Part shown: one piece after another, positions 1 through 64,000 of the stretch
Layout of the letters: each line of letters begins with the position of its first letter
Numbering within the stretch: the first letter of the stretch is position 1
From: Verrucomicrobiaceae bacterium
Lineage (GTDB): Bacteria > Verrucomicrobiota > Verrucomicrobiia > Verrucomicrobiales > Verrucomicrobiaceae
Assembly (NCBI GenBank): GCA_027486585.1
Contig: JAIXOU010000064.1
Span: 1 to 64,000 of the forward strand
Length of the DNA stretch: 64,000 nucleotides
Reading direction: 5' to 3'
The notes under the pieces: generated by a model
Told to the model about the DNA's origin: nothing
The model's input: the letters and a program-made list of their open reading frames with translations, nothing else
Databases searched by the model: none
Position numbers and translations under genes: made by a program

Positions 1-200
1 CAAGAGCAGCCCGGTCAAAGGCTCCATCCGCAGCAAGCGCAAGCGCTGCTGCCTCGACCCCGCCTTCAGGACCGAAGCCACCCAACACATTTTCCATGGT
101 TTTGGTGCGTAAGCCCTGCGTTAGATCGAGGAAGGACGTTTTTTCCCTCGCCTTCGCCCTGAGATGGTTTTTAATCAGGACGATCAAACCTGCTTAACTC

Positions 201-590
201 ATGAACGATTCTGCCCCACTCCCTGACATCGGCTTTTCCAGCGCACCTTCTGTCGATCCTTTTCAGACTGCGAAAGCTAGCGCGCTAAGGGCAGCTGAGG
301 AGCTACGCCATACGGCAGCTCAAAAGGCCAGTGAACTCCGTGGCGCGGCTGAGGCGCGGGCGCAGCAAATCAAGAGTGTGGCTGAACAAAAGGCCGCCGA
401 ACTGAAGTCTGGCTTCCAGGACAAGGCGGATGATTTCAAAGTCTATGCGGACGATGCCCTGGGGCAGGCCAAAGAGCAGTATGAGAAGTTTATGGGTGAG
501 GCTGAGACCATGGCACGCGAAAAACCACGTCAGGCTCTGCTGACGGCTTTTGGCGTGGGTTTGTTCGTCGGGCTGCTTCTGCGTCGCTAG
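201..590 (+). CDS. Ala-rich amphipathic protein with C-terminal membrane anchor (DUF883/ElaB-like)
   Basis: Coiled Ala/Glu/Lys-rich body ending in REKPRQALLTAFGVGLFVGLLLRR, typical of DUF883-like proteins. Confidence 0.6.
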   Translation: MNDSAPLPDIGFSSAPSVDPFQTAKASALRAAEELRHTAAQKASELRGAAEARAQQIKSVAEQKAAELKSGFQDKADDFKVYADDALGQAKEQYEKFMGEAETMAREKPRQALLTAFGVGLFVGLLLRR

Positions 591-644
591 TTTCTTGTTG
601 GGTCAAGTGGTTCACCTCTCAAGCCCCTTTAATTCATCGCACTC

Positions 645-1028
645 ATGGAAACGGAAGTCTCCCGGCTCAAGGCCCTGCTCCGCGCTTTGGCACTCTATGC
701 CGAAGCACGAGGTCGGCTTCTGCAGATCGAGACTCAGGAAGCAGGTGTCAAATTCAGCAGCATTCTGGTGCTGGCGGCCGTTTTGTCAGGCTTTCTGCTT
801 TGTGGATGGCTGATGGCGGTGCCTGCGGTGATCTGGATGATTGCTCAGAGTCAGGGCTGGCCCTGGCATCTGGTGGCGCTGAGTGTGGCTGGGCTACATT
901 TGTTTTTGGCGTTTATCGCCCTTCTCATGCTGCTTTCTCGGCTGCGCCGACTGAAGGTATTTGAGGAGACCTTCAATCAATTTCAACGTGATCGCGAATG
1001 GCTGAGCGGAACTCCACCCACAAACTGA
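645..1028 (+). CDS. Phage holin superfamily III-like small membrane protein
   Basis: N-terminal amphipathic helix then two hydrophobic segments; follows the DUF883-like gene. Confidence 0.5.
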   Translation: METEVSRLKALLRALALYAEARGRLLQIETQEAGVKFSSILVLAAVLSGFLLCGWLMAVPAVIWMIAQSQGWPWHLVALSVAGLHLFLAFIALLMLLSRLRRLKVFEETFNQFQRDREWLSGTPPTN

Positions 1029-1423
1029 CGTCCAAGCAATTGGCGCTTAAAGACTTGGACGACGCTAGATCGCTCCTGGGTGTGCACGTGCACCTGGCTA
1101 GCGAGGCCTGGAACCCGAGGACGCTGGTCCAGCAGTCCATGCAAAAGCATCTCTGGGCCTGGATCTCAGCGGCTGGGATCGGCGGGCTGATCCTCTGGCG
1201 AGCGCTGCTGCCTTCACCTCACCGTAAGATTGGGCGTGACATCTCTGACGCTTCCGCTAAAAAAAGTGGGCTTATTGCGCTTTTAATGCAGCCCATGCTC
1301 GGCATGGCGCGGCAGGCGGCGTTGAAATACGGCTCTAGTTTCCTCCAAACCTACCTGCAAAACCATCTCTCCCGGCACGAGGGTCCACCCACCCCCGTGC
1401 GTGAACCTACCTCTCATGTCTGA
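998..1423 (+). CDS. Hypothetical small membrane-associated protein
   Basis: ORF overlapping neighbours in an operon-like run; one TM segment. Confidence 0.45.
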   Translation: MAERNSTHKLTSKQLALKDLDDARSLLGVHVHLASEAWNPRTLVQQSMQKHLWAWISAAGIGGLILWRALLPSPHRKIGRDISDASAKKSGLIALLMQPMLGMARQAALKYGSSFLQTYLQNHLSRHEGPPTPVREPTSHV

Positions 1424-2516
1424 AGAAGCTGCCCCCCAAGATATCGTGCCCGTGCTGGGCTCCGTCGATGATTACCTGCGCTTTTGCGCTCAGTATGACG
1501 CCTCTGATTTACACCTTGCTACTGGCAGTCAGCCTGTCTGGCGCCGCTTCGGGAATCTAGGGCCCATTTGGAACAATGCGGCGGTTCTGACGCCTGATGA
1601 TACCCGCCGACTGGCCCATGCATTCCTAGATGAAGCGCAGATCAAGCGCCTGGAAGAGCGTGGTGACGTGGACTTTGCTTACTCACCCGACTTTGGCCGC
1701 TTCCGTGCGTCGGTAGTCCGCCAGCGTCTGGGCATTGACATCACTTTCCGTATCATCAGTACCCATACGCGTTCCATTGATGAGCTGAACTTACCTGAAA
1801 TGGTGCGTACGCTGATCCGCTATCAAAACGGACTCGTCCTTGTCACTGGGCCTGTGGGTTGTGGAAAGTCCACCACATTGGCAGCACTGGTGGATCAGAT
1901 TAACAAAGAGCGTGAAGATCACATCATCACGCTGGAGGAGCCGATTGAGTACGTGCTGACGCCTAAAAGTTGCCACATCAATCAGCGTGAAGTCGGTACC
2001 CATACAGCGTCCTTTGCGGCGGCTCTGCGTGGTGCTCTCCGTGAAGATCCAGACATCATCATGGTCGGTGAAATGCGTGACCTTGAAACCATCTCTCTGG
2101 CCATCACGGCGGCTGAAACGGGTCACTTAGTTTTGGGAACTCTGCACACCGGAAACTCGGCGAGAACGCTCGATCGTGTGCTGGACGTGTTCCCGCCAGA
2201 TCAGCGCGATCAGATTCGCATCATGGTTTCTGAGTCCCTGCGCGGCATCATCTCTCAGCAGCTCATCCCGAAAACGGATGGCAATGGCCGTGTGATGGCG
2301 CTGGAGCTTCTCGTGAACACGCCTGCTGTGGCAGCCTGTATTCGTGATGGCAAAACCTTCATGTTAAACGGTGTCATGCAGACCGGTAAAAATGTCGGCA
2401 TGATCACCATGGATGACTCTCTGCGCGCTCTTTATACCAAGGGCGATATCAGCCGCGAGGAATGTGAGTCCCGAGCCGAGGACAAACAGCAGATGAAACT
2501 CTTCTTCAAGAGCTAG
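1401..2516 (+). CDS. PilT/PilU-like type IV pilus retraction ATPase
   Basis: Walker A GPVGCGKSTT, DPDIIMVGEMRDLETISLAITAAETGHLVLGTLHT. Confidence 0.9.
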   Translation: MNLPLMSEEAAPQDIVPVLGSVDDYLRFCAQYDASDLHLATGSQPVWRRFGNLGPIWNNAAVLTPDDTRRLAHAFLDEAQIKRLEERGDVDFAYSPDFGRFRASVVRQRLGIDITFRIISTHTRSIDELNLPEMVRTLIRYQNGLVLVTGPVGCGKSTTLAALVDQINKEREDHIITLEEPIEYVLTPKSCHINQREVGTHTASFAAALRGALREDPDIIMVGEMRDLETISLAITAAETGHLVLGTLHTGNSARTLDRVLDVFPPDQRDQIRIMVSESLRGIISQQLIPKTDGNGRVMALELLVNTPAVAACIRDGKTFMLNGVMQTGKNVGMITMDDSLRALYTKGDISREECESRAEDKQQMKLFFKS

Positions 2517-2577
2517 CCCATAGTGGCCCCAGCCCTGCCTTCATCCTTTCTTTTTCACCCTTTTTCCTTTTCCCTCC

Positions 2578-3684
2578 ATGCCAGTCATTGATCAATTGTT
2601 TCACACGCTCATTGAAATGGGCGGCTCCGACCTTCATCTCAGCGAAGGCCAACCTCCGAAAGTGCGCGTGCACGGCGGTATTCACCCCATCGGCCAGGAC
2701 ATCCTCACGCGTGAGACGATGGGCACGATGATGCAGGAAATCTGCACACCAAATAGCTGGCAGCGTTACCTTGAAAAAGGTGACCTCGACTTTGCTTATG
2801 AGATGGACTCTGACCACCGTTTCCGCTGCAACTACCTGAAGCAGCAGCACGGTTACGCCTGCGTTTTCCGTATCATTCCCACCAAGATTGCTAGTTTAGA
2901 GCAGCTCGGCATTCCTGCCGTGGTCAAAGAATTCGGCCATCTGCGCAGCGGACTCGTTCTGGTGACAGGGCCGACCGGTTCAGGGAAGTCCACGACTCTG
3001 GCTGCCTTGCTGGATTACATCAATACCAACTTCAGCCGTCACATCATCACGGTCGAGGAGCCGATCGAGTTCGTGCATCGCAATAAGAAAAGCATCATTA
3101 CCCAGCGTGAGGTGCCCATCCAGACACCGACCTTCGCCGATGGTCTGCGCGCAGCGCTTCGTCAGGACGCCGACATTGTTCTGGTCGGGGAAATGCGTGA
3201 CCTTGAGACGATCTCATTGGCTCTGACCGCTGCGGAAACGGGCCTGCTCGTGTTCGGTACTTTGCATACCAACAATGCGCGTAAAACCGTGGACCGTATC
3301 ATTGACGTTTTCCCAGCCGATCAACAGAGCCAGGTGCGCACCATGCTTGCGGCTTCGCTCAAAGGCGTGGTGGCTCAGTTGCTCATGAAGAAGGCGGATG
3401 GCAAAGGCCGTGCGGCGGTGAATGAGATCCTCGTGGCCACGCCGGCTGTGGCTTCAATCATCCGTGAAGGTGCTACCCAGAAGCTCTACGACGTTATCAT
3501 TGGTGGTAAGGCTCAAGGCATGCAGTTCATGGATGAAGCCATCTGGCAGAAACTCCGTGACGGTTACATCACTCCGATGGAAGCCTACATGAAGTCCATC
3601 GACAAAGCCCGCTTCAAAGCCTTCCTTCCGCCTGAGGAGCAGGCCCTGGCCAATGCGGGTGGAGGCGAAGAAAAGAAGAAGTAG
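2578..3684 (+). CDS. pilT: Type IV pilus twitching motility protein PilT
   Basis: GPTGSGKSTTLAALLDYIN, EEPIEFVH, VGEMRDLETISLALTAAETGLLVFGTLHTNNA. Confidence 0.9.
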   Translation: MPVIDQLFHTLIEMGGSDLHLSEGQPPKVRVHGGIHPIGQDILTRETMGTMMQEICTPNSWQRYLEKGDLDFAYEMDSDHRFRCNYLKQQHGYACVFRIIPTKIASLEQLGIPAVVKEFGHLRSGLVLVTGPTGSGKSTTLAALLDYINTNFSRHIITVEEPIEFVHRNKKSIITQREVPIQTPTFADGLRAALRQDADIVLVGEMRDLETISLALTAAETGLLVFGTLHTNNARKTVDRIIDVFPADQQSQVRTMLAASLKGVVAQLLMKKADGKGRAAVNEILVATPAVASIIREGATQKLYDVIIGGKAQGMQFMDEAIWQKLRDGYITPMEAYMKSIDKARFKAFLPPEEQALANAGGGEEKKK

Positions 3685-3700
3685 CGAGTGTCGAAGCAGG

Positions 3701-3854
3701 AATGACGAATGACGAAATACCCAATGACGAAATAATGACGAAGGTCTAATGACGAAAACGGTCAGCCGATCTGACTGGAATAGTCATGCGCAGCTTCTTT
3801 AGGTATTCGGATTTTGGGCATTATTTCGTCATTCGGACTTTGTCATTCGTCATT
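3701..3854. repeat. Intergenic TGACGAA/TTCGTCA repeat cluster with inverted arms
   Basis: AATGACGAAATAATG (3723-3737) is a perfect inverse complement of CATTATTTCGTCATT (3819-3833); AATGACGAATGAC (3701-3713) of GTCATTCGTCATT (3842-3854). Confidence 0.85.
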
Positions 3855-3862
3855 TTCCTCCC

Positions 3863-5602
3863 ATGACTTCTTTCGCTGCCATCCAACTCCTAGCCACCGC
3901 GCATCGGCGGATGCTGTGGCATCGTGTGGAGGAGATGCTGGAAAAGAATCGACTGCTGGTGGCCACGATTGCTGGGTTTTTAGGGCTCTACTGTGTGGCA
4001 GCTTATGTGCTGGTTTCGCGTGGGCTCGAGTTCATCAGCAAGACGCCTTTGTTTGGCCCACTGCTGACAGAGCGGTTGGTCTATGTGCTGTTCTTTTTCT
4101 TTTTCGTGATGCTGATCATCTCGAACGCCACGATCACCGGAATGGGACTGTTTCGGCGAAAGGACATGGAGTGGCAGGTCGCTCTGCCTTTGCCTTTTCG
4201 CAGTCTCGTTGTTTGGAAGACGCTCGAAGGCATGGCCTTGGCGAGCTGGGGACTCTTGCTGCTCAGTGCGCCGATACTCCTGGCTCTGGGGCAGCTTTAT
4301 CATGGTGGGCTGAGCTTTTATCTTTTCAGCATTCCGGCGCTGCTTTGTCTCGTGACGATTGCTGCTAATTTTTCGACTTGGATGCTTCTGCTGCTTGTGC
4401 GTTATGCCCAGCGCTGGTGGTGGCGACCTTTGGCTGTGATCGCTGCGCTGATTTTGGCTTCCGGCCTCATCCGCTTATGGTCAGTCACGCCAGATGCCAT
4501 CTCTGGTACCGATTTGGTGGCTAATTTACAGGAAGTTCTGAAGCATACCGAAATCTGCATGCATCCGCTCATGCCCAGTTCATGGGTCGCTGAGGTGCTC
4601 TTTGCCGGTGGCAAGGGCCTGGATGGGCAGGCTGGTTTTTATCTACTGACTTTGTTGGCCAACGCTCTTTTTGCTCTGGTTGTCACCGTTCGGCTTGGTG
4701 CGGCCATGTTTTATCCAGCCTGGAATCGGGTCATGTCTGCCGTGCCGATGATGCAGGTGCAGGCCAGCGAAAAAGCCTGGTTCAGGCAACCGCAGGATGA
4801 GCGGAAAGGGCAGGCTTGGCGCTGGCTGCTGCGCTTAGACAGGGCTTCTCATGCAGTTCTGATCAAAGATGTGCGCACCTTTTTGCGTGAGCCGACTCAG
4901 TGGGGCCAATGTTTGCTGATCTTTGGCCTGCTGCTGATGTACACCTCTAATCTGAGGCGTTTGGGCTATGACCTGCAAAATCCCTTTTGGACACTGGTCA
5001 TCAGTCATCTCAATCTGCTGGTCTGCTGTTTGGCTCTTTCAACTCTGACAACGCGATTTGTTTTTCCTCAATTCAGCATGGAAGGACAGAGATTATGGAT
5101 ACTGGGCCTGTCTCCACTTCCTTTGGTGAAGGTGCTCAGTCTCAAAATGCGGCTGATTGCTGGTGTCCTAGCCCTGTTGACGACTTTGCTTGTGGTGATG
5201 TCGAGCTTGTCACTGGAGTTGCCCTTGTCACGTGCCGCCTTCTTTTGTGCCGCGGTGATCATGATGAGTTATGGCCTGACGGCCCTAGCTTTGGCGCTGG
5301 GCGCACTTTTACCCAACTTTCGTGAGCCCAATCCAGCACGCGTGATCTCTGGCTTTGGCGGCACTCTTTGCCTCATTGGTAGCTTCCTCTTCATCCTAGG
5401 AAGCTCAGCGGCTCTGGCTCTGCCGGATGCGGTAGCTTGGCGCGCGAATTTGCAAAAAATACCACTCCAACCCTCTGAGCTATGGCTTGGCCAAGTGGCT
5501 TCATTGGCTTTTGTCGCTCTGCTAACTCTGGTTTTTGGAGGAATTCCGTGGGTAATGGCAAAAAAGAAGACGAAAAATCTGGATTATTTAAAAGAACTGT
5601 AA
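3863..5602 (+). CDS. Multi-pass membrane protein, ABC exporter permease-like
   Basis: 579 aa with many hydrophobic segments and the layout of ABC-2-like exporters; no ATPase gene adjacent. Confidence 0.5.
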   Translation: MTSFAAIQLLATAHRRMLWHRVEEMLEKNRLLVATIAGFLGLYCVAAYVLVSRGLEFISKTPLFGPLLTERLVYVLFFFFFVMLIISNATITGMGLFRRKDMEWQVALPLPFRSLVVWKTLEGMALASWGLLLLSAPILLALGQLYHGGLSFYLFSIPALLCLVTIAANFSTWMLLLLVRYAQRWWWRPLAVIAALILASGLIRLWSVTPDAISGTDLVANLQEVLKHTEICMHPLMPSSWVAEVLFAGGKGLDGQAGFYLLTLLANALFALVVTVRLGAAMFYPAWNRVMSAVPMMQVQASEKAWFRQPQDERKGQAWRWLLRLDRASHAVLIKDVRTFLREPTQWGQCLLIFGLLLMYTSNLRRLGYDLQNPFWTLVISHLNLLVCCLALSTLTTRFVFPQFSMEGQRLWILGLSPLPLVKVLSLKMRLIAGVLALLTTLLVVMSSLSLELPLSRAAFFCAAVIMMSYGLTALALALGALLPNFREPNPARVISGFGGTLCLIGSFLFILGSSAALALPDAVAWRANLQKIPLQPSELWLGQVASLAFVALLTLVFGGIPWVMAKKKTKNLDYLKEL

Positions 5603-5636
5603 TATCTCTATCGTTGAACTAATATTCACGATAGCT

Positions 5637-6344
5637 ATGGCCCGTAAAACTCCCGCAACTGTTACAACCGCCGCCACCGCAGAAGACAATGTCCTCCGCT
5701 TTGATGACGCTCCTGAATTTAATGTCGGCTATGAGGAGGAAGCTCCCATGGAAGACATGGACCAGCAAGTCCGCGAGGCCCAGCACCGCCTGGCTGCCCT
5801 TCGCGCTCAGCAGGAAGAAGTGGAGCGCCAGAAGCTGATTCTAGAAAACCTGCGCCAAAAGCAGGATCGTTTTGTTTCCGGTAAAAAAGAAATCACCGAA
5901 AAGCTGGATCGTGGCCTGCGCTCCATCTCCGATGATTTGGAGGATGCTCGTCGCCGTGTGGAAGATCTGGTGATCACTCAGCAAGATTTTCAGGAACGTC
6001 TGGATGCTCTGAAAACTTTCCTGCCTGAGCGCTGGCAGCGCAGTCAGCTTGATCATGAGCTGGACCGCGCCCTCTGCTCACTGGATGAGGCCGAGACTAG
6101 CTACGAAAAAGGCGTGCGTCGTCTCATGGCCCATCGCCCAGCCGAAGCCGCGCAATCGCAAAATCACACCCAGCCGCAGACGGCTGCTGAAGCCGAGCAG
6201 GAAGAGGTAGCTGAAGCTGGTGCCGCCCTGTTTGCCTCGACCAAAGACGATCTCATGACCTGGGTGCGTCGTGGCTTTGCCTTCAATGCCGGGCTCATTG
6301 CCACCCTGATCGTAGTGCTCATTCTCGCCCGCTTAATGTTCTGA
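5637..6344 (+). CDS. Coiled-coil protein with C-terminal TM helix
   Basis: Long Glu/Gln/Arg coiled coil then FNAGLIATLIVVLILARLMF. Confidence 0.55.
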   Translation: MARKTPATVTTAATAEDNVLRFDDAPEFNVGYEEEAPMEDMDQQVREAQHRLAALRAQQEEVERQKLILENLRQKQDRFVSGKKEITEKLDRGLRSISDDLEDARRRVEDLVITQQDFQERLDALKTFLPERWQRSQLDHELDRALCSLDEAETSYEKGVRRLMAHRPAEAAQSQNHTQPQTAAEAEQEEVAEAGAALFASTKDDLMTWVRRGFAFNAGLIATLIVVLILARLMF

Positions 6345-6368
6345 AACCCCTGATCGGAAGCTCCCGCT

Positions 6369-6749
6369 ATGAACAACAAGAAAGTCCGCTCCACACGTCC
6401 ACGCTATGCTTCAGAATTGACCAAGCCTCTTGGCTCGCCCAAGCCGGCGCAGATTCGTCAGCTTCAGAAATCATCTCTTGAGCTGAAAGAAGAGATCTAT
6501 CGTCTCGAATGCACCATCGCGGCTGCACCGGCCGCCATGCGCCGCCACCGATTGGCCACCATGGACACGCTGCCAGCACCTGAGCGCGCTTTTTCTCCAA
6601 GACGCCGCCAAAATGCTCGACTCCCGCTCCAGCAGCAGCGCCTTCAGCGGAATCGCCGACTGGGTGTGCTGATTGAGCTTGTGATCGTCTTCACCACCTT
6701 GGCTGCGGCCTTAGGGTGGATGAATCAGTGGTTCCATTGGTGGAATTAA
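6369..6749 (+). CDS. Hypothetical basic protein with C-terminal TM helix
   Basis: ORF directly downstream of 5637..6344, same strand, TM near C-terminus. Confidence 0.5.
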   Translation: MNNKKVRSTRPRYASELTKPLGSPKPAQIRQLQKSSLELKEEIYRLECTIAAAPAAMRRHRLATMDTLPAPERAFSPRRRQNARLPLQQQRLQRNRRLGVLIELVIVFTTLAAALGWMNQWFHWWN

Positions 6750-6772
6750 TTTAGCGCTCCTTTTTACATTTG

Positions 6773-6805
6773 CGGCCAAGACGAACGTCTCGTCTTGGCC
6801 GTTTT
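6773..6805 (+). terminator. Rho-independent terminator
   Basis: CGGCCAAGACGA-ACGTC-TCGTCTTGGCCG-TTTT, perfect 12-bp stem. Confidence 0.85.
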
Positions 6806-6898
6806 GCTATCATTCTCGTTTGTCATACAGCAGGCCACTCTTGTCATTCGTCATAGACCCGCTAAGACTCTGGGCTGCCGTGGCGTCTTAGCCATGCT

Positions 6899-8056
6899 AT
6901 GCTATCTGATCCCTACCTTCACATGACCGCCGCAACTGCCACGATCCCTATTGAACATACCGAAGAAATCAACTCGCGCATTCTAGCCGTGAGTGAAGAC
7001 CGCGTGAAGGGCTTTCATGAGAAACCATTCCAATTCATCGCTGAAGAAAGTGGACTGCCGCTGGAGACCGTGGTGGAGCGCATCCGGGCCATGTTGGCTG
7101 GTGGTGTGATCCGCCGGGTACGTCAGACCTTGCTGGCCAATAAGCTGGCGGAAGGTGCACTGGTGGCCTGGAAGGTGCCGAATGACAAGCTGGATGCGGC
7201 TTTTGAATTCATGTTCAAAGAAGACCCGTTCAGTGGACATGTCGTGCTGCGTTCCACAGACCGTGAGGTCAGTGGCAGTGATTATCGTCTCTGGACGACG
7301 CTAAAGGTGCCGCAGGATAAAAACATGTCCGAACACGCCGACGTGCTGAAACGTCTCACCGGAGCGGAAGAATATCTCCTGATGCCAGCCCATGGTATCT
7401 TTGCCCTCGGAGTCGGCCACGTGCGGCGGAAGACGATGGAGCCCGGGGACAAATACGATGAGCCAGCAAAGATGATGACCACGAACATCGCTGACCTCAA
7501 TGAAGAGGAGTGGAATGTGCTGCTGCATCTCAAAGGTGAGCTGAGTGAAGAAGAGATCGGTCCGGAGCCATGGGCTGGCCGTGCAGCCGCTGCGGGCACG
7601 AGTTTGGAGCGTTTTTGTGAAGTGGCTAAGGGGCTGGATGCTAAGGGCGTGATCGGACGTCTCTCCACCTTCTTAGAGCACGTGAAGCCTAGCCAAACCG
7701 GTGTGCGTGTGACACGATTCAACGGTCTGTTCCATTGGAAAGTCCCTGCTGGAATGCAGGAGCGTGCTGGGGGTGAAGTCGGCCGGCATCCGATCATGAC
7801 GCACGCGTATTGGCGTGAAGGCGGCCCGCGCTTTGGCAATGTGAACATCATGGGCGTGGTCCATGGCACCGACAAAGATCTGATCATGCAGCATAAGGCC
7901 GCCATTGATCGTCATCTCGAAAGTGTCGGCATTCCTGTGGAATACACCAATGTCTTCTGGGGTGGCCGCAGTGAGATCAAGCCAAGTGAGATTAGCCCGA
8001 TTATCTTCAAAGAATGGCATGCCAAGTGGGCAAACGTGGCTGGGCCGGTGATCTAA
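6899..8056 (+). CDS. Lrp/AsnC-like protein related to siroheme decarboxylases (AhbA/B, NirD/L/G/H class)
   Basis: HTH-like GLPLETVVERIRAMLAGGVIRRVRQTL and FNGLFHWKV...HPIMTHAYWREGGPRFGNVNIMGVVHG resembling the siroheme decarboxylase C-terminal signature; real start may be 6923. Confidence 0.6.
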   Translation: MLSDPYLHMTAATATIPIEHTEEINSRILAVSEDRVKGFHEKPFQFIAEESGLPLETVVERIRAMLAGGVIRRVRQTLLANKLAEGALVAWKVPNDKLDAAFEFMFKEDPFSGHVVLRSTDREVSGSDYRLWTTLKVPQDKNMSEHADVLKRLTGAEEYLLMPAHGIFALGVGHVRRKTMEPGDKYDEPAKMMTTNIADLNEEEWNVLLHLKGELSEEEIGPEPWAGRAAAAGTSLERFCEVAKGLDAKGVIGRLSTFLEHVKPSQTGVRVTRFNGLFHWKVPAGMQERAGGEVGRHPIMTHAYWREGGPRFGNVNIMGVVHGTDKDLIMQHKAAIDRHLESVGIPVEYTNVFWGGRSEIKPSEISPIIFKEWHAKWANVAGPVI

Positions 8057-8066
8057 GGATCTAGGC

Positions 8067-8963
8067 TCAATCTCGTTCGGGAAGTACATCAACGGCGACC
8101 TGGAGACTCTGTTCTCCGGCGCCAATGCTGACGCCGCGCAGGGGACTGACGTCGCTAAAATCACGGCCCCAAGCAACTGTGACGTGTCGATCTGACGGCA
8201 AGATGTTGTTTGTCGGATCGGCATCCATCCAGCCGATGGTTTCTCCGCAAAAAGCAGACACCCAGGCGTGTGAGGCATCTGCACCGACCAGTTTTACCTG
8301 TCCTGGAGGCGGCAGAGTCTCCAGATAACCGCTGACATAACGCGCAGGCAGTCCCAGGCTGCGTAAGCAAGCGATCATGACCTGAGCGAAGTCCTGGCAG
8401 ACGCCGCGTTTCTTTTTCAGCACTTCTTCGACCGGCGTGGCAAAGTCGGTGGCCGTAGGATCAAAGAGAAAGTCCTCATTGATGCGGCGATTCAGATCAC
8501 AGACAGCTTCAAGAATCGGGCGTTTAGCAGGGAAAGAAGCGCGGGCATAGTCAGCAAAGATGCTGCCTGTGGGAATCAGCGTGGAGGCAAAGGCCAGCTC
8601 TCCTGCCATGCTGGAGGTGCTAAAGCGATCACCACGGCAAGCGTCCCGCACACTTTCCCAGCTAGGCGTGGTGGATGGGTCAATGGGCTCGCTTGGTTCG
8701 ACCTCAATGAGACTGCGGGCGATGACTTCGAGCTTTTGATGCGAGCCTTCGATTTCAAAATAGACGCAGGCGTTTCCAAAATAGTCGGCACGCTCAGCAC
8801 GGCGCACGGGCTCCGGTTTGATGGTGAGTTCATGCCAGGGGCACTCTTGAAACGGCAGTGCTCGGGGCTCTAAACGCGCGGTGTAATGACAGACCGTGAC
8901 AGGGCTCTCATACGTGTAGGTAGTGCGGTGGATGATGTTATAGCGCACGGTCGATCGGGGCAA
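8067..8963 (-). CDS. Transglutaminase-like family protein
   Basis: RGVCQDFAQVMIACLRSLGLPARYVSGYL, DASHAWVSAFCGE, MDADPTN (Cys-His-Asp triad). Confidence 0.9.
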   Translation of the reverse strand: MPRSTVRYNIIHRTTYTYESPVTVCHYTARLEPRALPFQECPWHELTIKPEPVRRAERADYFGNACVYFEIEGSHQKLEVIARSLIEVEPSEPIDPSTTPSWESVRDACRGDRFSTSSMAGELAFASTLIPTGSIFADYARASFPAKRPILEAVCDLNRRINEDFLFDPTATDFATPVEEVLKKKRGVCQDFAQVMIACLRSLGLPARYVSGYLETLPPPGQVKLVGADASHAWVSAFCGETIGWMDADPTNNILPSDRHVTVAWGRDFSDVSPLRGVSIGAGEQSLQVAVDVLPERD

Positions 8964-8973
8964 ATGATAGGGC

Positions 8974-11505
8974 TTAGCTGGGCTCCTTGCGGCTGGAGTG
9001 AGAGAAGAAATGCTCGGTGATGAGATCAGAGAGCTTTTCCAGGCCCAGTGTCAGGTTCTCACAAAGAGCAGGAACATGACCGAAAACTTCATCGCCTGCT
9101 TTGGCCAAGGCGGCCAGGTTTAGGGCAATGAGTTCAGATTGTAAGGCATCGATCTGAAGGCGTGAGCTGTCTCCAGCATCTTTGCCGGGCGCACTGGGTA
9201 ATTGCTTGATTTGCGTGCCCAGGATGCGGCTTTGGTGTAGGACCGAACGGGGATTGATGTCATTGAGCAGCAGTAGATCCAAGACCGGCACCAAGCTGGG
9301 CCGGGCAAAGTGAAGTCGGCGATAGGTCATGGTGCTATCACAGATTTCCAACAAAGGATTGAGCAGCGTGTCGTCGAGCGCGCTGTGCTCCGTCGCTGTT
9401 TTGACGAGGCCGAGGACGATGTACGCGCGCTCGATCCGCTTGCCAATTTCAAGGAAGCGCCAGCCATGACCACGCGTCATGTTTTCCTGCTGCATCCCAC
9501 TGAAGGCCGCTAGATCCAAAATGAGCGTGTCCAGAACGCCCTGCGCTGTGGAGATCACAAACGGACCCGCTGGCAGGCGAATGTCGCGCTCGATACGATT
9601 GAAAAGACGCCAGGTATCGTCCGAAAGCCGATCCCGAGCCGCTGTGGCATTGTAGCGCAGGCGGCTGAGCAGATCGGGGATGCTACCATGACGCTTCGGA
9701 TCTAATAATAGGGCCTGAAGGTGATCATGGATGGTGGTGACATCTGCTGGCACAATCCCCATCTGGACCATGAGGGCAATGCAGCCCTGCAACTCGCGAC
9801 TTTGAGTAGTGGTGCGCTCCCCAGCGATCCTCTGCATGACAGATCGCAGGACACGCACTGTGGCCTCTAGCCGCTCGGCGTAGCGACCGAGCCAATAGAG
9901 ATGATCGGCCGCACGGCTGGGAACTCCGCTAGGCGGTCTGGCAGGGCGGATAACGACAGGCTGTTGTTTTTTGCGACTCTCGTAATAGGCGTCCACCGCA
10001 CCATCTCCAACGACCCAGGTGTCTTTGCTAATGCCACCACTGCGCATCGTCACCAACCACCGACGTGGCTCTGGACTGACTCGGGAAAGGCCGCCTGGCA
10101 TCGCCACAAAGCCGTCGCCTTGGGCAATCGAGAAAGCACGCCAGACCAGCGAGCGCGGTTCAATGGCTTTGCCTGTCCACGTGGGTGTGGTTGAAAGGTT
10201 GAGGACTTCTTGCGCGACCCATTCATGCGGTGAGGCACGAATGGTATCCAACATGCGCGCTTTTTGCTCGGTATCCAGATCGGCGAGGAAGATGGGGTCG
10301 CGGGCACCACGCACAAAGGCGGGCTTGATCACCCAGCGGTCGGGCGTGTTTAGCACCAGATCCAGTTCGCGCTTTTGCCCACACCACCAAGTCGGCACGC
10401 AGGGGATGAGCAGAGTCTCACCCAGCAGATGGCGGCATAACCCGGGCATAAAGGGATGCAGGGCAGGGGTCTCGATCAATCCAGTGCCCAGTCCATTGGC
10501 CATGGCGATGCTGCCGCTGCGCCAGGCTTCAAGTAAGCCAGCGGTGCCGAGCATGGAGTCCGAATTGAGTTCCAGAGGATCGCAAAAAACGTCATCGACC
10601 TGTCTCACCAGCACATCGACTCGGCGCAGACCTTCAAGGGTTTTGAGATGCACATGTCGATCACGCACCGTCAGGTCGGCTCCTTCGACAAGGGGAAAGC
10701 CCAGGTAACGTGCTTGAAAAGCATGCTCAAAGTAGGTCTCATTGTAGGGCCCAGGTGTGAGCATGAGGATGCCTGCATCGCCGCTGCGGTGCTTCGGGGC
10801 CAGAGAGCGCAGCATATCGCGCTTCATTTCAAAATAAGCGGCCAAGCGCCGGACCTTTGAGGCATTGAACTCCTCTGCATAGACGTTTGCCAAAATGATC
10901 CGGTTTTCCAGGGCATAACCGTGTCCGCTAGGGGATTGCGCGCGGTCGGCTAGGACTCGCCATTGGCCGTCAGATGCACGCACGAGGTCACAGCCCATGT
11001 TGAAGACAAAACGTCCACCTGCTGGATTGATGCCGACGACAGTGCGTAGAAAACCAGGATTAGCATGGATCAGAGCCGGTGGGATGAGGCCATCGCGCAG
11101 TAATTTTTGCGGGCCATATAAATCCAGCAGAATGGCATTGAGCAGGCGTCCCCGCTGATCAAGCCCGCGCTGAATCTGCTGAAATTCCTCTTGGGCCACA
11201 ATGAAGGGCAGGGTATCTAGCGACCATGGACGGCTTGAGCTTTGGGCATCATCATAGATGTTGTATGTCACGCCATGATCATGCAGAAGGCGTTGAATAC
11301 TGGCTGAGCGGGATGAGAAGTCGTCCTCAGTGCATTGGTTTAAAAAGCTGCCAAAGGTCTTCCAATGTGGGCGTAACTCACCGTTTGGGAGCAGCATTTC
11401 ATCGTAAGTTCCAGCCTCAGGGCGGTAGCCTTTGACGCCAGTCGGCGTGGTCGCAGACTGTTGTTGTTGAAAGACTTTGGGAGGTTGGTTGGCTGTTTGT
11501 GGCAT
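8974..11505 (-). CDS. Circularly permuted ATP-grasp plus alpha-E domain protein
   Basis: N-terminal CP-ATP-grasp (LLDLYGPQKLLRDG, GPYNETYFEHAFQARYLGFPLVEGADL) and C-terminal alpha-E (RAADHLYWLGRYAERLEATVRVLR); beside transglutaminase as in known clusters. Confidence 0.9.
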   Translation of the reverse strand: MPQTANQPPKVFQQQQSATTPTGVKGYRPEAGTYDEMLLPNGELRPHWKTFGSFLNQCTEDDFSSRSASIQRLLHDHGVTYNIYDDAQSSSRPWSLDTLPFIVAQEEFQQIQRGLDQRGRLLNAILLDLYGPQKLLRDGLIPPALIHANPGFLRTVVGINPAGGRFVFNMGCDLVRASDGQWRVLADRAQSPSGHGYALENRIILANVYAEEFNASKVRRLAAYFEMKRDMLRSLAPKHRSGDAGILMLTPGPYNETYFEHAFQARYLGFPLVEGADLTVRDRHVHLKTLEGLRRVDVLVRQVDDVFCDPLELNSDSMLGTAGLLEAWRSGSIAMANGLGTGLIETPALHPFMPGLCRHLLGETLLIPCVPTWWCGQKRELDLVLNTPDRWVIKPAFVRGARDPIFLADLDTEQKARMLDTIRASPHEWVAQEVLNLSTTPTWTGKAIEPRSLVWRAFSIAQGDGFVAMPGGLSRVSPEPRRWLVTMRSGGISKDTWVVGDGAVDAYYESRKKQQPVVIRPARPPSGVPSRAADHLYWLGRYAERLEATVRVLRSVMQRIAGERTTTQSRELQGCIALMVQMGIVPADVTTIHDHLQALLLDPKRHGSIPDLLSRLRYNATAARDRLSDDTWRLFNRIERDIRLPAGPFVISTAQGVLDTLILDLAAFSGMQQENMTRGHGWRFLEIGKRIERAYIVLGLVKTATEHSALDDTLLNPLLEICDSTMTYRRLHFARPSLVPVLDLLLLNDINPRSVLHQSRILGTQIKQLPSAPGKDAGDSSRLQIDALQSELIALNLAALAKAGDEVFGHVPALCENLTLGLEKLSDLITEHFFSHSSRKEPS

Positions 11506-11635
11506 CGACAGAACGTCTTACGGATAGCAGCATACACCGCCAGAATCGGGCCAAGTGCCACGCATTCCGTGTGGCATTGACATTGTTCCCTAAACCACCT
11601 TTGGCAGAAGATGCCAAAAGGAATCTTCTAAGTTT

Positions 11636-11662
11636 GAAGGGCACCTCGTTGAGGTGCCCTTC
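11636..11662 (-). terminator. Hairpin, probable terminator of the 11674..11868 gene
   Basis: GAAGGGCACCTC-GTT-GAGGTGCCCTTC perfect 12-bp stem just past the stop; no strong T-tract. Confidence 0.5.
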
Positions 11663-11673
11663 ATTGATGGAGG

Positions 11674-11868
11674 TTATCGGCTACCGGGCATCATTTGCCC
11701 ATAGCGGGAGTTGCCTTCCCATTTGGGAGGGCGATTCCATGGCAGGGTGCTGTCAGTGACCTTCGGCGGAACGCGCTCGCGGCGTTTTGGCTCATCGGAG
11801 GCACAGGAAACCAGAGAGGCTACAGAAAGCAGCGACAGAAGGGAAAGCAAAAGAACTCGGGTTTTCAT
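11674..11868 (-). CDS. Small lipoprotein
   Basis: Signal peptide with lipobox-like LVSC at N-terminus. Confidence 0.5.
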   Translation of the reverse strand: MKTRVLLLSLLSLLSVASLVSCASDEPKRRERVPPKVTDSTLPWNRPPKWEGNSRYGQMMPGSR

Positions 11869-11888
11869 AAGGGGGAGGAAGGCGAGGC

Positions 11889-12674
11889 TTATTGATAAAG
11901 CTTTTCAAGGATGACACGATCACCTGGAGCAATGCTCATGCCAGCAGCAAGGGTGTCTGGAATGATATTAGCCACGGTGCGCTCACCTTGCACTGCAACG
12001 ATGCTGAGCTTGCCGACGGTTTGTGATCCACGAATGACCAAGAGCTTGGTTGCTTCACTGATACCGCGAGATTGACCTGCATCGACCACGACAAAACCCC
12101 AGTCACTGTTCACGGCTACGATGCGTGCATTCAGGCTGTTGCGATCAAAGGCCTTTTTGCGGTCTTCGATTTTGCGGACGACTTCATCCAGAGCGCGGCG
12201 GGCTTCGACCATTTTACCTTCTTCAGCTTCGGCTTCTTTTTTCTTCATTTCAGCCTCGGCTTGCAGTTCGGCAGTGGCTTTTTTCATGCCGTTGATCTCT
12301 TCCACCATGGTTTCAGGCTTCATCCCCTGGGGCAGCTTATCAAGACGGACGCGTAGATCAGCGAGCTTTTTGTTGTTGTCGTCCAAGTCGCCTTGAGCAC
12401 GCTTGGTGTCGTTGTCGGCTTGAGCAATCTTGAGTTTTTGAGCCTTTGTCTTTTCCTGTTCAGTGGAAAGTTCGTCGGCCAATTTTGCCACTTCACTGTT
12501 CACTGTGCCGATTTCAGCGACGACAGCGTTGACGTCTTTGAGCGCGCCTTGGACCTGAACGTTAGTTGTGGTGACTTCGGCACGCACTTTGACGAATTCA
12601 CGCCCGTTGACATAGGCGAAGAAGGTTGAGGCGATGATCAGCAGGGCGCTGAGGATGAAAAATACTTTAGTCAT
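11889..12674 (-). CDS. Membrane-anchored coiled-coil protein
   Basis: N-terminal TM, coiled coil, C-terminal domain WGFVVVDAGQSRGISEATKLLV...GDRVI paralogous to the next gene. Confidence 0.6.
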   Translation of the reverse strand: MTKVFFILSALLIIASTFFAYVNGREFVKVRAEVTTTNVQVQGALKDVNAVVAEIGTVNSEVAKLADELSTEQEKTKAQKLKIAQADNDTKRAQGDLDDNNKKLADLRVRLDKLPQGMKPETMVEEINGMKKATAELQAEAEMKKKEAEAEEGKMVEARRALDEVVRKIEDRKKAFDRNSLNARIVAVNSDWGFVVVDAGQSRGISEATKLLVIRGSQTVGKLSIVAVQGERTVANIIPDTLAAGMSIAPGDRVILEKLYQ

Positions 12675-12726
12675 GAGTTAGGGGGAGCGAAAAGGTTGGT
12701 CGGAGGGAAGTCGAACAGAAAACGAA

Positions 12727-13815
12727 TTATTTAGCGGCTGGAGCTGCACCGAAGGGATCAGCCGTGCTGGGCGCTGCGGGTGTACCTGGAGCTGGGGTTG
12801 GGGCCGCGCCAAAGGGATCAGAACCCATGGCTGGAGCTGGGGCAGCTGGTGCCGGAGCAGCACCAAAGGGATCGGAACCCATGGCTGGCGCAGCAGGGGC
12901 CGCTGGAGCAGCGCCAAAAGGATCAGAACCCATGGCTGGCGCAGCTGCCTCAGGGGTGGCTGTCGGCATGGCTGGTGTAGTTGAGGCTCCTTCAGCCGCA
13001 GGTGCGTCTTTTTTGGCTGCGTTGCCTTTGCTGTCGGTGTTTTGAGTTGCAGCGGCGACCACTGAATCACCGGTTTGGATAAATTCACCTTCTGCAAGGC
13101 TGCCCGGGATCAGTTCGGCGATGGCTCCGTTCTGTTCGACGTTTCTGACTTTCAGCTTAGCGATGACGTTTTTACCGCGTTTGACTTCAAGGTCAGCGTT
13201 GGCGAAAACGCCTCCGGTGTTGCCTTTGTTCAGAATGCCAAAACCCCACTCTGGGAAGTATTGAGAAATACGAGCGGTGAATTCTGGATCGACGACTCCC
13301 TTGCGGCCGCGGGCTTCAGTTTCGCGGAGTTTAGCCGTTTGAGCGACGACGTTTTCGAATTCTGCTTTGGCTGAGGCGATACGCTGAGTCTGATTGGCGG
13401 CGGCACCTTCAGCCTCGAGCTTTTCTTTTTTGACCTTTTCGATCTGGGCAATGAGTTTTTCGATGTCGCCTGCTTCATCGATTTGTTTTTGCACCGATGT
13501 GACCTGCTGCGAGATTTGCTCTAGATTGCCTTTAATGACGGTTAGCGCGGCTTCTTTTTCGACGGCTTCAGCAGCTAGCTTGACGGTTTCATCTTTGGCG
13601 CTTTGCAGATCTTTAACGGAAGTTTCCAGGACGGCTTTCTTGGCGATCAATCCTTCGTCACCCTCCTTTTTACGGGCTTGTGCGGCTTTTAGATTGGCCT
13701 TGGCAGAGGAAGCGCGTGTGCGCTCTTGATCGAGATCCTTTTGGTTGGACAAAGCAAAGTAGCAGGCTGCGCCGAGGCAGGCGGCAGAGAAAAGGGAGAG
13801 GATCTTCCAGAGCAT
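12727..13815 (-). CDS. Membrane-anchored coiled-coil protein with C-terminal PAMGSDPFGAAP repeats
   Basis: Same architecture as 11889..12674 plus an Ala/Pro tail with repeated MGSDPFGAAP. Confidence 0.65.
   Translation of the reverse strand: MLWKILSLFSAACLGAACYFALSNQKDLDQERTRASSAKANLKAAQARKKEGDEGLIAKKAVLETSVKDLQSAKDETVKLAAEAVEKEAALTVIKGNLEQISQQVTSVQKQIDEAGDIEKLIAQIEKVKKEKLEAEGAAANQTQRIASAKAEFENVVAQTAKLRETEARGRKGVVDPEFTARISQYFPEWGFGILNKGNTGGVFANADLEVKRGKNVIAKLKVRNVEQNGAIAELIPGSLAEGEFIQTGDSVVAAATQNTDSKGNAAKKDAPAAEGASTTPAMPTATPEAAAPAMGSDPFGAAPAAPAAPAMGSDPFGAAPAPAAPAPAMGSDPFGAAPTPAPGTPAAPSTADPFGAAPAAK
12806..12935. repeat. Tandem coding repeat encoding (P)AMGSDPFGAAP units
   Basis: Three near-identical copies of CCAAAGGGATCRGAACCCATGGCTGG at ~50-nt spacing. 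Confidence 0.8.
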
Positions 13816-13961
13816 GGTGGGGGTAAAAAATGAGAATTAGATGTCTCTTTTACCGAATGGAGTCATTTTCGACAACACCAATTTTCACAGATGTGAAAAT
13901 CTTATTTCCAGAAACCTGATTCTTACTTGCACTCAGAGTGCCCGCAGCCTATCAGAAAAGC

Positions 13962-14051
13962 GTCAGGGGCCGCAGATGTTCAGCTTGTGAATCCCGCCAG
14001 GTCCTGACGGAAGCAACGGCAGCATGCCTGTTCATGTTGCGGTCCCCTGGC
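13962..14051 (+). ncRNA. ffs: Bacterial small SRP RNA (4.5S-type)
   Basis: Contains CCAGGTCCTGACGGAAGCAACGGCAGC apical domain, closed by a long helix GTCAGGGGCCGCA.../...TGCGGTCCCCTGGC. Confidence 0.85.
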
Positions 14052-14103
14052 ACTATCCTCATCCCGTCCGTTGAGTGAATAGATTTTAATCATCAATTTG
14101 CAG

Positions 14104-14141
14104 CGCCTCGCTCCCTCGACAGGATGCGGGGCGTTTTATTT
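14104..14141 (+). terminator. Rho-independent terminator after SRP RNA
   Basis: CGCCTCGC ... GCGGGGCG stem (one G-T pair), then TTTTATTT. Confidence 0.65.
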
Positions 14142-14148
14142 CTCTACC

Positions 14149-15675
14149 ATGGCATCCGCATCCTCATCTCCCTCTGGCATTTGTTATCTCGTCGGCGCTG
14201 GCCCCGGCGATCCTGGATTGTTGACTCTTAAAGGCAAGGAATGCATCGAAGCCGCTGATGTGCTGGTCTATGATTACCTCTGCAATCCAGAGCATCTACG
14301 TCATGCCAAGCCTGGTACAGAGCGGCTCTATGTCGGCAAAAAGGCTAAAGATCACACGCTGACTCAAGACAAAATCAATGAACTCATCGTTAAACTCACC
14401 CGCGAAGGGAAGGTGGTGACTCGGCTCAAAGGCGGGGATCCCGTGCTTTTTGGTCGCGGCGCGGAAGAGGCTGCTGAACTGGCTGATGCTGGTGTACGCT
14501 TTGAAATCGTTCCTGGAATTACCAGTGCGATTGCTGGTCCGGCTTATGCGGGTATTCCGGTGACGCATCGTGATCATTGCAGTCAATTGACCATTTTTAC
14601 AGGCCATGAGGACCCGACAAAAGAGGAAACCAGCCTGGATTATGCCAAAATAGCCAAAGCGGATGGCACGAAAGTTTTCCTCATGGGTGTGGAGCGCATG
14701 GAGGAAATCACGGGCAAGTTTATTTCCAATGGCGCTGATCCCGACACGCCGATGGCGCTGGTCCGCTGGGCTACGCATGGCTGTCAGCAGACGCTCGTCG
14801 GCACTCTTGGCACGATGGCTGCAAAAGTGAAAGAGGCTGGTTTTAAAGCCCCTGCTGTCGCTGTCGTCGGTAATGTGGTGAAAGAGCGTGCAAAGATCAA
14901 TTGGTTCGAGTCGCGCCCATTATTCGGTAAGAAAATCGTTGTGACCCGCACACGTCAACAGGCTGGTGTGCTGAGCAAAAAGCTACGCGATCTCGGTGCC
15001 GATGTCATCGAACTCCCGACAATCCGCATTGAGGAGCCAACCGACTTGCTGGCCTTTGGTGAATTGGTGCAGGACTGTCATACCTATGAATGGATCCTTT
15101 TCACCAGCCCGAACGGTGTGGATGCGTTCTTTAAAATGTTCGATAAACTTTACACCGATGCCCGCAGCATTGGCGGTGTGCGCATCGCCTGTATCGGACC
15201 AGGCACGGCTGAAAAGGTCCGCGCTCGCCATCTGGCGGTTGATCTCATGCCGGAGAAAGACTTCGTGGCAGAAGGTCTGGTGAAAGCGCTCAAAGAGCAT
15301 CAAAACCTTGAAAACGTGAACATCCTCTGGGTGCGTGCCCAGGAGACTCGTGAAATCATTGCGAATGAACTGACCGGGCTGGGGGCCATTGTGGATGAAG
15401 CCATCGCCTACCGTACCGTGAAGGAAACCGAGGATAATCTGGAAGCTCTGGCTCGCCTCAAAAATGAAGGCGCTGACATGATCACCTTTACCAGTGCTAG
15501 CACGGTTGATTGCTTCATGGATCTCGGCGTGCCGTTACCTGAAGGCTGCAAGATCGCCTGTATCGGTCCTGTGACTGCTACGGCGATCAAAAAACACGGT
15601 CTCAGTTTGGATGTGAATGCCGAGGTGAACACCATCCCAGGGCTCGTCGCAGCGATCGAGAAGTACTGGAAATAG
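14149..15675 (+). CDS. Uroporphyrinogen-III C-methyltransferase / uroporphyrinogen-III synthase fusion (CobA-HemD)
   Basis: YLVGAGPGDPGLLTLKG, VTRLKGGDPVLFGRGAEE, GIPVTHR, then HemD-like GKKIVVTRTRQQAGVLSKKLRDLGADVIELPTI; start chosen at MASASSSPSG. Confidence 0.93.
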   Translation: MASASSSPSGICYLVGAGPGDPGLLTLKGKECIEAADVLVYDYLCNPEHLRHAKPGTERLYVGKKAKDHTLTQDKINELIVKLTREGKVVTRLKGGDPVLFGRGAEEAAELADAGVRFEIVPGITSAIAGPAYAGIPVTHRDHCSQLTIFTGHEDPTKEETSLDYAKIAKADGTKVFLMGVERMEEITGKFISNGADPDTPMALVRWATHGCQQTLVGTLGTMAAKVKEAGFKAPAVAVVGNVVKERAKINWFESRPLFGKKIVVTRTRQQAGVLSKKLRDLGADVIELPTIRIEEPTDLLAFGELVQDCHTYEWILFTSPNGVDAFFKMFDKLYTDARSIGGVRIACIGPGTAEKVRARHLAVDLMPEKDFVAEGLVKALKEHQNLENVNILWVRAQETREIIANELTGLGAIVDEAIAYRTVKETEDNLEALARLKNEGADMITFTSASTVDCFMDLGVPLPEGCKIACIGPVTATAIKKHGLSLDVNAEVNTIPGLVAAIEKYWK

Positions 15676-15679
15676 GCTG

Positions 15680-17356
15680 TTACTTCTTTTTGCCCTTTGC
15701 CCGCTTTGGCTTAGTCGCGTCAGCAGGCAAAGGCCCTGCCATGGGCGCGGTTTCAAAAAAGGCGCCACCATTTTCCACACGTGGGTCTTTGGTTTTTGTC
15801 AGTTCAGTCATCAGACGCTCGCGCATCTGATCGCGGATCGTGGCGTAATCAGGATCTTGGGCCACGTTATGGACTTCGAAAGGGTCTTTGTTGATGGCAT
15901 AAAGCTCCTCTTCGGGCCGCAGGGCAAAGGCCCAATCAAAATGCTGTTTCCATTGCGGATTGTTACGCTCGCCAATCAGCCAGGCTTTGGTTGGACTGCT
16001 GTCCATGTCGGCAAAGCTAACGTGTGTGTTCTCGGTTAATGCAGTAACGCCAGCGTCCAAGTTTCCAGCGTCGCCCATCGGCATGCGATCAGGTTTGAAG
16101 TTCAGGATGTAAAGGTAATCTGCCGTACGCAGCGCTCGTTGAGGGTAGGGGAGGTAGCCTTCACGCGCTGACTCGACATGCCGCTCACGTCCCGTGATCA
16201 CGTAGTTACGTTCAGGATCAATTTGGCCGCCTTGGTTGCTTTTTAAAAGAGGCACAAGACTGCGGCCCGTCATGACCGCAGGCGGTGTCAGATGGGCCGT
16301 TTCAAGAAAGGTTGGAGCCAGATCCATGAGATTCACGAAGTCATCCACCACGCGCCCTGGCACCGTGCCGGCACCACGCACCGCCAGAGTCACATGCGTG
16401 CCGAAGTCGTAGAGATTACATTTTCCATGGGGAAAGCCAGGCGCGCCATGGTCACCACTGACGACGACGAGGGTGTTATCCAGTTCACCCATCGCTTCCA
16501 ACTTCTTGAGATGCACACCGATGCAGGCATCAAAGGCCATGATCTCGCCAAAATAATCCGCGAGATCCTCCCGAACTTCCGGCATATCGGGCAGAAAGCT
16601 GGGCATCTTACCTTTAAGCTTCTCAGGGTCCATTCCCCAGAGCGCCTTCGCACTGCCCTTGGTCCATTTGCGGTGCACATTGGTCGGCCCATACCAGTAG
16701 CAAAACGGTTGTCCTTCAGGCCGTGCATTGATGAAGGAATCAAAGTTGCCAGCGACCTCGGCATAAATTTCAGCTTTGGCTGCCTCGATTTCTTTGCCTC
16801 CAGCAACGAGCTGGGTCACGGTTTCCGAGAATTGATTCACGCGGCTTCCAGACTGTTGAAAAGCATGAGCCTGTTCTCCATAAGGAGCATCAGCCGGTGA
16901 ACCAGGACTCCAGACTTTGTAGCTTTTGCCAATGTGATATCCCGCGTCTTTAAGCAGCAGGGGGAACGCTGGAATTTTGGGGTCCCAGACCGCTCCTTGC
17001 AGAATGGCGGCACGTCCTGTGCGCCAGAAATACTGTCCGGAAAGCAGCGAGCTGCGGCAGGGCGTGCAGGACGGAGCACAAACATGAGCGTTTTTAAAGA
17101 GCACCCCCTCCTTGGCAATTCGATCAATATTGGGCGTCTTGATCAGATCATTGACCGTGCCTTTGCCATCGAGATGCTGATAAAGGCTGCCATAACGGCC
17201 CATATCATCGGCAAAGAAAAACAAAATGTTGGGTCGCTTGATTTCTGCTGCGGAGAGGTTGGAAATGTTTCCTGATAGCAGGAGACTTAAGGAAAGAAGG
17301 AGTCGAATGCGCATGATCGATTTCTTTGAACGATTCAGTTCAAGACTAACTTGCAA
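15680..17356 (-). CDS. Sulfatase family protein
   Basis: [10 protein letters not shown] metal site; formylglycine-type motif [23 protein letters not shown]. Confidence 0.9.
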
Positions 17357-17376
17357 GAGATTCAGCCTAACTCAGT

Positions 17377-18171
17377 GTGCTGATCGTGATCAAGGACTTC
17401 GAATTGATTGAACTCATTGCAAAAAGCTCTCGTAGCACGATTCATCGCGCTCGTGATTGCCGCAGCGGCGAGATCTTTGCAATCAAGCTATTGCCAGAGT
17501 CCTGCATCGAGACAGCCTGGAAAAGAGAGGCCACTGCGCTCACACAGATCCAGCACGAGCACATCATCCAAATGCATGAAAGCGGCCTTTGTGAAGGCGG
17601 CGCTTATTTAGCTTTAGAATGGTTGTCAGCGGCCGATCTCAGTTCAGTCGTAAGTGAGCAGCCGATGCCGATGAGTGAGTTTTCACGGCTCGTGAAGCAG
17701 TCGCTCTGCGCTCTTTCGGCCGTGCATCAGGCGGGCTATCTGCATCGGGACATCAAGCCTGAAAACCTCATGCAATCTAAATCGGGTGACTGGAAGTTGA
17801 TCGACTTTGGTGAAGCTCGACCGCTCTTAGAGGCTACTCAGCAGGCCATGATCGGCTCCATTTACTTCATGGCTCCTGAGCAGTTTGGGCAGGCACCTCT
17901 CACACCTCGCACGGACCTTTACTCTCTTGGATGCACCTTTTATCGGGCAGTCACGGGGCGTTACCTGCATGACGGAGATACCACGGCCCAAGTCATCGCC
18001 AGCCACCTGCATCCTAGCCCGATCACTCTTCAGAACCAACCTCCCAGGCTCCCGATGCAGCTCGCCCAGTGGCTACAGACGCTGGTTTCTCGTCAACCCT
18101 CCGGTCGTCCCATCTCTGCCCAATGGGCCTTAGAGCAGTTTGATACAATAAACATCAACGCCCACAGTTGA
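17377..18171 (+). CDS. Serine/threonine protein kinase
   Basis: HRDIKPENL, IDFGEA, MAPEQF; GTG start. Confidence 0.9.
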   Translation: MLIVIKDFELIELIAKSSRSTIHRARDCRSGEIFAIKLLPESCIETAWKREATALTQIQHEHIIQMHESGLCEGGAYLALEWLSAADLSSVVSEQPMPMSEFSRLVKQSLCALSAVHQAGYLHRDIKPENLMQSKSGDWKLIDFGEARPLLEATQQAMIGSIYFMAPEQFGQAPLTPRTDLYSLGCTFYRAVTGRYLHDGDTTAQVIASHLHPSPITLQNQPPRLPMQLAQWLQTLVSRQPSGRPISAQWALEQFDTININAHS

Positions 18172-18217
18172 CACCACCTAACGCCGCACTTAGAATCACT
18201 CTCGCTCAAGAGCGAAT

Positions 18218-18292
18218 GGCGGGGTAGCAAAGTGGTAATGCACTGGTCTGCAAAACCGGTATGCGCGGGTTCAATTCCCGCCCCCGCCTCCA
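18218..18292 (+). tRNA. tRNA-Cys (GCA)
   Basis: Acceptor GGCGGGG/CCCCGCC, anticodon loop CTGCAAA, T-arm GCGGGTTCAATTCCCGC, encoded CCA. Confidence 0.93.
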
Positions 18293-18752
18293 CTTGTTGA
18301 AAATCAACGAGTTAAATCTAATCAAATTTAAGTAATGACTCGGATGATCACGTGTGTCAGCAACTGACAAAATAGTGGAAGTAGTCAAGCAAGTCACCAC
18401 GCAACCCAAAACAGGGAGCGTTTTTGGTCACTTTGATTCCACGACCTTGATCCCGAAGAAACATCACTAAACGCTCTGAAACAACTTATTAGCGCTCTAG
18501 ATGGGCTGTTAGATTCGCGAATTCAGAAGTGTCATGGAGCCACCCCGTTTCTCTGGCCCACGATACCAAGGATTTGGACTGGAGATTGAACCATTCCGCC
18601 TCATCTGTTCGAGCGCTTGTTCCTGTGTCAAGGTATTGGCAGCGAGCCTTGAACTCTCTAATCGCATCTGAACAAGTCGCGCCCGCGTCATAACCTTGAT
18701 GCCGGATGGGGTGATGATTTCTTCTGTAATCATTTAAATCCAAGGTGAGCCC

Positions 18753-18898
18753 TAATGGGCTTGGAGATTGAGTCAGACTTCGGCCAGCTAGAAGTAGCGG
18801 GCGAGGCGTAGTGCGGTGTCGGCGGTGATGGATCACTTGCTTGGAGGAGCACGAAGCTGAGCGAGCTTGCGCAGGGCGGATGCTGGATGTCTGGCGGT
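18753..18898 (-). pseudogene. Remnant of a higBA toxin-antitoxin cassette with internal deletion
   Basis: 18753-18842 aligns with 48610-48700 (higA) and 18847-18898 with ~49014-49067 (higB); about 300 bp between them is missing. Confidence 0.8.
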
Positions 18899-18907
18899 GT
18901 CTGACCA

Positions 18908-21112
18908 CTAAGACATCAGTTTTTGCTGCAAAAGATTTTCCAGACGATTGCCTGCTGCTTGGTGATGTAACATTGCGCGCACTTTCCCCGCAATCACGCT
19001 GCCGCCTTCGATAGGCGGCAAGCCACCACTGTAAATGTTGGAAATCACGGTGTACTCATACTCGATGGCCGGGTTGCCGCTGAACGTTGCCGCAGCTTTT
19101 TGAGTCGCAGCATCGGGCAGGCGGTAGGCAAGATAAGCTGACATACTGCGCGAGGCGAGCGCATCGCCACCAGGCCGTTCGCCGATGAGGGTAATGACAA
19201 CTTTTGGCCTGAGTGCTTCACCCACCGCTTCTGCCAGCTTGACGCGGCCATAGTGGGCAAGGATCGGTTGGCCAAAGCTCAGGTCATGGCCCGCAAGACC
19301 GTCGAGTAGCACGGGTAACAGATCAGGGATGTTATGATGGATGGCTTCTGCACTTAGGCCATCTGAAATCAGTATCTGCACATCATAAGGTTCGGGGCTT
19401 AGCTGCAGCAATTCGGCCTCATCCAGGCGGCTACCTAACGCGGGGTCACTCAAATGCTCGTTTTTGCTGGTTGCCAGCGTATGCAACTCACGCAAGGCGA
19501 TGCCCGAAATCTCTGCCGGCCTCAGTTCGGCATAAATCGCCTCGCGGCCTATGGCCTGATTGGATTTCATGTGGCGCGACACGCGGTTGGCGGGGCGTGG
19601 GCCGGCGTTTTCAAAGCCGTAGATGGCGGGCACCGATTCCTGCAGACGCTGGAATTCACTATCGGACTGGCAGAATATTCTGGGGTTACCCCAATGGACC
19701 CCACGCTTTACTTCTCCATCTGCGCTACGCTCGAAAATGCCGCGTGAAATAGCCCATTCAAGAAATTCGGGTGCGGGTTTCAAATCATAAATCTCGCGCA
19801 GAGTCTGGTCATCATGGCCGCTGGTATCGAAATATGCCAGCATGCGATCGGTGCCCAAGTAAACATCCATGAAGAAGTTAGCGCCTGCCGCAGTGAGTAA
19901 CTCGGTGGCCATCTGCTGGCCTTCGAGCGTGATTTGCGAATGCAGAGTATAGCAGGGCGCCATGCCCATGGGCAGCCCCAGCATTTTCCCCATGAAATGA
20001 TCCTGCAGGCAGGAGTAAATCATCTCGTGATTATCAAGATGGGTTTCAGGGCCGATGAAGCCGGTGACGTTGTTGACCATGAATGGCTTGTAGCGTCGAG
20101 CCAAGCCATAGCACAGCGCTTCGGTAGTCGCCATGTCAATGCCCTCATGCTTGCCATAGCTGAACTCGCTACCCTGCCCGGTCTCGAAATACATGAAGTT
20201 TTCAGCTACCTCGGCCAAGGGACCGCGCTGCAGCATGGTATGGTAAGCATGATCCAGCAGTTCTACTGTAACGTCAAACTCATCGGTAAGCGTGCGCTCA
20301 GTGCCCGCTAGGCTTTGAAACATGATCTCTACCGGCGCACCTTCTTCCAAGCAGGCCAGCTGGGTTTTAATGTGTGACAGCACGCATATCTGAGTGGGCG
20401 CGCCGGTATTTTTCCTCACTTGATCGAGGTGATACAACGTCGCACTGATATTAGCCACCGTATCGATGGCGGGATTGAGCCCAACAAGGGCATCGCCCGA
20501 GCCGGTGCTCAGGCCGGCATAAATGAGCATGGTGAGGCCACTGAGGTTATCGGTGGGGTGGTTAGGCTGCAAACGTGAAGACAGCGTTCCGGGCAAACCC
20601 ATCACGGTTCGGGCTTTGGAAGCTGCGCCACGCTTGAGTTTTTTGGCGAGAAAAATCAGCTCGTGTGTGTCTAATAACTTGGTTAGCGCAGCGACCATCA
20701 CGCCGGTTAGCGCAGAACCCACCTGCCGGATCCGCTCGCCAGTGGCGCGCAGCAAATCATCCTTTAACTCACCCAGCGTGAGGTTGGCAATATCGGCAAA
20801 CACCACGTGATCAATATCGTAATTAACGCGCATGACGCTATCGATGCTGCCCCGTGCGGTCGTCAGTGGTTGATCAAACAGATGCTGCAATGTCATCTTT
20901 GAGACCACGGCGCGCGCAGCCTCGCGCATCACTTCATCTTCCGCCGCCAGTCCGGCCTTGCGATCACCCGCTTTGCTGATATCGGCGGCACCCAGCACAT
21001 GTTTCAGATCACGGAAAGTAAAGGATCTGTCATGCAGATTGATCCTGTAAGTCTGCGGTGCTTGAGGTTCAGGCAACTTGATTTCATCTAACGGTAATAG
21101 TGGTTTCATCAT
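18908..21112 (-). CDS. eutBC: Ethanolamine ammonia-lyase, fused large and small subunits (EutB-EutC)
   Basis: EutB-like N-terminal ~460 aa (SIDSVMRVNYDIDHVVFADIANLTLGELKDDLLR) continuous with EutC-like DVQILISDGLSAEAI...PKVVITLIGERPGGDALASRSMSAYLAY. Confidence 0.92.
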   Translation of the reverse strand: MMKPLLPLDEIKLPEPQAPQTYRINLHDRSFTFRDLKHVLGAADISKAGDRKAGLAAEDEVMREAARAVVSKMTLQHLFDQPLTTARGSIDSVMRVNYDIDHVVFADIANLTLGELKDDLLRATGERIRQVGSALTGVMVAALTKLLDTHELIFLAKKLKRGAASKARTVMGLPGTLSSRLQPNHPTDNLSGLTMLIYAGLSTGSGDALVGLNPAIDTVANISATLYHLDQVRKNTGAPTQICVLSHIKTQLACLEEGAPVEIMFQSLAGTERTLTDEFDVTVELLDHAYHTMLQRGPLAEVAENFMYFETGQGSEFSYGKHEGIDMATTEALCYGLARRYKPFMVNNVTGFIGPETHLDNHEMIYSCLQDHFMGKMLGLPMGMAPCYTLHSQITLEGQQMATELLTAAGANFFMDVYLGTDRMLAYFDTSGHDDQTLREIYDLKPAPEFLEWAISRGIFERSADGEVKRGVHWGNPRIFCQSDSEFQRLQESVPAIYGFENAGPRPANRVSRHMKSNQAIGREAIYAELRPAEISGIALRELHTLATSKNEHLSDPALGSRLDEAELLQLSPEPYDVQILISDGLSAEAIHHNIPDLLPVLLDGLAGHDLSFGQPILAHYGRVKLAEAVGEALRPKVVITLIGERPGGDALASRSMSAYLAYRLPDAATQKAAATFSGNPAIEYEYTVISNIYSGGLPPIEGGSVIAGKVRAMLHHQAAGNRLENLLQQKLMS

Positions 21113-21142
21113 AGCCTTCTGAAGTCGGTATTTTCAGTGCAT

Positions 21143-22609
21143 TCAATGCAAGCCGAAAAACGAAATTGGCACAATCTGCCGATGCATGCAGCCAATATTG
21201 ACGAAATGCGCATTGCGAATGGGCACTTCATCAATCACCACTAAATGGTGGCCAGACTTTGTCCAGTTGGTCGCATAATTACCAAGTGCTTGGCCGATAT
21301 TGGCTTCTATCAGGATCACCAGTGGCTGGGAACCAGGATATTGGCTTGCGGTCAGAGCCTGCGCTAAGTGCTGACCCAGCAGGCGAACCTGCTTTAAATC
21401 CGCCTTCTCAGCACTGGCTGACAAAATCTGGATGCAGGCCCCTTGTTCACGTTTCTTTGCCAGCTCCAATGCTGCCAGCCATTGTGCCTGCGAGGCCTGC
21501 ATGGATAGTTTGCTCACGATGGGCAAATCATATAGCGGCAAGCACTCCGAGCGCGGCAGAAAGAGGGTCGTACCTGATATTTCTGTGCTATGCAACGTGA
21601 GCCCATACACGGTGGCACGGCCCTGGTTTTCTGGGACATGACTGGCCAAGTCAGCCGATAACAGCGGCGAATTCGCAATCGCCACTGCCAGGTCGATGCC
21701 GAAATCCCCATAAAAGGTCGTGGCAGGCAAAGCCTCGCCTGCGATGTGCCGATAAAGCAATTCACCCACGCCGCCAGAAAACGTGAGTTTGGCGACTGAT
21801 AATTCAGGTCTGGCTGACAATGCGATCTGCTCATGCTGACGCGCAACCGTTGTGGAAAAAAACTGGTGTTCACCCAGCACGATGGCCTCCAAAGCCCGGC
21901 AGTAGTAGCGCATAATCTGCTCGCATTCGTGCGCATCGAGGCTATCCCCCACACGTTTGTTGATGCCGAGTTCATCAAGCAAGGAAAGGCCGTAATCCGA
22001 AATGGCCGTGAGCTGGTAAATGCCGGGCACAAACTGGAAATGTCGGGCACCGATGAAATAGCAGCCTGTAGCCAGCACATCTCCCTGCAATCCCAAAGCC
22101 ACATTGGTGGTGCCACCACCAATATCAAAATTGAGTATAGGTATTTCGGGGTGATAACGACTTAAGGCCGAGCAACTGCCCATGAACGCAAGCCAAGACT
22201 CCAGGCAAGGGTCTTGAGCAGTCGCAATCACGGTTTCACCAACCCATTGTCTGATCTGCCCGATGAGCGCAGCAGCATTGTTCTTTTGTGCAGCGAGACC
22301 TGTGATAATGGAACCGCCTGCGAATATAGCTGGCACCCCGGAAATCTCATCCAAGGCCAGACCACTTTGCGCCAACCAGCCTGCTATCAGTTTTGCCACT
22401 GCGGCTGCATCAATAGTATGATTGATGAAAGGCGTAAAAACCGGCGCTGAACGGAAAATGACGCTTGGTTCGCTAAACTCCATGCGGCCAGTCACGCTGT
22501 TGGTGGTGACATAGGCCTCTGCAACCATTGCGCTGCAGGTGGTTGAGCCGAAATCGAGTCCCAGCAATTTGACACGTGGATTGTCTATGGCAGGCACAGA
22601 GGTAGTCAT
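21143..22609 (-). CDS. eutA: Ethanolamine ammonia-lyase reactivating factor EutA
   Basis: LLGLDFGSTTCSAMVAEA, ILNFDIGGGTTNVAL; adjacent to eutBC. Confidence 0.88.
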   Translation of the reverse strand: MTTSVPAIDNPRVKLLGLDFGSTTCSAMVAEAYVTTNSVTGRMEFSEPSVIFRSAPVFTPFINHTIDAAAVAKLIAGWLAQSGLALDEISGVPAIFAGGSIITGLAAQKNNAAALIGQIRQWVGETVIATAQDPCLESWLAFMGSCSALSRYHPEIPILNFDIGGGTTNVALGLQGDVLATGCYFIGARHFQFVPGIYQLTAISDYGLSLLDELGINKRVGDSLDAHECEQIMRYYCRALEAIVLGEHQFFSTTVARQHEQIALSARPELSVAKLTFSGGVGELLYRHIAGEALPATTFYGDFGIDLAVAIANSPLLSADLASHVPENQGRATVYGLTLHSTEISGTTLFLPRSECLPLYDLPIVSKLSMQASQAQWLAALELAKKREQGACIQILSASAEKADLKQVRLLGQHLAQALTASQYPGSQPLVILIEANIGQALGNYATNWTKSGHHLVVIDEVPIRNAHFVNIGCMHRQIVPISFFGLH

Positions 22610-22657
22610 AATGAATGTTCATGAGGAACCGTTCCTCACAAGCGCTTCTTTAAAGGT

Positions 22658-24118
22658 TTATTCTTTGATGCTAGGTGGACCCTTGAAGCGTTTGGATTCA
22701 CCGAATACAAACCAGAATGCAGCCATAACAATGAGCATGGTGATAACCAAATGCAGCACTTTTTCATTCGGCGGCTGTATGCCAACAAAAACCAGAAAAG
22801 CACCACCCAAAACCGCCAGGCCAGCGATCAGCTTGGAAGCAGCACCTAGATTAAAGGGCCCTTTGACTGTCCAGGTTTTGCCTTCGGCCAGAATGCCGGC
22901 AGCGATTGGCATCACGTAGGATAGATACAAGAACACTGCAGAGCCTGTTGAAAGCACCAAGAAGGCATCACTGTATAACGTCGCTGAAATGGCCAATAGG
23001 GCTGATACCCACACTGCAGCCACTGGGGTCTTCAGGGTAGGATTGACGGTGCGCAGAAAATTGGATGCAGGTAAACCGCCATCACGTGCAAACGCATACA
23101 TCATGCGCGAACATGAGGTCAGACAGGCTAGACCACAGAGGAAATTAACGATAAAAATACCGATTCCAAAGCCAATCCTTAAGCCAGGAGGCAAGGAAGT
23201 TAATAAGGACTCAAAGAAGCCCATGCCCTGTTTGACCCCTTCGGCAAGGTCAGGCATCACCAGAACAAACGTGCTGATCATGACATAGCCGAAAATAGCT
23301 GAATACACGACTGACTTGACGATGCTCTTTGGCACGGTTTTGGCCGCACCCTTGGTTTCCTCTGAGATGTGGGCGGAAGCATCAAAACCAGTGATGGTAT
23401 ACACCGTGAGCAATAAACCGCTCAGGAAAGGAAAAATCATGCCCTCGCTTCTAGGCCAGACGCTACCTTCGGCACCAGTAAAATTAGTGAACGTAAACAG
23501 ACGGGAAAAATCCAGGCCATGCGGGTTATAGCCTAACAATGAAACAATCAAAGCTAAGGCCAACAGGAAGATTAAGTACCCAGAGAAGTCCGTGATTTTG
23601 GTGGTGAATTTTGGGAAGCGATAAACCAATACAGCTTGAGCTGCCGTAATGACCGCGATGAACGGAGTTGGCCCTAGGTCCATACCAAGCAAAGGCTCTA
23701 TAAGCGTTTTGTAAAACGGATCGTAGACGCCGTAATTGACTGAAGCCACCGAGAAAATCAGGCCCAGCAGGTTAAGCCATGCAGTGCACCAGCCAAAACC
23801 TTTACCCCCAAGGATAGAGCCCCAGTGGTAAAGTCCACCCGCGGTCGGGTAACTGGAAGCAATTTGCGCCATGGCCAGCGCAACGATAAAGGCAAATAAA
23901 CCACCAACCAACCAGCCTATGCCTACAGAGGCACCGCCGCCGGCACCCAAAGCTTGCGGGAAAGCAGTAATGCCGCCGGCAAGGATACAGATGATTGAAA
24001 AGGAAAGAGCGAAATTGGAAAAACCGCTCATGTGTCGATTTAGTTCCTGATCGTAGCCCAACTTTTTTAATTGCGCGGCATCATCTAAAGTTGATTCGAT
24101 CTGATTATCACTGCTCAT
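22658..24118 (-). CDS. APC-family permease, probable ethanolamine transporter
   Basis: Polytopic protein with FSIICILAGGITAFPQALGAGGG and SSYPTAGGLYHW; co-oriented with eut genes. Confidence 0.8.
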   Translation of the reverse strand: MSSDNQIESTLDDAAQLKKLGYDQELNRHMSGFSNFALSFSIICILAGGITAFPQALGAGGGASVGIGWLVGGLFAFIVALAMAQIASSYPTAGGLYHWGSILGGKGFGWCTAWLNLLGLIFSVASVNYGVYDPFYKTLIEPLLGMDLGPTPFIAVITAAQAVLVYRFPKFTTKITDFSGYLIFLLALALIVSLLGYNPHGLDFSRLFTFTNFTGAEGSVWPRSEGMIFPFLSGLLLTVYTITGFDASAHISEETKGAAKTVPKSIVKSVVYSAIFGYVMISTFVLVMPDLAEGVKQGMGFFESLLTSLPPGLRIGFGIGIFIVNFLCGLACLTSCSRMMYAFARDGGLPASNFLRTVNPTLKTPVAAVWVSALLAISATLYSDAFLVLSTGSAVFLYLSYVMPIAAGILAEGKTWTVKGPFNLGAASKLIAGLAVLGGAFLVFVGIQPPNEKVLHLVITMLIVMAAFWFVFGESKRFKGPPSIKE

Positions 24119-24350
24119 TTTGACTCCCTTTGATCCATTAGCTATGGGTGAATGGATTGTTTAATGCTGATAAGCCCTGCTCAAAGAACTTTTTCCAGGT
24201 TCATCCAGGAAAACGGTGCGACAGCAGAAGCAACGACCTGGTCTTGGATGAAGCTGACAGCCTGCGTTCCATGCGCGCCTCAACCGATGAATCCTGCGCC
24301 ACATCCAATTACGCAATCCCGACGCCTCCATGCGCCGGCAACTGTTCGCT

Positions 24351-24382
24351 CTTCATCTCTTCATCTCTTCATCTCTTCAACT
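24351..24382. repeat. 8-bp tandem repeat (CTTCATCT)x3 plus degenerate fourth unit
   Basis: CTTCATCT CTTCATCT CTTCATCT CTTCAACT. Confidence 0.9.
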
Positions 24383-24516
24383 CGTGTCTTTTCTGTTTAG
24401 TGATGGTTGGACGGTTTAAGTGGAGGCATCCTAGAGTCCCTCGTATCGAATCGATTGGGTCAATCCTTTCAGGTCAGGGAAGACCGTGGCAGGAGAGATG
24501 TCTAAACGGCAAAGGC

Positions 24517-25119
24517 TCACTTCCGTTCGATGAGTCGAATCAACCGTGCGTGTAAGCCAAGGCTGTTCATGAAGGCAATCTCCTCGCGTTGGCCATCGCT
24601 CAGGGGTTCCCCCGGCTTTTTGACCTCAACAAAACGCCCCATGTAGGCTTTCTGAGTGTTCCAATCACGAGCAAACAGAAAGAGATCAGGAACGCCAAAA
24701 ATGGTTGCATCGCTGTGTCGATCCACCAGTTGTTGCAATCGCTCCTGCCCGCAGATCGACCATAGAGCTTCCAGGGTAGCCAAAGAAGGAAGTGAATTCA
24801 AATAGGGTTGATTGTCCCCGCCTGCACGAAGTTCTTCACGTGAGTGCTGCAAAGCAGTCTCTGTCATTTTTGATGGCCAGGCTTCGCAATCACGACCAAG
24901 CGCAGAACTCAGAGCACGCCAAACATGTGGTCCCAGGCGAACTCCGCTGAAACTAGCATTTGGATGCTTTCTTTGACGCCATCGGATGAGGATGATGTCT
25001 TCAGGAATCGCAAATCTATCGTTACTTGGATCCACGAGGTATTTAACGCGGTTGCCCTCATTTTTCCGGCCATAAACGAGGTGGCTGATTCGCAGGGAGG
25101 GTTTGGTATCTTGGTCCAT
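24517..25119 (-). CDS. VRR-NUC-type nuclease domain protein, module copy 1
   Basis: PDLFLFARD...FVEVKKPGEPLSDGQREEIAFMNSLGLHARLIRL (PD-(D/E)XK/VRR-NUC signature). Confidence 0.8.
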   Translation of the reverse strand: MDQDTKPSLRISHLVYGRKNEGNRVKYLVDPSNDRFAIPEDIILIRWRQRKHPNASFSGVRLGPHVWRALSSALGRDCEAWPSKMTETALQHSREELRAGGDNQPYLNSLPSLATLEALWSICGQERLQQLVDRHSDATIFGVPDLFLFARDWNTQKAYMGRFVEVKKPGEPLSDGQREEIAFMNSLGLHARLIRLIERK

Positions 25120-25175
25120 GGCAGAGAATGAAATCGTGCAGATTGAATGTGATAATCTAGAGGTGCCTAGGATGA

Positions 25176-26114
25176 TTATTTTAGACCTGGTATCTCGTCA
25201 CTCGCCTGAATGTCGACTGGGTAGGGAAACGAGAGGCTCTGGATGTCAGCACGCAGTTTTTCCGCAGCGGCATGGGACAAGGGGGATCGTGACCCGAATT
25301 CAAACGCGCCCGGAATTGGAATGAAGGAGCAGTTTGAGGTGCTGATACCTGCATTTAGAAGCAGCGTCATCCCGTGATACCTCATGTTATCGTAATTTCG
25401 CCGAAACTCCAATAGGGCTCGGAGGCGATCCAGTTTTGATTCACCATCCACATGACTGCCTTTGGAAGCTACGGCTCCTTGTTTGTTTTTTTGAATCAAC
25501 TTAGCAGACTTTCTTCGCCTTTTGGGTTGCACAGGCCAGTCTGACTCAGATTGGCGATCATAAAGCCGATATCGATGAAAAAGCTGATTGATCGCACCAG
25601 CGATGAGACCTGCAGGATAACACACATGCTCCTCTGGATCTTCTTTATCAGGCCAGGATTTACGACCCGCAACCCGCCTTGCATAGGCATAGGCCGCGTG
25701 CACACTTTCATGGGTGATGTAATCCATACTCAAATGGCCCAGAACAAATCCTGCGACGCAAAAATAAACCGGGTCAATCTGCCAAACCGGTGGACGTCGA
25801 GGGGTGCCTTTGGGCGGATGAAAAGTGACAATGCTTGAGAGATCACTTACAATGGCTCGCACCGTGTCTTCCGGTGCCTTGCGGCGACCCAGCCCCAACC
25901 GCCAAAAACGCTGAAGAGCAGCCACATCACGAAAAACAAGAATCTTGGCTCTAAGTTTGGAACGACTGGAGACCCTGACATCGCCTGAAAAGACAATGCC
26001 TTCTGAGGCTGACAGGGTGGACCAATCAGTGGGTAAAGCAGGAGTGGCGAATCGGATTTGCATGAGGAAGTCTGTGTTAAGGATGGAGAAGGGTGGCGGC
26101 AGGAAGGGCCGCAT
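25176..26114 (-). CDS. Putative HEXXH zinc metalloprotein, module copy 1
   Basis: ITHESVHAAYAY with downstream DPEEHVCYPAG; alternative start at 26064 (MQIRF). Confidence 0.65.
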   Translation of the reverse strand: MRPFLPPPFSILNTDFLMQIRFATPALPTDWSTLSASEGIVFSGDVRVSSRSKLRAKILVFRDVAALQRFWRLGLGRRKAPEDTVRAIVSDLSSIVTFHPPKGTPRRPPVWQIDPVYFCVAGFVLGHLSMDYITHESVHAAYAYARRVAGRKSWPDKEDPEEHVCYPAGLIAGAINQLFHRYRLYDRQSESDWPVQPKRRRKSAKLIQKNKQGAVASKGSHVDGESKLDRLRALLEFRRNYDNMRYHGMTLLLNAGISTSNCSFIPIPGAFEFGSRSPLSHAAAEKLRADIQSLSFPYPVDIQASDEIPGLK

Positions 26115-26717
26115 AAGGATAAATATAAACAGGCGCGCCCGTACGTGCGCGAGAGTCCAAGTGACTGGTGCGGTGTCTTTTCTCCACTCGTTGACTGATT
26201 GGAATCGGTTCCTTCATTGTCTTCTTCTCTGGCGCTGCGATTGCCGTGTAGATGTTTTTGTCGGTGAGCATGGTTTGGGGCTGTGGGGGTAGGGGTTGCG
26301 GAAGAAATTTTTTGTTCTTCCTGCAATATTACACTGCCAAGCATAGGGTCAGCGCCCTCGAGATTCTGGGAGGGATGCTGCACAAGTTCTTGAAAACCAT
26401 GTTCTTAAAGAGCTGGTTTGCAGTGAATATGGGATGGATGCAGGGAAGAGGTAATCAGGCGCTTCTGGCTCTGTGTCTCCTGCGTCTGCTTCTCCGCCTT
26501 CATTCTTCTCTTGGCGAGAATGTGGAAACATGGTTTCAAGCCTAACGTCTCCAATGCCTTTCGTCTGTGAACGGTTTGATGCCCTAGACTTTACGAGATC
26601 GCCGGCTTTGGCTTGCAAAGGATCATCTGGCGTGTCTGTGGCTGACGCGAAGGTGATGATTTTGATACAAGGATCGGTAATTTGGCCGAAAAGATAGGCC
26701 TCCACTATCTCGGAGGC

Positions 26718-27905
26718 TCATCGATTAATGTAAAGTCCGGGCATGGATTCAAGAACCGACACATCTTGGATGCTGCCACAATCCATCAGCACTAAATTGC
26801 GTAAGGATGGCAGTTGCACCAAGGGGGACACATCCGCCAAGGAATCGCATTGAATCAGCATCAAGTCATGCAGGCTTGGTAGGCAGGCAATCGGTGATAG
26901 GTCCACCAGTTCAGTCATGCCTCCTAGCGAAAGTCGGCGCAGCTTTTTCAGTCCCCGCAAGGGATCCAGATCCTTTGTTTGGTTTAAGAAGCTCAGGGAG
27001 ATGTCTTCGAGATCATGAAGTTCCGCGAGTGGCTCTAGGGACACTGTCACCATGCCTCCCCGAAGGTCCAACTCCTGGAGTTGGTGCAAACCCCGCAGAA
27101 AGTCGAGGTCTGCCGTTCCTCGGGGGATCTGCAGAGTCAATCGACGCAAACTCGTCGGTAGTGCCATGGATGAAGAACCTGCAGTGCAAAGACTGGCACT
27201 GGTCGTCTTCGACAGTTGCAATTCTTCCAGGCACGTGAGCGACTCGAGAGAGCGGGGCGTCAATTTCCCTCGAAACAACTGCAGGTCGAGATGACGTAGA
27301 TGGCCAGGCAGTCCATTGGGCAGCACGCTGGATTCCGTATAACTTAGCTGCTGTTTCTCTAGCGTTTTCGTATCACGATTATCTGGAGCTAATTTTTCAG
27401 TGATAGGATTCTCGCTTTGAATGAGCAGTTCCGTGACTCGTTCCGTTAACGGCAGGCCACTGAGGGTATGCCGCGCACAAAACGAAACGCCCAGCGGCAT
27501 GTTGCCGGGTGGCAGCGGACCAGGCGGGATGTCGTCGCCACCCAGGACCGCCAGGACGTGATCGTTGATCGAGAAGACATCCCAGCCTCCATGCTTTGAG
27601 AAGCTCAGTTCCCAGAGTCGTTCTTCCTCCCGCAAGACCTCAGGCAAGGGCACCCTAAGTCCAAACACCTTTACATACTTCGGCAAATCCTCGGGACTCT
27701 TTACCAGCCACTCGTCGTCATTGTGTTCCAGATGATAAAACTCAGGGAAAAAAAAGTCAGCCTCAGTTCTAAGGCTGATGATTTGCCAGGTCATCGACAG
27801 AGGGAAGTCGTCATCGCGAAAGGCTTCCTGACGAGCGAAACGCAGCATTTCCTTGGTATCGAGTCGCACACGGAGCGTTTGAGGCCATGGGGCAGAGTTT
27901 TTCAT
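26718..27905 (-). CDS. Leucine-rich repeat protein
   Basis: Repeats such as LRGLKKLRRLSLGGMTELVDLSPIACLPSLHDLMLIQCDSLADVSPLVQLPSLRNLVL. Confidence 0.85.
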   Translation of the reverse strand: MKNSAPWPQTLRVRLDTKEMLRFARQEAFRDDDFPLSMTWQIISLRTEADFFFPEFYHLEHNDDEWLVKSPEDLPKYVKVFGLRVPLPEVLREEERLWELSFSKHGGWDVFSINDHVLAVLGGDDIPPGPLPPGNMPLGVSFCARHTLSGLPLTERVTELLIQSENPITEKLAPDNRDTKTLEKQQLSYTESSVLPNGLPGHLRHLDLQLFRGKLTPRSLESLTCLEELQLSKTTSASLCTAGSSSMALPTSLRRLTLQIPRGTADLDFLRGLHQLQELDLRGGMVTVSLEPLAELHDLEDISLSFLNQTKDLDPLRGLKKLRRLSLGGMTELVDLSPIACLPSLHDLMLIQCDSLADVSPLVQLPSLRNLVLMDCGSIQDVSVLESMPGLYINR

Positions 27906-28118
27906 GAAGTAGGGATAAGGGAGGTTAGGTTTAGGCCGTTTTGGGCTTTTCGCCGCTTTTGCGGCATTTCGTTTTTGTTGGCGTGTTTGTTGATCGGGCT
28001 GCCTATGGAATCAACATTTTGTGTCCCTGCCGAGACCAGCAAAAGCCATCCGTTTTACCATTGAGATAAGGGGTCATGAGGCAATCATTTGAAGAATTCA
28101 TAGTTTCCATTCAGGGAT

Positions 28119-28586
28119 TCATGGTGTCTCGCCAACAAACTCAGCGATTCGTTTTTTGGTCATCTCAATTGAGGTGTCGGCGGCAGCTAGGGGGGCACCA
28201 GAACCTCCGTCGTAATCTTCATAGGCCTCTGTCATGGCTTTTTCACGCATTTTAAGCCACTGACGCTGCTGCTCCAAAAACTGGCTTCTCGCTTCACCTT
28301 CTAGCTTTTCCAGCCGGGAATGAAAAATGGACCAAAGCTGCGCATCGTAAATGCTGGCTAGGCTGGTTGAAAGGTAGTTCATATCCTGCTGGGCATCGCT
28401 CTTTTGAAGCAATTCCTCGACAAGACTGATGGGTTCCGACAGGTCTGGTGACCAATCAGATAGGGATGAGGGCAGGGAAGAGGATGGTTTCGTGTGACAG
28501 GATGAAAAAAGCAGAATGACGGCGAGTGAAGCAATGGATTTCATGGGTGTCTTTAAGCGTGAGTGGTTGGGCAGTAAGTCGTACAA
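28119..28586 (-). CDS. LprI/DUF1311-like secreted protein
   Basis: Lipoprotein-like N-terminus; QDMNYLSTSLASIYDAQL...FLEQQRQWLKMREKA pattern. Confidence 0.5.
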   Translation of the reverse strand: MYDLLPNHSRLKTPMKSIASLAVILLFSSCHTKPSSSLPSSLSDWSPDLSEPISLVEELLQKSDAQQDMNYLSTSLASIYDAQLWSIFHSRLEKLEGEARSQFLEQQRQWLKMREKAMTEAYEDYDGGSGAPLAAADTSIEMTKKRIAEFVGETP

Positions 28587-29341
28587 AAGTCTGTCAAGAT
28601 GATGGCCAATGGTTCGGGAATGCGGGCCAAGGCAAACTTTCTTAGTTCATCGGGAATATGGCCATACCAAGCTTCGGCAATGCCTCCGACAATACAAGCC
28701 AGGGTATCGGCGTCACCCCCAAGGCTGATGGCCAATCGCAGCGCATGCTCATAGCTGGTGCTATCAAAAAAGGCAGCTAAGGCTTCTGGGACAGTTTCTT
28801 GGCAGGTTGGCTTGAAGTGATAGCCAGGTCTGATCTCGTCACAGCTCCGGCTCAGGTCATAGCCAAAGCGGTCGGTGATTTCGGCTCGAATAGCTTCCTT
28901 GGACGCTTTTTTTCTAGCCATGAAGACTGCTAGGGCCGTCGCCTGAGCACCTTTGATTCCCTCGGGATGACTGTGCGTCACACAGGCGGAGCGAGCTGCT
29001 TCTGTCAGCACGGTTTCTACCGTGTCGCAGGCCCAGCCCACAGGGCCTACTCGCATGGCAGAGCCATTGCCACAACTATTGTAGGGCTCGCAGAGGCTGC
29101 CATAAAGCCATCGCTTGAATCCCTGGCCATAGCCACCCATGGGAAAACGATAGGTCGTGCCAAAGCGTCGATAGGCTTCGGTATAGTCGCCACCCTGCAA
29201 CAGCGTTTCAGCTGTTGCAAAGGACAGGATGGAGTCGTCAGTGATTTCGCTGTCAGGTGGAGTAAGATCGAAATCGAGATGTTTGATGCTGCTGAATTCG
29301 TAAGTTGAACCGCAGATGTCGCCGATGATTGAACCAAGCAT
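28553..29341 (-). CDS. ADP-ribosylglycohydrolase (DraG) family protein
   Basis: GSIIGDICGS, TDDSIL, CVTHSHPEGIKGAQ, ISLGGDADTLACIVGGIAEAWYG. Confidence 0.9.
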   Translation of the reverse strand: MLGSIIGDICGSTYEFSSIKHLDFDLTPPDSEITDDSILSFATAETLLQGGDYTEAYRRFGTTYRFPMGGYGQGFKRWLYGSLCEPYNSCGNGSAMRVGPVGWACDTVETVLTEAARSACVTHSHPEGIKGAQATALAVFMARKKASKEAIRAEITDRFGYDLSRSCDEIRPGYHFKPTCQETVPEALAAFFDSTSYEHALRLAISLGGDADTLACIVGGIAEAWYGHIPDELRKFALARIPEPLAIILTDFCTTYCPTTHA

Positions 29342-29386
29342 AAGTGAAGTTGAGGGAAGTAGAGGGTTTGTGTTTGTGGTATGTGT

Positions 29387-31273
29387 TTACGGGGAGAAAG
29401 TGGATTGAAAGGAGGCAAGAACGGCGTCGGCCTGAGCCTTCTGCTGACACAAGCTTCGGATGGAAGCTTCCGTGGCGAGCATCTTTTGTTGGGCACTCTT
29501 GGTGCACGCTGCCAACGGTTGCTGCACTGAGGCAAGCTTCCGTTGATGGTCTTGCTCTGCTTGCTGCAGCATCTGTTCGACTCGCGCTTGATCCTGGAAA
29601 CTCAGGACAACCGATTTTGTCACCTTGATTCCGCGCGCCATTCGTCGACGCCATTTGAGCAGGCTGGTGATGACATTTGAGGGCATGCTCGCTGCCTGAA
29701 GCTGTTGTGGCTGCAAGTCCGCCGCGGTGAGAATGTTTGCGCTTCTGAGCTTTGCCATGCGGGAATCTCCAACCATCGGAATTTTGTAATCCTGAAGCAT
29801 CATGCATTCTAGGTGCTTGTTCAGGGATTCTTGGTTGTTACTTTTGAGCACGCCCTCGAGGAACTGCGACCGCTTCTTTGCCATGGATGGCTGGCGCTTG
29901 AGCCAGTCCTGGAGGCTTTTTTTATGGCGCTGAAAATCTCTCTGATAGTTGACGATGACTTGCCTTTGCACCTGCTGCAGAGACCTGATTTTGTCGCTGA
30001 TGTCCTTGATCAGAGCCCGTTGTTTCCGCATCTCCTCCTGCTGCCAGTTTTTCTGCCAATGTTGTCGAAACAGAAGGCGGCTGCACCAGGACATGAGTCC
30101 CTGCGGCCCAGGCTGAATAGGAATTTGAACCGGCATGACAGCCGCAGTTTCAGTCGTGACCTGAAAGGCAAAGGGCTGATGACTCTTGAGAACTTCCGCA
30201 ACCGGATCTTTAACACTCGACAGCAAATCATGGCTAGCACGGGGAAAGAGATCTGCCCCGGTCTGTTTGAAGATGGTGCACCAAGGACATTCCATCGCAC
30301 CTTTCCAGTGACAATGCGCCGGAGATGCCTGGCAGCGGATGAGATCATGTTCAAGGTTTACCAGAAGGTCCGCCCAACTCTGAGCCGAGGGTCTCATACC
30401 CTCTTGTCTTGAACTGGGCTCGAACGCTTCAAGAAAGGCCTGCTGGATGGGGGGAGGAAGCATCGCAAAAGATGGCGCTGCTTTCGGTGGCGAGAGTGGC
30501 AAGCCTAACTTGGCAGGAGCGTAGGCGAACGCATGCTGACGAATGGCATCATGCGGCTGCAGGTCATCATTGCCGACAGGCACACCAGCGAACGGATGCC
30601 GACCCGAGAAAAGCAAAAGAAAGATCAATTGAGCCAGTCCAAAAAGGTCATGATTGGCGGTGCGTTGCACTCCAGTGAGCTTTATTCCTTGGAGCTCTGG
30701 GGGCGTCCAGAGTGGGGTTCCCACGTCCGACGTGTGGAGCCTTTCGCCATCGTGAACCTGAAAACTATCCGTATCGATCAATCGCACACCATGGCCTGGC
30801 ATCACCTTCAAATTCTTTTCGTTCACATCCCCAATAACCAAGCCATGAGCATGAACCTTGGCAAAGGCCTGGGCAGTCTGTTTTGCTGTTTTCACCAGCA
30901 ACTCGAACGTAGCACCGGGCAGAAGAACGCGTCTAGAACCCATGTTGTAGATTTCAAAAACATCCAGTCCCTCGGCGAGTGGGATAAAGACGCCGCAATG
31001 GCGGGTCTTAGCGGCGTCAGAAAACGCTAGGGAAACAGGAAGAGCGGCAACATCAGATAAGGAACCCGCCAATTGGCGGAGTGCCTCACTGCGCCGGCGA
31101 TCTGCCTGAGACGGTGCAGAGTGCCAGATTTTGACCAGGTGACTGTTCACGGCTCGTAGCTTCCGCACGACGCCTTGCCCACCGCGGGCAAGCTCGGCTT
31201 CCATTTGAAAAACGGTACCGGATTCGTCAAAGATTGGGCTCATGGAGAATGATGGCCAAGGTTTTGTCGTCAT
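29387..31273 (-). CDS. Atypical Ser/Thr kinase, TerY-P-type, with helical/HhH C-terminal region
   Basis: ELARGGQGVVRKL, VIGDVNEKNLKV, RLIDTDSFQ, GTPLWTPPELQG; C-terminal LRSANILTAADLQPQQLQAA (HhH-like); start probably 31243. Confidence 0.85.
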   Translation of the reverse strand: MTTKPWPSFSMSPIFDESGTVFQMEAELARGGQGVVRKLRAVNSHLVKIWHSAPSQADRRRSEALRQLAGSLSDVAALPVSLAFSDAAKTRHCGVFIPLAEGLDVFEIYNMGSRRVLLPGATFELLVKTAKQTAQAFAKVHAHGLVIGDVNEKNLKVMPGHGVRLIDTDSFQVHDGERLHTSDVGTPLWTPPELQGIKLTGVQRTANHDLFGLAQLIFLLLFSGRHPFAGVPVGNDDLQPHDAIRQHAFAYAPAKLGLPLSPPKAAPSFAMLPPPIQQAFLEAFEPSSRQEGMRPSAQSWADLLVNLEHDLIRCQASPAHCHWKGAMECPWCTIFKQTGADLFPRASHDLLSSVKDPVAEVLKSHQPFAFQVTTETAAVMPVQIPIQPGPQGLMSWCSRLLFRQHWQKNWQQEEMRKQRALIKDISDKIRSLQQVQRQVIVNYQRDFQRHKKSLQDWLKRQPSMAKKRSQFLEGVLKSNNQESLNKHLECMMLQDYKIPMVGDSRMAKLRSANILTAADLQPQQLQAASMPSNVITSLLKWRRRMARGIKVTKSVVLSFQDQARVEQMLQQAEQDHQRKLASVQQPLAACTKSAQQKMLATEASIRSLCQQKAQADAVLASFQSTFSP

Positions 31274-32012
31274 CCGTGCGTTGGCACACCAGATCGGATT
31301 CCAACAACTGTGTCAGCTGGGTGGAAAAGATGGGGACAATCGTTTTGCGCAACTCGCGCATAAGGGGGGCTAAAAAGCCACGATGAGGCACTCTGCCGGA
31401 AAGGTTAATGGCCAGACGTTCCACCCCATCGGTCATGCCAAAGATGGAATCGAAACCTCCCTCCAGCATCTCGAACTGAAGAACCCGTTTGGCAGCTTCA
31501 CAGGTGACGAAGGTGGTTTCACCAGCATGCTCGCCGCCAGTCGGCCATGTCATCGCTGCCAGAATGCCGTTTCGGCACACACACCACAATCCATCCCCAA
31601 CTTGATAGAAAGCTACCTTTGTTGGGGTGATCACCGTGACCAGGAGAGTGGAGGCGAAGTCAGCGATGTTGACTGCTTTGTCGTGGGCTTCTTTGGCAAT
31701 GCGCTGGCGCACGTGTTCAAGCATTTCCAAGCCGCATCGAGCATTGAGCTTGGATTCAACACCGGATGCTCCAACGCGCAGAAATTGACTCAAAAAATAA
31801 TCCAGGGCCCCATCCACGGCCAGCTCACTGCCCCGATCCGCATGACTTGCCGATCCCGCGCCGTCAGCAAGGGCGCAAACCAATGCTCCAGGAACCTCTA
31901 GGAACCCGTTGGCATCCTGACAGGGCAGTTGGTTACTGAGGTGCGCAGCTCCGCGCACCGAAACTTGAGCATGCTTCCAGACGGTCGGTTTCATGGCAAG
32001 TTTACAGATCAA
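31227..32012 (-). CDS. PP2C-like phosphatase of a TerY-P triad
   Basis: VRGAAHLSNQLPCQDANGF...CALADGAGSASHADRGS, FGMTDGVERLAI. Confidence 0.85.
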   Translation of the reverse strand: MICKLAMKPTVWKHAQVSVRGAAHLSNQLPCQDANGFLEVPGALVCALADGAGSASHADRGSELAVDGALDYFLSQFLRVGASGVESKLNARCGLEMLEHVRQRIAKEAHDKAVNIADFASTLLVTVITPTKVAFYQVGDGLWCVCRNGILAAMTWPTGGEHAGETTFVTCEAAKRVLQFEMLEGGFDSIFGMTDGVERLAINLSGRVPHRGFLAPLMRELRKTIVPIFSTQLTQLLESDLVCQRTDDDKTLAIILHEPNL

Positions 32013-32721
32013 TCGAAGACCAACCTGCGGATGACGGCAGGGTCAGCGAGGCTGCACCGGGGGTTGAGCTGGAAACCGCCTTCAAGGAGGATGATAACCA
32101 AGAGAACAGCTCGCGAAAACAGAGTCCGCGCAATTTCATGGCGGGTCGTTTGGGCGGGCAGAGTAGATTGAGTCTTTTCATGTTCGCTTCTTCGACTCCG
32201 ACTCCGAAAAAGCTGAGCTTGCCCTTCATCTCGCCTTCATGAATGAGGGCGATCGCATCCTGCCAATAATGGCTTCCATCATCCGTGGGCTCACCATCAG
32301 TGATCAAAAACAACCAGGGTCGGTAATAAGCAATGCCTGCTGCGCGGTATTGCATCTTTCGCTGTTCCAGCATGGTAACTGCACGCACCACAGCCTCGCC
32401 CATCGGTGTGCCGCCATCCGCCTGCAAAGTGGGGGCTAGGAAGGATTCGGCATTCGTGAAATCGCAGACCGTCTTGACGGTTCCACCAAAGGAAACGATG
32501 GCAACATCCACTCGTTTGCGGGCAAGGTTATCTGCAGCCAGTTCGCTGGCAAACTGTTCAAGCCCGCGGTTCAATGCCTCAATCTTTTTTCCGCTCATGG
32601 AGCCTGACGTATCGACTAACAGGATGGTAGGTGCACGAGGTTCAGGATTGTCGGCGAAATCAACATCAATAATGGTGGGTGTCATCGTGATAGCCTCGTT
32701 TTCGGCATGTAGTCTTTTCAT
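32002..32721 (-). CDS. TerY-like vWA domain protein
   Basis: MIDAS LLVDTSGSMSG, LITDGEPTDD. Confidence 0.87.
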   Translation of the reverse strand: MKRLHAENEAITMTPTIIDVDFADNPEPRAPTILLVDTSGSMSGKKIEALNRGLEQFASELAADNLARKRVDVAIVSFGGTVKTVCDFTNAESFLAPTLQADGGTPMGEAVVRAVTMLEQRKMQYRAAGIAYYRPWLFLITDGEPTDDGSHYWQDAIALIHEGEMKGKLSFFGVGVEEANMKRLNLLCPPKRPAMKLRGLCFRELFSWLSSSLKAVSSSTPGAASLTLPSSAGWSSIDL

Positions 32722-32772
32722 AGGGTGGTTTTGTTTTGGGGGTAATGGTTTCGGTGGGGTGAAGTCAGTTCC

Positions 32773-34440
32773 TCAGGCAGCACGCGCCATTTGTGCAAAG
32801 ACGCGACCGGCAAGTTGGGGCAGTTGGCTCGGACTCAGGTTGATCCGCGCAGATGGAACGAGTTTGGCCAGAGATGAAGTGTCAGGGCCAAGCCCCAGAG
32901 CCGTGATGCTGCTGGCGTGTTGTCTGAGAACGCCCAACTGGCGACGTGCATCGTCAAAGTTTTCCGGTTCGCCATCGCTCAATAGCCAGAAGTGGCGGTG
33001 ACGGTGGGGCAATTCTTCGAGAAGCTCTCTGGCCTCAATCAGGGCACCTGTGAGGTTGGTGCCGCCATTGGGGTTATTACGCAGCTGGCAAAGACGGGAC
33101 ACGACCTTATCGCAGTCGGGCGCGGCCCAGTCTTGGACAAGGTGTGTGTTCGAACTGAACATGAGAATGCTCAGAGGTAGTCCAAGACGCAGACAAGATT
33201 CTCGCAGCATCACGAGGGCATCAAAAGTGGCGTGAGCACGTTCTCCTTCCATGGATGAAGATGCATCGGCAAGTATGACAAAAGCAGGGTCAGGTCGTGT
33301 GGGCTGGTTCATTCGCTGCCAGAGTCGGTCATGGCGGCGCGGATCCGCCTCGTATTGCATGGCCTGACGAATATCCATGCGCTGACCGCTGCGGTGATGG
33401 CCACGATAGCGCATTTTCACTTCCGCGGTCATGTGACGCAACATCGCTTCTGTGATCTGTTCAATCGCGCCATGGTGGCGAACCAGGGACTGGTGGTAAT
33501 CACTCTGCTTGGGATCATTCCAAAGGAAGACTCCTTGCTGCCGACCGCCCTTCGTCGAGGTCCTTTGACCGCGTGCATTGCCAGTCTGGCCTTGTGCCGC
33601 AGCACCTCCGTAGCGCCCTTTTTGAATTGAGCCACGGGTTTGCCTCAGTTGCGTTGCTAGTTGACCCAGTGGAGACTTGGTCTGATCCAAAAGACGGCGA
33701 AATACTGGCAAAATTTTACGCCAGACAATTTCCCACATTTCATGCTGTGCCATTCGCACCTCAAGTTCCATCGGGGCCGGCGGCTCTCCGTAATCCAGGC
33801 CTGTGTAGCAGGCCCGCACCGGATGGTTAGCATAACTCATGCGTGTTTTCTCCGGATCTGGACATTCCACTGGCGGGGCTGCCTCGATGGCAAGTTCGAT
33901 GTGAGACCAAACCTCATCCAGCGCTTTCTGCGCAGGCTCAGGCAAATGTTCCGGAACACGGCCATACCACCAGCGGCAGAGGATGGCGATGAGAAATGCG
34001 GAGCCAGGATCAGCTTCAAGCTTTTCTCGCGAAGTGACCAGCAGTTCGCTAAACAGCAGGTCGTTGTAGCAGCGGATCCATGGTTGGCAACCTGGCAGGC
34101 GAATGGGTAGCCAGCGCTCGAGTCGGCAGTCATCGATCACGTTAATTAAGGAATGAACAACATGGTCTTTCAGAAGCGCCTCTGGCACGATGTCCCAGAT
34201 GCGGGTCATATAGGCATGCGCCGCCTCATGCAGCGAAAGGCCTCGACAGTAGTCCTGAGGGCGCAGCCTGAGATCCGCAAGATTAACGGTGATGACTTGA
34301 TCTTTCCAGTTGAAGCTCCACGGAACGTTGAGCTCCGTGCCTACTTCCAGGATGATGTTAGGCTGCTGTGCGACTAATGCGATCAGCCCTCTAAGCTCTT
34401 GGGTGAATTCGGAAAGATGGGGAGGATGGGCGGTTTCCAT
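32773..34440 (-). CDS. vWA domain protein partnered with MoxR ATPase (CoxE-like)
   Basis: HEAAHAYM in N-terminal region; MIDAS ILADASSSMEG; LLSDGEPENFDD. Confidence 0.85.
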   Translation of the reverse strand: METAHPPHLSEFTQELRGLIALVAQQPNIILEVGTELNVPWSFNWKDQVITVNLADLRLRPQDYCRGLSLHEAAHAYMTRIWDIVPEALLKDHVVHSLINVIDDCRLERWLPIRLPGCQPWIRCYNDLLFSELLVTSREKLEADPGSAFLIAILCRWWYGRVPEHLPEPAQKALDEVWSHIELAIEAAPPVECPDPEKTRMSYANHPVRACYTGLDYGEPPAPMELEVRMAQHEMWEIVWRKILPVFRRLLDQTKSPLGQLATQLRQTRGSIQKGRYGGAAAQGQTGNARGQRTSTKGGRQQGVFLWNDPKQSDYHQSLVRHHGAIEQITEAMLRHMTAEVKMRYRGHHRSGQRMDIRQAMQYEADPRRHDRLWQRMNQPTRPDPAFVILADASSSMEGERAHATFDALVMLRESCLRLGLPLSILMFSSNTHLVQDWAAPDCDKVVSRLCQLRNNPNGGTNLTGALIEARELLEELPHRHRHFWLLSDGEPENFDDARRQLGVLRQHASSITALGLGPDTSSLAKLVPSARINLSPSQLPQLAGRVFAQMARAA

Positions 34441-34449
34441 AAGGCAGGT

Positions 34450-35931
34450 TTAAAGGTCGGCAGCGCGTAGCATGGCGGCCACCGCGTTGCGATCAGCCAC
34501 GTCGCGAAGGCGTTTGACATAAAAAATGTCGATCGCCTCGCGTAGCAGCATTCGGCTTGGTTCCGCTCCCGCAGCCAATTGACGGTGGACAAACTCCAAC
34601 GTGCTAAGCAGCGTGCGCCGTGTGAAACTGTAACGCTCGCGTCGCGTTCTTCCCAGGCTGGCTGGGCCATTTTCTGTTCCGGACGCTTTCACCATGGAAA
34701 TCTGAAAGAGAGCCAGATGACGTGCCAAGTTGTCCCAATCTGGCAGTTGCTGCAGCAGTTCGAAAGTCGGCTCTGTGCTTGCTGCTTGATAGGCCTTGCC
34801 GTTGCAATGCACCACGGGGTGATGTCCCGTCGCTAGAAATCGAATCGTCGCGAGGTAGTCTGCCTCTCCTGGGGGCGCTGCCTGATGCCAGAGCGTAAAG
34901 CGGTCGCGAAAAGCTGGGCTAAGCACATTGCGTCCGGCATACTCGGCAGGGTTTAGCGTGGCAAAGATGCGAAATAGTGGGTGCACGGGGATATCACCAC
35001 CAGGTCCATAAACTCGGCCATCTCCCTCGCTCAACATGAGCATGCGAGGGCGTTCAAGGACACTGTTGATACGTTCCAGATTCTGAGGCTCAGCATTATT
35101 GACCTCGTCCATCAAGAACCAGAGGCCATGCTCTAGGGCAATGGGCAGTGCGCCTAGTTGCAGACGCCAGTTCACGGTCGGCAGCCGCTCATTTCCCATG
35201 ATGAAATGCATCTCTAGGGGCGTCAGTCCACGCTTGCTGGACTCTGCCTGCGCTAGGATGTCACGGCTTGCTTTGGAAAGTCGGGGGGCCAAGGCCTGCA
35301 GTTGACCCAGGTCGATTCCGTCGGCACCACTACCTGGCACATAACGCGCAATGAGCTCTCCCGAGTCGGACTGGCCGTGAAGGTTTAAGCGCATGAGGGG
35401 CTGCTTCAGCAAATGAGCCAGCCAGAGCACCCCAGTAGTCTTCGCAGCGGCGGTTTCACCTTCGGATGCCTGTGGATAATCGTAGGCTGCCCCCATGGCC
35501 ACAGATTTGATCGTGTCCACCGTCGGCTGGTCAAAGACCAGATGCTTGAAGCGATCCGCTGAAGGAATGAGTCCCTGCCACGCACCTTCATAGGGTTGTG
35601 GCTTTTTCATCATAAAATCCAGAAAGCGCAGCTGTCCTTCTTTGTCCTCCATCAAGGGCTGTGGTGCCTGTGCCATCAGAGGCGCTGCCTCCGTGGCCTC
35701 ATCACCCGTGCCACTGGATAGGTGTGACCGACGGAAGACCTCCCAGGTCACCAGCTTCACGCCGCGCTGCTGTACTTGTTGATAAATTTCGCGGCTGGCG
35801 TCAGGGCCCGTGACGACCAGCTGCGCCACATCCACCATGCGGACGACGCGGTGACCGCCTTGGGTAACGAGTTGCGCGACACGGGCACTTTCAGCAGGTG
35901 GGAAACCTTTGAGACAAATAGAATAGGACAT
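34450..35931 (-). CDS. MoxR-like AAA+ ATPase with N-terminal BRCT-like region
   Basis: ASEGETAAAKTTGVLWLAHLLKQPLMRLNLHGQSD, WFLMDEVNNAEPQNLERINSVLE, FRIFATLNPAEYAGRNVLSPAFRDRF. Confidence 0.85.
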   Translation of the reverse strand: MSYSICLKGFPPAESARVAQLVTQGGHRVVRMVDVAQLVVTGPDASREIYQQVQQRGVKLVTWEVFRRSHLSSGTGDEATEAAPLMAQAPQPLMEDKEGQLRFLDFMMKKPQPYEGAWQGLIPSADRFKHLVFDQPTVDTIKSVAMGAAYDYPQASEGETAAAKTTGVLWLAHLLKQPLMRLNLHGQSDSGELIARYVPGSGADGIDLGQLQALAPRLSKASRDILAQAESSKRGLTPLEMHFIMGNERLPTVNWRLQLGALPIALEHGLWFLMDEVNNAEPQNLERINSVLERPRMLMLSEGDGRVYGPGGDIPVHPLFRIFATLNPAEYAGRNVLSPAFRDRFTLWHQAAPPGEADYLATIRFLATGHHPVVHCNGKAYQAASTEPTFELLQQLPDWDNLARHLALFQISMVKASGTENGPASLGRTRRERYSFTRRTLLSTLEFVHRQLAAGAEPSRMLLREAIDIFYVKRLRDVADRNAVAAMLRAADL

Positions 35932-35951
35932 GGTAATTGGAGAACTGAGAT

Positions 35952-36392
35952 TCAGGGGTTGAGAGTTGAGAGAAGTTGTAGAATGCGCTCCTTCAGATCT
36001 GGTTGTTGGAGCAGGATGTGATCACGGATCGAAGGGCGTAGCCGGAGAAACCGTTTGCCGACAAAACCATGCAGCAAACGTCTTGTTAGACTGCCTTTGG
36101 CAAAGGCAGGGCTGCTGCGCTGTATCCATTCCGTATCCGGCCCAGGGTGAACACAGTCCACAATAGGCCAAGTGAAGCGGGTCCCGAGACTGTCACGAAG
36201 ATGCAGTCGATCAGTGAGTTTAACCTCAGCGACGGTGTAGGTGTCATTTAACTCAACGCGTCCTAAACCGATGGTGTCCCTTATGATCCTGACACGGCTT
36301 CCAACTGGGTAGCGGTGCTTGAGAGTTTCAAGAAGTTGGTGATCCACGGCGGTATGGGAGTTAGTCGAGGTCTTCGAATTCGAGGAGCTCAT
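35952..36392 (-). CDS. Hypothetical small-beta-barrel (KOW-like) protein
   Basis: RVRIIRDTIGLGRVELNDTYTVAEV; same strand as MoxR operon. Confidence 0.55.
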   Translation of the reverse strand: MSSSNSKTSTNSHTAVDHQLLETLKHRYPVGSRVRIIRDTIGLGRVELNDTYTVAEVKLTDRLHLRDSLGTRFTWPIVDCVHPGPDTEWIQRSSPAFAKGSLTRRLLHGFVGKRFLRLRPSIRDHILLQQPDLKERILQLLSTLNP

Positions 36393-36843
36393 TCAAAGAA
36401 TCAGTTGCAGATGCAGCAGTATCCTCGTTCGGAGTTGAAAGGCCGGCTTCTTCATCCGCCAAGGCACCAAGGATTTTATCATGCAGTGCTGGAATCTGCA
36501 TGACTAGACGGTTGCGCAGATCTTCGCGCAGTAAGAGGTTTTCAACGCCGTCAAAGGCAGCCAGCAAATCCAAAGCCTCGGCTGGTAAAACGGTCTTAAG
36601 CCAATCCCAGCCAATATCATTGGCTTTTTTGCAGTCACACCATTTGATCCAGCCGCCTTCACTTCCAGTGTTAGACTTGGCCTTAACGGTTTGGTCACTG
36701 CTATCCACGCTGATCACGGTGTAGTAGCGGCCTGGCTCATAACCGTGATGACCAAAACCGCCAATGGCGATAATTTTATTCCCTTCTTTAAAAGGGGCAT
36801 TGTCAGAGGAACGACGACGGGAGAAGGGGTCTTTGGGGCGCAT
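36361..36843 (-). CDS. Hypothetical small-beta-barrel protein, paralog of the next gene
   Basis: GNKIIAIGGFGHHGYEPGRYYTVISVD and a C-terminal R..I..IPALHDKILGAL tail like 35952..36392. Confidence 0.55.
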   Translation of the reverse strand: MRPKDPFSRRRSSDNAPFKEGNKIIAIGGFGHHGYEPGRYYTVISVDSSDQTVKAKSNTGSEGGWIKWCDCKKANDIGWDWLKTVLPAEALDLLAAFDGVENLLLREDLRNRLVMQIPALHDKILGALADEEAGLSTPNEDTAASATDSLNELLEFEDLD

Positions 36844-37244
36844 GGGGATGATCTAGGTTGAGGGATGACTTGTTTTGATTTGGATGAGGCTTGTTGCCTT
36901 CTTCTTATGGTTTGGCTGGAAGCCTTGAGTTCGTGAAAAAAAAGATATTTTTTTGTTTCAATCGTGCTGGAATTGGGATTCCTGCGCGGTTTGAATTTGG
37001 CGACTTCGTGCGCTCATTTGCAGTGCATCTGATGAAGTGAAATTTCACAGAAACGGCATGCGGAGAAGTAGGCGGTGTGTCAGCCTTTGATTGGTCTCTA
37101 AAGCGCTTAAACAAGAAGTGTGCTTTTCTGTGTTAGCCGTGATTTATCCATTGATTTAGATAATGAATGGATTGTTAGGCTGATGGTTTGGATGGCCAAT
37201 TAGGGCGGAGCTAGGCAAGCACGATGATCCCATCTTTTCCTGTG

Positions 37245-37260
37245 GCGGATATCCGCGGAT
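37245..37260. promoter_or_regulatory. Overlapping palindromes in the divergent intergenic region
   Basis: GCGGATATCCGC (37245-37256) overlaps ATCCGCGGAT (37251-37260); both are perfect palindromes. Confidence 0.4.
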
Positions 37261-37501
37261 ACGAGCGAAAGTACGATACACGGAACCCTTCATTCTGTGC
37301 TTAGCGGGAATGGCGGAATTTCGTTATAAAACAGAGCAAATTTTCTCTTCGCGGCTGTTTTGAAAAGTGCTTGGCTGCAGGTTATAAGTGCTCGGTTTTT
37401 TAGTGCCCCTCGGAGGGCGTTTAAAAAAAATCTAAATCTTTTTTTCACGAATCTCCACCAATAAGCCGAAGGCTCTTTGGACCCCCATTTTTCTTTCCTC
37501 A

Positions 37502-38275
37502 ATGTCACCCGAATCACATCAACTTCTGAATTTCCTCGCCAGGGAATGTCAGTCAGCCACACTGGATGGCGATAAAGCGAATGCAGACAAGTTCTGGGAG
37601 CTTCTAGATAAGCCTTTGCGAAACGCCCTTCAAAAGATGTTTCTCAGAAATAGAGATCCAGAAGATCTAGTCCAAGAGGCCATCAAAGCTATTTACAAAA
37701 ACATCTGGCTTTTCGACCCTGAAAAAGCTTCATTTCAAACTTGGGCAAAATGCCAAGCTTATTCAGCCATGACCGATTACCTGCGCACGACGGGGGGGTA
37801 CAGTCGGACGATGGCAGAACACAAAAAACTCATTATTAAAAAACTGCACTTCCATTTTGAGGCTGGCCCCGCAGTTGGGCAAAGTTTGCTAGACTGGGCA
37901 AGAGAGCATCAAGAAGTTCTCCCTAGCTTGACGGGACTGAGTGCCAGACAAGTATCCAATGCCCTTGACCGATGGAGTCTGGAAGATGCCGCTGATATCG
38001 AAGAAGTTGAGGAGAAAGCTTTTAATGTGCTTCCTTCTCGATTTTCGCGGGAAGATGTAGAGGTGGCTATGAGCCGTCTTGAACCTAGGTCTAGGACTTT
38101 TCTGATCCAGAAGTATGTGTCCGGCATGAGCTACGTTGAAATCGCTGAGAAATACAATTTAACCAAAGCAGCATCGGAGAAACCGATGAATGAAGTGTAT
38201 GCCAGAAGAATCGTGAGTAACGCCTGCAGAGACCTTCGCTATATCCTTGAACGAATGGAACAGAACGGACTGTGA
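37502..38275 (+). CDS. Sigma-70/ECF-like RNA polymerase sigma factor
   Basis: RNRDPEDLVQEAIKAIYKNIWLF (region 2-like) and MSYVEIAEKYNL..ASEKPMNEVYARRI (region 4-like). Confidence 0.75.
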   Translation: MSPESHQLLNFLARECQSATLDGDKANADKFWELLDKPLRNALQKMFLRNRDPEDLVQEAIKAIYKNIWLFDPEKASFQTWAKCQAYSAMTDYLRTTGGYSRTMAEHKKLIIKKLHFHFEAGPAVGQSLLDWAREHQEVLPSLTGLSARQVSNALDRWSLEDAADIEEVEEKAFNVLPSRFSREDVEVAMSRLEPRSRTFLIQKYVSGMSYVEIAEKYNLTKAASEKPMNEVYARRIVSNACRDLRYILERMEQNGL

Positions 38276-38302
38276 ACGAAAACAAAACCACTAACCTCTC
38301 GA

Positions 38303-39145
38303 ATGATGAATCTTTCACACACCCTTGACCCGCAAATCGCGCAATTTTTGGCTGAGCTTCCAAGCCGCCTGCAGCTCCTGCAATACATCACAGGACAGGC
38401 CAGTCCTGTTCTCTCTGAAATCATCGAAGCCCACATGCAGCGGTCCCCTGGGGTTCGCCAAAATGTTGAGTTTCTGTTGAGGGAACTCGAACCAGAAACT
38501 TTCTGTGAAGATACCTATCATAGACTTCGGCGGTTGATTCAACGGAATAAAGACACCGATGCCCCTCTGCACATGCGTCCAGGCTTGGATGATTTGAGTG
38601 GCTATTTCGCCGAAATGGCCCCATTGTTCGGGGACGAACTTATCGGAGCTCAAATGCAGGGATCTTCTGAGGTTCGCATGGATGTGGAAGCCTTGCTGGA
38701 GTCGGACATGGAATTCGACAAGGCCCTGGAGGAAAGTCTAAAGCGGATGGAGAGCGAGGCTGCTAGCGCCCGAATAGGTAGTTCCGCGCGCGATTTCCAC
38801 GAGCTAGCCTTGGCGGCAGCCGAAAGAATAGATCCGCCATCCAAACTGGTTCTCGAACCTTCGGAAGGGCTCGGAGGCATTCTCGGATTGTGTTGTGTGG
38901 CCTCTGCTTCCGTCGAGGCACCCGCTTATGCGACAACCTTTCGTCTTTCTTTCCGTGGTAAAGAGCAAGCCCAAGGTGTTCCCAATCGCATTAAAGTAAA
39001 ATGGCCAACGGGAGACCGTCTGTCACGCCCTTTTGAATTCAGGGATGATCGATGGAGATCTGAGGTTGTTCTCCCTGTCGGATGGAATACGGTCAGCACT
39101 TGGCTGATGAAGGGTGATGTGTCGTTTGTTGCTGCTTCAGAGTGA
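38303..39145 (+). CDS. Hypothetical protein between sigma factor and NACHT gene
   Basis: ORF co-oriented; stop overlaps the next GTG start (GTGA at 39142-39145). Confidence 0.65.
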   Translation: MMNLSHTLDPQIAQFLAELPSRLQLLQYITGQASPVLSEIIEAHMQRSPGVRQNVEFLLRELEPETFCEDTYHRLRRLIQRNKDTDAPLHMRPGLDDLSGYFAEMAPLFGDELIGAQMQGSSEVRMDVEALLESDMEFDKALEESLKRMESEAASARIGSSARDFHELALAAAERIDPPSKLVLEPSEGLGGILGLCCVASASVEAPAYATTFRLSFRGKEQAQGVPNRIKVKWPTGDRLSRPFEFRDDRWRSEVVLPVGWNTVSTWLMKGDVSFVAASE

Positions 39146-42100
39146 GTCTCAAGTTTCGCATGCAGGATCTACACACAATAGCCATTTACAGATTCAACCG
39201 TCATGACTTAGACAGGCTGGAAGAGTGCATTGATTTAACAAAGTCTCGATGGCTGGACGACCTTGCCAGTGGTGACTCGGATCGCCAGGCAGCAGCGTGC
39301 CGAACTGCGGCACAAGACATCCGCAAAGAACTGGCATTCAACGAAGATGAAGTTTTGCTCGATCCTCTCGTCGCAGACCTTTGTTGGCGCAAAGCAAGTT
39401 CATCACCTGACTGGAAGCCGAAACCTCAGAGCCTGCCTCGGTCGCACAACAACAAGCTTTCTCTGGATTTCATTTTCATCAGTCAAGCCGGCGACGGTGA
39501 TGCTCTTCTTGGAAAGTTGATTTTTGAACGGATTGACGATCAGGCCTGCACAGGCAGTGTTTACCCTGCGTTGGAAATGTATGGCGTACATACCGATGCT
39601 GATTGGGATGGTGCTGTGGATGCTGCGATAGACCATGCAATTAAAAACGGCATACATGTCCCTTACTCTTCAGATCTGCGATGGACGGCCGAGATCTCCA
39701 CCGGAAAAAATGCCGATGGTAAGGGTGAATATCGGGCACTTAAAAGTGGCGACAAACTGCTGGGTAGAAGTGCTGGAGTGACGTTTTTGCTGGGCCTTTC
39801 TTATCACTTTGGAAGTCACTCCCCAGATACCCGGCGCGCTTTCCAGAGCATTCTAGCGCTGACGGCTCTGCCTTACAAATATGAAGCAGACACCTCCACT
39901 CTCTGTGACCTCGGCGGCCAGGAAGAAAAGAAGGCGGAAGCATTGCAGTTGCTACAACAATCAGACCCTCACATTAGAAGAAACGTTTTGCTTGCCGCTC
40001 GTCGCGAACACAAGCTGGACTCCTTGAAGGGATGTAAAGAGCGCCTTGCAGGCAAAGTAACTGAGATCTTTAGACATCTTGAGGACATTCTTCGTGAAGG
40101 CCGCAGATTCCCCCAAGCACTCGATTTTGAAACGTATATCCAGCAAAAGCGTAAGGGCTTTGTGGGTCGAGAGTGGATATTCAAAAAAATCATCGACCAA
40201 CGAAAGACAGGAATACCACGCATTCTCCTGATTTCCGGAGACCCTGGAAGTGGGAAAACCAGTCTTGCAGCCGAGTTGGTGAAACGCGATACGAGCATTG
40301 TAGCGCATCACTTCTGCCAGGCCTCAGATGCAGATACGATGACCGCAGGCAACTTTGTGCGCAGCCTTGCAGCCATGCTTGCAGAAAATCTTCCAGATTA
40401 CAAAGAACGTCTCCAAGAGAATGATGACTTGCTAAATGTTCTCTCAAAAGAAAAAGCAGATAGCCTGCCTGGAACTGCATTTAACAGAGCTATATTGAAT
40501 CCCCTTCATTCCCTTCGAAGGCCTCGCAAAAACAAACGCAAATGCATCGTCATCGACGCGATAAACGAAGCCGAAGAAGATCTTTTAGACTTACTCAAAG
40601 AAGATAGATTATGTCAGCTACCGGACTGGATCGATGTTGTGCTGACATCGACACCCATGTCGCGCCTCCTGAAGAGCCAGTTTAGTGGCATTAAAAGTCT
40701 TGATTTGGGGGAGGCCACTGCGGAAAACCGTTTGGATATTCAGGCCTTTTTAGAACAGCGTGTGAGTGAGTCGGAGCAGGGTGAAAAACTGAAGGAGATC
40801 CTTCTGGAAAAAAGCTCGGGTAATTTTCTTTATGCAGCTCAAGCACTTAAAGGAATCGAGAATGAAATCTATAGACTCGATCAACTGGAGCAAGATTTGC
40901 CACCCGGTCTGAATGGCTTGTATGAGGCCTATTTTGGGAATGCTTTTGGTGCTGGTGAAAGTTCTTTGTATCGACAAATTAATCCGCTGTTGGAACTCTT
41001 GTGCTGCGCCCATGAACCCTTAACAAACGCAGAAATTGAAGCTGCTTTGGGTCTGACTAAAATACAACGGGCGAAAATGATAGAGTTCGTATCACAGTTT
41101 TTAGGCCACCGCAGCCGCAGTAATGGCGAGGAGACAATCACCATGTATCATCTTTCCATCTCGGATTGGCTGACTTCATCGGATCATTATGGTCATAAGT
41201 ATTTGATCAGCTCGGCAGAGGGGCAGAAACGCCTGGCGCAGTATTGCCGTGCTGCCATAACAGAAAGCACGAAACGGCTATCATGGTATGTCCGCCGCCA
41301 TGCCGTGACGCACTTTATTGAAGACCATGACTGGCATAGTGCTGGTGAGCTCCTCTGCGATATTGAGTATTTGAACAGCCGCGCTCAACTGCATGAACTT
41401 GCCTTTGTTAGAGCCGACTTTTTTGAACTCAGTAAGGCCTTGTCGGGCATCTCTGAAAAAGAACCCAAATCCCAAGACCTTCTTCTAAAAATTCGATCCT
41501 ATCAGGCTTTTGTGGCTAACCACATGCAAGCTTTGCAAAAGCACAGTCATCGGACCCATTTCTTTCATCAGCATGTTTATCTGCTTAGCCACCAGTCCGG
41601 TAGTCTAGGTGATTGTGAAAATTCTGTTTTTGAAGCTGGACATAGCATCTTGCGCGGCATCACTGAGCCAAAAGCAATACGATACTTCAGATGGATAGCT
41701 TCGCGGCTTCACAGTTTTGATTTCGATCAAAATCAATTGCGGCTCCCCCCCACGCTGACTGACCTGACGTTACAGCACAGGCACAATTGGTCTTCTGTAA
41801 ACCGAGCGGGGTTTTCGTTACGTAACCTAGATGAATCCATGAGTCGCATTGCCATAAGTCAAAGTGGATTCAAGTGTGCTTATTCTTCATTCGTTGCAGA
41901 TGAACATCATCTTTATACTTCGCGTTTCAGCCAACGCTCAAGGTTCGAGGTTCATGAAAGCTCTGCTCTGACAATTTTCCAAACTGAACCGAACACAATT
42001 CGTAATGTGGGCCCGAACGAACTGGGGCGAGGTTCTATTCATGACCTATCCATTAGCGATTGCGGCAGGTATTTGTTTTTCATTTCGCTTGGCGATATGA

Positions 42101-42753
42101 CTCCAGTTAGGTTTGATACGGAGACTTCAAGTAGGACTTCGCTCGTGCCTGGTCTTGCATCACGACTAGCTATGAGTTTCGCAGCCGATCGTGCGGCAGT
42201 TCTAGAACAGGATTCAATAAAAATCTGGAGCATCTCGAATCAAACGGTCATTCAAGAGATTGCGTTAGAGTTTAGTCATCCATTTTATACTTTTGCCCTT
42301 AGCTCAGATGGCAATCGATTCGTCACATCGGATGATCACAAACTGACTATTTGGGATGTTAATAGGGGGATTGTAATCCACGAAATTTTTGGAAACCGAG
42401 GTTGGTTTTGCCATGCCTCTTTGAGTTCTAAAGGGGAACTGCTGGCTTCAGCAGGTGTGGACGGCGTTCTCCGCATTTGGCATTCCCCCATGGGGGAGTT
42501 GATTGCTGAACTGCATGGCCACGAAGGAGCGATTCGCTCTGTTTACATGAGTGGCGACGGGACGTTGATTTACTCCTGGGGTATGGATTCAACCATTCGT
42601 GTTTGGCGTGTCGAAGATCAAAAGTGCCTGCTGCTTTTGTATTTACCTGGAGTTTGCCGTTTCTCTGCAAGAACTGAAGAGGGGTTAGTTGCCGTCGGTT
42701 TTGCGAATGGAGATGTCGATCTTTATAAGATTCAGAATTTAGATGGGGCCTGA
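39142..42753 (+). CDS. NACHT/STAND NTPase with WD40 C-terminal repeats
   Basis: Walker A ISGDPGSGKTSLAAEL, Walker B-like CIVIDAINEAEED; C-terminal WD repeats (LTIWDVNRG, LRIWHSPMG, IRVWRVED); GTG start. Confidence 0.85.
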   Translation: MSLKFRMQDLHTIAIYRFNRHDLDRLEECIDLTKSRWLDDLASGDSDRQAAACRTAAQDIRKELAFNEDEVLLDPLVADLCWRKASSSPDWKPKPQSLPRSHNNKLSLDFIFISQAGDGDALLGKLIFERIDDQACTGSVYPALEMYGVHTDADWDGAVDAAIDHAIKNGIHVPYSSDLRWTAEISTGKNADGKGEYRALKSGDKLLGRSAGVTFLLGLSYHFGSHSPDTRRAFQSILALTALPYKYEADTSTLCDLGGQEEKKAEALQLLQQSDPHIRRNVLLAARREHKLDSLKGCKERLAGKVTEIFRHLEDILREGRRFPQALDFETYIQQKRKGFVGREWIFKKIIDQRKTGIPRILLISGDPGSGKTSLAAELVKRDTSIVAHHFCQASDADTMTAGNFVRSLAAMLAENLPDYKERLQENDDLLNVLSKEKADSLPGTAFNRAILNPLHSLRRPRKNKRKCIVIDAINEAEEDLLDLLKEDRLCQLPDWIDVVLTSTPMSRLLKSQFSGIKSLDLGEATAENRLDIQAFLEQRVSESEQGEKLKEILLEKSSGNFLYAAQALKGIENEIYRLDQLEQDLPPGLNGLYEAYFGNAFGAGESSLYRQINPLLELLCCAHEPLTNAEIEAALGLTKIQRAKMIEFVSQFLGHRSRSNGEETITMYHLSISDWLTSSDHYGHKYLISSAEGQKRLAQYCRAAITESTKRLSWYVRRHAVTHFIEDHDWHSAGELLCDIEYLNSRAQLHELAFVRADFFELSKALSGISEKEPKSQDLLLKIRSYQAFVANHMQALQKHSHRTHFFHQHVYLLSHQSGSLGDCENSVFEAGHSILRGITEPKAIRYFRWIASRLHSFDFDQNQLRLPPTLTDLTLQHRHNWSSVNRAGFSLRNLDESMSRIAISQSGFKCAYSSFVADEHHLYTSRFSQRSRFEVHESSALTIFQTEPNTIRNVGPNELGRGSIHDLSISDCGRYLFFISLGDMTPVRFDTETSSRTSLVPGLASRLAMSFAADRAAVLEQDSIKIWSISNQTVIQEIALEFSHPFYTFALSSDGNRFVTSDDHKLTIWDVNRGIVIHEIFGNRGWFCHASLSSKGELLASAGVDGVLRIWHSPMGELIAELHGHEGAIRSVYMSGDGTLIYSWGMDSTIRVWRVEDQKCLLLLYLPGVCRFSARTEEGLVAVGFANGDVDLYKIQNLDGA

Positions 42754-42758
42754 CGTCT

Positions 42759-43601
42759 TTAGATCCCCCATCGAGCGCCCGCGATTGCACCCACGAGAAT
42801 GGGACAATAATGTCCAGGATATGAAAATTTGAATGCGGCATCCAGAGCGGATCCAAAATCTGAACTGCTCTGCACAATCGACACTGCGGCGCGAAGCACC
42901 TCTGGAGCATAACCTCCTTTGTTCAACGGACTCGAATCTGGAAGCAGCAGTGAGAACTTTGACTTACCTTTAACTTCCTTGGCCGTCTGACCTATTGCCT
43001 CCTGCCAATCCATTCCATTGATCAAATGTCTGCATAGCAAAACAACGGCGGCAGAGGCTTCGCCGGCATCTGGATGCAAATGTGTTAAGCGCGCCTCAGT
43101 TCTAGCGAGATCGGCCAATGCATTGGTTGGTAAAAAGGGCATCATAGCCAACACGGAGGCTCTGTGAGCGGGGTTGCAGCCAGCGGTCATCCCACCCGCT
43201 TCATTATCGACCATCTCGACTGCCCTATTGTGATTAATGCCCCCCTGAACCAATTCAAAAACTCGATGAACCGTTGGTCCCGCATCGTAGGCTTGCTCTG
43301 TCCACTTCTGAAAATAAGTCTCAAAAACAGAGTTTGAATTAAACACCGTGTTTTTTTCAAAGCTCAGCTTGAGGCATTCGGCCATGGTTGTCACACCGCC
43401 GCTTAGATCGCCCTGCGTCAGACCTTTCCATAGACCGATTCTTCTTAGCGATTTTGGGTCTGTTATTTCGGTGAGTGTGCTGGATTCCATGTTTTCTTGT
43501 TCAGGTGCTTTCAGCCTACGCTTTGGACAGCCGGTTTCAAATTCTCTACTTAATTTTTCACGTTTGATGGGCATGTAGCCGAATCGTTCAGTAACCACCA
43601 A
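42759..43601 (-). CDS. ADP-ribosylglycohydrolase-like protein with degenerate motifs
   Basis: GLTQGDLSGG, LHPDAGEASAAVVLLCRHLI, PILVGAIAGARWGI; lacks GGDxDT. Start probably downstream of 43601. Confidence 0.6.
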   Translation of the reverse strand: MVVTERFGYMPIKREKLSREFETGCPKRRLKAPEQENMESSTLTEITDPKSLRRIGLWKGLTQGDLSGGVTTMAECLKLSFEKNTVFNSNSVFETYFQKWTEQAYDAGPTVHRVFELVQGGINHNRAVEMVDNEAGGMTAGCNPAHRASVLAMMPFLPTNALADLARTEARLTHLHPDAGEASAAVVLLCRHLINGMDWQEAIGQTAKEVKGKSKFSLLLPDSSPLNKGGYAPEVLRAAVSIVQSSSDFGSALDAAFKFSYPGHYCPILVGAIAGARWGI

Positions 43602-43624
43602 ACCCCCTTATTGAATTCATTCTT

Positions 43625-44293
43625 ATGAACGACTCCCTTGCTGAAATCGCCTATATTCTCGATCGCTCCGGCTCCATGAGGCCAATGCAGGAGGCCGCAA
43701 TCACGGCCTTCAATGATTTTGTTTCTTCTCAGCGCGAAGTGCCCGGGCAGGCGCGCCTTACCCTAGTTCAGTTTGATGATCGTTATGAAGTGCCTGTTAG
43801 CGTGTGTGATCTTGCCAGTGTTCCTAAATTGACCAGAGCCACTTACACGCCCAGAGGAAGCACGGCGCTGCAGGATGCGATTGGTCGCACCATCCAGGAT
43901 ACCGCGCAGAGGATTGAATCTCTGCCTGAATCTGAGAAGCCGGGCAAAGTGATCTTCGCTATTTTTACAGATGGCCTTGAAAACGCTTCCCGAAAATATA
44001 CGCACCACCACGTGGGTGACCTCATCAGTCAATACAGGGACAAGCATGGATGGGAGTTCTTATTCCTTGCAGCCAATCAGGATGCCATCGCAAGCGCAGC
44101 TTCTCTAAACATGGATTCTCATCTCAGTGGCAACGTCGAGTTTTCCGAAAACGGTGTGAGAAGCACTGGCCATGCATGGTCGAGAAAAGTTCGCTCCATT
44201 CGCATGAAAAAGCTCGGAGAGATGGATGCCCAAGCCTTAGAAGACGATGTGAAGTCCATGAATGAAATCGTCAACGAAGAGAAGCAGAAATGA
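43625..44293 (+). CDS. vWA domain protein
   Basis: MIDAS YILDRSGSMRPM, FAIFTDGLENAS. Confidence 0.88.
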   Translation: MNDSLAEIAYILDRSGSMRPMQEAAITAFNDFVSSQREVPGQARLTLVQFDDRYEVPVSVCDLASVPKLTRATYTPRGSTALQDAIGRTIQDTAQRIESLPESEKPGKVIFAIFTDGLENASRKYTHHHVGDLISQYRDKHGWEFLFLAANQDAIASAASLNMDSHLSGNVEFSENGVRSTGHAWSRKVRSIRMKKLGEMDAQALEDDVKSMNEIVNEEKQK

Positions 44294-44414
44294 TCAACCG
44301 CTATCGATAAAGATTTTTTCACACTTGCGGTTCCTTCAACCGAATCATTCGATCAACCCCATCGACGAATACCCTCGGCTTCCACCAACTTCTACCCCAA
44401 CCCCACAACATCCA

Positions 44415-44603
44415 ATGCCTTCCCACCGTGTCCGTGTTTTTTATCGCTGGCTTGACCTCAAAAATGGCCAAGTCGCAGGTGCATCAAACTGCTCCATGCA
44501 TGCCCCCTCTCGAAGCGAGTCGGGCATTCTCAGCGAACTGGTTCGCCAGCAGCCGCACCTGCGAGGTTATCGAGTCGTCATCGAAAGCTTTGAATGGTTT
44601 TGA
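44415..44603 (+). CDS. Small hypothetical protein (62 aa)
   Basis: In-frame start within ORF 44262..44603: MPSHRVRVFYRWLDLKNGQVAGAS...VIESFEWF. Confidence 0.45.
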   Translation: MPSHRVRVFYRWLDLKNGQVAGASNCSMHAPSRSESGILSELVRQQPHLRGYRVVIESFEWF

Positions 44604-44616
44604 GAATGATACCTCT

Positions 44617-45123
44617 ATGGAATTGCACGACCAACACAGCAAACTGTGGAGCGGAGACACGGCTCCCTTTTTTCGGGATCGATCTTTCACTCCTCTAAAA
44701 CAGTCTGGACCGCATTGTGTGTCCACGGTGCTGGCAATGCTAACGAGAGAGGCACCCGAGATCATTCGCCCCAGGATTAATACTCAAAACCCTGTGACTT
44801 GGTCTGACTACCTGCTTGGACATGGCATGAAGCTGGCGTTTTGTCCGACCGATTGCCGACGCTTGGAGCATTATCTGGATGATCTACTAGCCCTCGATGA
44901 TCTTTTCACTCTAAGCTACTATAGCCCGAGCGATCCGGAAGCCATCTGTGCTGATCCCGATGAAAACGGCTGGATTTGCGGCTCGCACATTGTGCTACTG
45001 CATCGCGATCAGATCCTCGATCCTGCAAGCGGCGTGCGCACCGCCGCTCGCGAACACCAGGGCAGGGGACGCTCTACCAAGCGCATCTTCCGCGTTGTTC
45101 CTGCAAAGCATCTGCGAGGCTAG
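44617..45123 (+). CDS. Papain-like/C39-like cysteine peptidase-fold protein
   Basis: QSGPHCVSTVLAML (Cys), GSHIVLLHRDQILDPASG (His...Asp); start MELHDQHSK chosen within ORF 44428..45123. Confidence 0.55.
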   Translation: MELHDQHSKLWSGDTAPFFRDRSFTPLKQSGPHCVSTVLAMLTREAPEIIRPRINTQNPVTWSDYLLGHGMKLAFCPTDCRRLEHYLDDLLALDDLFTLSYYSPSDPEAICADPDENGWICGSHIVLLHRDQILDPASGVRTAAREHQGRGRSTKRIFRVVPAKHLRG

Positions 45124-45417
45124 TAAAGCTGCCCGAATCCATGTTGGAAGAATCATTCACCGACACTTCTAATTCATACTCCTGTTTACGCCGCAGGAAT
45201 CGATAAACCAAGTGGTTGATCAGATGGAGTCGGCATGGAGCAGGCCCAAAAGCTTCTTCTTGTCGTGCCAGACATCCCGCAGTGTCTTTTTTCTGACCTC
45301 TTGTAGGATGATCAAAACCATAATCGACTTCGACTCAGTAAGCTCCCATGAAGGCATGGGAGAGCATAAGCCTGAATGTCGTCTTATATAATACCCGCAA
45401 TCCTTCACCAGTAGCTA

Positions 45418-46344
45418 TTACCTTTGCAGCGCTTTCGCGATGCGCTTAATGACGGATTCCTCAATGCCTCGCCGGCGCATTTGGCGGTCGTTCCAGTGCA
45501 GCACTAAAGAGCGACCATAATTCTTCATGGGAGCGAATTCGCAGGTGACGACATCCTGCTCGGAAAGTCCGTGCGTGCCCAAGGAAGGGAGAAGTCCCGC
45601 GCACGCACCTTGCACGATCAATTCGCGGACTTGCAACAGCGAGTCACATTCTACCACCGGATGAAACTCTCCAGCAGCCGTGGCCATGGCAGCGCGAAAT
45701 GTCGTATCAAACTGACCGCCTCCGCCATTGGCGGCAAAGGGCAGGGAACGCCATACCGCCGGATCTGCGAGAGCGGATTTCGGTTTGTTCCCCATCAGTT
45801 TGCGAGAGGCACACAAAGTGAATGCCATCCGCATCCGCAATGACAGGCTCGACTTGAGCCGCAACTCTTCGGAAATGGCATCCTCGCGGACGATGGCAAA
45901 GTCGAGTTGCCCATCCCGAACGCTTGCGACGAGCTCGCTGCTACGCTGTGAGGAGAGTCGCAGTGCGGCGTCGCTGAGAGCACTCCGAATGCCGGCCACA
46001 CAAGGAACGACGAGCCATTCTAGAATGCTTGCACCAGCCCCGATGGAGAAGGTCATGCGTTGACCTTTCTGCAATTTTTGGAATTCACTCAAATCGTCAA
46101 ACTGTGCACGGGCCAATACTTTGAGCCGCGCACCGGCTTCGGAGAGCGCCAATGACTTTCCTCGTCGCACCGTGAGTTCAGTGGTGAAGTATTGTTCCAG
46201 CTCCCCGATCTGCCTGCTAATGAGGGCTTGACGGGCCAGGTTGCCTGGCGCGGCCTTGGCGATGGAGCCCGCCTCCGCAAAGGCTAAAAAGTTACGTAGA
46301 CGGTCAAGCGAGAGACCATTCAGGGCAGGGAGTGAATCATTCAT
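45418..46344 (-). CDS. LysR family transcriptional regulator
   Basis: RLRNFLAFAEAGSIAKAAPGNLARQALISRQIGELEQYF N-terminal wHTH. Confidence 0.9.
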   Translation of the reverse strand: MNDSLPALNGLSLDRLRNFLAFAEAGSIAKAAPGNLARQALISRQIGELEQYFTTELTVRRGKSLALSEAGARLKVLARAQFDDLSEFQKLQKGQRMTFSIGAGASILEWLVVPCVAGIRSALSDAALRLSSQRSSELVASVRDGQLDFAIVREDAISEELRLKSSLSLRMRMAFTLCASRKLMGNKPKSALADPAVWRSLPFAANGGGGQFDTTFRAAMATAAGEFHPVVECDSLLQVRELIVQGACAGLLPSLGTHGLSEQDVVTCEFAPMKNYGRSLVLHWNDRQMRRRGIEESVIKRIAKALQR

Positions 46345-46419
46345 GCTTACTATTTAGTTATATATACCTTGTTTTGTCTCATGGTCCATCGCTTTGATTT
46401 AGGCAATGATGGTGGTGCT

Positions 46420-47355
46420 ATGAAACACAAACACTACGACCTGATCGGCGATATCCACGGACACCATGACAAACTCACCAATCTTCTCACGAAGCTCGGT
46501 TACCGCCCCAATGGCAAAAGCTTTCACCACGCCGAAGGTCGCCAAGTCATCTTCCTCGGTGACTACATTGATCGCGGTCCCAAGATTCGCGAGGTGCTCC
46601 ACACCGTGCGTGCCATGGTCGAGGCAGGGGATGCCCTCGCCATCATGGGTAACCATGAATTCAACGCCGTGGCTTTTCATACTCCCGACGGCAAAGGTGG
46701 GTATCTCAGAGAGCACAGCGAACGAAACGTTCGCAGTCATTCGGCTACTTTGACTGCCTTTGACGGCCGTGCCGCCGAATGGGAGGAATGGATTGAATGG
46801 TTCAAGCACCTGCCCATGTACCTTGACCTCGGTGAACTCCGCGCAGTGCATGCTGCCTGGGACGACCGTCATGTTGAGATGCTGGGCGGGACTCCCTTGT
46901 TGAATGACGCCTTCCTGTTGGCTGCTGCAACCAAGGGAACGCCTGAATACGCCGCCGTGGAGATCATGTTGAAAGGGCCAGAGATGATGCTTCCCGATGG
47001 CCTGTTCTTCCAGGATAAGGACGGCATCCACCGGAACATGATTCGCGTGCGTTGGTGGGCATTGAAAGAGGGCGAAGCCATCGAGACTTTGGCGATGCCG
47101 AAACCGATGGCGGCATCGTTTGGTAGGCTGACAGCAGACCAATTGAATGACCTACCCAACTATCCCGCAGATGCAGTGCCGGTCTTCTTAGGACACTACT
47201 GGTTGCCCACGCACTGGAAGAGAGCTCCGCTGGCTAAAAACATTGCGAGCCTCGATTTCAGTGGGGCATTCGGAAACAACCCTCTCACGGCCTACCGCTG
47301 GAATGGCGAGCGCGAGTTGACGCCTCTGAATTTCGTCAACAGCAGCCTCAACTAA
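46420..47355 (+). CDS. Calcineurin-like metallophosphoesterase
   Basis: YDLIGDIHGHHDKL, VIFLGDYIDRGP, AIMGNHEFN; start at MKHKHYDL within ORF 46369..47355. Confidence 0.9.
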   Translation: MKHKHYDLIGDIHGHHDKLTNLLTKLGYRPNGKSFHHAEGRQVIFLGDYIDRGPKIREVLHTVRAMVEAGDALAIMGNHEFNAVAFHTPDGKGGYLREHSERNVRSHSATLTAFDGRAAEWEEWIEWFKHLPMYLDLGELRAVHAAWDDRHVEMLGGTPLLNDAFLLAAATKGTPEYAAVEIMLKGPEMMLPDGLFFQDKDGIHRNMIRVRWWALKEGEAIETLAMPKPMAASFGRLTADQLNDLPNYPADAVPVFLGHYWLPTHWKRAPLAKNIASLDFSGAFGNNPLTAYRWNGERELTPLNFVNSSLN

Positions 47356-47364
47356 AACAGCCCG

Positions 47365-47727
47365 ATGACTCCAAATCCCCAACTCCTGATTTTCTCCCAG
47401 GCCTCCCGTGAGTGCGCCATGCAGATGATGAGTAACGCCGCCTACATTCAGCGCGAACTACCCAAACTGGAACTCCCAGAACCAATCATCACCAAGATCA
47501 AGGCAGTGTGCGAATCGCTCATCGACACGAAGCACGATGTCATGACCGAGTTGTTCGAGCTTGCCGATGAAACCCAGACAGATGCTTCTAATGCGCCGAG
47601 AAAAGTCCAACGCATCGTTCAATGGCTATCCGAACCCATCGGCGAGATGCATCAACTGGTGACCCGACCTTCAGGTCTCCCTTCAGACGAATTCCCAATT
47701 GTTTGCGATCTTTCTTCTAGTGACTGA
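47365..47727 (+). CDS. Hypothetical protein
   Basis: ORF directly downstream of the phosphoesterase. Confidence 0.5.
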   Translation: MTPNPQLLIFSQASRECAMQMMSNAAYIQRELPKLELPEPIITKIKAVCESLIDTKHDVMTELFELADETQTDASNAPRKVQRIVQWLSEPIGEMHQLVTRPSGLPSDEFPIVCDLSSSD

Positions 47728-47753
47728 ATCAGCCTCGAATATTCTCAATGCCT

Positions 47754-48209
47754 TTAATGTCGCGAGCCTAGCAGCGGATCCGGTTCTGGTTCTACGCGTT
47801 TCGCAAACTGCGTGATGGGCCTCAAGCTACGTCGGTGATCGCAATGGCTGACAAAAAGAGTGCCGCTGCTCACATAGTAGATCGCGTCCTGTTTGAATCG
47901 GGTTCCGACACTGCAGGCCTCCTCGAATTTCAGCGTCGCAGCATAACCCGGTTCAGCGTGCTGGGTGATGGGAGAATATCCAGTGATCGTTCCTACAAGC
48001 TTCCCTCCCTTATCCAGTTCTTCGCGAAGAGCTTCATTGGCGGCGTGGTTGTCTTCTGTCGTCCACACCTCGCCCGTGGTGGCGTGGGCTGTGATGATGG
48101 CAAATGACTCAGGCAGTTCGGTGAAGGGTAAGCCGAGTTTGAATCGTGTGTCGAAGTAGGCAGGTGTCATCAGAGGGAAAAAATCAGGCCAAAGGGAGGG
48201 TTCAAGCAT
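47754..48209 (-). CDS. DUF3293-like protein
   Basis: SFAIITAHATTGEVWTTEDNHAANEALREEL...AEPGYAATLKFEEACSVGTRFKQDAIYYV. Confidence 0.55.
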   Translation of the reverse strand: MLEPSLWPDFFPLMTPAYFDTRFKLGLPFTELPESFAIITAHATTGEVWTTEDNHAANEALREELDKGGKLVGTITGYSPITQHAEPGYAATLKFEEACSVGTRFKQDAIYYVSSGTLFVSHCDHRRSLRPITQFAKRVEPEPDPLLGSRH

Positions 48210-48360
48210 CTACTGCCTCAACGACGGCATCCAGTCTTTCTTCGATCTCGCCCGCCAGCGCATCCAGCAGTTCATGCTGCTCCTCCTGCGTAAGCTTGGC
48301 AAGGACCTGATCGAGCAGGGTCGTGGTGGAGCGGATGAACTCACGGGCGTTTTGTTTCAT
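48202..48360 (-). CDS. Small ORF (52 aa) overlapping the DUF3293-like start
   Basis: Own translation MKQNAREFIRSTTTLLDQVLAKLTQEEQHELLDALAGEIEERLDAVVEAVDA; stop overlaps next gene's ATG; below track cutoff. Confidence 0.5.
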   Translation of the reverse strand: MKQNAREFIRSTTTLLDQVLAKLTQEEQHELLDALAGEIEERLDAVVEAVDA

Positions 48361-48536
48361 GGGTAGATATTACGATGTTATCTACAGGGGGTGGTACATT
48401 TATGGGGTGTGGCTGCGAATATCCCTCTGTTTTTTGCAAGCAGATTCAAATCAAGCGCAACGTGTTAAAGTGCAATGGAGGTCATCAGCCTAGCTTATCA
48501 CGTTTTACCAGCCTCCATCATCTCCTTCATTTTAAG

Positions 48537-48833
48537 TTAAGAAGCCAGCGAACAAGGCTTAATGCGTGCGAGCACAGCGCCCATTTCCGCTTCCGTCACT
48601 TGACGGTCATAATGGGCTTGGAGATTGAGCCAGACTTCGGCTGGCCATTGGAAATAGCGGGAGAGGCGTAGTGCTGTGTCGGCAGTGATGGAGCGCTTGC
48701 CCTTCACGATCTCATTGATGCGGCGAGGTGGAACGCCGATGTCATGGGCGAGGCGGTATTCGGACAGGCCAAGGGGCATGATGAAATCCTCGCGGAGAAC
48801 CTCACCTGGATGAATGGGGACGTGTTTTTTCAT
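48537..48833 (-). CDS. higA: HigA family antitoxin
   Basis: MKKHVPIHPGEVLREDFIMPLGLSEYRLAHDIGVPPRRINEIVKGKRSITADTALRLSRYF. Confidence 0.95.
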   Translation of the reverse strand: MKKHVPIHPGEVLREDFIMPLGLSEYRLAHDIGVPPRRINEIVKGKRSITADTALRLSRYFQWPAEVWLNLQAHYDRQVTEAEMGAVLARIKPCSLAS

Positions 48834-48845
48834 GGCGTGGGTGGG

Positions 48846-49127
48846 TTAATGGTAGTCTACGATTTCGACATCATGAGGGCCGTCTGATTCCCAGCGAAAA
48901 CAGATGCGCCATTGATCGTTGATGCGGATGGAGTGCTGGCCTTTGCGCTTGCCCTTGAGGGTCTCCAGTCGATTGCCGGGAGGAACGCGAAGCTGAATCA
49001 ATTCCGTGACAGCATGAAGCTGAGCGAGTTTGCGCAGGGCGGTGCGCTGGATGTCTGGCGGGAAGGCGCGGACTTTCTCCAGCCGAAACAAGCGGTCGGT
49101 GTCGTCGCAGGCAAATGAGCGAATCAT
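48846..49127 (-). CDS. higB: HigB/RelE family toxin
   Basis: MIRSFACDDTDRLF...LRVPPGNRLETLKGKRKGQHSIRINDQWRICFRWESDGPHDVEIVDYH; start chosen at 49127. Confidence 0.93.
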   Translation of the reverse strand: MIRSFACDDTDRLFRLEKVRAFPPDIQRTALRKLAQLHAVTELIQLRVPPGNRLETLKGKRKGQHSIRINDQWRICFRWESDGPHDVEIVDYH

Positions 49128-49197
49128 GCATTGAAGTAAGTTAATAGTAACGCGAAGCGTTAAGGGTGGCAAGGGTAAAGCGCTGGCGTCGTAATCC

Positions 49198-49470
49198 TTA
49201 TTTCAGGCGCATCAGCTTTCCATCTCCTGCTCCGATGAGTATTCCGGCGGCGAATTCGACCAGCGGGTTTTCAATCGCTGCTTTTGTGGCGTGTCTGCCG
49301 AATAGTTCACGCTCCTGGCTCATCGTCTTCGGGCGGCTTTTGAGAGTTTCGAGGAACTTTGAAAAAACTGGAGAGATGGTGAGCGTCTGTCCGAATAACA
49401 AAAGAACCTTTGTCTTGGTGACATTTTCCAAGTCGAACCGGTTGTATAACTCACACCTACCATCAAACAT
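49198..49470 (-). CDS. Hypothetical protein
   Basis: In-frame start MFDGRCELYNRFDLENV within ORF 49198..49503. Confidence 0.4.
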   Translation of the reverse strand: MFDGRCELYNRFDLENVTKTKVLLLFGQTLTISPVFSKFLETLKSRPKTMSQERELFGRHATKAAIENPLVEFAAGILIGAGDGKLMRLK

Positions 49471-49495
49471 GCTCATCGACATCATCACTCCCATT

Positions 49496-49681
49496 ATGCT
49501 CACCTTGTCACCCTCTTTACAGGAGGTGCTACCGATATCTTATGACTGGAAAACCCAGAAATCGATCATCCAACTAGCCGATGGTTCCTTCCGCCCCAAT
49601 GACACCGGAACAACGCGCGGGACTCAATCTTTTGTTGGATTTCCTTCTCAACTCGCAATCGACGACGCCAACTCGGATTAA
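49496..49681 (+). CDS. Small ORF upstream of ATP-grasp gene, candidate precursor peptide
   Basis: MLTLSPSLQEVLPISYDWKTQKSIIQLADGSFRPNDTGTTRGTQSFVGFPSQLAIDDANSD; Thr/Ser/Asp-rich C-terminus. Confidence 0.3.
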   Translation: MLTLSPSLQEVLPISYDWKTQKSIIQLADGSFRPNDTGTTRGTQSFVGFPSQLAIDDANSD

Positions 49682-49704
49682 TTGATCTAAATGAGACCGA
49701 GCAG

Positions 49705-49740
49705 GTGAAGGCCTTCGGGCCTTCACTTTTTCTTTTTTTT
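49705..49740 (+). terminator. Intrinsic terminator/attenuator with UUCG tetraloop
   Basis: GTGAAGGCC-TTCG-GGCCTTCAC followed by TTTTTCTTTTTTTT. Confidence 0.92.
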
Positions 49741-49746
49741 AATTCT

Positions 49747-50691
49747 ATGATTTTAATCCTCAGCTGGAGTGGCGATGAGACAACCGACATCATCGTCGAT
49801 GCGCTTCATCCTGTGCCGGTGTTTCGCTGGAATCTTGATTTGTGGGATCAATATGAAGCTCGTATTAGCCATGAAGGTTTCCGCATCAAAGATCCTGCGG
49901 GCAGGGTAGCGGATGAGAGCAACGTGATGGCAGTGTACCTGCGCAAGTTGTTCTTCAATCCTTGCCGCATTGATGTGCCTGCTGCTGGCAACGCGGAAGC
50001 CTGGAAGCGCGCCGAGCTGGAAGCCATCTGGCTGGGCATGAGAGATCTGGCTCAGGAGCAAGGCAAATTGGCCTTGGTGCATCCTGCGAGCACCGGCAGA
50101 TGGGGAAAGATTCGGCAGATGAGAGTCGCTCAAGAGTTTTTCCGAGTGCCAGACTGGTGGGTGATTGCCGGCGGCCGAATGGATGATGTACCCTCGCCCG
50201 TGGTGGCCAAGACTTTTACCGGCACTAACATTGGCGGTGGGATCATGCCTGTTCAAGAAGTACACCCATCCAAGCTTTCCACCGATTACCCTTGGTTTTT
50301 GCAGCGTAAAATGACCCCGGCGAGTCATGACGTGACCGTGGCCTGGGTAAATGGAGAGCTATTTGCTTATCAAGTCGATCGAAGCCTTTTCGAAGGTGAG
50401 GACGTTCGAATTCCATCCACAACATGGGAGCCTTTAAGGCTGACACAAGGAGAAACCGAAAACATAACGGAGTTCATGAAGCGAACTGGATATAGCTTTG
50501 GCAGACTTGATTTTCTAAAGGTAGATGGTGAACTCTGGTTTCTGGAAGTGAACCCGAACGGACAGTTTGCTTGGCTGGATTTGGACCGGAAGAGCGGCCT
50601 AATACATTCCGTTGCAGAAGCCATCAAGCGCGTCTGGGAGAAAAATCGTTTACTCCATACTGCATCGCAACAAGATCACGGAGCATCCTGA
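49747..50691 (+). CDS. ATP-grasp ligase, MvdD/RimK-like
   Basis: Pre-ATP-grasp MILILSWSGDETTDIIVDAL; VAKTFTG; GYSFGRLDFLKVDGELWFLEVNPNGQFAWLD. Confidence 0.78.
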   Translation: MILILSWSGDETTDIIVDALHPVPVFRWNLDLWDQYEARISHEGFRIKDPAGRVADESNVMAVYLRKLFFNPCRIDVPAAGNAEAWKRAELEAIWLGMRDLAQEQGKLALVHPASTGRWGKIRQMRVAQEFFRVPDWWVIAGGRMDDVPSPVVAKTFTGTNIGGGIMPVQEVHPSKLSTDYPWFLQRKMTPASHDVTVAWVNGELFAYQVDRSLFEGEDVRIPSTTWEPLRLTQGETENITEFMKRTGYSFGRLDFLKVDGELWFLEVNPNGQFAWLDLDRKSGLIHSVAEAIKRVWEKNRLLHTASQQDHGAS

Positions 50692-50876
50692 GTAGAATCT
50701 GAGAGAAGACGCCGAATCTTGTGTTTGATACGCTGAAGTTCCGGCAACTCTCCTGCTTCTGTCAGAGCTTTGGGAAGCATACGGGTAAGCTCTTCATCCA
50801 TCTGGAACAAATCCGTTTGCAGGCTCTCATTTGAGGCCTCAGCGGTTTTTGAAGAATGGCTGTCTAGGTTTTCCAT
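50676..50876 (-). CDS. Small hypothetical protein downstream of sigma factor
   Basis: ORF overlapping the sigma gene 3' end. Confidence 0.4.
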   Translation of the reverse strand: MENLDSHSSKTAEASNESLQTDLFQMDEELTRMLPKALTEAGELPELQRIKHKIRRLLSDSTQDAP

Positions 50877-51505
50877 TCAGATTTGTATTCGGGGCGGCAG
50901 GCCAACTCTCGGAGGATATTCATCACACGATAAACGGTGTTGTCAATGACACCACGCTTGACGCAAAGCTCTGCGGCTGCCTGCTCAGCAGGCATGCTCT
51001 TGAGCTTCACCAATTCAAAAATCGTAAATTGTCTGGGCGAGACCCGGAGACGGACATCTTCTAGAAGTGAATGCAGCAAAGCCAAGCGGTAGGATTCGGT
51101 TTCATCCTCATGAGCAGCGCTTGTCGTTTCTTGCACATGACGGTCCACTAAATTAGCCATTTCTGCGTGTGGGACCATGCGTTTCTCTTTGCGAAGATGA
51201 TCCACGATACGTGCGTTGCACATGGTTTTTAAGAAACCACGCAATTTGCCTTTCGAAGGGTCGTAGCGATGCTGGGCTTTGGTGCAAAAGTCTGAAACTA
51301 CGGATGCAACAGCATCCTCAATCACTTCCCCCGCAGGCTCTTCACCCCCGGTATGAAACCGGTAGCTGTTCGAGCACATTGTGCGAAGAGCGGGATAATA
51401 AATTTCGAGAAATTTTTCCCATGAAAGCTGCCAGCTTGAACCACTGTCGGGATTTCGTAGTTCGGAAAGCAGGCTGTGCGGGGTGTCCGGCAACTTGGGG
51501 TGCAT
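50864..51505 (-). CDS. ECF-type RNA polymerase sigma factor
   Basis: WEKFLEIYYPALR...KLRGFLKTMCNARIVDHLRKEKR; region-4-like SPRQFTIFELVKLKSMPAEQAAAELCVKRGVIDNTVYRV. Confidence 0.82.
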   Translation of the reverse strand: MHPKLPDTPHSLLSELRNPDSGSSWQLSWEKFLEIYYPALRTMCSNSYRFHTGGEEPAGEVIEDAVASVVSDFCTKAQHRYDPSKGKLRGFLKTMCNARIVDHLRKEKRMVPHAEMANLVDRHVQETTSAAHEDETESYRLALLHSLLEDVRLRVSPRQFTIFELVKLKSMPAEQAAAELCVKRGVIDNTVYRVMNILRELACRPEYKSEWKT

Positions 51506-51745
51506 GAGAGTCAGTTGTCGCTCACCGTATGGTTTATTTGACCGCAGAAAAAATCGCGCCCAGTAAGTCGCGAAAGGTCATCGGAAGGCTGTATGGCATC
51601 TTGGGCATCTGCCTATATTCGTGCGAGCAATCAACATCTCTCCACAAAAGTGATATGGAACATCACTTCGGAAACATTTGGATGGTAAGGCGTTGTTACT
51701 GGATCATCCTCTATTCGCTGATTTCCTTCTTTTCTCACAAGAAAA

Positions 51746-53758
51746 CTAAGGGTTACCCTTTTCATGAAGCTTTACCAAGGCTTCTTTGATGAGTGGCAGC
51801 GCTTTTTCATGACCTTGTTCGGCGGCACGGCGTAGCCAAGGGAGCGCGGCGCTAGGCGAAAATTCCATGAACTTGCCTGTCAGGTAAGCATTGCCGATCC
51901 AAAGCTCGGCGTCCATGTTCCGCAAATCGCCAGCGCGGCGATTGGTCTCTAAAGCTCGAAGAATGCGGTCTTCCTTTAATGCAGGGTTACTGGATTGGAT
52001 TTCAAAAGAAACGAGGCTGCCGGTTTCTTGCCTGGTGATGATTGCCTCATCAAACTCGTATAGGGGATCGATTTGAGCTTCCTCGCTCATCTTTTGCGCC
52101 ATGATGAAGTTAGCTGCCCTCCAATGACTTTTTCCACGCTCATCTGCCCAAATGGCATTCAAGCTTTGCGCCGGCGAATAAGTTGGGGAAGCCAATTTAT
52201 CTCTCCATAACGCGGAGGTTTTATCATTAACTGGCAAACCGTCACCTGTTTCGGTGATAATCGACAAGAGATGAATGGCCTCCTCACGCCCTTTTTCGGC
52301 AGCTCGGCGAAGCAAATCAATAGCATGACTGAGGTCCTCCGTGCGTGGTGTCGCCGTGTAGGCACAAAAACCGAGAACGGCATGCGCCGGGAAGAAATCT
52401 TGGTCGGATGATAGCTTGAAATAGCGTAAAGCCATGGCCTCGTCCTTCTTCACACCGATTCCCCAAAAGTAACTGCAACCAAGGTTGTATTGCGCTGAGG
52501 CATCTCCTTGTTCAGCTGCTTTTTCAAACCAAGGAACAGCTGCTTCTAGATTAAAATTCTCACCATTAAGAAGGTGGATGAAACCTCGCATGTTCTGTGC
52601 TTTAGCATGTCCACCCTTGGCAGCTTTGTCAAACAATCGTGACACAAGAACCAGATCAAGGGGTAGATCTGTTCTGTCGTATTCGATCATTGCGGTCCTA
52701 AAGAGCTCGTCTAGATCGCCAACATTCTCCTTCACATGGTTGGTGGCTGTGTGGGGTTCATGCTGTGACTTTGAAAAGTAAACACCAAAGACAACAGCTG
52801 CGGCCAAAACAAGTGCGGCAAGTAAACCTTCTTTTCCTAGCCTTATTTTGGTTGGATAACTTGCTGTTAAGCCTGCGTGACCAAGAGCGATTCGCATCGC
52901 TGAAAAATCGAGAAAGCGCTCCGAGGGAGTCTCATGGGTTGCTCTATACACAACCTGCTGCATCGCCAACCATCGTTTGCGCTGCGTCTTAGAAAGAGAC
53001 TTTTCGCCTCCGGGTGGCCATCGATAAACAGCACGTCCCATCTTGTCCGGAGCATTCCCTGTCATCAGTGTGAAAAGGGTGGCTCCGGCGCCATATTGGT
53101 CTGGATGACCCCCACTTTCCAAATACCAACTTGGAGCTGCAAATCCGGGTGTTCCGCGCCAGCTTGGCTTTGGCAAATCTTCTCCCAGCAAGCTTAAATC
53201 AGCAATCACAGGAATGTCTTGGATGAATAAAATATTTTCCGGCTTCAGATCCCGGTGCATCAAGCCAAGGTCGGAGAGTTCTTGAAGACCTTGTAAGATA
53301 GAATCCATCACTGCGACTATTTCGTCTTCAGTAAACCAAGTTCCATTTGCTTTGCGTTGCTCCATCACATGCCAAAGCGATGCTGGTTTCCATTCGTCGC
53401 TATCTGGTTCTGCAGTTCCGATTCCATCTGCAAGCGGCATGATATAAAAAAGGCCGTCTTCAGTCCTGTTAACATGTTCTATCCTCATTAGCCATCGAGA
53501 AGCATGTTTCAGCATGGCTCTTTGATATCTCAATAGCGCGTGAAGCTCGCGATCAAGTTTATCTCGGTGGTTCGAAGGTACCCATTTGAAAGCTTTCCAA
53601 AGGCCCGGGGTGAGAACAGGTTCACACAGCCACACTTCACCAAAACCGCCTGAACCGATTATGCGCCGCAATAAATATCCGTCGATGATTTGGTCTTGTA
53701 GCATAAAGGCGCAGATTGAAGGTTCCGATCTAAGGACGTTAAATAGTGCAATCAGCAC
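51746..53758 (-). CDS. Ser/Thr kinase (DLS in place of DFG) with TM segment and Sel1 repeats
   Basis: GSGGFGEVWLCEP, LMHRDLKPENILF, VIADLSLLGEDL, TM LLAALVLAAAVVFGVYF; Sel1 AAEQGDASAQYNLGCSYFWGIGVKKDEAMALRYF. Confidence 0.87.
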   Translation of the reverse strand: MLIALFNVLRSEPSICAFMLQDQIIDGYLLRRIIGSGGFGEVWLCEPVLTPGLWKAFKWVPSNHRDKLDRELHALLRYQRAMLKHASRWLMRIEHVNRTEDGLFYIMPLADGIGTAEPDSDEWKPASLWHVMEQRKANGTWFTEDEIVAVMDSILQGLQELSDLGLMHRDLKPENILFIQDIPVIADLSLLGEDLPKPSWRGTPGFAAPSWYLESGGHPDQYGAGATLFTLMTGNAPDKMGRAVYRWPPGGEKSLSKTQRKRWLAMQQVVYRATHETPSERFLDFSAMRIALGHAGLTASYPTKIRLGKEGLLAALVLAAAVVFGVYFSKSQHEPHTATNHVKENVGDLDELFRTAMIEYDRTDLPLDLVLVSRLFDKAAKGGHAKAQNMRGFIHLLNGENFNLEAAVPWFEKAAEQGDASAQYNLGCSYFWGIGVKKDEAMALRYFKLSSDQDFFPAHAVLGFCAYTATPRTEDLSHAIDLLRRAAEKGREEAIHLLSIITETGDGLPVNDKTSALWRDKLASPTYSPAQSLNAIWADERGKSHWRAANFIMAQKMSEEAQIDPLYEFDEAIITRQETGSLVSFEIQSSNPALKEDRILRALETNRRAGDLRNMDAELWIGNAYLTGKFMEFSPSAALPWLRRAAEQGHEKALPLIKEALVKLHEKGNP

Positions 53759-53976
53759 ACATGGGATAATCCGTTGTTTTAACCAAACAAACTCATCTGC
53801 CTCTTGTCAATATCGCTGCGTGCCATCTTCCGGGTCTTCGTGGGAACGCTGGTTACCATGGGGATTTTTTTGGCTCTCGCGATGACATTATCGGGGAGGT
53901 CGGAGGGTCTTGGCTGCTAGGACATGGTTTTTGAGAGAGGCCGGATCGAGTTGGGCCTAAATTGGCAAATGGCTGT

Positions 53977-54222
53977 TCATGGTATGGAATTTAAGCAAAG
54001 GAAGAAAATGCAGAGCATGGCTCCACAAAGGCCCAGCAAGAGGATGAGACAGCCGCGTGTGGTGCGATTGTAAATGCGGTTATAGAGCGCGCGCTTGGGA
54101 TCAGTGAGCCAGCCCCAGCCGCGAGGAGCTTTTAATCCGAGGGAATGGCGAACGAACCGCTTTGCGGAGGTGCGGGCCGCGATGCGTTTTTTGAGCGAGG
54201 GGATGCGCAGACCAAATTTCAT
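53977..54222 (-). CDS. Small membrane protein
   Basis: Basic N-terminus, C-terminal TM GCLILLLGLCGAMLCIFFLCLN. Confidence 0.5.
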   Translation of the reverse strand: MKFGLRIPSLKKRIAARTSAKRFVRHSLGLKAPRGWGWLTDPKRALYNRIYNRTTRGCLILLLGLCGAMLCIFFLCLNSIP

Positions 54223-54507
54223 CCGCTCAATGAGCCGAATCCACGCTCATAGTCAAAGCCCCTTTGGTTGTTCGTTTATATGGAAAGGGAATTAGCGTGA
54301 ACGCGATCCATGCAGGTAGCACTGACTCGAACCTGGAGTCCAGGTTGGTGACTCAGGTGGTATTGGAGCGAGAACTTACAAAGTCGAAGAAAGCCAAGAT
54401 GGAACATTCGAGGTATAAGATCAAGAGTCGGAGGAGATTTGGGTTCGACCGACTTGATGGGACTAGGTGTGAACTCCAAATTTCAACTGGTCAGCCCCAG
54501 CGTTGTG

Positions 54508-55290
54508 TCAGACTTCGATCTTTAGCTTTGGCTGACAGCGTTTGGCACAGATGAGTTGAACATCCTGGGCATCTGTTGCTTCAAGGGCACCGCGCATCCG
54601 ATTGACGGCAAGTTCGGGACTGTTGCAGTCTTCGCTCAGATGTCCGAGCACCACAGTTTTGAGCCCAGGGTGAGCGATTTCGCCGACCAATTCGGCAGCC
54701 TGGTCATTGGACAGATGGCCGTAATGTGAGGCAATTCGCTGTTTGGTGGTCCAAGGGCGCTTGGTGTCAGCCTCGAGTAGCTGCGGGTCATAATTGGCTT
54801 CGACAAACAACGCGGTGGACCCACGCAGTCTGTCTCTGATTGACTCCGTTATGGTGCCCAAGTCCGTAAGGATGCCAAGCCGGGCTTCGGCTGATGTTAG
54901 CACGTAGCCCACGGGATCAACCGCATCATGAGTCACGGGAAAATTCTCGATTTGAAGGTCACGATACTCGATGATCGAGCCAGTCTGAATTAGGTTCCAT
55001 GCAGGCGGTGTCCTGAAGTGGAGATTCCTCAACAGATATTCCTGTGTAGGACCAGTACAAAACAAAGGCAGTGCCCCGAATCGACTGAGACCTTCAAGTC
55101 CTCTGATATGATCCTGATGCTCGTGAGTGAGAAGGATGCCGTCGAGGTCGTCCAACTTGAGACCAAGGAGGTCAAGACCTTTAACGGTCTGTCTCGCACT
55201 TAGACCAACGTCCACCAACGAAGTGGTGCTGTCTGTGGTAACGACGGCACAGTTCCCCGAACTGCCAGTTCCAAGAATGGCTAATTGCAT
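54508..55290 (-). CDS. MBL-fold metallohydrolase (YycJ/WalJ-like)
   Basis: LAILGTGSSGNCAVV, ILLTHEHQDHIRG, VLGHLSEDCNSPELA. Confidence 0.9.
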   Translation of the reverse strand: MQLAILGTGSSGNCAVVTTDSTTSLVDVGLSARQTVKGLDLLGLKLDDLDGILLTHEHQDHIRGLEGLSRFGALPLFCTGPTQEYLLRNLHFRTPPAWNLIQTGSIIEYRDLQIENFPVTHDAVDPVGYVLTSAEARLGILTDLGTITESIRDRLRGSTALFVEANYDPQLLEADTKRPWTTKQRIASHYGHLSNDQAAELVGEIAHPGLKTVVLGHLSEDCNSPELAVNRMRGALEATDAQDVQLICAKRCQPKLKIEV

Positions 55291-55338
55291 CTGCCGGATC
55301 TTTGTGAAGCGATGGTTAAAGGCACAATGATGTTCTGT

Positions 55339-56046
55339 TTACGGGTCGCCAAGTCCAAGCAATTTTTGATACAGCGCCTCCAAGCACCGCCTAACTTTTA
55401 AAGCACCGTTGCTGAGTTGTAATGAGACCTCATCCATATAGATCTGTTTGTTCAGTTCAATCATCATGCTTGTGTAGGCGAATCCTGCCTCAGGGGTGAT
55501 GGAGTTGCTAAACGGTTCATTGATTCCAACGCTGAATCCACACTGTTCAAAGTGGTCGATCACCATGGCTAGCATGGGCTTGGCGGGAGTGCTCCAGTCA
55601 GAATTAAATCCTATGCATATGTCTACAGGATGAACATCGCTGGGGAAGGAGTGACAGTCGATTAGCAGTGCCCCTGGTCTAAGTTGATCCACCAACTGCT
55701 TTCGATAGTCTTTCCACTGGGCTAGTCCGGACTCGATGAACTCCGATGAGAGATTTCTGCGCGCGCCAGAATGGGATAGTGTATAAAATCGTCCTCTGCC
55801 AACTGACTCCATGGGATCTGTTTCCAGTCTTTCCAAATCGCAGTCGAATCGCGAGACTTTTCCAACAACGGATGCAACGCGCGGATGCTTCCAGTCGAAG
55901 ATTTCATCGGTGAACCAATCTGTCCAATGATCCGCATCTTTGGAAACTAGGGCCGCATTATCCCAAAGCTTCAAATCAAAGTTCCGAGTGGCATGGGGGA
56001 TCGCCAGGATGATTTTTTCAAAGTAGCCATTCATATTTTGCATCAT
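55339..56046 (-). CDS. N-formylglutamate amidohydrolase family protein
   Basis: IPHATRNFD, KVSRFDCDLERLETDP, LLIDCHSFPSD, PFSNSITP. Confidence 0.8.
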   Translation of the reverse strand: MMQNMNGYFEKIILAIPHATRNFDLKLWDNAALVSKDADHWTDWFTDEIFDWKHPRVASVVGKVSRFDCDLERLETDPMESVGRGRFYTLSHSGARRNLSSEFIESGLAQWKDYRKQLVDQLRPGALLIDCHSFPSDVHPVDICIGFNSDWSTPAKPMLAMVIDHFEQCGFSVGINEPFSNSITPEAGFAYTSMMIELNKQIYMDEVSLQLSNGALKVRRCLEALYQKLLGLGDP

Positions 56047-56087
56047 TTCTTGTTATTATTTATCGATAAGACAGCACGTGATGGCTG

Positions 56088-56513
56088 CTAATTTTTCAGA
56101 TAGTAGCATGTCACATGGAACAGCACCCATATCGCACTCGACCAAACAGCAACTGGCCAAAAGTAGGGAAGCTGAAAAACAACGTCCGTAATGAAATCGT
56201 TGATCTTCTCGCACACCACCCAGGCCACAATAAACAAGAACATAAAGACGGCTATCCAGAAGACGCAGAAGGCAAGAACCTCTGAACCCATTATAGACCA
56301 TAGTGACAAGATGACGAAGATTCCATAGAGAGGGGACCATCCGCCGTTTCTTCGAGAGGCTGCATTCTGGTACTCAGTAGTGAACCAACTATTGCCATTT
56401 TTATAGTCGTTCCTGACTGCAATATCCTTCATGATCTGCAGGTTTTTGGAATCCTCTGCGCTTATCATTGGTTTTTCGATCACAAAAATCGTCTTTCGTT
56501 CTTCTTCATTCAT
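56088..56513 (-). CDS. Hypothetical membrane protein
   Basis: ORF with several hydrophobic segments. Confidence 0.45.
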   Translation of the reverse strand: MNEEERKTIFVIEKPMISAEDSKNLQIMKDIAVRNDYKNGNSWFTTEYQNAASRRNGGWSPLYGIFVILSLWSIMGSEVLAFCVFWIAVFMFLFIVAWVVCEKINDFITDVVFQLPYFWPVAVWSSAIWVLFHVTCYYLKN

Positions 56514-56561
56514 AGCGGTATTAGCAGCGCAATTTTTCGAACCAGTTCTCCATGTCGTGCA

Positions 56562-57203
56562 TCATTTCCTATTGGAGTTCTTTTTGATGGCATCATATTG
56601 TCGAGCGACTTCTGCCTTCGTCACCTCTCGTGTATTCTTGGCCAAAGCTTCTAGGACGCGTTTATTCCGTTCTATATGGGCCTCGCTAAGTTGGAAATTG
56701 GAGCGACCAAGACCTAGGCCTTCCTTGTTGAGTTGATGTCGCCCAGAGCACAGAATCTTCTCTGCCATCCCACTCCACCAAGACACATAAGTATTTCGGT
56801 GTGGATGATCCTTTCCTGAATGCATGGAATCTAGGATCTCCTTCATGAAATCCCTCTGATCACCTTCGTCCTGCTTCGATAAAATCTGGGAGTATAGATG
56901 AGCATACTGTTCATGTCGGTTTGTCAGCGATTCGATTCCCTGCGTGATTAAAAGTCGATAGGCGGTGATTTTGGCTAGGCAAGGAAGGCATTCTCGATGA
57001 CTGCGCGCCACCTGGTCGATCAAGTCTAGCCATGACTCCAATTCACTAGGAAACAATTGTCTTAAAACGGGCACCAACTGATTGAAATCATTCATGCCGG
57101 AGTGACCCGCGCGAAAAGCATGTGGCACATGCTCATCGCGCTGGTTGGTGATCAAACGGCGTATCCATTCGCGATCTACGGAGTCGGAGTTTTGAGTTTG
57201 CAT
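56562..57203 (-). CDS. Hypothetical protein
   Basis: 213-aa ORF without a recognised motif. Confidence 0.5.
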   Translation of the reverse strand: MQTQNSDSVDREWIRRLITNQRDEHVPHAFRAGHSGMNDFNQLVPVLRQLFPSELESWLDLIDQVARSHRECLPCLAKITAYRLLITQGIESLTNRHEQYAHLYSQILSKQDEGDQRDFMKEILDSMHSGKDHPHRNTYVSWWSGMAEKILCSGRHQLNKEGLGLGRSNFQLSEAHIERNKRVLEALAKNTREVTKAEVARQYDAIKKNSNRK

Positions 57204-57622
57204 TGTCTTATGGATGTTAGGATTGTTGTCGTTGTTAGGTCAGTATTGGTCTGGGCAAGCTTAGTTTAGGAAAAAGAAGGCCTGTTTGCCTGTCGCCCTA
57301 GCTCTGCGTGTTGCATCTTGCATGCCGTTGGCGATGCGATGGCTATTTGAATAATCTCGCATGCCCCATGCAGAGACCCTAGGTTTGATCTTTGTCAGCC
57401 TAACCAGCAAAGCTTGGATTTTCAGTTGGATGAAATTGGAATCGGAGAGATGGCGGTTGCCAATAATATCCAGAGTGCGGGTGGAGAATATGGTGGTAGT
57501 TCGGGGTAGGTGTCGCATCTGATGCTATTGTAATTCAGAGCACTGGAGGTGCAACCCCACTGCGGTATTCTGTCACACCTGCATCACTCCAGTCACAACA
57601 AAAAGGATACCACAGAATCATC

Positions 57623-58222
57623 CTAGGCCAGCACATCAAGCTGGCAGCCCAACGCGCAGCTCAGATCAAAAAGTGAATGTAGATATGGGTTTTGGCGACC
57701 AACCTGACCTAGGCGTGAAATCACTGTGCGCTCCACACCTGATTCACGAGCAAGCTCGGAAAAGCTCCGACCTGAATCGGTGATGCGATCAGCAAGTGCT
57801 GAGCAAAGACTGGCAGCAATGTTCTTGGCTTCCTGTGCTGAGGTTGCATCGAAGGCCGAACGATCTTTCATAAGGCAAGATCTCCAGACACAGCGCTTTC
57901 CTGTTGGCGTTTTGAATTTGAGTTGGATCGCCTCGCGAACCACACGTGCAAAGTTCAGTTGCAGGCCACAGCATAGCCGAATCGCGTACTTACAGTGGAT
58001 GCCTCGAACTTCATCAATCAGCATCTTTAAGGAGTGCAAGTCGACCTCGGACGCCCGCGCCCATTGAGCTAGGCTCATTTCAGAGCCACGGTGTTCCTGA
58101 ATAAGGATGGTCCAAAAGGCATCTCGGAAGGAATGTTCAATTTCTTGATTCATCAAATTCAATCTGCATCCTTTAGCCGATGGAATAGAGTTGTGCAACC
58201 CAAGCTCGGTATCCTGCCACAT
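57623..58222 (-). CDS. HTH (XRE-like) DNA-binding protein
   Basis: C-terminal SFSELARESGVERTVISRLGQVGRQNPYLHSLFDLSCALG. Confidence 0.6.
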   Translation of the reverse strand: MWQDTELGLHNSIPSAKGCRLNLMNQEIEHSFRDAFWTILIQEHRGSEMSLAQWARASEVDLHSLKMLIDEVRGIHCKYAIRLCCGLQLNFARVVREAIQLKFKTPTGKRCVWRSCLMKDRSAFDATSAQEAKNIAASLCSALADRITDSGRSFSELARESGVERTVISRLGQVGRQNPYLHSLFDLSCALGCQLDVLA

Positions 58223-58388
58223 CGACTTTGCTTCAAGATCCCGAACGTCGTGGGATTCAATTCAGAGGCAACACTTAGACTGCACTCGAAAGCAGGAGAT
58301 TCAGATTCAGTATCTTAGCAGATGCGTATAGTAACGGTCCTTCTTTGATAGCTTGGGTTATGAGCTATAATTCAAACTCATAAAAGTG

Positions 58389-58414
58389 CAAAAACTCTGA
58401 GATTTAACCTCAGA
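58389..58414 (-). terminator. Intrinsic terminator of the DUF429 gene
   Basis: On minus strand TCTGAG-GTTAAAT-CTCAGA-GTTTTTGC. Confidence 0.5.
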
Positions 58415-58425
58415 ATGACAATTCG

Positions 58426-59277
58426 CTAGAGATTACACACTAAGCTCACACCTTTGGAGGCAGCCGAGGGTCTCAATAGATTCACAAGTTGAGTATTAGC
58501 TGGAGACGAAATATAGCCTCGCTCTGTATCACCTACAATCATCCCAGCATTTAGGCCATAGCGCCAAATAACAAGGCCTGACAAAAAGCAAATTAAAGAA
58601 TCAAGCTGATCCTGCTCCTGTTTGCTTGGCTTTCTGTTCAAAGCAGCCATATTTTTGCACCATTTATCCCAATCAGCAAGACCAGCTTCCTCGAGATAAA
58701 TCGCGATTCCTTCACATAATTTTTTCCAGTCAGACTGCTCAAATGTCTTTCTAGAGGGGTTATATCTAGCAACGATTCCTCGCTCAAGAAATTCAGGAAA
58801 CAAACCAAGAATAGCGAGGCAGGGATACGTCTCAACGCAAGCACGTCCCATCTTCATCGTAAATGCACTGACGGGATTCAAGCTCACATCGATAAGCTCC
58901 AAGAATTCCCATATGGGTGCATTTTCACCAAATAACATTCCTCCATCCTTTTTCCTGCCTGCACGCTGGATACCGCCTTTTAGTTTGCCTACTAGGCTGC
59001 CGATTAAGCTCTCAACAGGACGGCTACCAAAATCGTTTGGCACAATGATTGGCTGATCAATCATGAGGAGCAACGCTTTTTCTGATGCGTGAATATTAAT
59101 GGCCGTAGCTGCTTCAAAAAAATTCACTGATTCTGGGCCAAACAGTGGCCGGATTCCGAGAGGTCCGATTTCTGCGAGGCAAAGGCCGCCTTTGTTTCGG
59201 CCTGACCAAGCAGAGTCAAAACCACCAATGCAGAAAGGAGTGGGTGAATAAATATTTTTAAGAGTCATGCAAGCCAA
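58426..59277 (-). CDS. DUF429-like predicted nuclease (RNase H fold)
   Basis: CIGGFDSAWSGRNKGGLCLAEI, LLMIDQPIIVPN, ETYPCLAILGLF, DQLDSLICFLSG. Confidence 0.75.
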   Translation of the reverse strand: MACMTLKNIYSPTPFCIGGFDSAWSGRNKGGLCLAEIGPLGIRPLFGPESVNFFEAATAINIHASEKALLLMIDQPIIVPNDFGSRPVESLIGSLVGKLKGGIQRAGRKKDGGMLFGENAPIWEFLELIDVSLNPVSAFTMKMGRACVETYPCLAILGLFPEFLERGIVARYNPSRKTFEQSDWKKLCEGIAIYLEEAGLADWDKWCKNMAALNRKPSKQEQDQLDSLICFLSGLVIWRYGLNAGMIVGDTERGYISSPANTQLVNLLRPSAASKGVSLVCNL

Positions 59278-59342
59278 TGTGCGGACGTTGGTAGCGAATT
59301 AAATTTGATGATCTAGCACAATTTTAAACAACCACACTCAGC

Positions 59343-59945
59343 TCACTTCCGTTCGATGAGTCGAATCAACCGAGCGTGCAAACCAAGGCTGTTCATGAAC
59401 GCAATCTCGTCGCGCTGGCCTGAGCTGAGCGGTTCCTCCGGCTTTTTGACCTCCACAAAACGCCCCATGTAAGTTTTCTGGATCTTGGAATCACGAGCGA
59501 AAAGAAAAAGATCGGGGACACCGAAGACCTCTGGATCGCTGTGGCGGTCCACCAGCTTTTGCAGACGTTCTTGGCCGCAGATGGTCCAAAGAGCCTGCCA
59601 AGTGGCTAAGGCAGGTAGGGAGTTCAGGTAGGCTGGATTGCCCTGACCGGCGCGCAGGGCTTCTCGTGCCTGCTCCAGGAGCGACTCCGTCTTTTGCAAA
59701 GGCCAAGCCGAACAATCATGACCAAGAGCATAGGCCAAAGCCCGCCAAAGATGGGGCCCCAATCGAGCCCCACTAAAGCCGGCATTTGGATGTCGTCTCT
59801 TGCGCCAGCGGATGAGGACGATGTCCTCGGGAATGGCATACTGGTCGCTGTCGGGATCCAGCAGGTATTTAACACGTTTTCCCTCATTCTTACGGCCGTA
59901 AACGAGGTGGCTGATTCGCAGCGAGGGTTTGGTATCTTGGGCCAT
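59343..59945 (-). CDS. VRR-NUC-type nuclease domain protein, module copy 2
   Basis: Same length (200 aa) and mostly identical to 24517..25119; PDLFLFARD...FVEVKKPEEPLSSGQRDEIAFMNSLG. Confidence 0.8.
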   Translation of the reverse strand: MAQDTKPSLRISHLVYGRKNEGKRVKYLLDPDSDQYAIPEDIVLIRWRKRRHPNAGFSGARLGPHLWRALAYALGHDCSAWPLQKTESLLEQAREALRAGQGNPAYLNSLPALATWQALWTICGQERLQKLVDRHSDPEVFGVPDLFLFARDSKIQKTYMGRFVEVKKPEEPLSSGQRDEIAFMNSLGLHARLIRLIERK

Positions 59946-60007
59946 GGTGGAAGATTGTTATGAAAGGGTGAAGACTGAATGTGTAAATTTAGATGTCTCT
60001 CTAATTA

Positions 60008-60946
60008 TCATTTTTGACCTGGTATATCGTCACTCGCCTGAATGTCGACGGGGTAGGGGAACGAGAGGCTCTGGATGTCGGCACGCAGCTTTTCCGCTGC
60101 GGCATGGGACAAGGGCGATCGTGACCCGAAATGAAATGTATCTGGGTTTGGAATGAAGGAGCAGTTTGATGTGCTGATACCCGCATTCAGAAGCAGCTTC
60201 ATCCCGTGATACCTGATGTCATCGAATCTTCGCCTTCGCTCCAAGATGGCTCTGAGGCGATCTAGTTCCGAATTCTCATCTTGGTCGCAGTCTTCGGAAG
60301 CAGCTGCTCCTTGTTTGTCTTTTTGAATCCGCTTAGCAGACTTTCTCCGCCTTTTGGGTTGCACAGGCCAGTCTGATGCAGACTGGCGGTCATAGAGCCG
60401 ATGGTGATGAAAAAGCTGATTGATAGCGCCTGCGATGCGGCCTGCAGGATAACAGACATGCTCCTCTGGATCTTCCTTATCTGGCCAGGATTTACGACCC
60501 GCAACCCGCCTTGAATAGGCATAGGCCGCGTGCACACTTTCGTGGGTGATGTAATCCATCTTCAGATTGCCCAGAACGAATCCTGCGACGCAAAAATAAA
60601 CCGGGTCAATTTGCCAAACTGGTGGACGCCGAGGGGTGCCCTTTGGCGGATGAAAAGTGACAATGCTTGTGAGACCAGTCACAACGGCTCGCACCGTATC
60701 ATCCGGGGGCTTGCGATGTCCCAAACCCAGCCGCCAAAAGCGCTGAAGAGCGGCCAAATCATGAAAGACTAGAATCTTGGCTTTAAGCCTGGAATGGTCG
60801 GATACTGTGACATCGCCTGAAAAGACGATGCCTTCTGAGCCTGATAGTGTGGACCAATCATCGGGCAAGGGAGGGGTGGCAAAGCGGATTTGCATCTGGA
60901 AGTCTGTGTTAAGGATGGAGAAGGGTGGCGGCAGGAAGGGCCGCAT
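60008..60946 (-). CDS. Putative HEXXH zinc metalloprotein, module copy 2
   Basis: Same length (312 aa) and mostly identical to 25176..26114; ITHESVHAAYAYSRRVAGRKSWPDKEDPEEHVCYPAG. Confidence 0.65.
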   Translation of the reverse strand: MRPFLPPPFSILNTDFQMQIRFATPPLPDDWSTLSGSEGIVFSGDVTVSDHSRLKAKILVFHDLAALQRFWRLGLGHRKPPDDTVRAVVTGLTSIVTFHPPKGTPRRPPVWQIDPVYFCVAGFVLGNLKMDYITHESVHAAYAYSRRVAGRKSWPDKEDPEEHVCYPAGRIAGAINQLFHHHRLYDRQSASDWPVQPKRRRKSAKRIQKDKQGAAASEDCDQDENSELDRLRAILERRRRFDDIRYHGMKLLLNAGISTSNCSFIPNPDTFHFGSRSPLSHAAAEKLRADIQSLSFPYPVDIQASDDIPGQK

Positions 60947-61840
60947 AAGGATAAATATAAACAGGCGCGCCCGTACACGCCCGAGAGGCCAAGTTGCTGG
61001 GGAGGTGTCTTCACACCTGTCGACTACGGGACGGAATCGGTTCCTTCAACTTTGGCGGCGGCTTTTGCTGTGTAGATGTCTTTGTTGGAGATCATGGTCT
61101 GATGCTGATATGGTTTTGCTGGGGCTGAGGAATAAGTGTTTTGTGCATCCTGCAAAGATAGACTGCCGAGCAAAGGGTCAGCGCCCTCACCTAGCGTGGG
61201 AGAGCGCTGCCGAGTTCCTAGAATCTATGTTTCTAAGATGCTGGTTTTCAGTGATGTGGGATTTATTCTGGAAGGGCGTATTCACACTTTCGGCTCTTTG
61301 CCTCCATGCTCTGCTTCTCTGCTCTCATTCTCCCTCTTAACGGCGATATAAGAGTAATTGCGCTAGGCCGGTCGGTCATGTCCGATGGAGGCTCGCAGTC
61401 TGAACATGGAATCTTGTATTCGGTGACTAGGACTTACGCCAAGCCTGATATCGGTGGCACGGAGGTTGGTAGTTTTAGCGCCGTTGGGGCGTAGCAGCGT
61501 GGACGGCATACAACTGCCGCAGCTACGCAGTGAGCATGGCCTGGACGGCCTTTTGTGCAGTGGGCATTTTACCAAAGCGGCCTATAGAATAGTGAAGAGT
61601 GACCTCGATATTCCCGGATCAATGTCCATAAAATTGAGCTGCAAGAAATCATTAATTACACTTCCAAATAAACGGCGCAAGGTCTTGACTCTCTGAATCT
61701 TTACAGCATATCGATGCAGAATTAACTTAATGTAGTTTTTAAGAAATCTATTTCCGTGATCTTCTTGCTCACTATGCATTGATGACAATCAAACACCAAC
61801 CGCTACTCGACCTCACCGCCAGATATTTTGACTTGTTGAT

Positions 61841-63856
61841 CTACTCTGGCATTCTAACAACGCACCGTGAGGTGGGGGCGGTATGGGGCGCACAGCCATC
61901 TGGGCACTTGCTTGGATCACCACATTTCTCGATCATGAAGTTGAGGCTAAATTTTTTTGCTGAACTCGGTGAATTCATCTCGACAGATCCGTCCTTAATC
62001 CTCTTGCAATGCAAACGCATGCCAAGGTAACCAAAAATCTTTCCTGCCAAATTATCGGGAAAAGATGGGGCCTTAGCCAACTCACAGAAAAGAGGAAGAG
62101 CCAGCTCGGGAGTGGCAAGTCGGGCCAATTTCGGATTTCTAGCATCACCGGAAGACAACATCACCACCAACTTGGCCTGCGCCCTGCTAAACGCCACATT
62201 GATTAATCGGTAGCCCTCATCGCAGCAGAGGAAGCTGCCACAGCCATCGACGGGGTCGAATATGATGATCTTCTTCTCTGATCCCTGCGCACGATGGACA
62301 GTGCTCACCGGCACGATGCACTGCGCCTCTTTCAGCAGTTTGCGGATCAGACGGCGTTGGGCCCGAAACGGAGTCAGCACCTGAATATCTTCTTTCGTTA
62401 GGCCGGATTGAAGGAACGATGCTACCATGTCCCGCGCATATTCCGCAGATTCATGCCGGACGAATCCATCCCATGCCGCGGTGTAGTAGCCATCAGACTG
62501 GATGGGGATCACGGTAACCCGTTCCTCCTCGCTGCAAACATCACGATCCTCTTTCCACTTGTCATTTGCACACTCCTTCGGGCAAACGACGAGCTTTCCA
62601 TCATAAAAGGTATCACTTACAACCTTACAAATGGGTGCCGCCATTCGGGACTGTTCGTTGAGAAATTTGGTTGCGTCTGGCGGTGCTTGTTTGCGGATTT
62701 CGAAAGGCGACAGACTCATCCAGCGCTTTGCGATCAAGTGATCAGATTGGCAGATCGGCGACAATTGGCGTTCGTCACCTGCGAAAAGGACGCGTTTGGC
62801 AAACGGAAGAAGCGCAAGAGCATGCGCCATTGATACCTGACTCGCCTCATCAATGATGAGATAGTCGAAACGAGGAACCTCACGGAGCACCGAATTATCG
62901 AATGCGGCCCGTGTCGTGGTCATCGCCGCCAAACGGGCGTTTTTGAGAATCACAAGGTTCTGTTGTCGTAGGCGATCTCTCAGATCATCATCTTTTTCTT
63001 TCCAAGCGGCCATTTCGAGAACCCTACCTTGTTCAGGGCGCTTTCGTTGGTGTTCCATCAATTCATGGATCAGAACGTCATCACGCTTCGGTAAAAGATG
63101 CTGCCTGTCCTCGTAGTGCAGCGCGAGGAACTGGGAGCCAATCCGTTTACATGCCTGTCTCTCTGCACTTATCTTGTCTTTTACTAGGCTTGCCAGAGCC
63201 TTGTCAATGGCAACCAGCGCCTGATCTGTCGCGGAATTGGTCGTGGAAACCAGAAGGATTCTGCACTCTGGACTCTGATGTAGCATGCAGGCAACGAGTG
63301 CACCTAGCGTGGTCGTCTTGCCCGTGCCTGGTGGGCCCCAGAGAAAAGCAATCGGCCAGCCTGGAAGGTTTTCCGCCTTCTTTTGCCCCTCACGTAGCCA
63401 CGGGAAGACGCTGAGTGAAGCAGAGGTGCCATCAGGGGTTGTTGCTTTTAACGCGTGCGACAACCAGTCATTGATTCGGTCAGTCCAAACAGGGTCAGAC
63501 CATACCATCTTTAACGCCTCGAGAAATCGTGGTGGATAAAGTAAAATCTTGCCATGCAAGGCCGGGGGAGGGCCGGATAAATCTGCCAAAACCACGCAAT
63601 CGTCCTCAACATCGACCACTAGAACCTTGGCGCTTCCCTTGTCAGGTTCTGGCCACCAAGCTTGAGATCCTTCAAAAGTCTCGTCGAGTGGCGGTGTTTT
63701 GGCGTTCAGCTTCTTCAACCCAACTGTCAACCATCGCCCGTCCTTCTTCACGGAGACCACCTCAAACGCATAGAAGTCTGGTTGCGCATCCAGTTCGAAT
63801 TGAATGGCCTGAATCACTTCCGAAGAAGATATTGGAAGGCTGATTGGCATTTTCAT
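61841..63856 (-). CDS. Superfamily 1 (DNA2/UPF1-like) helicase
   Basis: Walker A LWGPPGTGKTTTLGAL, YLIIDEASQVSMAHAL, FAGDERQLSPI, TVHRAQGSEKKIIIFD, NVAFSRAQAKLVV; start at MKMPISLP. Confidence 0.9.
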   Translation of the reverse strand: MKMPISLPISSSEVIQAIQFELDAQPDFYAFEVVSVKKDGRWLTVGLKKLNAKTPPLDETFEGSQAWWPEPDKGSAKVLVVDVEDDCVVLADLSGPPPALHGKILLYPPRFLEALKMVWSDPVWTDRINDWLSHALKATTPDGTSASLSVFPWLREGQKKAENLPGWPIAFLWGPPGTGKTTTLGALVACMLHQSPECRILLVSTTNSATDQALVAIDKALASLVKDKISAERQACKRIGSQFLALHYEDRQHLLPKRDDVLIHELMEHQRKRPEQGRVLEMAAWKEKDDDLRDRLRQQNLVILKNARLAAMTTTRAAFDNSVLREVPRFDYLIIDEASQVSMAHALALLPFAKRVLFAGDERQLSPICQSDHLIAKRWMSLSPFEIRKQAPPDATKFLNEQSRMAAPICKVVSDTFYDGKLVVCPKECANDKWKEDRDVCSEEERVTVIPIQSDGYYTAAWDGFVRHESAEYARDMVASFLQSGLTKEDIQVLTPFRAQRRLIRKLLKEAQCIVPVSTVHRAQGSEKKIIIFDPVDGCGSFLCCDEGYRLINVAFSRAQAKLVVMLSSGDARNPKLARLATPELALPLFCELAKAPSFPDNLAGKIFGYLGMRLHCKRIKDGSVEMNSPSSAKKFSLNFMIEKCGDPSKCPDGCAPHTAPTSRCVVRMPE

Positions 63857-64000
63857 GATAATAAAGGACTTAAAGTATTCGCGTCGGCAGAGAATTTTCC
63901 AACTGTAAATTCTGACTGCCATGAAATGGCTTTTAATGGGGGCCGATGGAGTTTGGTCGGACGTGTAGATAGAAAAGCAGACGTCTGTTCATGGCGTGGA

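Follow-up and report, generated by a model that had tools for sequence, protein, structure and literature searches.

The nearest precedent for the locus described here is found in the COG2856 zincin genes, which are associated with the RelE and PIN toxins in toxin-antitoxin operons (PMC2701414). Proteins of this group (ImmA/IrrE, Peptidase_M78) resemble the protein studied here in being short, in carrying a HEXXH motif with a downstream Glu, and in their phage or mobile-element setting. ArdC-type antirestriction metalloproteases are likewise mobile-element proteins with a metalloprotease domain (PMC7213743), and were considered by us as a lead only. As to the nucleases, VRR-Nuc proteins cleave structured DNA and are used in biological conflict as antibacterial effectors; the VRR-Nuc effectors of T6SS are toxic and have immunity partners (PMC9635880). 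The literature that we searched contains no such combination of a zincin with a VRR-NUC nuclease, and the gene pairing is known from a single genome only.

The window (the whole stretch of 64,000 nucleotides analysed in this work) comes from a contig of a Verrucomicrobiaceae bacterium. A first-pass annotation had revealed in it a candidate two-gene system, consisting of a gene for a HEXXH protein followed by a gene for a VRR-NUC-type nuclease. Both orfs were found at the place indicated, on the minus strand. The host sequence is a chromosome of the Prosthecobacter group, in which the two-gene unit is duplicated; the relatives within the genus are named Prosthecobacter and Verrucomicrobiaceae MAGs. 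The genes and the duplicated units are the following.

24515-26512, minus strand: whole duplicated unit, copy 1 (upstream region, HEXXH gene and nuclease gene), by self-BLAST
25176-26114, minus strand: HEXXH (zincin-like) gene, copy 1, longest ORF, 312 codons
25176-26063, minus strand: HEXXH gene, copy 1, from the likely start MQIRF, which is supported by phage homologues
24517-25119, minus strand: VRR-NUC nuclease gene, copy 1, 200 aa (Pfam VRR_NUC 34.8 bits, cut-off 23.8)
59341-61338, minus strand: whole duplicated unit, copy 2, by self-BLAST
60008-60946, minus strand: HEXXH gene, copy 2, longest ORF
60008-60895, minus strand: HEXXH gene, copy 2, from MQIRF
59343-59945, minus strand: VRR-NUC nuclease gene, copy 2, 200 aa (Pfam VRR_NUC 29.1 bits)

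The two copies of this ~2.0-kb unit share 80.5% DNA identity, which drops to background 2 bp past the nuclease stop codon and, on the upstream side, ~450 bp before the MQIRF start. At the protein level the copies are 84% (HEXXH protein) and 78% (nuclease) identical. In both of them the two genes lie on the same strand, with a spacer of 56 bp in copy 1 and 62 bp in copy 2. The order and spacing are thus indeed kept, as was noted at the first pass; however, since both copies belong to one duplicated segment, this reflects shared descent and is not independent evidence of a functional unit. Further copies of either gene were absent from the rest of the 6.5-Mb genome, and the two nucleases are the only VRR-NUC matches in the whole of it. 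Between the copies the HEXXH gene has a dN/dS ratio of 0.22 and the nuclease gene one of 0.10; these values are low, therefore both genes have been maintained by purifying selection since the duplication. Their synonymous divergence is unequal (0.40 for the HEXXH gene vs 1.31 for the nuclease gene, z = 5.8), and thus the pair has not diverged as a single block. This points to gene conversion or recombination affecting the HEXXH part.

The following features were located in copy 1 of the HEXXH gene.

25698-25712, minus strand: HESVH metal-site motif, residues 135-139 of the 312-aa ORF; H, E and H invariant in 13 sequences
25629-25631, minus strand: codon of E162, candidate third metal ligand, in DPEEHVCYPAG (residues 159-169 of the 312-aa ORF); invariant in 13 sequences
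25209-25457, minus strand: C-terminal domain (residues 220-302), phrog_26133-like by PHROG profile and pairwise match

Alignment of 13 sequences from bacteria and phage contigs revealed that H135, E136, H139, R147 and E162 are invariant. Because the H, E and H of the motif and the downstream E162 are all retained, the HEXXH is not a chance occurrence. In the AlphaFold model it lies within a helix (113-132 in MQIRF numbering, pLDDT ~95), and E162 (E145 in this numbering) opens the following helix 145-164. The zincin-type metal site proposed at the first pass is therefore supported as a prediction, with HEXXH lying in a confidently modelled helix and a conserved downstream Glu as the candidate ligand; no homologue deprived of the key residues was seen among the 13 sequences, and those of the nuclease are kept in both copies. 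Fold matches of the model in BFVD include small phage proteins named 'Metalloprotease' and 'SprT-like'. A PDB fold search with the same model gave no significant match, and a PDB sequence search gave nothing usable; the HEXXH protein might be no peptidase at all.

The suggested likeness to ImmA/IrrE zincins was not borne out. The Pfam M78/COG2856 profile gave no hit in the pair up to E = 1, and membership in this family was rejected on this ground. Unlike ImmA/IrrE, the HEXXH protein has no Pfam match and no Xre-type HTH partner (no HTH match was found in either gene of the pair), and unlike the ArdC-type proteins it has no Pfam match to any such domain. Its real start is probably the second Met (MQIRF at 26063), since the phage homologues begin there and the block immediately in front of it is nearly identical between the copies and looks non-coding.

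Sequence comparison showed the HEXXH protein to be made up of two phage proteins fused together, the genes of which are near neighbours in some phages. The core, 48% identical to a 169-aa protein of phage contig L022, belongs to a zincin-like family of phage contigs, tentatively of the PHROG 1365/30714 type. The E-values with phrog_1365 were 0.009 (weak) for copy 1, 7.8e-4 for copy 2, 5.8e-7 for the bacterial homologue L006 and 4.4e-6 for the L022 phage protein. The PHROG 1365/30714 proteins are alike in the HEXXH region and their profiles are short (127-145 positions), but they have neither the C-terminal fusion nor a known nuclease partner. Residues 220-302 of the HEXXH protein align with positions 205-287 of 295 in phrog_26133 (E ~6e-5), and the C-terminus matches a separate 287-aa protein on contig L022 (E = 5e-15 in pairwise comparison). 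Full membership in phrog_26133 was rejected, because only the C-terminal ~80 residues match, as a shared domain; the fusion has neither the N-terminal part of the phage proteins of this family nor their zinc-ribbon-like region (CGYCG...C..C).

The Casjensviridae phages BcepNazgul (gp11) and Enc34 (ORF65) and Caulobacter phage Sansa all encode proteins of the phrog_26133 family. One of the BFVD fold matches was an Enc34 protein as long as ORF65. In four viral contigs (L022, L039, L040, L043) the phrog_26133 gene is followed within ~1-2 kb by the HEXXH gene, always in the same order; in L022 the two separate proteins are encoded at 2723-3583 and 5001-5510. The fusion of such neighbouring genes leads to the prediction that the two separate phage proteins act together, that is, it suggests cooperation of the phrog_1365-type and phrog_26133 proteins. 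No relatives of the HEXXH protein were found in plasmids and INPHARED phages by tblastn. It should be mentioned that in L039 the gene lying between the phrog_26133 and HEXXH genes carries a DUF5983 domain. In another phage contig (L028:4093-5201) the HEXXH relative follows an SprT-like gene (HELIH), so that two zincin-like genes stand in a row, directly after terminase-like and portal-like genes.

The VRR-NUC-like signature that had been noticed at the C-terminus of the downstream protein was recovered by Pfam, since both copies exceed the gathering score of VRR_NUC given above. Copy 1 covers positions 60-110 of the 116 in the profile, i.e., its C-terminal, catalytic half, with the following motif.

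24619-24687, minus strand: nuclease motif D145 ... E165-V-K167 (GVPD...FVEVKKP); residues identical in both copies

D145, E165, K167 and Q177 are unchanged between the copies, and the D...E-x-K pattern is the same as that of the catalytic residues D507/E522/K524 of PaFAN1 (PMC9635880). By these features the product is a stand-alone VRR-NUC (PD-(D/E)xK) protein with predicted nuclease activity. The C-terminal D...E-x-K motif is common to it and other VRR-NUC (PF08774) nucleases, such as PaFAN1/FAN1 and the T6SS effectors TseV1-4. Unlike FAN1 and TseV, the nuclease described here is a 200-aa protein in which no PAAR-like or SAP/TPR domains were detected, and unlike TseV1-4 it has no DUF3396 immunity neighbour. 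In PHROG it matches phrog_824 (function unknown) and an endonuclease family; a further match, with a family of Holliday junction resolvases, is weak. Relatives were found neither in viral contigs, phages or plasmids, nor in the other 47 genomes of the 48-genome genus set, the 68-genome family set and the 388-genome phylum sample. The AlphaFold model of the nuclease (pLDDT 40.9 with two sequences) was too poor and was set aside.

Relatives of the HEXXH protein were revealed in four other genomes of the genus and in viral contigs. None of these homologues, bacterial or phage, has a VRR-NUC gene beside it, so the idea of an obligate system of the two genes is unsupported: the nuclease is not an obligate partner of the HEXXH protein, and the zincin works elsewhere without it. 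The only case approaching such a pairing is a 107-aa VRR-NUC-like gene of contig L036, which scores below the Pfam cut-off and lies beside a helicase-like gene ~7 kb from the HEXXH gene. In a Prosthecobacter MAG (L020) the HEXXH gene is located upstream of a NERD-helicase gene, and the homologue of L021 has a WYL regulator on one side and a DUF932-like gene on the other. The C-terminal fragments of the HEXXH protein that are visible in L007 and L010 are followed by a convergent unrelated gene. Several homologues of the genus are broken; in particular, that of L019/L004 (G033) stops after HESVHAV, and G003 holds fragments. The remnants in G003 (L009, L010) are located at contig ends and have a common sequence that looks inserted.

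The surroundings of the two copies in the host are different. Copy 2 is preceded by an SF1-type helicase gene and followed, ~66 bp after the nuclease gene, by a gene (58426-59277, minus strand) that PADLOC identifies as defence candidate PDC-S44 (218 bits) and that also weakly matches DUF429. An HTH-like gene (57623-58222) lies two genes past the nuclease of this copy. Copy 1 is flanked by genes for an LRR protein and an amino-acid permease, with ethanolamine ammonia-lyase near, and has no defence-type neighbours.

Upstream of the HEXXH gene, two kinds of conserved elements were revealed.

26333-26352, minus strand: 20-bp box CTGACCCTATGCTTGGCAGT, copy 1, ~270 bp upstream of the HEXXH gene
61162-61181, minus strand: 20-bp box, copy 2
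L020:4311-4330: 20-bp box in the Prosthecobacter-group relative
26096-26127, minus strand: TATATTT followed by a 5-bp GC hairpin (GCGGC-CCTTCCT-GCCGC), copy 1; identical in copy 2
60928-60959, minus strand: TATATTT and 5-bp GC hairpin, copy 2

The box, searched as CTGACCCTNTGCTNGGNAGT, has three matches in the 48 genus genomes vs none for the reversed control. Every match is on the same strand as a HEXXH gene and lies roughly 215-270 bp upstream of it, including a gene whose protein is only 46% identical. The box was absent ahead of the other HEXXH genes (L021, L019 and those of phages). Its position suggests the site of a dedicated regulator or another conserved site. In our reading of the alignment, the substitutions between the copies lack codon periodicity, therefore the box was treated as a nucleic-acid element and its interpretation as a coding leader was rejected. 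The TATATTT with the hairpin is a probable promoter and leader start. In L004 (L004:1381-1500) a TATATTT and a hairpin of different sequence occupy the same place before the HEXXH start; upstream, L004 and copy 1 (26096-26150) have GCACGTACG in common. The hairpin is conserved in place and weak by fold z-score (-1.7 and -0.7). The Rfam search gave a sub-threshold chance match only, and the scan for sigma-70 promoters and terminators gave no excess over shuffles.

We favour, with a probability of about 0.4, the explanation that a zincin-type gene captured from a phage now stands together with a VRR-NUC effector in a defence-type accessory cassette; the pair is probably an accessory cassette directed against mobile elements. 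The phage-derived zincin would have been taken up by the chromosome and would now be part of this cassette. Since VRR-Nuc proteins act on structured DNA and are used as antibacterial effectors (PMC9635880), the nuclease may, like its relatives, serve as the effector that cuts branched or foreign DNA. The fused zincin-like protein might supply the trigger or the specificity by binding or cleaving another protein, which could come from a phage, be a regulator of the host or be the nuclease itself; the protease step and its target are guesses. The cassette is favoured by the VRR_NUC scores and the unchanged motif residues of both copies, by the invariant HEXXH and Glu in confident helices and their metalloprotease-like fold matches, and by the phage relationship of both parts of the fusion, whose separate genes lie close on four viral contigs. 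The low dN/dS, the common strand with short spacers, the conserved promoter-like element ahead of the first gene, and the PDC-S44 and NERD-helicase neighbours (after copy 2 and after the homologue of the Prosthecobacter MAG, respectively) point in the same direction, as does the use of VRR-Nuc proteins in conflict. On the other hand, the nuclease accompanies no HEXXH homologue outside the host genome, copy 1 has no defence-type neighbours, and the unequal synonymous divergence indicates that the genes did not evolve as one block. PADLOC gives neither gene a match better than E 0.042, so that a known defence system was rejected; the third ligand is a candidate and catalysis a prediction, with no significant match in the PDB fold search and a nuclease model too poor to use. 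It is improbable that the locus is a new chromosomal defence or conflict module in which the fused zincin senses or processes a phage component and unleashes the nuclease, the phage genes normally serving the phage.

The solitary HEXXH homologues and the unequal synonymous divergence could also be explained if two phage-type genes had landed side by side by chance, been duplicated together and worked independently, the nuclease acting, for example, on recombination or replication junctions. The phage habit of placing VRR-NUC-type genes beside helicases, as in L036, agrees with this possibility, which we regard as a tentative alternative; however, both genes are intact, face in one direction and are under purifying selection, and the duplicated unit ends 2 bp past the nuclease stop, as expected if the pair is a selected unit. 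A small nuclease in a two-gene unit, present in two copies in one genome and patchy in the genus, is also reminiscent of a toxin-antitoxin pair, with the VRR-NUC protein as the toxin and a HEXXH fusion that either restrains it or is itself the regulator, by analogy with the toxin-associated COG2856 zincins (PMC2701414) and with the toxic VRR-Nuc T6SS effectors that have immunity partners (PMC9635880). We consider this quite improbable: neither protein has a DNA-binding domain, phages and other bacteria have the presumed antitoxin by itself, and the COG2856/M78 profile is unmatched. Protease control of the nuclease, proposed in the first-pass annotation, is possible, and the conserved zincin site, the gene order from zincin to nuclease and the N-terminal half of the nuclease with no assigned domain would suit it. 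Its specific form, in which the zincin cleaves the nuclease (e.g., its ~110-residue N-terminal region) and so switches it on or off, is nevertheless very doubtful, because the zincin lives independently of the nuclease in phages and other bacteria, the cleavage is purely hypothetical, and the HEXXH protein may not be a peptidase.

Through the fusion protein, an uncharacterised zincin-like family of phages becomes approachable for the first time from the bacterial side, and the predicted cooperation of the phrog_1365-type and phrog_26133 proteins is testable with the phage proteins. Although the pairing comes from a single genome, predictions that can be tested follow from the phage fusion and from the conserved box. 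If the HEXXH and VRR-NUC proteins do have a joint phenotype, a protease-linked VRR-NUC module would be added to the bacterial conflict systems; if the locus is a chromosomal module, the bacterium would have turned fused phage genes into a part of its own cassette.

Two other loci of the window should be mentioned. A cluster at 28553-35931 (minus strand) encodes an ADP-ribosylglycohydrolase, a protein kinase-like protein, a PP2C phosphatase, two VWA proteins and an AAA_5 ATPase, and resembles VWA-PP2C-kinase phosphorylation triads. At 18908-21112 (minus strand), EutB and EutC, the large and light chains of ethanolamine ammonia-lyase, are fused as one 734-aa ORF.

Follow-up and report, generated by a model that had tools for sequence, protein, structure and literature searches.

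A rare gene trio joining an ECF sigma factor to a STAND ATPase with a candidate Lon-like domain in Verrucomicrobiaceae

Introduction

Two bacterial systems known from experiment place an ECF sigma factor under the control of a protease. In the CalpL system, cA4-driven assembly activates CalpL, whose N-terminal Lon domain cuts the anti-sigma factor CalpT and so releases the ECF sigma factor CalpS (PMC11417357, PMC12751052). Csx29 cuts Csx30, an inhibitor of CASP-sigma (PMC10028731). Comparative genomics further describes EACC2-caspase proteins with variable C-terminal regions, adjoined by genes for an ECF sigma factor and DUF1822 (PMC8195603).

Here we describe a three-gene locus (ORF1, ORF2 and ORF3) within a 64,000-nucleotide window, the whole stretch of DNA analyzed, from a Verrucomicrobiaceae bacterium. 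We propose, by analogy and with a probability of about 0.4, that ORF3 is an NLR-type sensor whose Lon-like domain would cut ORF2, a candidate anti-sigma factor, thereby freeing the ECF sigma factor ORF1 and giving a transcriptional output.

Results

Three genes form a single unit

The three genes are tightly packed on the plus strand at exactly the coordinates that the initial annotation gave (Table 1). A gap of 27 bp separates ORF1 from ORF2, and ORF3 starts at a GTG that shares the sequence GTGA with the TGA stop codon of ORF2. Because the upstream neighbor (36361-36843, minus strand) is divergent from the trio and the downstream neighbor (42759-43601, minus strand) is convergent with it, the unit consists of exactly three genes. 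The G+C content of the trio stretch is 0.46-0.50, lower than the 0.50-0.57 found across most of the window's first half.

Table 1. Coordinates of the trio, of the parts of ORF3 and of two genes at the second locus (G021:C84)
Feature	Coordinates	Strand	Details
ORF1, ECF-type sigma-70 factor	37502..38275	+	257 aa
ORF2, family-less protein, candidate anti-sigma/adaptor	38303..39145	+	280 aa
ORF3, GRSAG domain, STAND NTPase, winged helix, linker and WD40 propeller	39142..42753	+	1203 aa
N-terminal region of ORF3, candidate Lon-like protease domain	39142..40155	+	residues 1-338
STAND NTPase and winged helix	40150..41250	+	Pfam NPHP3_N, HTH_TANC1
WD40 repeats/beta-propeller, probable ligand-sensing end	42030..42740	+	Pfam
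G021:C84 sigma-like protein, ~230 aa	3259-3960	-	sigma-70 region 4
G021:C84 ORF2-like protein, 227 aa	2566-3249	-	match to ORF2 C-terminal part

Judged by its sequence, ORF1 is an ECF-type sigma factor. Consistent with the sigma-like character first assigned to it, ORF1 exceeds the cut-offs of Pfam Sigma70_r2 (E 9.6e-11, residues 39-97), Pfam Sigma70_r4_2 (E 4.8e-6, residues 184-224) and NCBIfam TIGR02937 (sigma70-ECF; 70.7 bits, cut-off 42.9). Pfam matches to sigma regions 1 and 3 are absent, leaving regions 2 and 4, the pair that marks ECF factors. The NCBIfam model for the type III-E sigma factor scored 25.9, below its cut-off of 100.

ORF2, initially described as an unknown of 280 aa, is unmatched in Pfam, NCBIfam, PADLOC and PHROGs. 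Its N-terminal half contains a duplicated unit of ~55 residues (about residues 20-76 and 93-150); the internal repeat scores 53, and the best of 2000 shuffles scores 43 (0 of 2000 as high). We compared ORF2 with four anti-sigma or anti-sigma-like domains taken from the family and found that it scored no better than shuffles, a result that gave no support to an RskA-type anti-sigma factor. ORF2 is a candidate for an anti-sigma role on the grounds of gene position and analogy.

By its domain matches, ORF3 belongs to the STAND ATPases that bear WD40 repeats; in it, a P-loop NTPase and winged helix are combined with C-terminal repeats. Residues 345-503 match Pfam NPHP3_N (61.3 bits, cut-off 24.8), and a TANC1-like winged helix at residues 609-703 exceeds the HTH_TANC1 cut-off (28.3 bits). 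Pfam WD40 reaches 50.2 bits (cut-off 27) in three stretches, and beta-propeller families match too (~964-1199). The P-loop GDPGSGKT occupies residues 366-373 and is accompanied by FVGREW (340), the Walker B motif CIVIDA (468) and a sensor-1 motif, TSTP, in which the arginine of TSRP is replaced. The original label of a NACHT-WD40 STAND ATPase holds for its STAND and WD40 parts, but the nearest Pfam type is NPHP3_N, and the NACHT model falls below its cut-off (19.7 versus 26.7). A SAVED domain was found in ORF3 neither among the best 25 of 47 Pfam families nor in a PADLOC scan.

A second, diverged trio shares the N-terminal domain

The ~330 residues of ORF3 that precede the P-loop were initially reported as unassigned and as containing a GRSAG motif. 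Both observations stand: the region has no match in Pfam, NCBIfam, PHROGs, PADLOC or PDB, and GRSAG occupies residues 208-212 (S210). Other motifs are CTGSxYP (136), HTDAxWDGA (150), DLRW (178), K264 and NVLLAA (281). No second copy of the domain exists in its own genome, and at E 0.001 none was found in the remaining 343 genomes of the phylum sample.

We searched 339 genomes of the order, using the joined ORF2 and ORF3 N-terminus as query, and identified one real relative, G021:C84 (L114), from a different species within the genus. The search for the same trio that had been advised at the outset thus yielded a second, diverged example in the same order as ORF1-ORF2-ORF3. A profile search run afterwards on 355 genomes found no further true member, and single-sequence searches of genome contigs, plasmids, phages and viral contigs with the N-terminus, ORF2 or ORF3 yielded no genuine relative of the N-terminus or of ORF2. 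Several candidates were rejected: the weak matches H28/H29 and the best phylum matches at E 0.001-5 were spurious on inspection, G383:C131 (E 2.9e-5) sits in an unrelated, glycoside-hydrolase-like protein, and weak sigma matches within the genus resemble ordinary ECF factors with neither ORF2 nor STAND neighbors in the stretches seen. The trio is real and recurrent but rare.

The sigma and ORF2 proteins of the two loci are barely alignable despite the kept order. ORF2 residues 167-265 match the protein at the equivalent gene position (E 3e-4), making the C-terminal ~100 residues the portion recognizably common to both. By eye, the N-terminus of the relative's ORF2-like protein resembles a short helical anti-sigma domain. 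The third gene of the second locus fuses the N-terminal domain to a STAND-type ATPase of another kind, with weak matches to NACHT/AAA_16/NB-ARC, and runs past the contig end; tetratricopeptide-like repeats are visible by eye in its product. Because the N-terminal domain is kept while the ATPase/sensor half differs, the constant core seems to consist of the sigma factor, ORF2 and the N-terminal domain, with an ATPase/sensor half that varies, a pattern drawn from two loci and not a law. The second trio suggests that the sensor controls a sigma switch.

An element of A-tracts and T-tracts lies 5′ of both sigma genes and is unique per genome by pattern. We do not claim it as an operator, since the pattern was derived from the same two sites and their local alignment reaches only p about 0.017.

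The N-terminal domain has Lon-like features

The N-terminal domains of the two trios are 33% identical, rising to 38% (E 7.9e-14) over ORF3 residues 116-269. They have in common CTGS[VL]YP, [VI]HTDAxWDGA, D[LI]RW, GRSAG (invariant at 5/5 positions in this sole pair) and K264 followed by xEAL.

Lon proteases carry their catalytic serine in GPSAG and a lysine ~43 residues further on in a GGxxxK helix, with a strand and helix before the serine. ORF3 has landmarks of this kind in the expected order, namely the D[LI]RW strand, GRSAG and a downstream lysine. Counting against a Lon reading, Ser210 and Lys264 are 54 residues apart, compared with 43 in Lon, and GRSAG has an arginine where GPSAG has a proline. 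A chained-block Lon score was matched by 3 of 2000 shuffles, but about 1% of real proteins reach it too. We then set a profile built from the pair against Lon plus Lon-like sequences. The best alignment had the register that was predicted, with the helix and the DLRW strand in place and GRSAG over GPSAG, and 13 of 1500 column shuffles did as well; an earlier profile comparison, with ORF3 as a single sequence, did not give the right register. These tests are partly post hoc, as the hypothesis arose from recognizing the GRSAG motif.

Library searches assigned the N-terminus to no peptidase (Pfam, NCBIfam, PHROGs, PADLOC, PDB), and Pfam Lon_C did not match it even at an E limit of 10; the sole Lon_C match in the genome is on contig C87. 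A PDB sequence search gave no match between CalpL and the ORF3 N-terminus. A Lon query (phmmer) found the Lon domain of CalpL itself only at E 0.58; because this solved Lon protease is nearly invisible to such a query, a missing family match is no strong counter-evidence. In plasmids, a Lon-like consensus probe retrieved nothing beyond ordinary Lon-type matches. Single-sequence AlphaFold2 models were too low in confidence to be informative (pLDDT 38 and 36). On these comparisons we put the odds that the domain is Lon-like at about even. The early suggestion of an N-terminal effector, hydrolase or protease is supported in part: the domain is conserved, with GRSAG invariant in its sole relative, but as a candidate catalytic domain it resembles Lon only at p ~0.01 against shuffles and has no library match.

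The most conserved block of the pair is HTDAxWDGA, not the serine motif alone. Together with the weak similarity to Lon and the lack of any catalytic family match, this counts in favor of a non-catalytic adaptor that would bind ORF2 and/or the sigma factor, with ATP-driven assembly of ORF3 freeing the sigma factor through a change of shape and without proteolysis. We consider such an adaptor rather unlikely: an intact GRSAG in so diverged a pair, along with the conserved downstream lysine and the DxRW strand in Lon-like order, argues against it.

GRSAG also fits the GxSxG pattern, and the hydrophobic stretch after it looks helical, features reminiscent of GESAG esterases. The domain could in that case be a serine hydrolase of another fold (e.g., an alpha/beta hydrolase with a GxSxG elbow) and a toxic or signaling effector. 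However, the residues before GRSAG are polar and rich in glycine and proline in both relatives (SGDKLL; PGASLH), unlike the hydrophobic strand of a nucleophile elbow, and no invariant aspartate follows the serine. These two features make an alpha/beta hydrolase less likely than a Lon-like domain; Pfam hydrolase matches are also lacking, and we regard a different hydrolase fold as quite improbable.

The N-terminus of ORF3 occupies an effector position

Taken alone, the ORF3 ATPase has relatives on contigs C77 and C64 of its own genome and in other families of the phylum. The N-termini that were read show, by eye, a TIR-like domain, and at the paralogs on C77 and C64 no sigma gene lies ahead of the ATPase gene. 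Contig C34 of the same genome bears another STAND-type gene, whose N-terminus differs. Because the NPHP3_N-type relatives examined have TIR in this place and the paralogs lack a preceding sigma gene, the N-terminus of ORF3 is an effector position. It had been proposed that a sigma gene not conserved beside NACHT homologs would refute the first reading, a condition that needs recasting: a sigma gene is not kept beside homologs of the ATPase, of which those examined carry TIR, but one stands next to the only homolog that the N-terminal domain has.

In the genomes examined, this type of ATPase usually carries TIR as its effector, so a direct effector here would be no exception. ORF3 could by the same token be an ordinary defense STAND ATPase that harms the cell directly, with the sigma factor and ORF2 regulating its expression and not serving as its targets. 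The N-terminal domain co-occurs with sigma and ORF2 genes in both loci, whereas the TIR-bearing paralogs lack a sigma gene in front, indicating that the pairing follows the N-terminal domain; we judge direct harm by ORF3 improbable.

Discussion

We propose a cytoplasmic module for NLR-type signaling with transcription as its output. At rest, ORF2 would sequester ORF1, the ECF sigma factor. A trigger, probably an invader or a signal of cell damage, would be recognized at the WD40 end of ORF3, upon which the STAND ATPase would assemble in an ATP-dependent manner and activate the N-terminal domain. This domain, probably a Lon-like Ser-Lys protease (Ser210, Lys264), would then cut or remodel ORF2, and freed ORF1 would turn on the trio operon together with a broader regulon. 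We infer the protease fold and the parts of ORF2 as anti-sigma factor and substrate, and likewise the trigger, the autoregulation and a role in defense.

Known bacterial NLR-like proteins mostly carry destructive effectors (TIR, nucleases). If the proposed mechanism is correct, a STAND sensor tied to an ECF sigma factor of its own would parallel, in bacteria, those NLRs that change gene expression, and the trio would represent a third wiring of intracellular detection to a sigma factor, after CalpL/CalpT/CalpS and Csx29/Csx30. In its fullest form, which we hold only tentatively and consider doubtful, an NLR-like sensor would use a previously undescribed Lon-like effector to destroy a dedicated anti-sigma factor, so that a transcriptional program and not cell death follows, with swappable ATPase/sensor halves on a constant core. 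Should the N-terminal domain be a protease, the trio would be a new form of protease/sigma signaling; should it not, the trio would still be an unusual sigma-coupled STAND sensor.

In the open-access literature we found no STAND sensor described together with both an ECF sigma factor and a Lon-like domain, and the known systems each resemble the trio in part. Bacterial NPHP3_N/NACHT-type STAND proteins with an N-terminal TIR share the ATPase type of ORF3 and include its paralogs in the same genome, whereas in ORF3 the GRSAG domain takes the place of TIR and a sigma/ORF2 pair stands in front. EACC2-caspase systems have, like the trio, a constant N-terminal module, variable C-terminal sensors, a neighboring ECF sigma factor and a third protein; the constant domain here is instead the GRSAG domain, and Pfam found neither caspase nor DUF1822 in ORF2 or the ORF3 N-terminus. 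Csx29/Csx30/CASP-sigma shares the wiring of protease, inhibitor and ECF sigma factor with a transcriptional response. Csx29, however, is a TPR-CHAT protease that Cas7-11 and target RNA switch on, whereas the candidate protease of the trio is fused to a STAND sensor; no CHAT domain was found in the ORF3 N-terminus by Pfam or in the PADLOC scan. CalpL/CalpT/CalpS likewise comprises a sensor with an N-terminal Lon domain (in ORF3 a candidate Lon-like one), a ~30 kDa middle protein and an ECF sigma factor, and its activation through sensor-triggered assembly parallels the action proposed for ORF3. ORF2 is set beside CalpT by position and size, not by sequence, and the sensor of CalpL is a cA4-binding SAVED domain, whereas that of ORF3 would be a STAND ATPase with WD40 repeats.

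Sensor-1 region of ORF3 and STAND paralogues

The sensor-1 region of ORF3 carries TSTP (residues 501-505; window 40642-40656) where a TIR-bearing paralogue in the same genome has TSRP, so ORF3 lacks the usual arginine. TIR-type STAND paralogues are found on contigs C64 and C77 of the source genome. After the STAND gene of C64 comes another large gene, with an N-terminus nearly identical to one on contig C34. These observations concern the DNA stretches L125 (7714-14394), L126 (1084-4293) and L124.

A-tract/T-tract element upstream of the sigma genes

A short distance upstream of the sigma gene, both in the window (37424-37448) and in L114 (4026-4052), a stretch from another species of the genus with a diverged trio, lies an element with an A-tract and a T-tract that reads AAAAAAATC(n)TYTTTTTT(n)CAC. 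The pattern was drawn from these two sites themselves, their alignment reached only p of about 0.017, and both genomes plus four same-genus genomes contained no further exact matches.

Separate Lon-like proteins

Proteins of the genus and order (stretches L043, L044, L046, L062, L063 and relatives) have a domain of Lon-like type (KDGPSAAVACALL...PIGG...K) but lack the Lon ATPase; they represent a separate Lon-like family. By eye, some have an apparent leader peptide.

Genes flanking the trio

Beyond ORF3 (window 42759-44293), a second ADP-ribosylglycohydrolase gene (minus strand) is convergent to ORF3 and is followed by a divergently oriented vWA protein gene (plus strand). Elsewhere in the window, PADLOC returned an MkoA-type match (E 2.5e-48) for a helicase and mad6/PD-T4-6-type matches for a kinase-Sel1 protein. 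Directly adjoining the trio on its other side is a minus-strand gene cluster (window 28553-36392).

Table. Cluster genes and genes with PADLOC matches in the window
Feature	Position	Strand	Location
ADP-ribosylglycohydrolase	28553-29341	-	cluster
Kinase-like protein	29387-31273	-	cluster
vWA protein	32002-32721	-	cluster
vWA protein	32773-34440	-	cluster
MoxR-type AAA_5 ATPase	34450-35931	-	cluster
Kinase-Sel1 protein	51746-53758		
AAA_11/AAA_12 helicase	61841-63922		

This cluster resembles a MoxR-vWA type system, of either a conflict or a chaperone kind.
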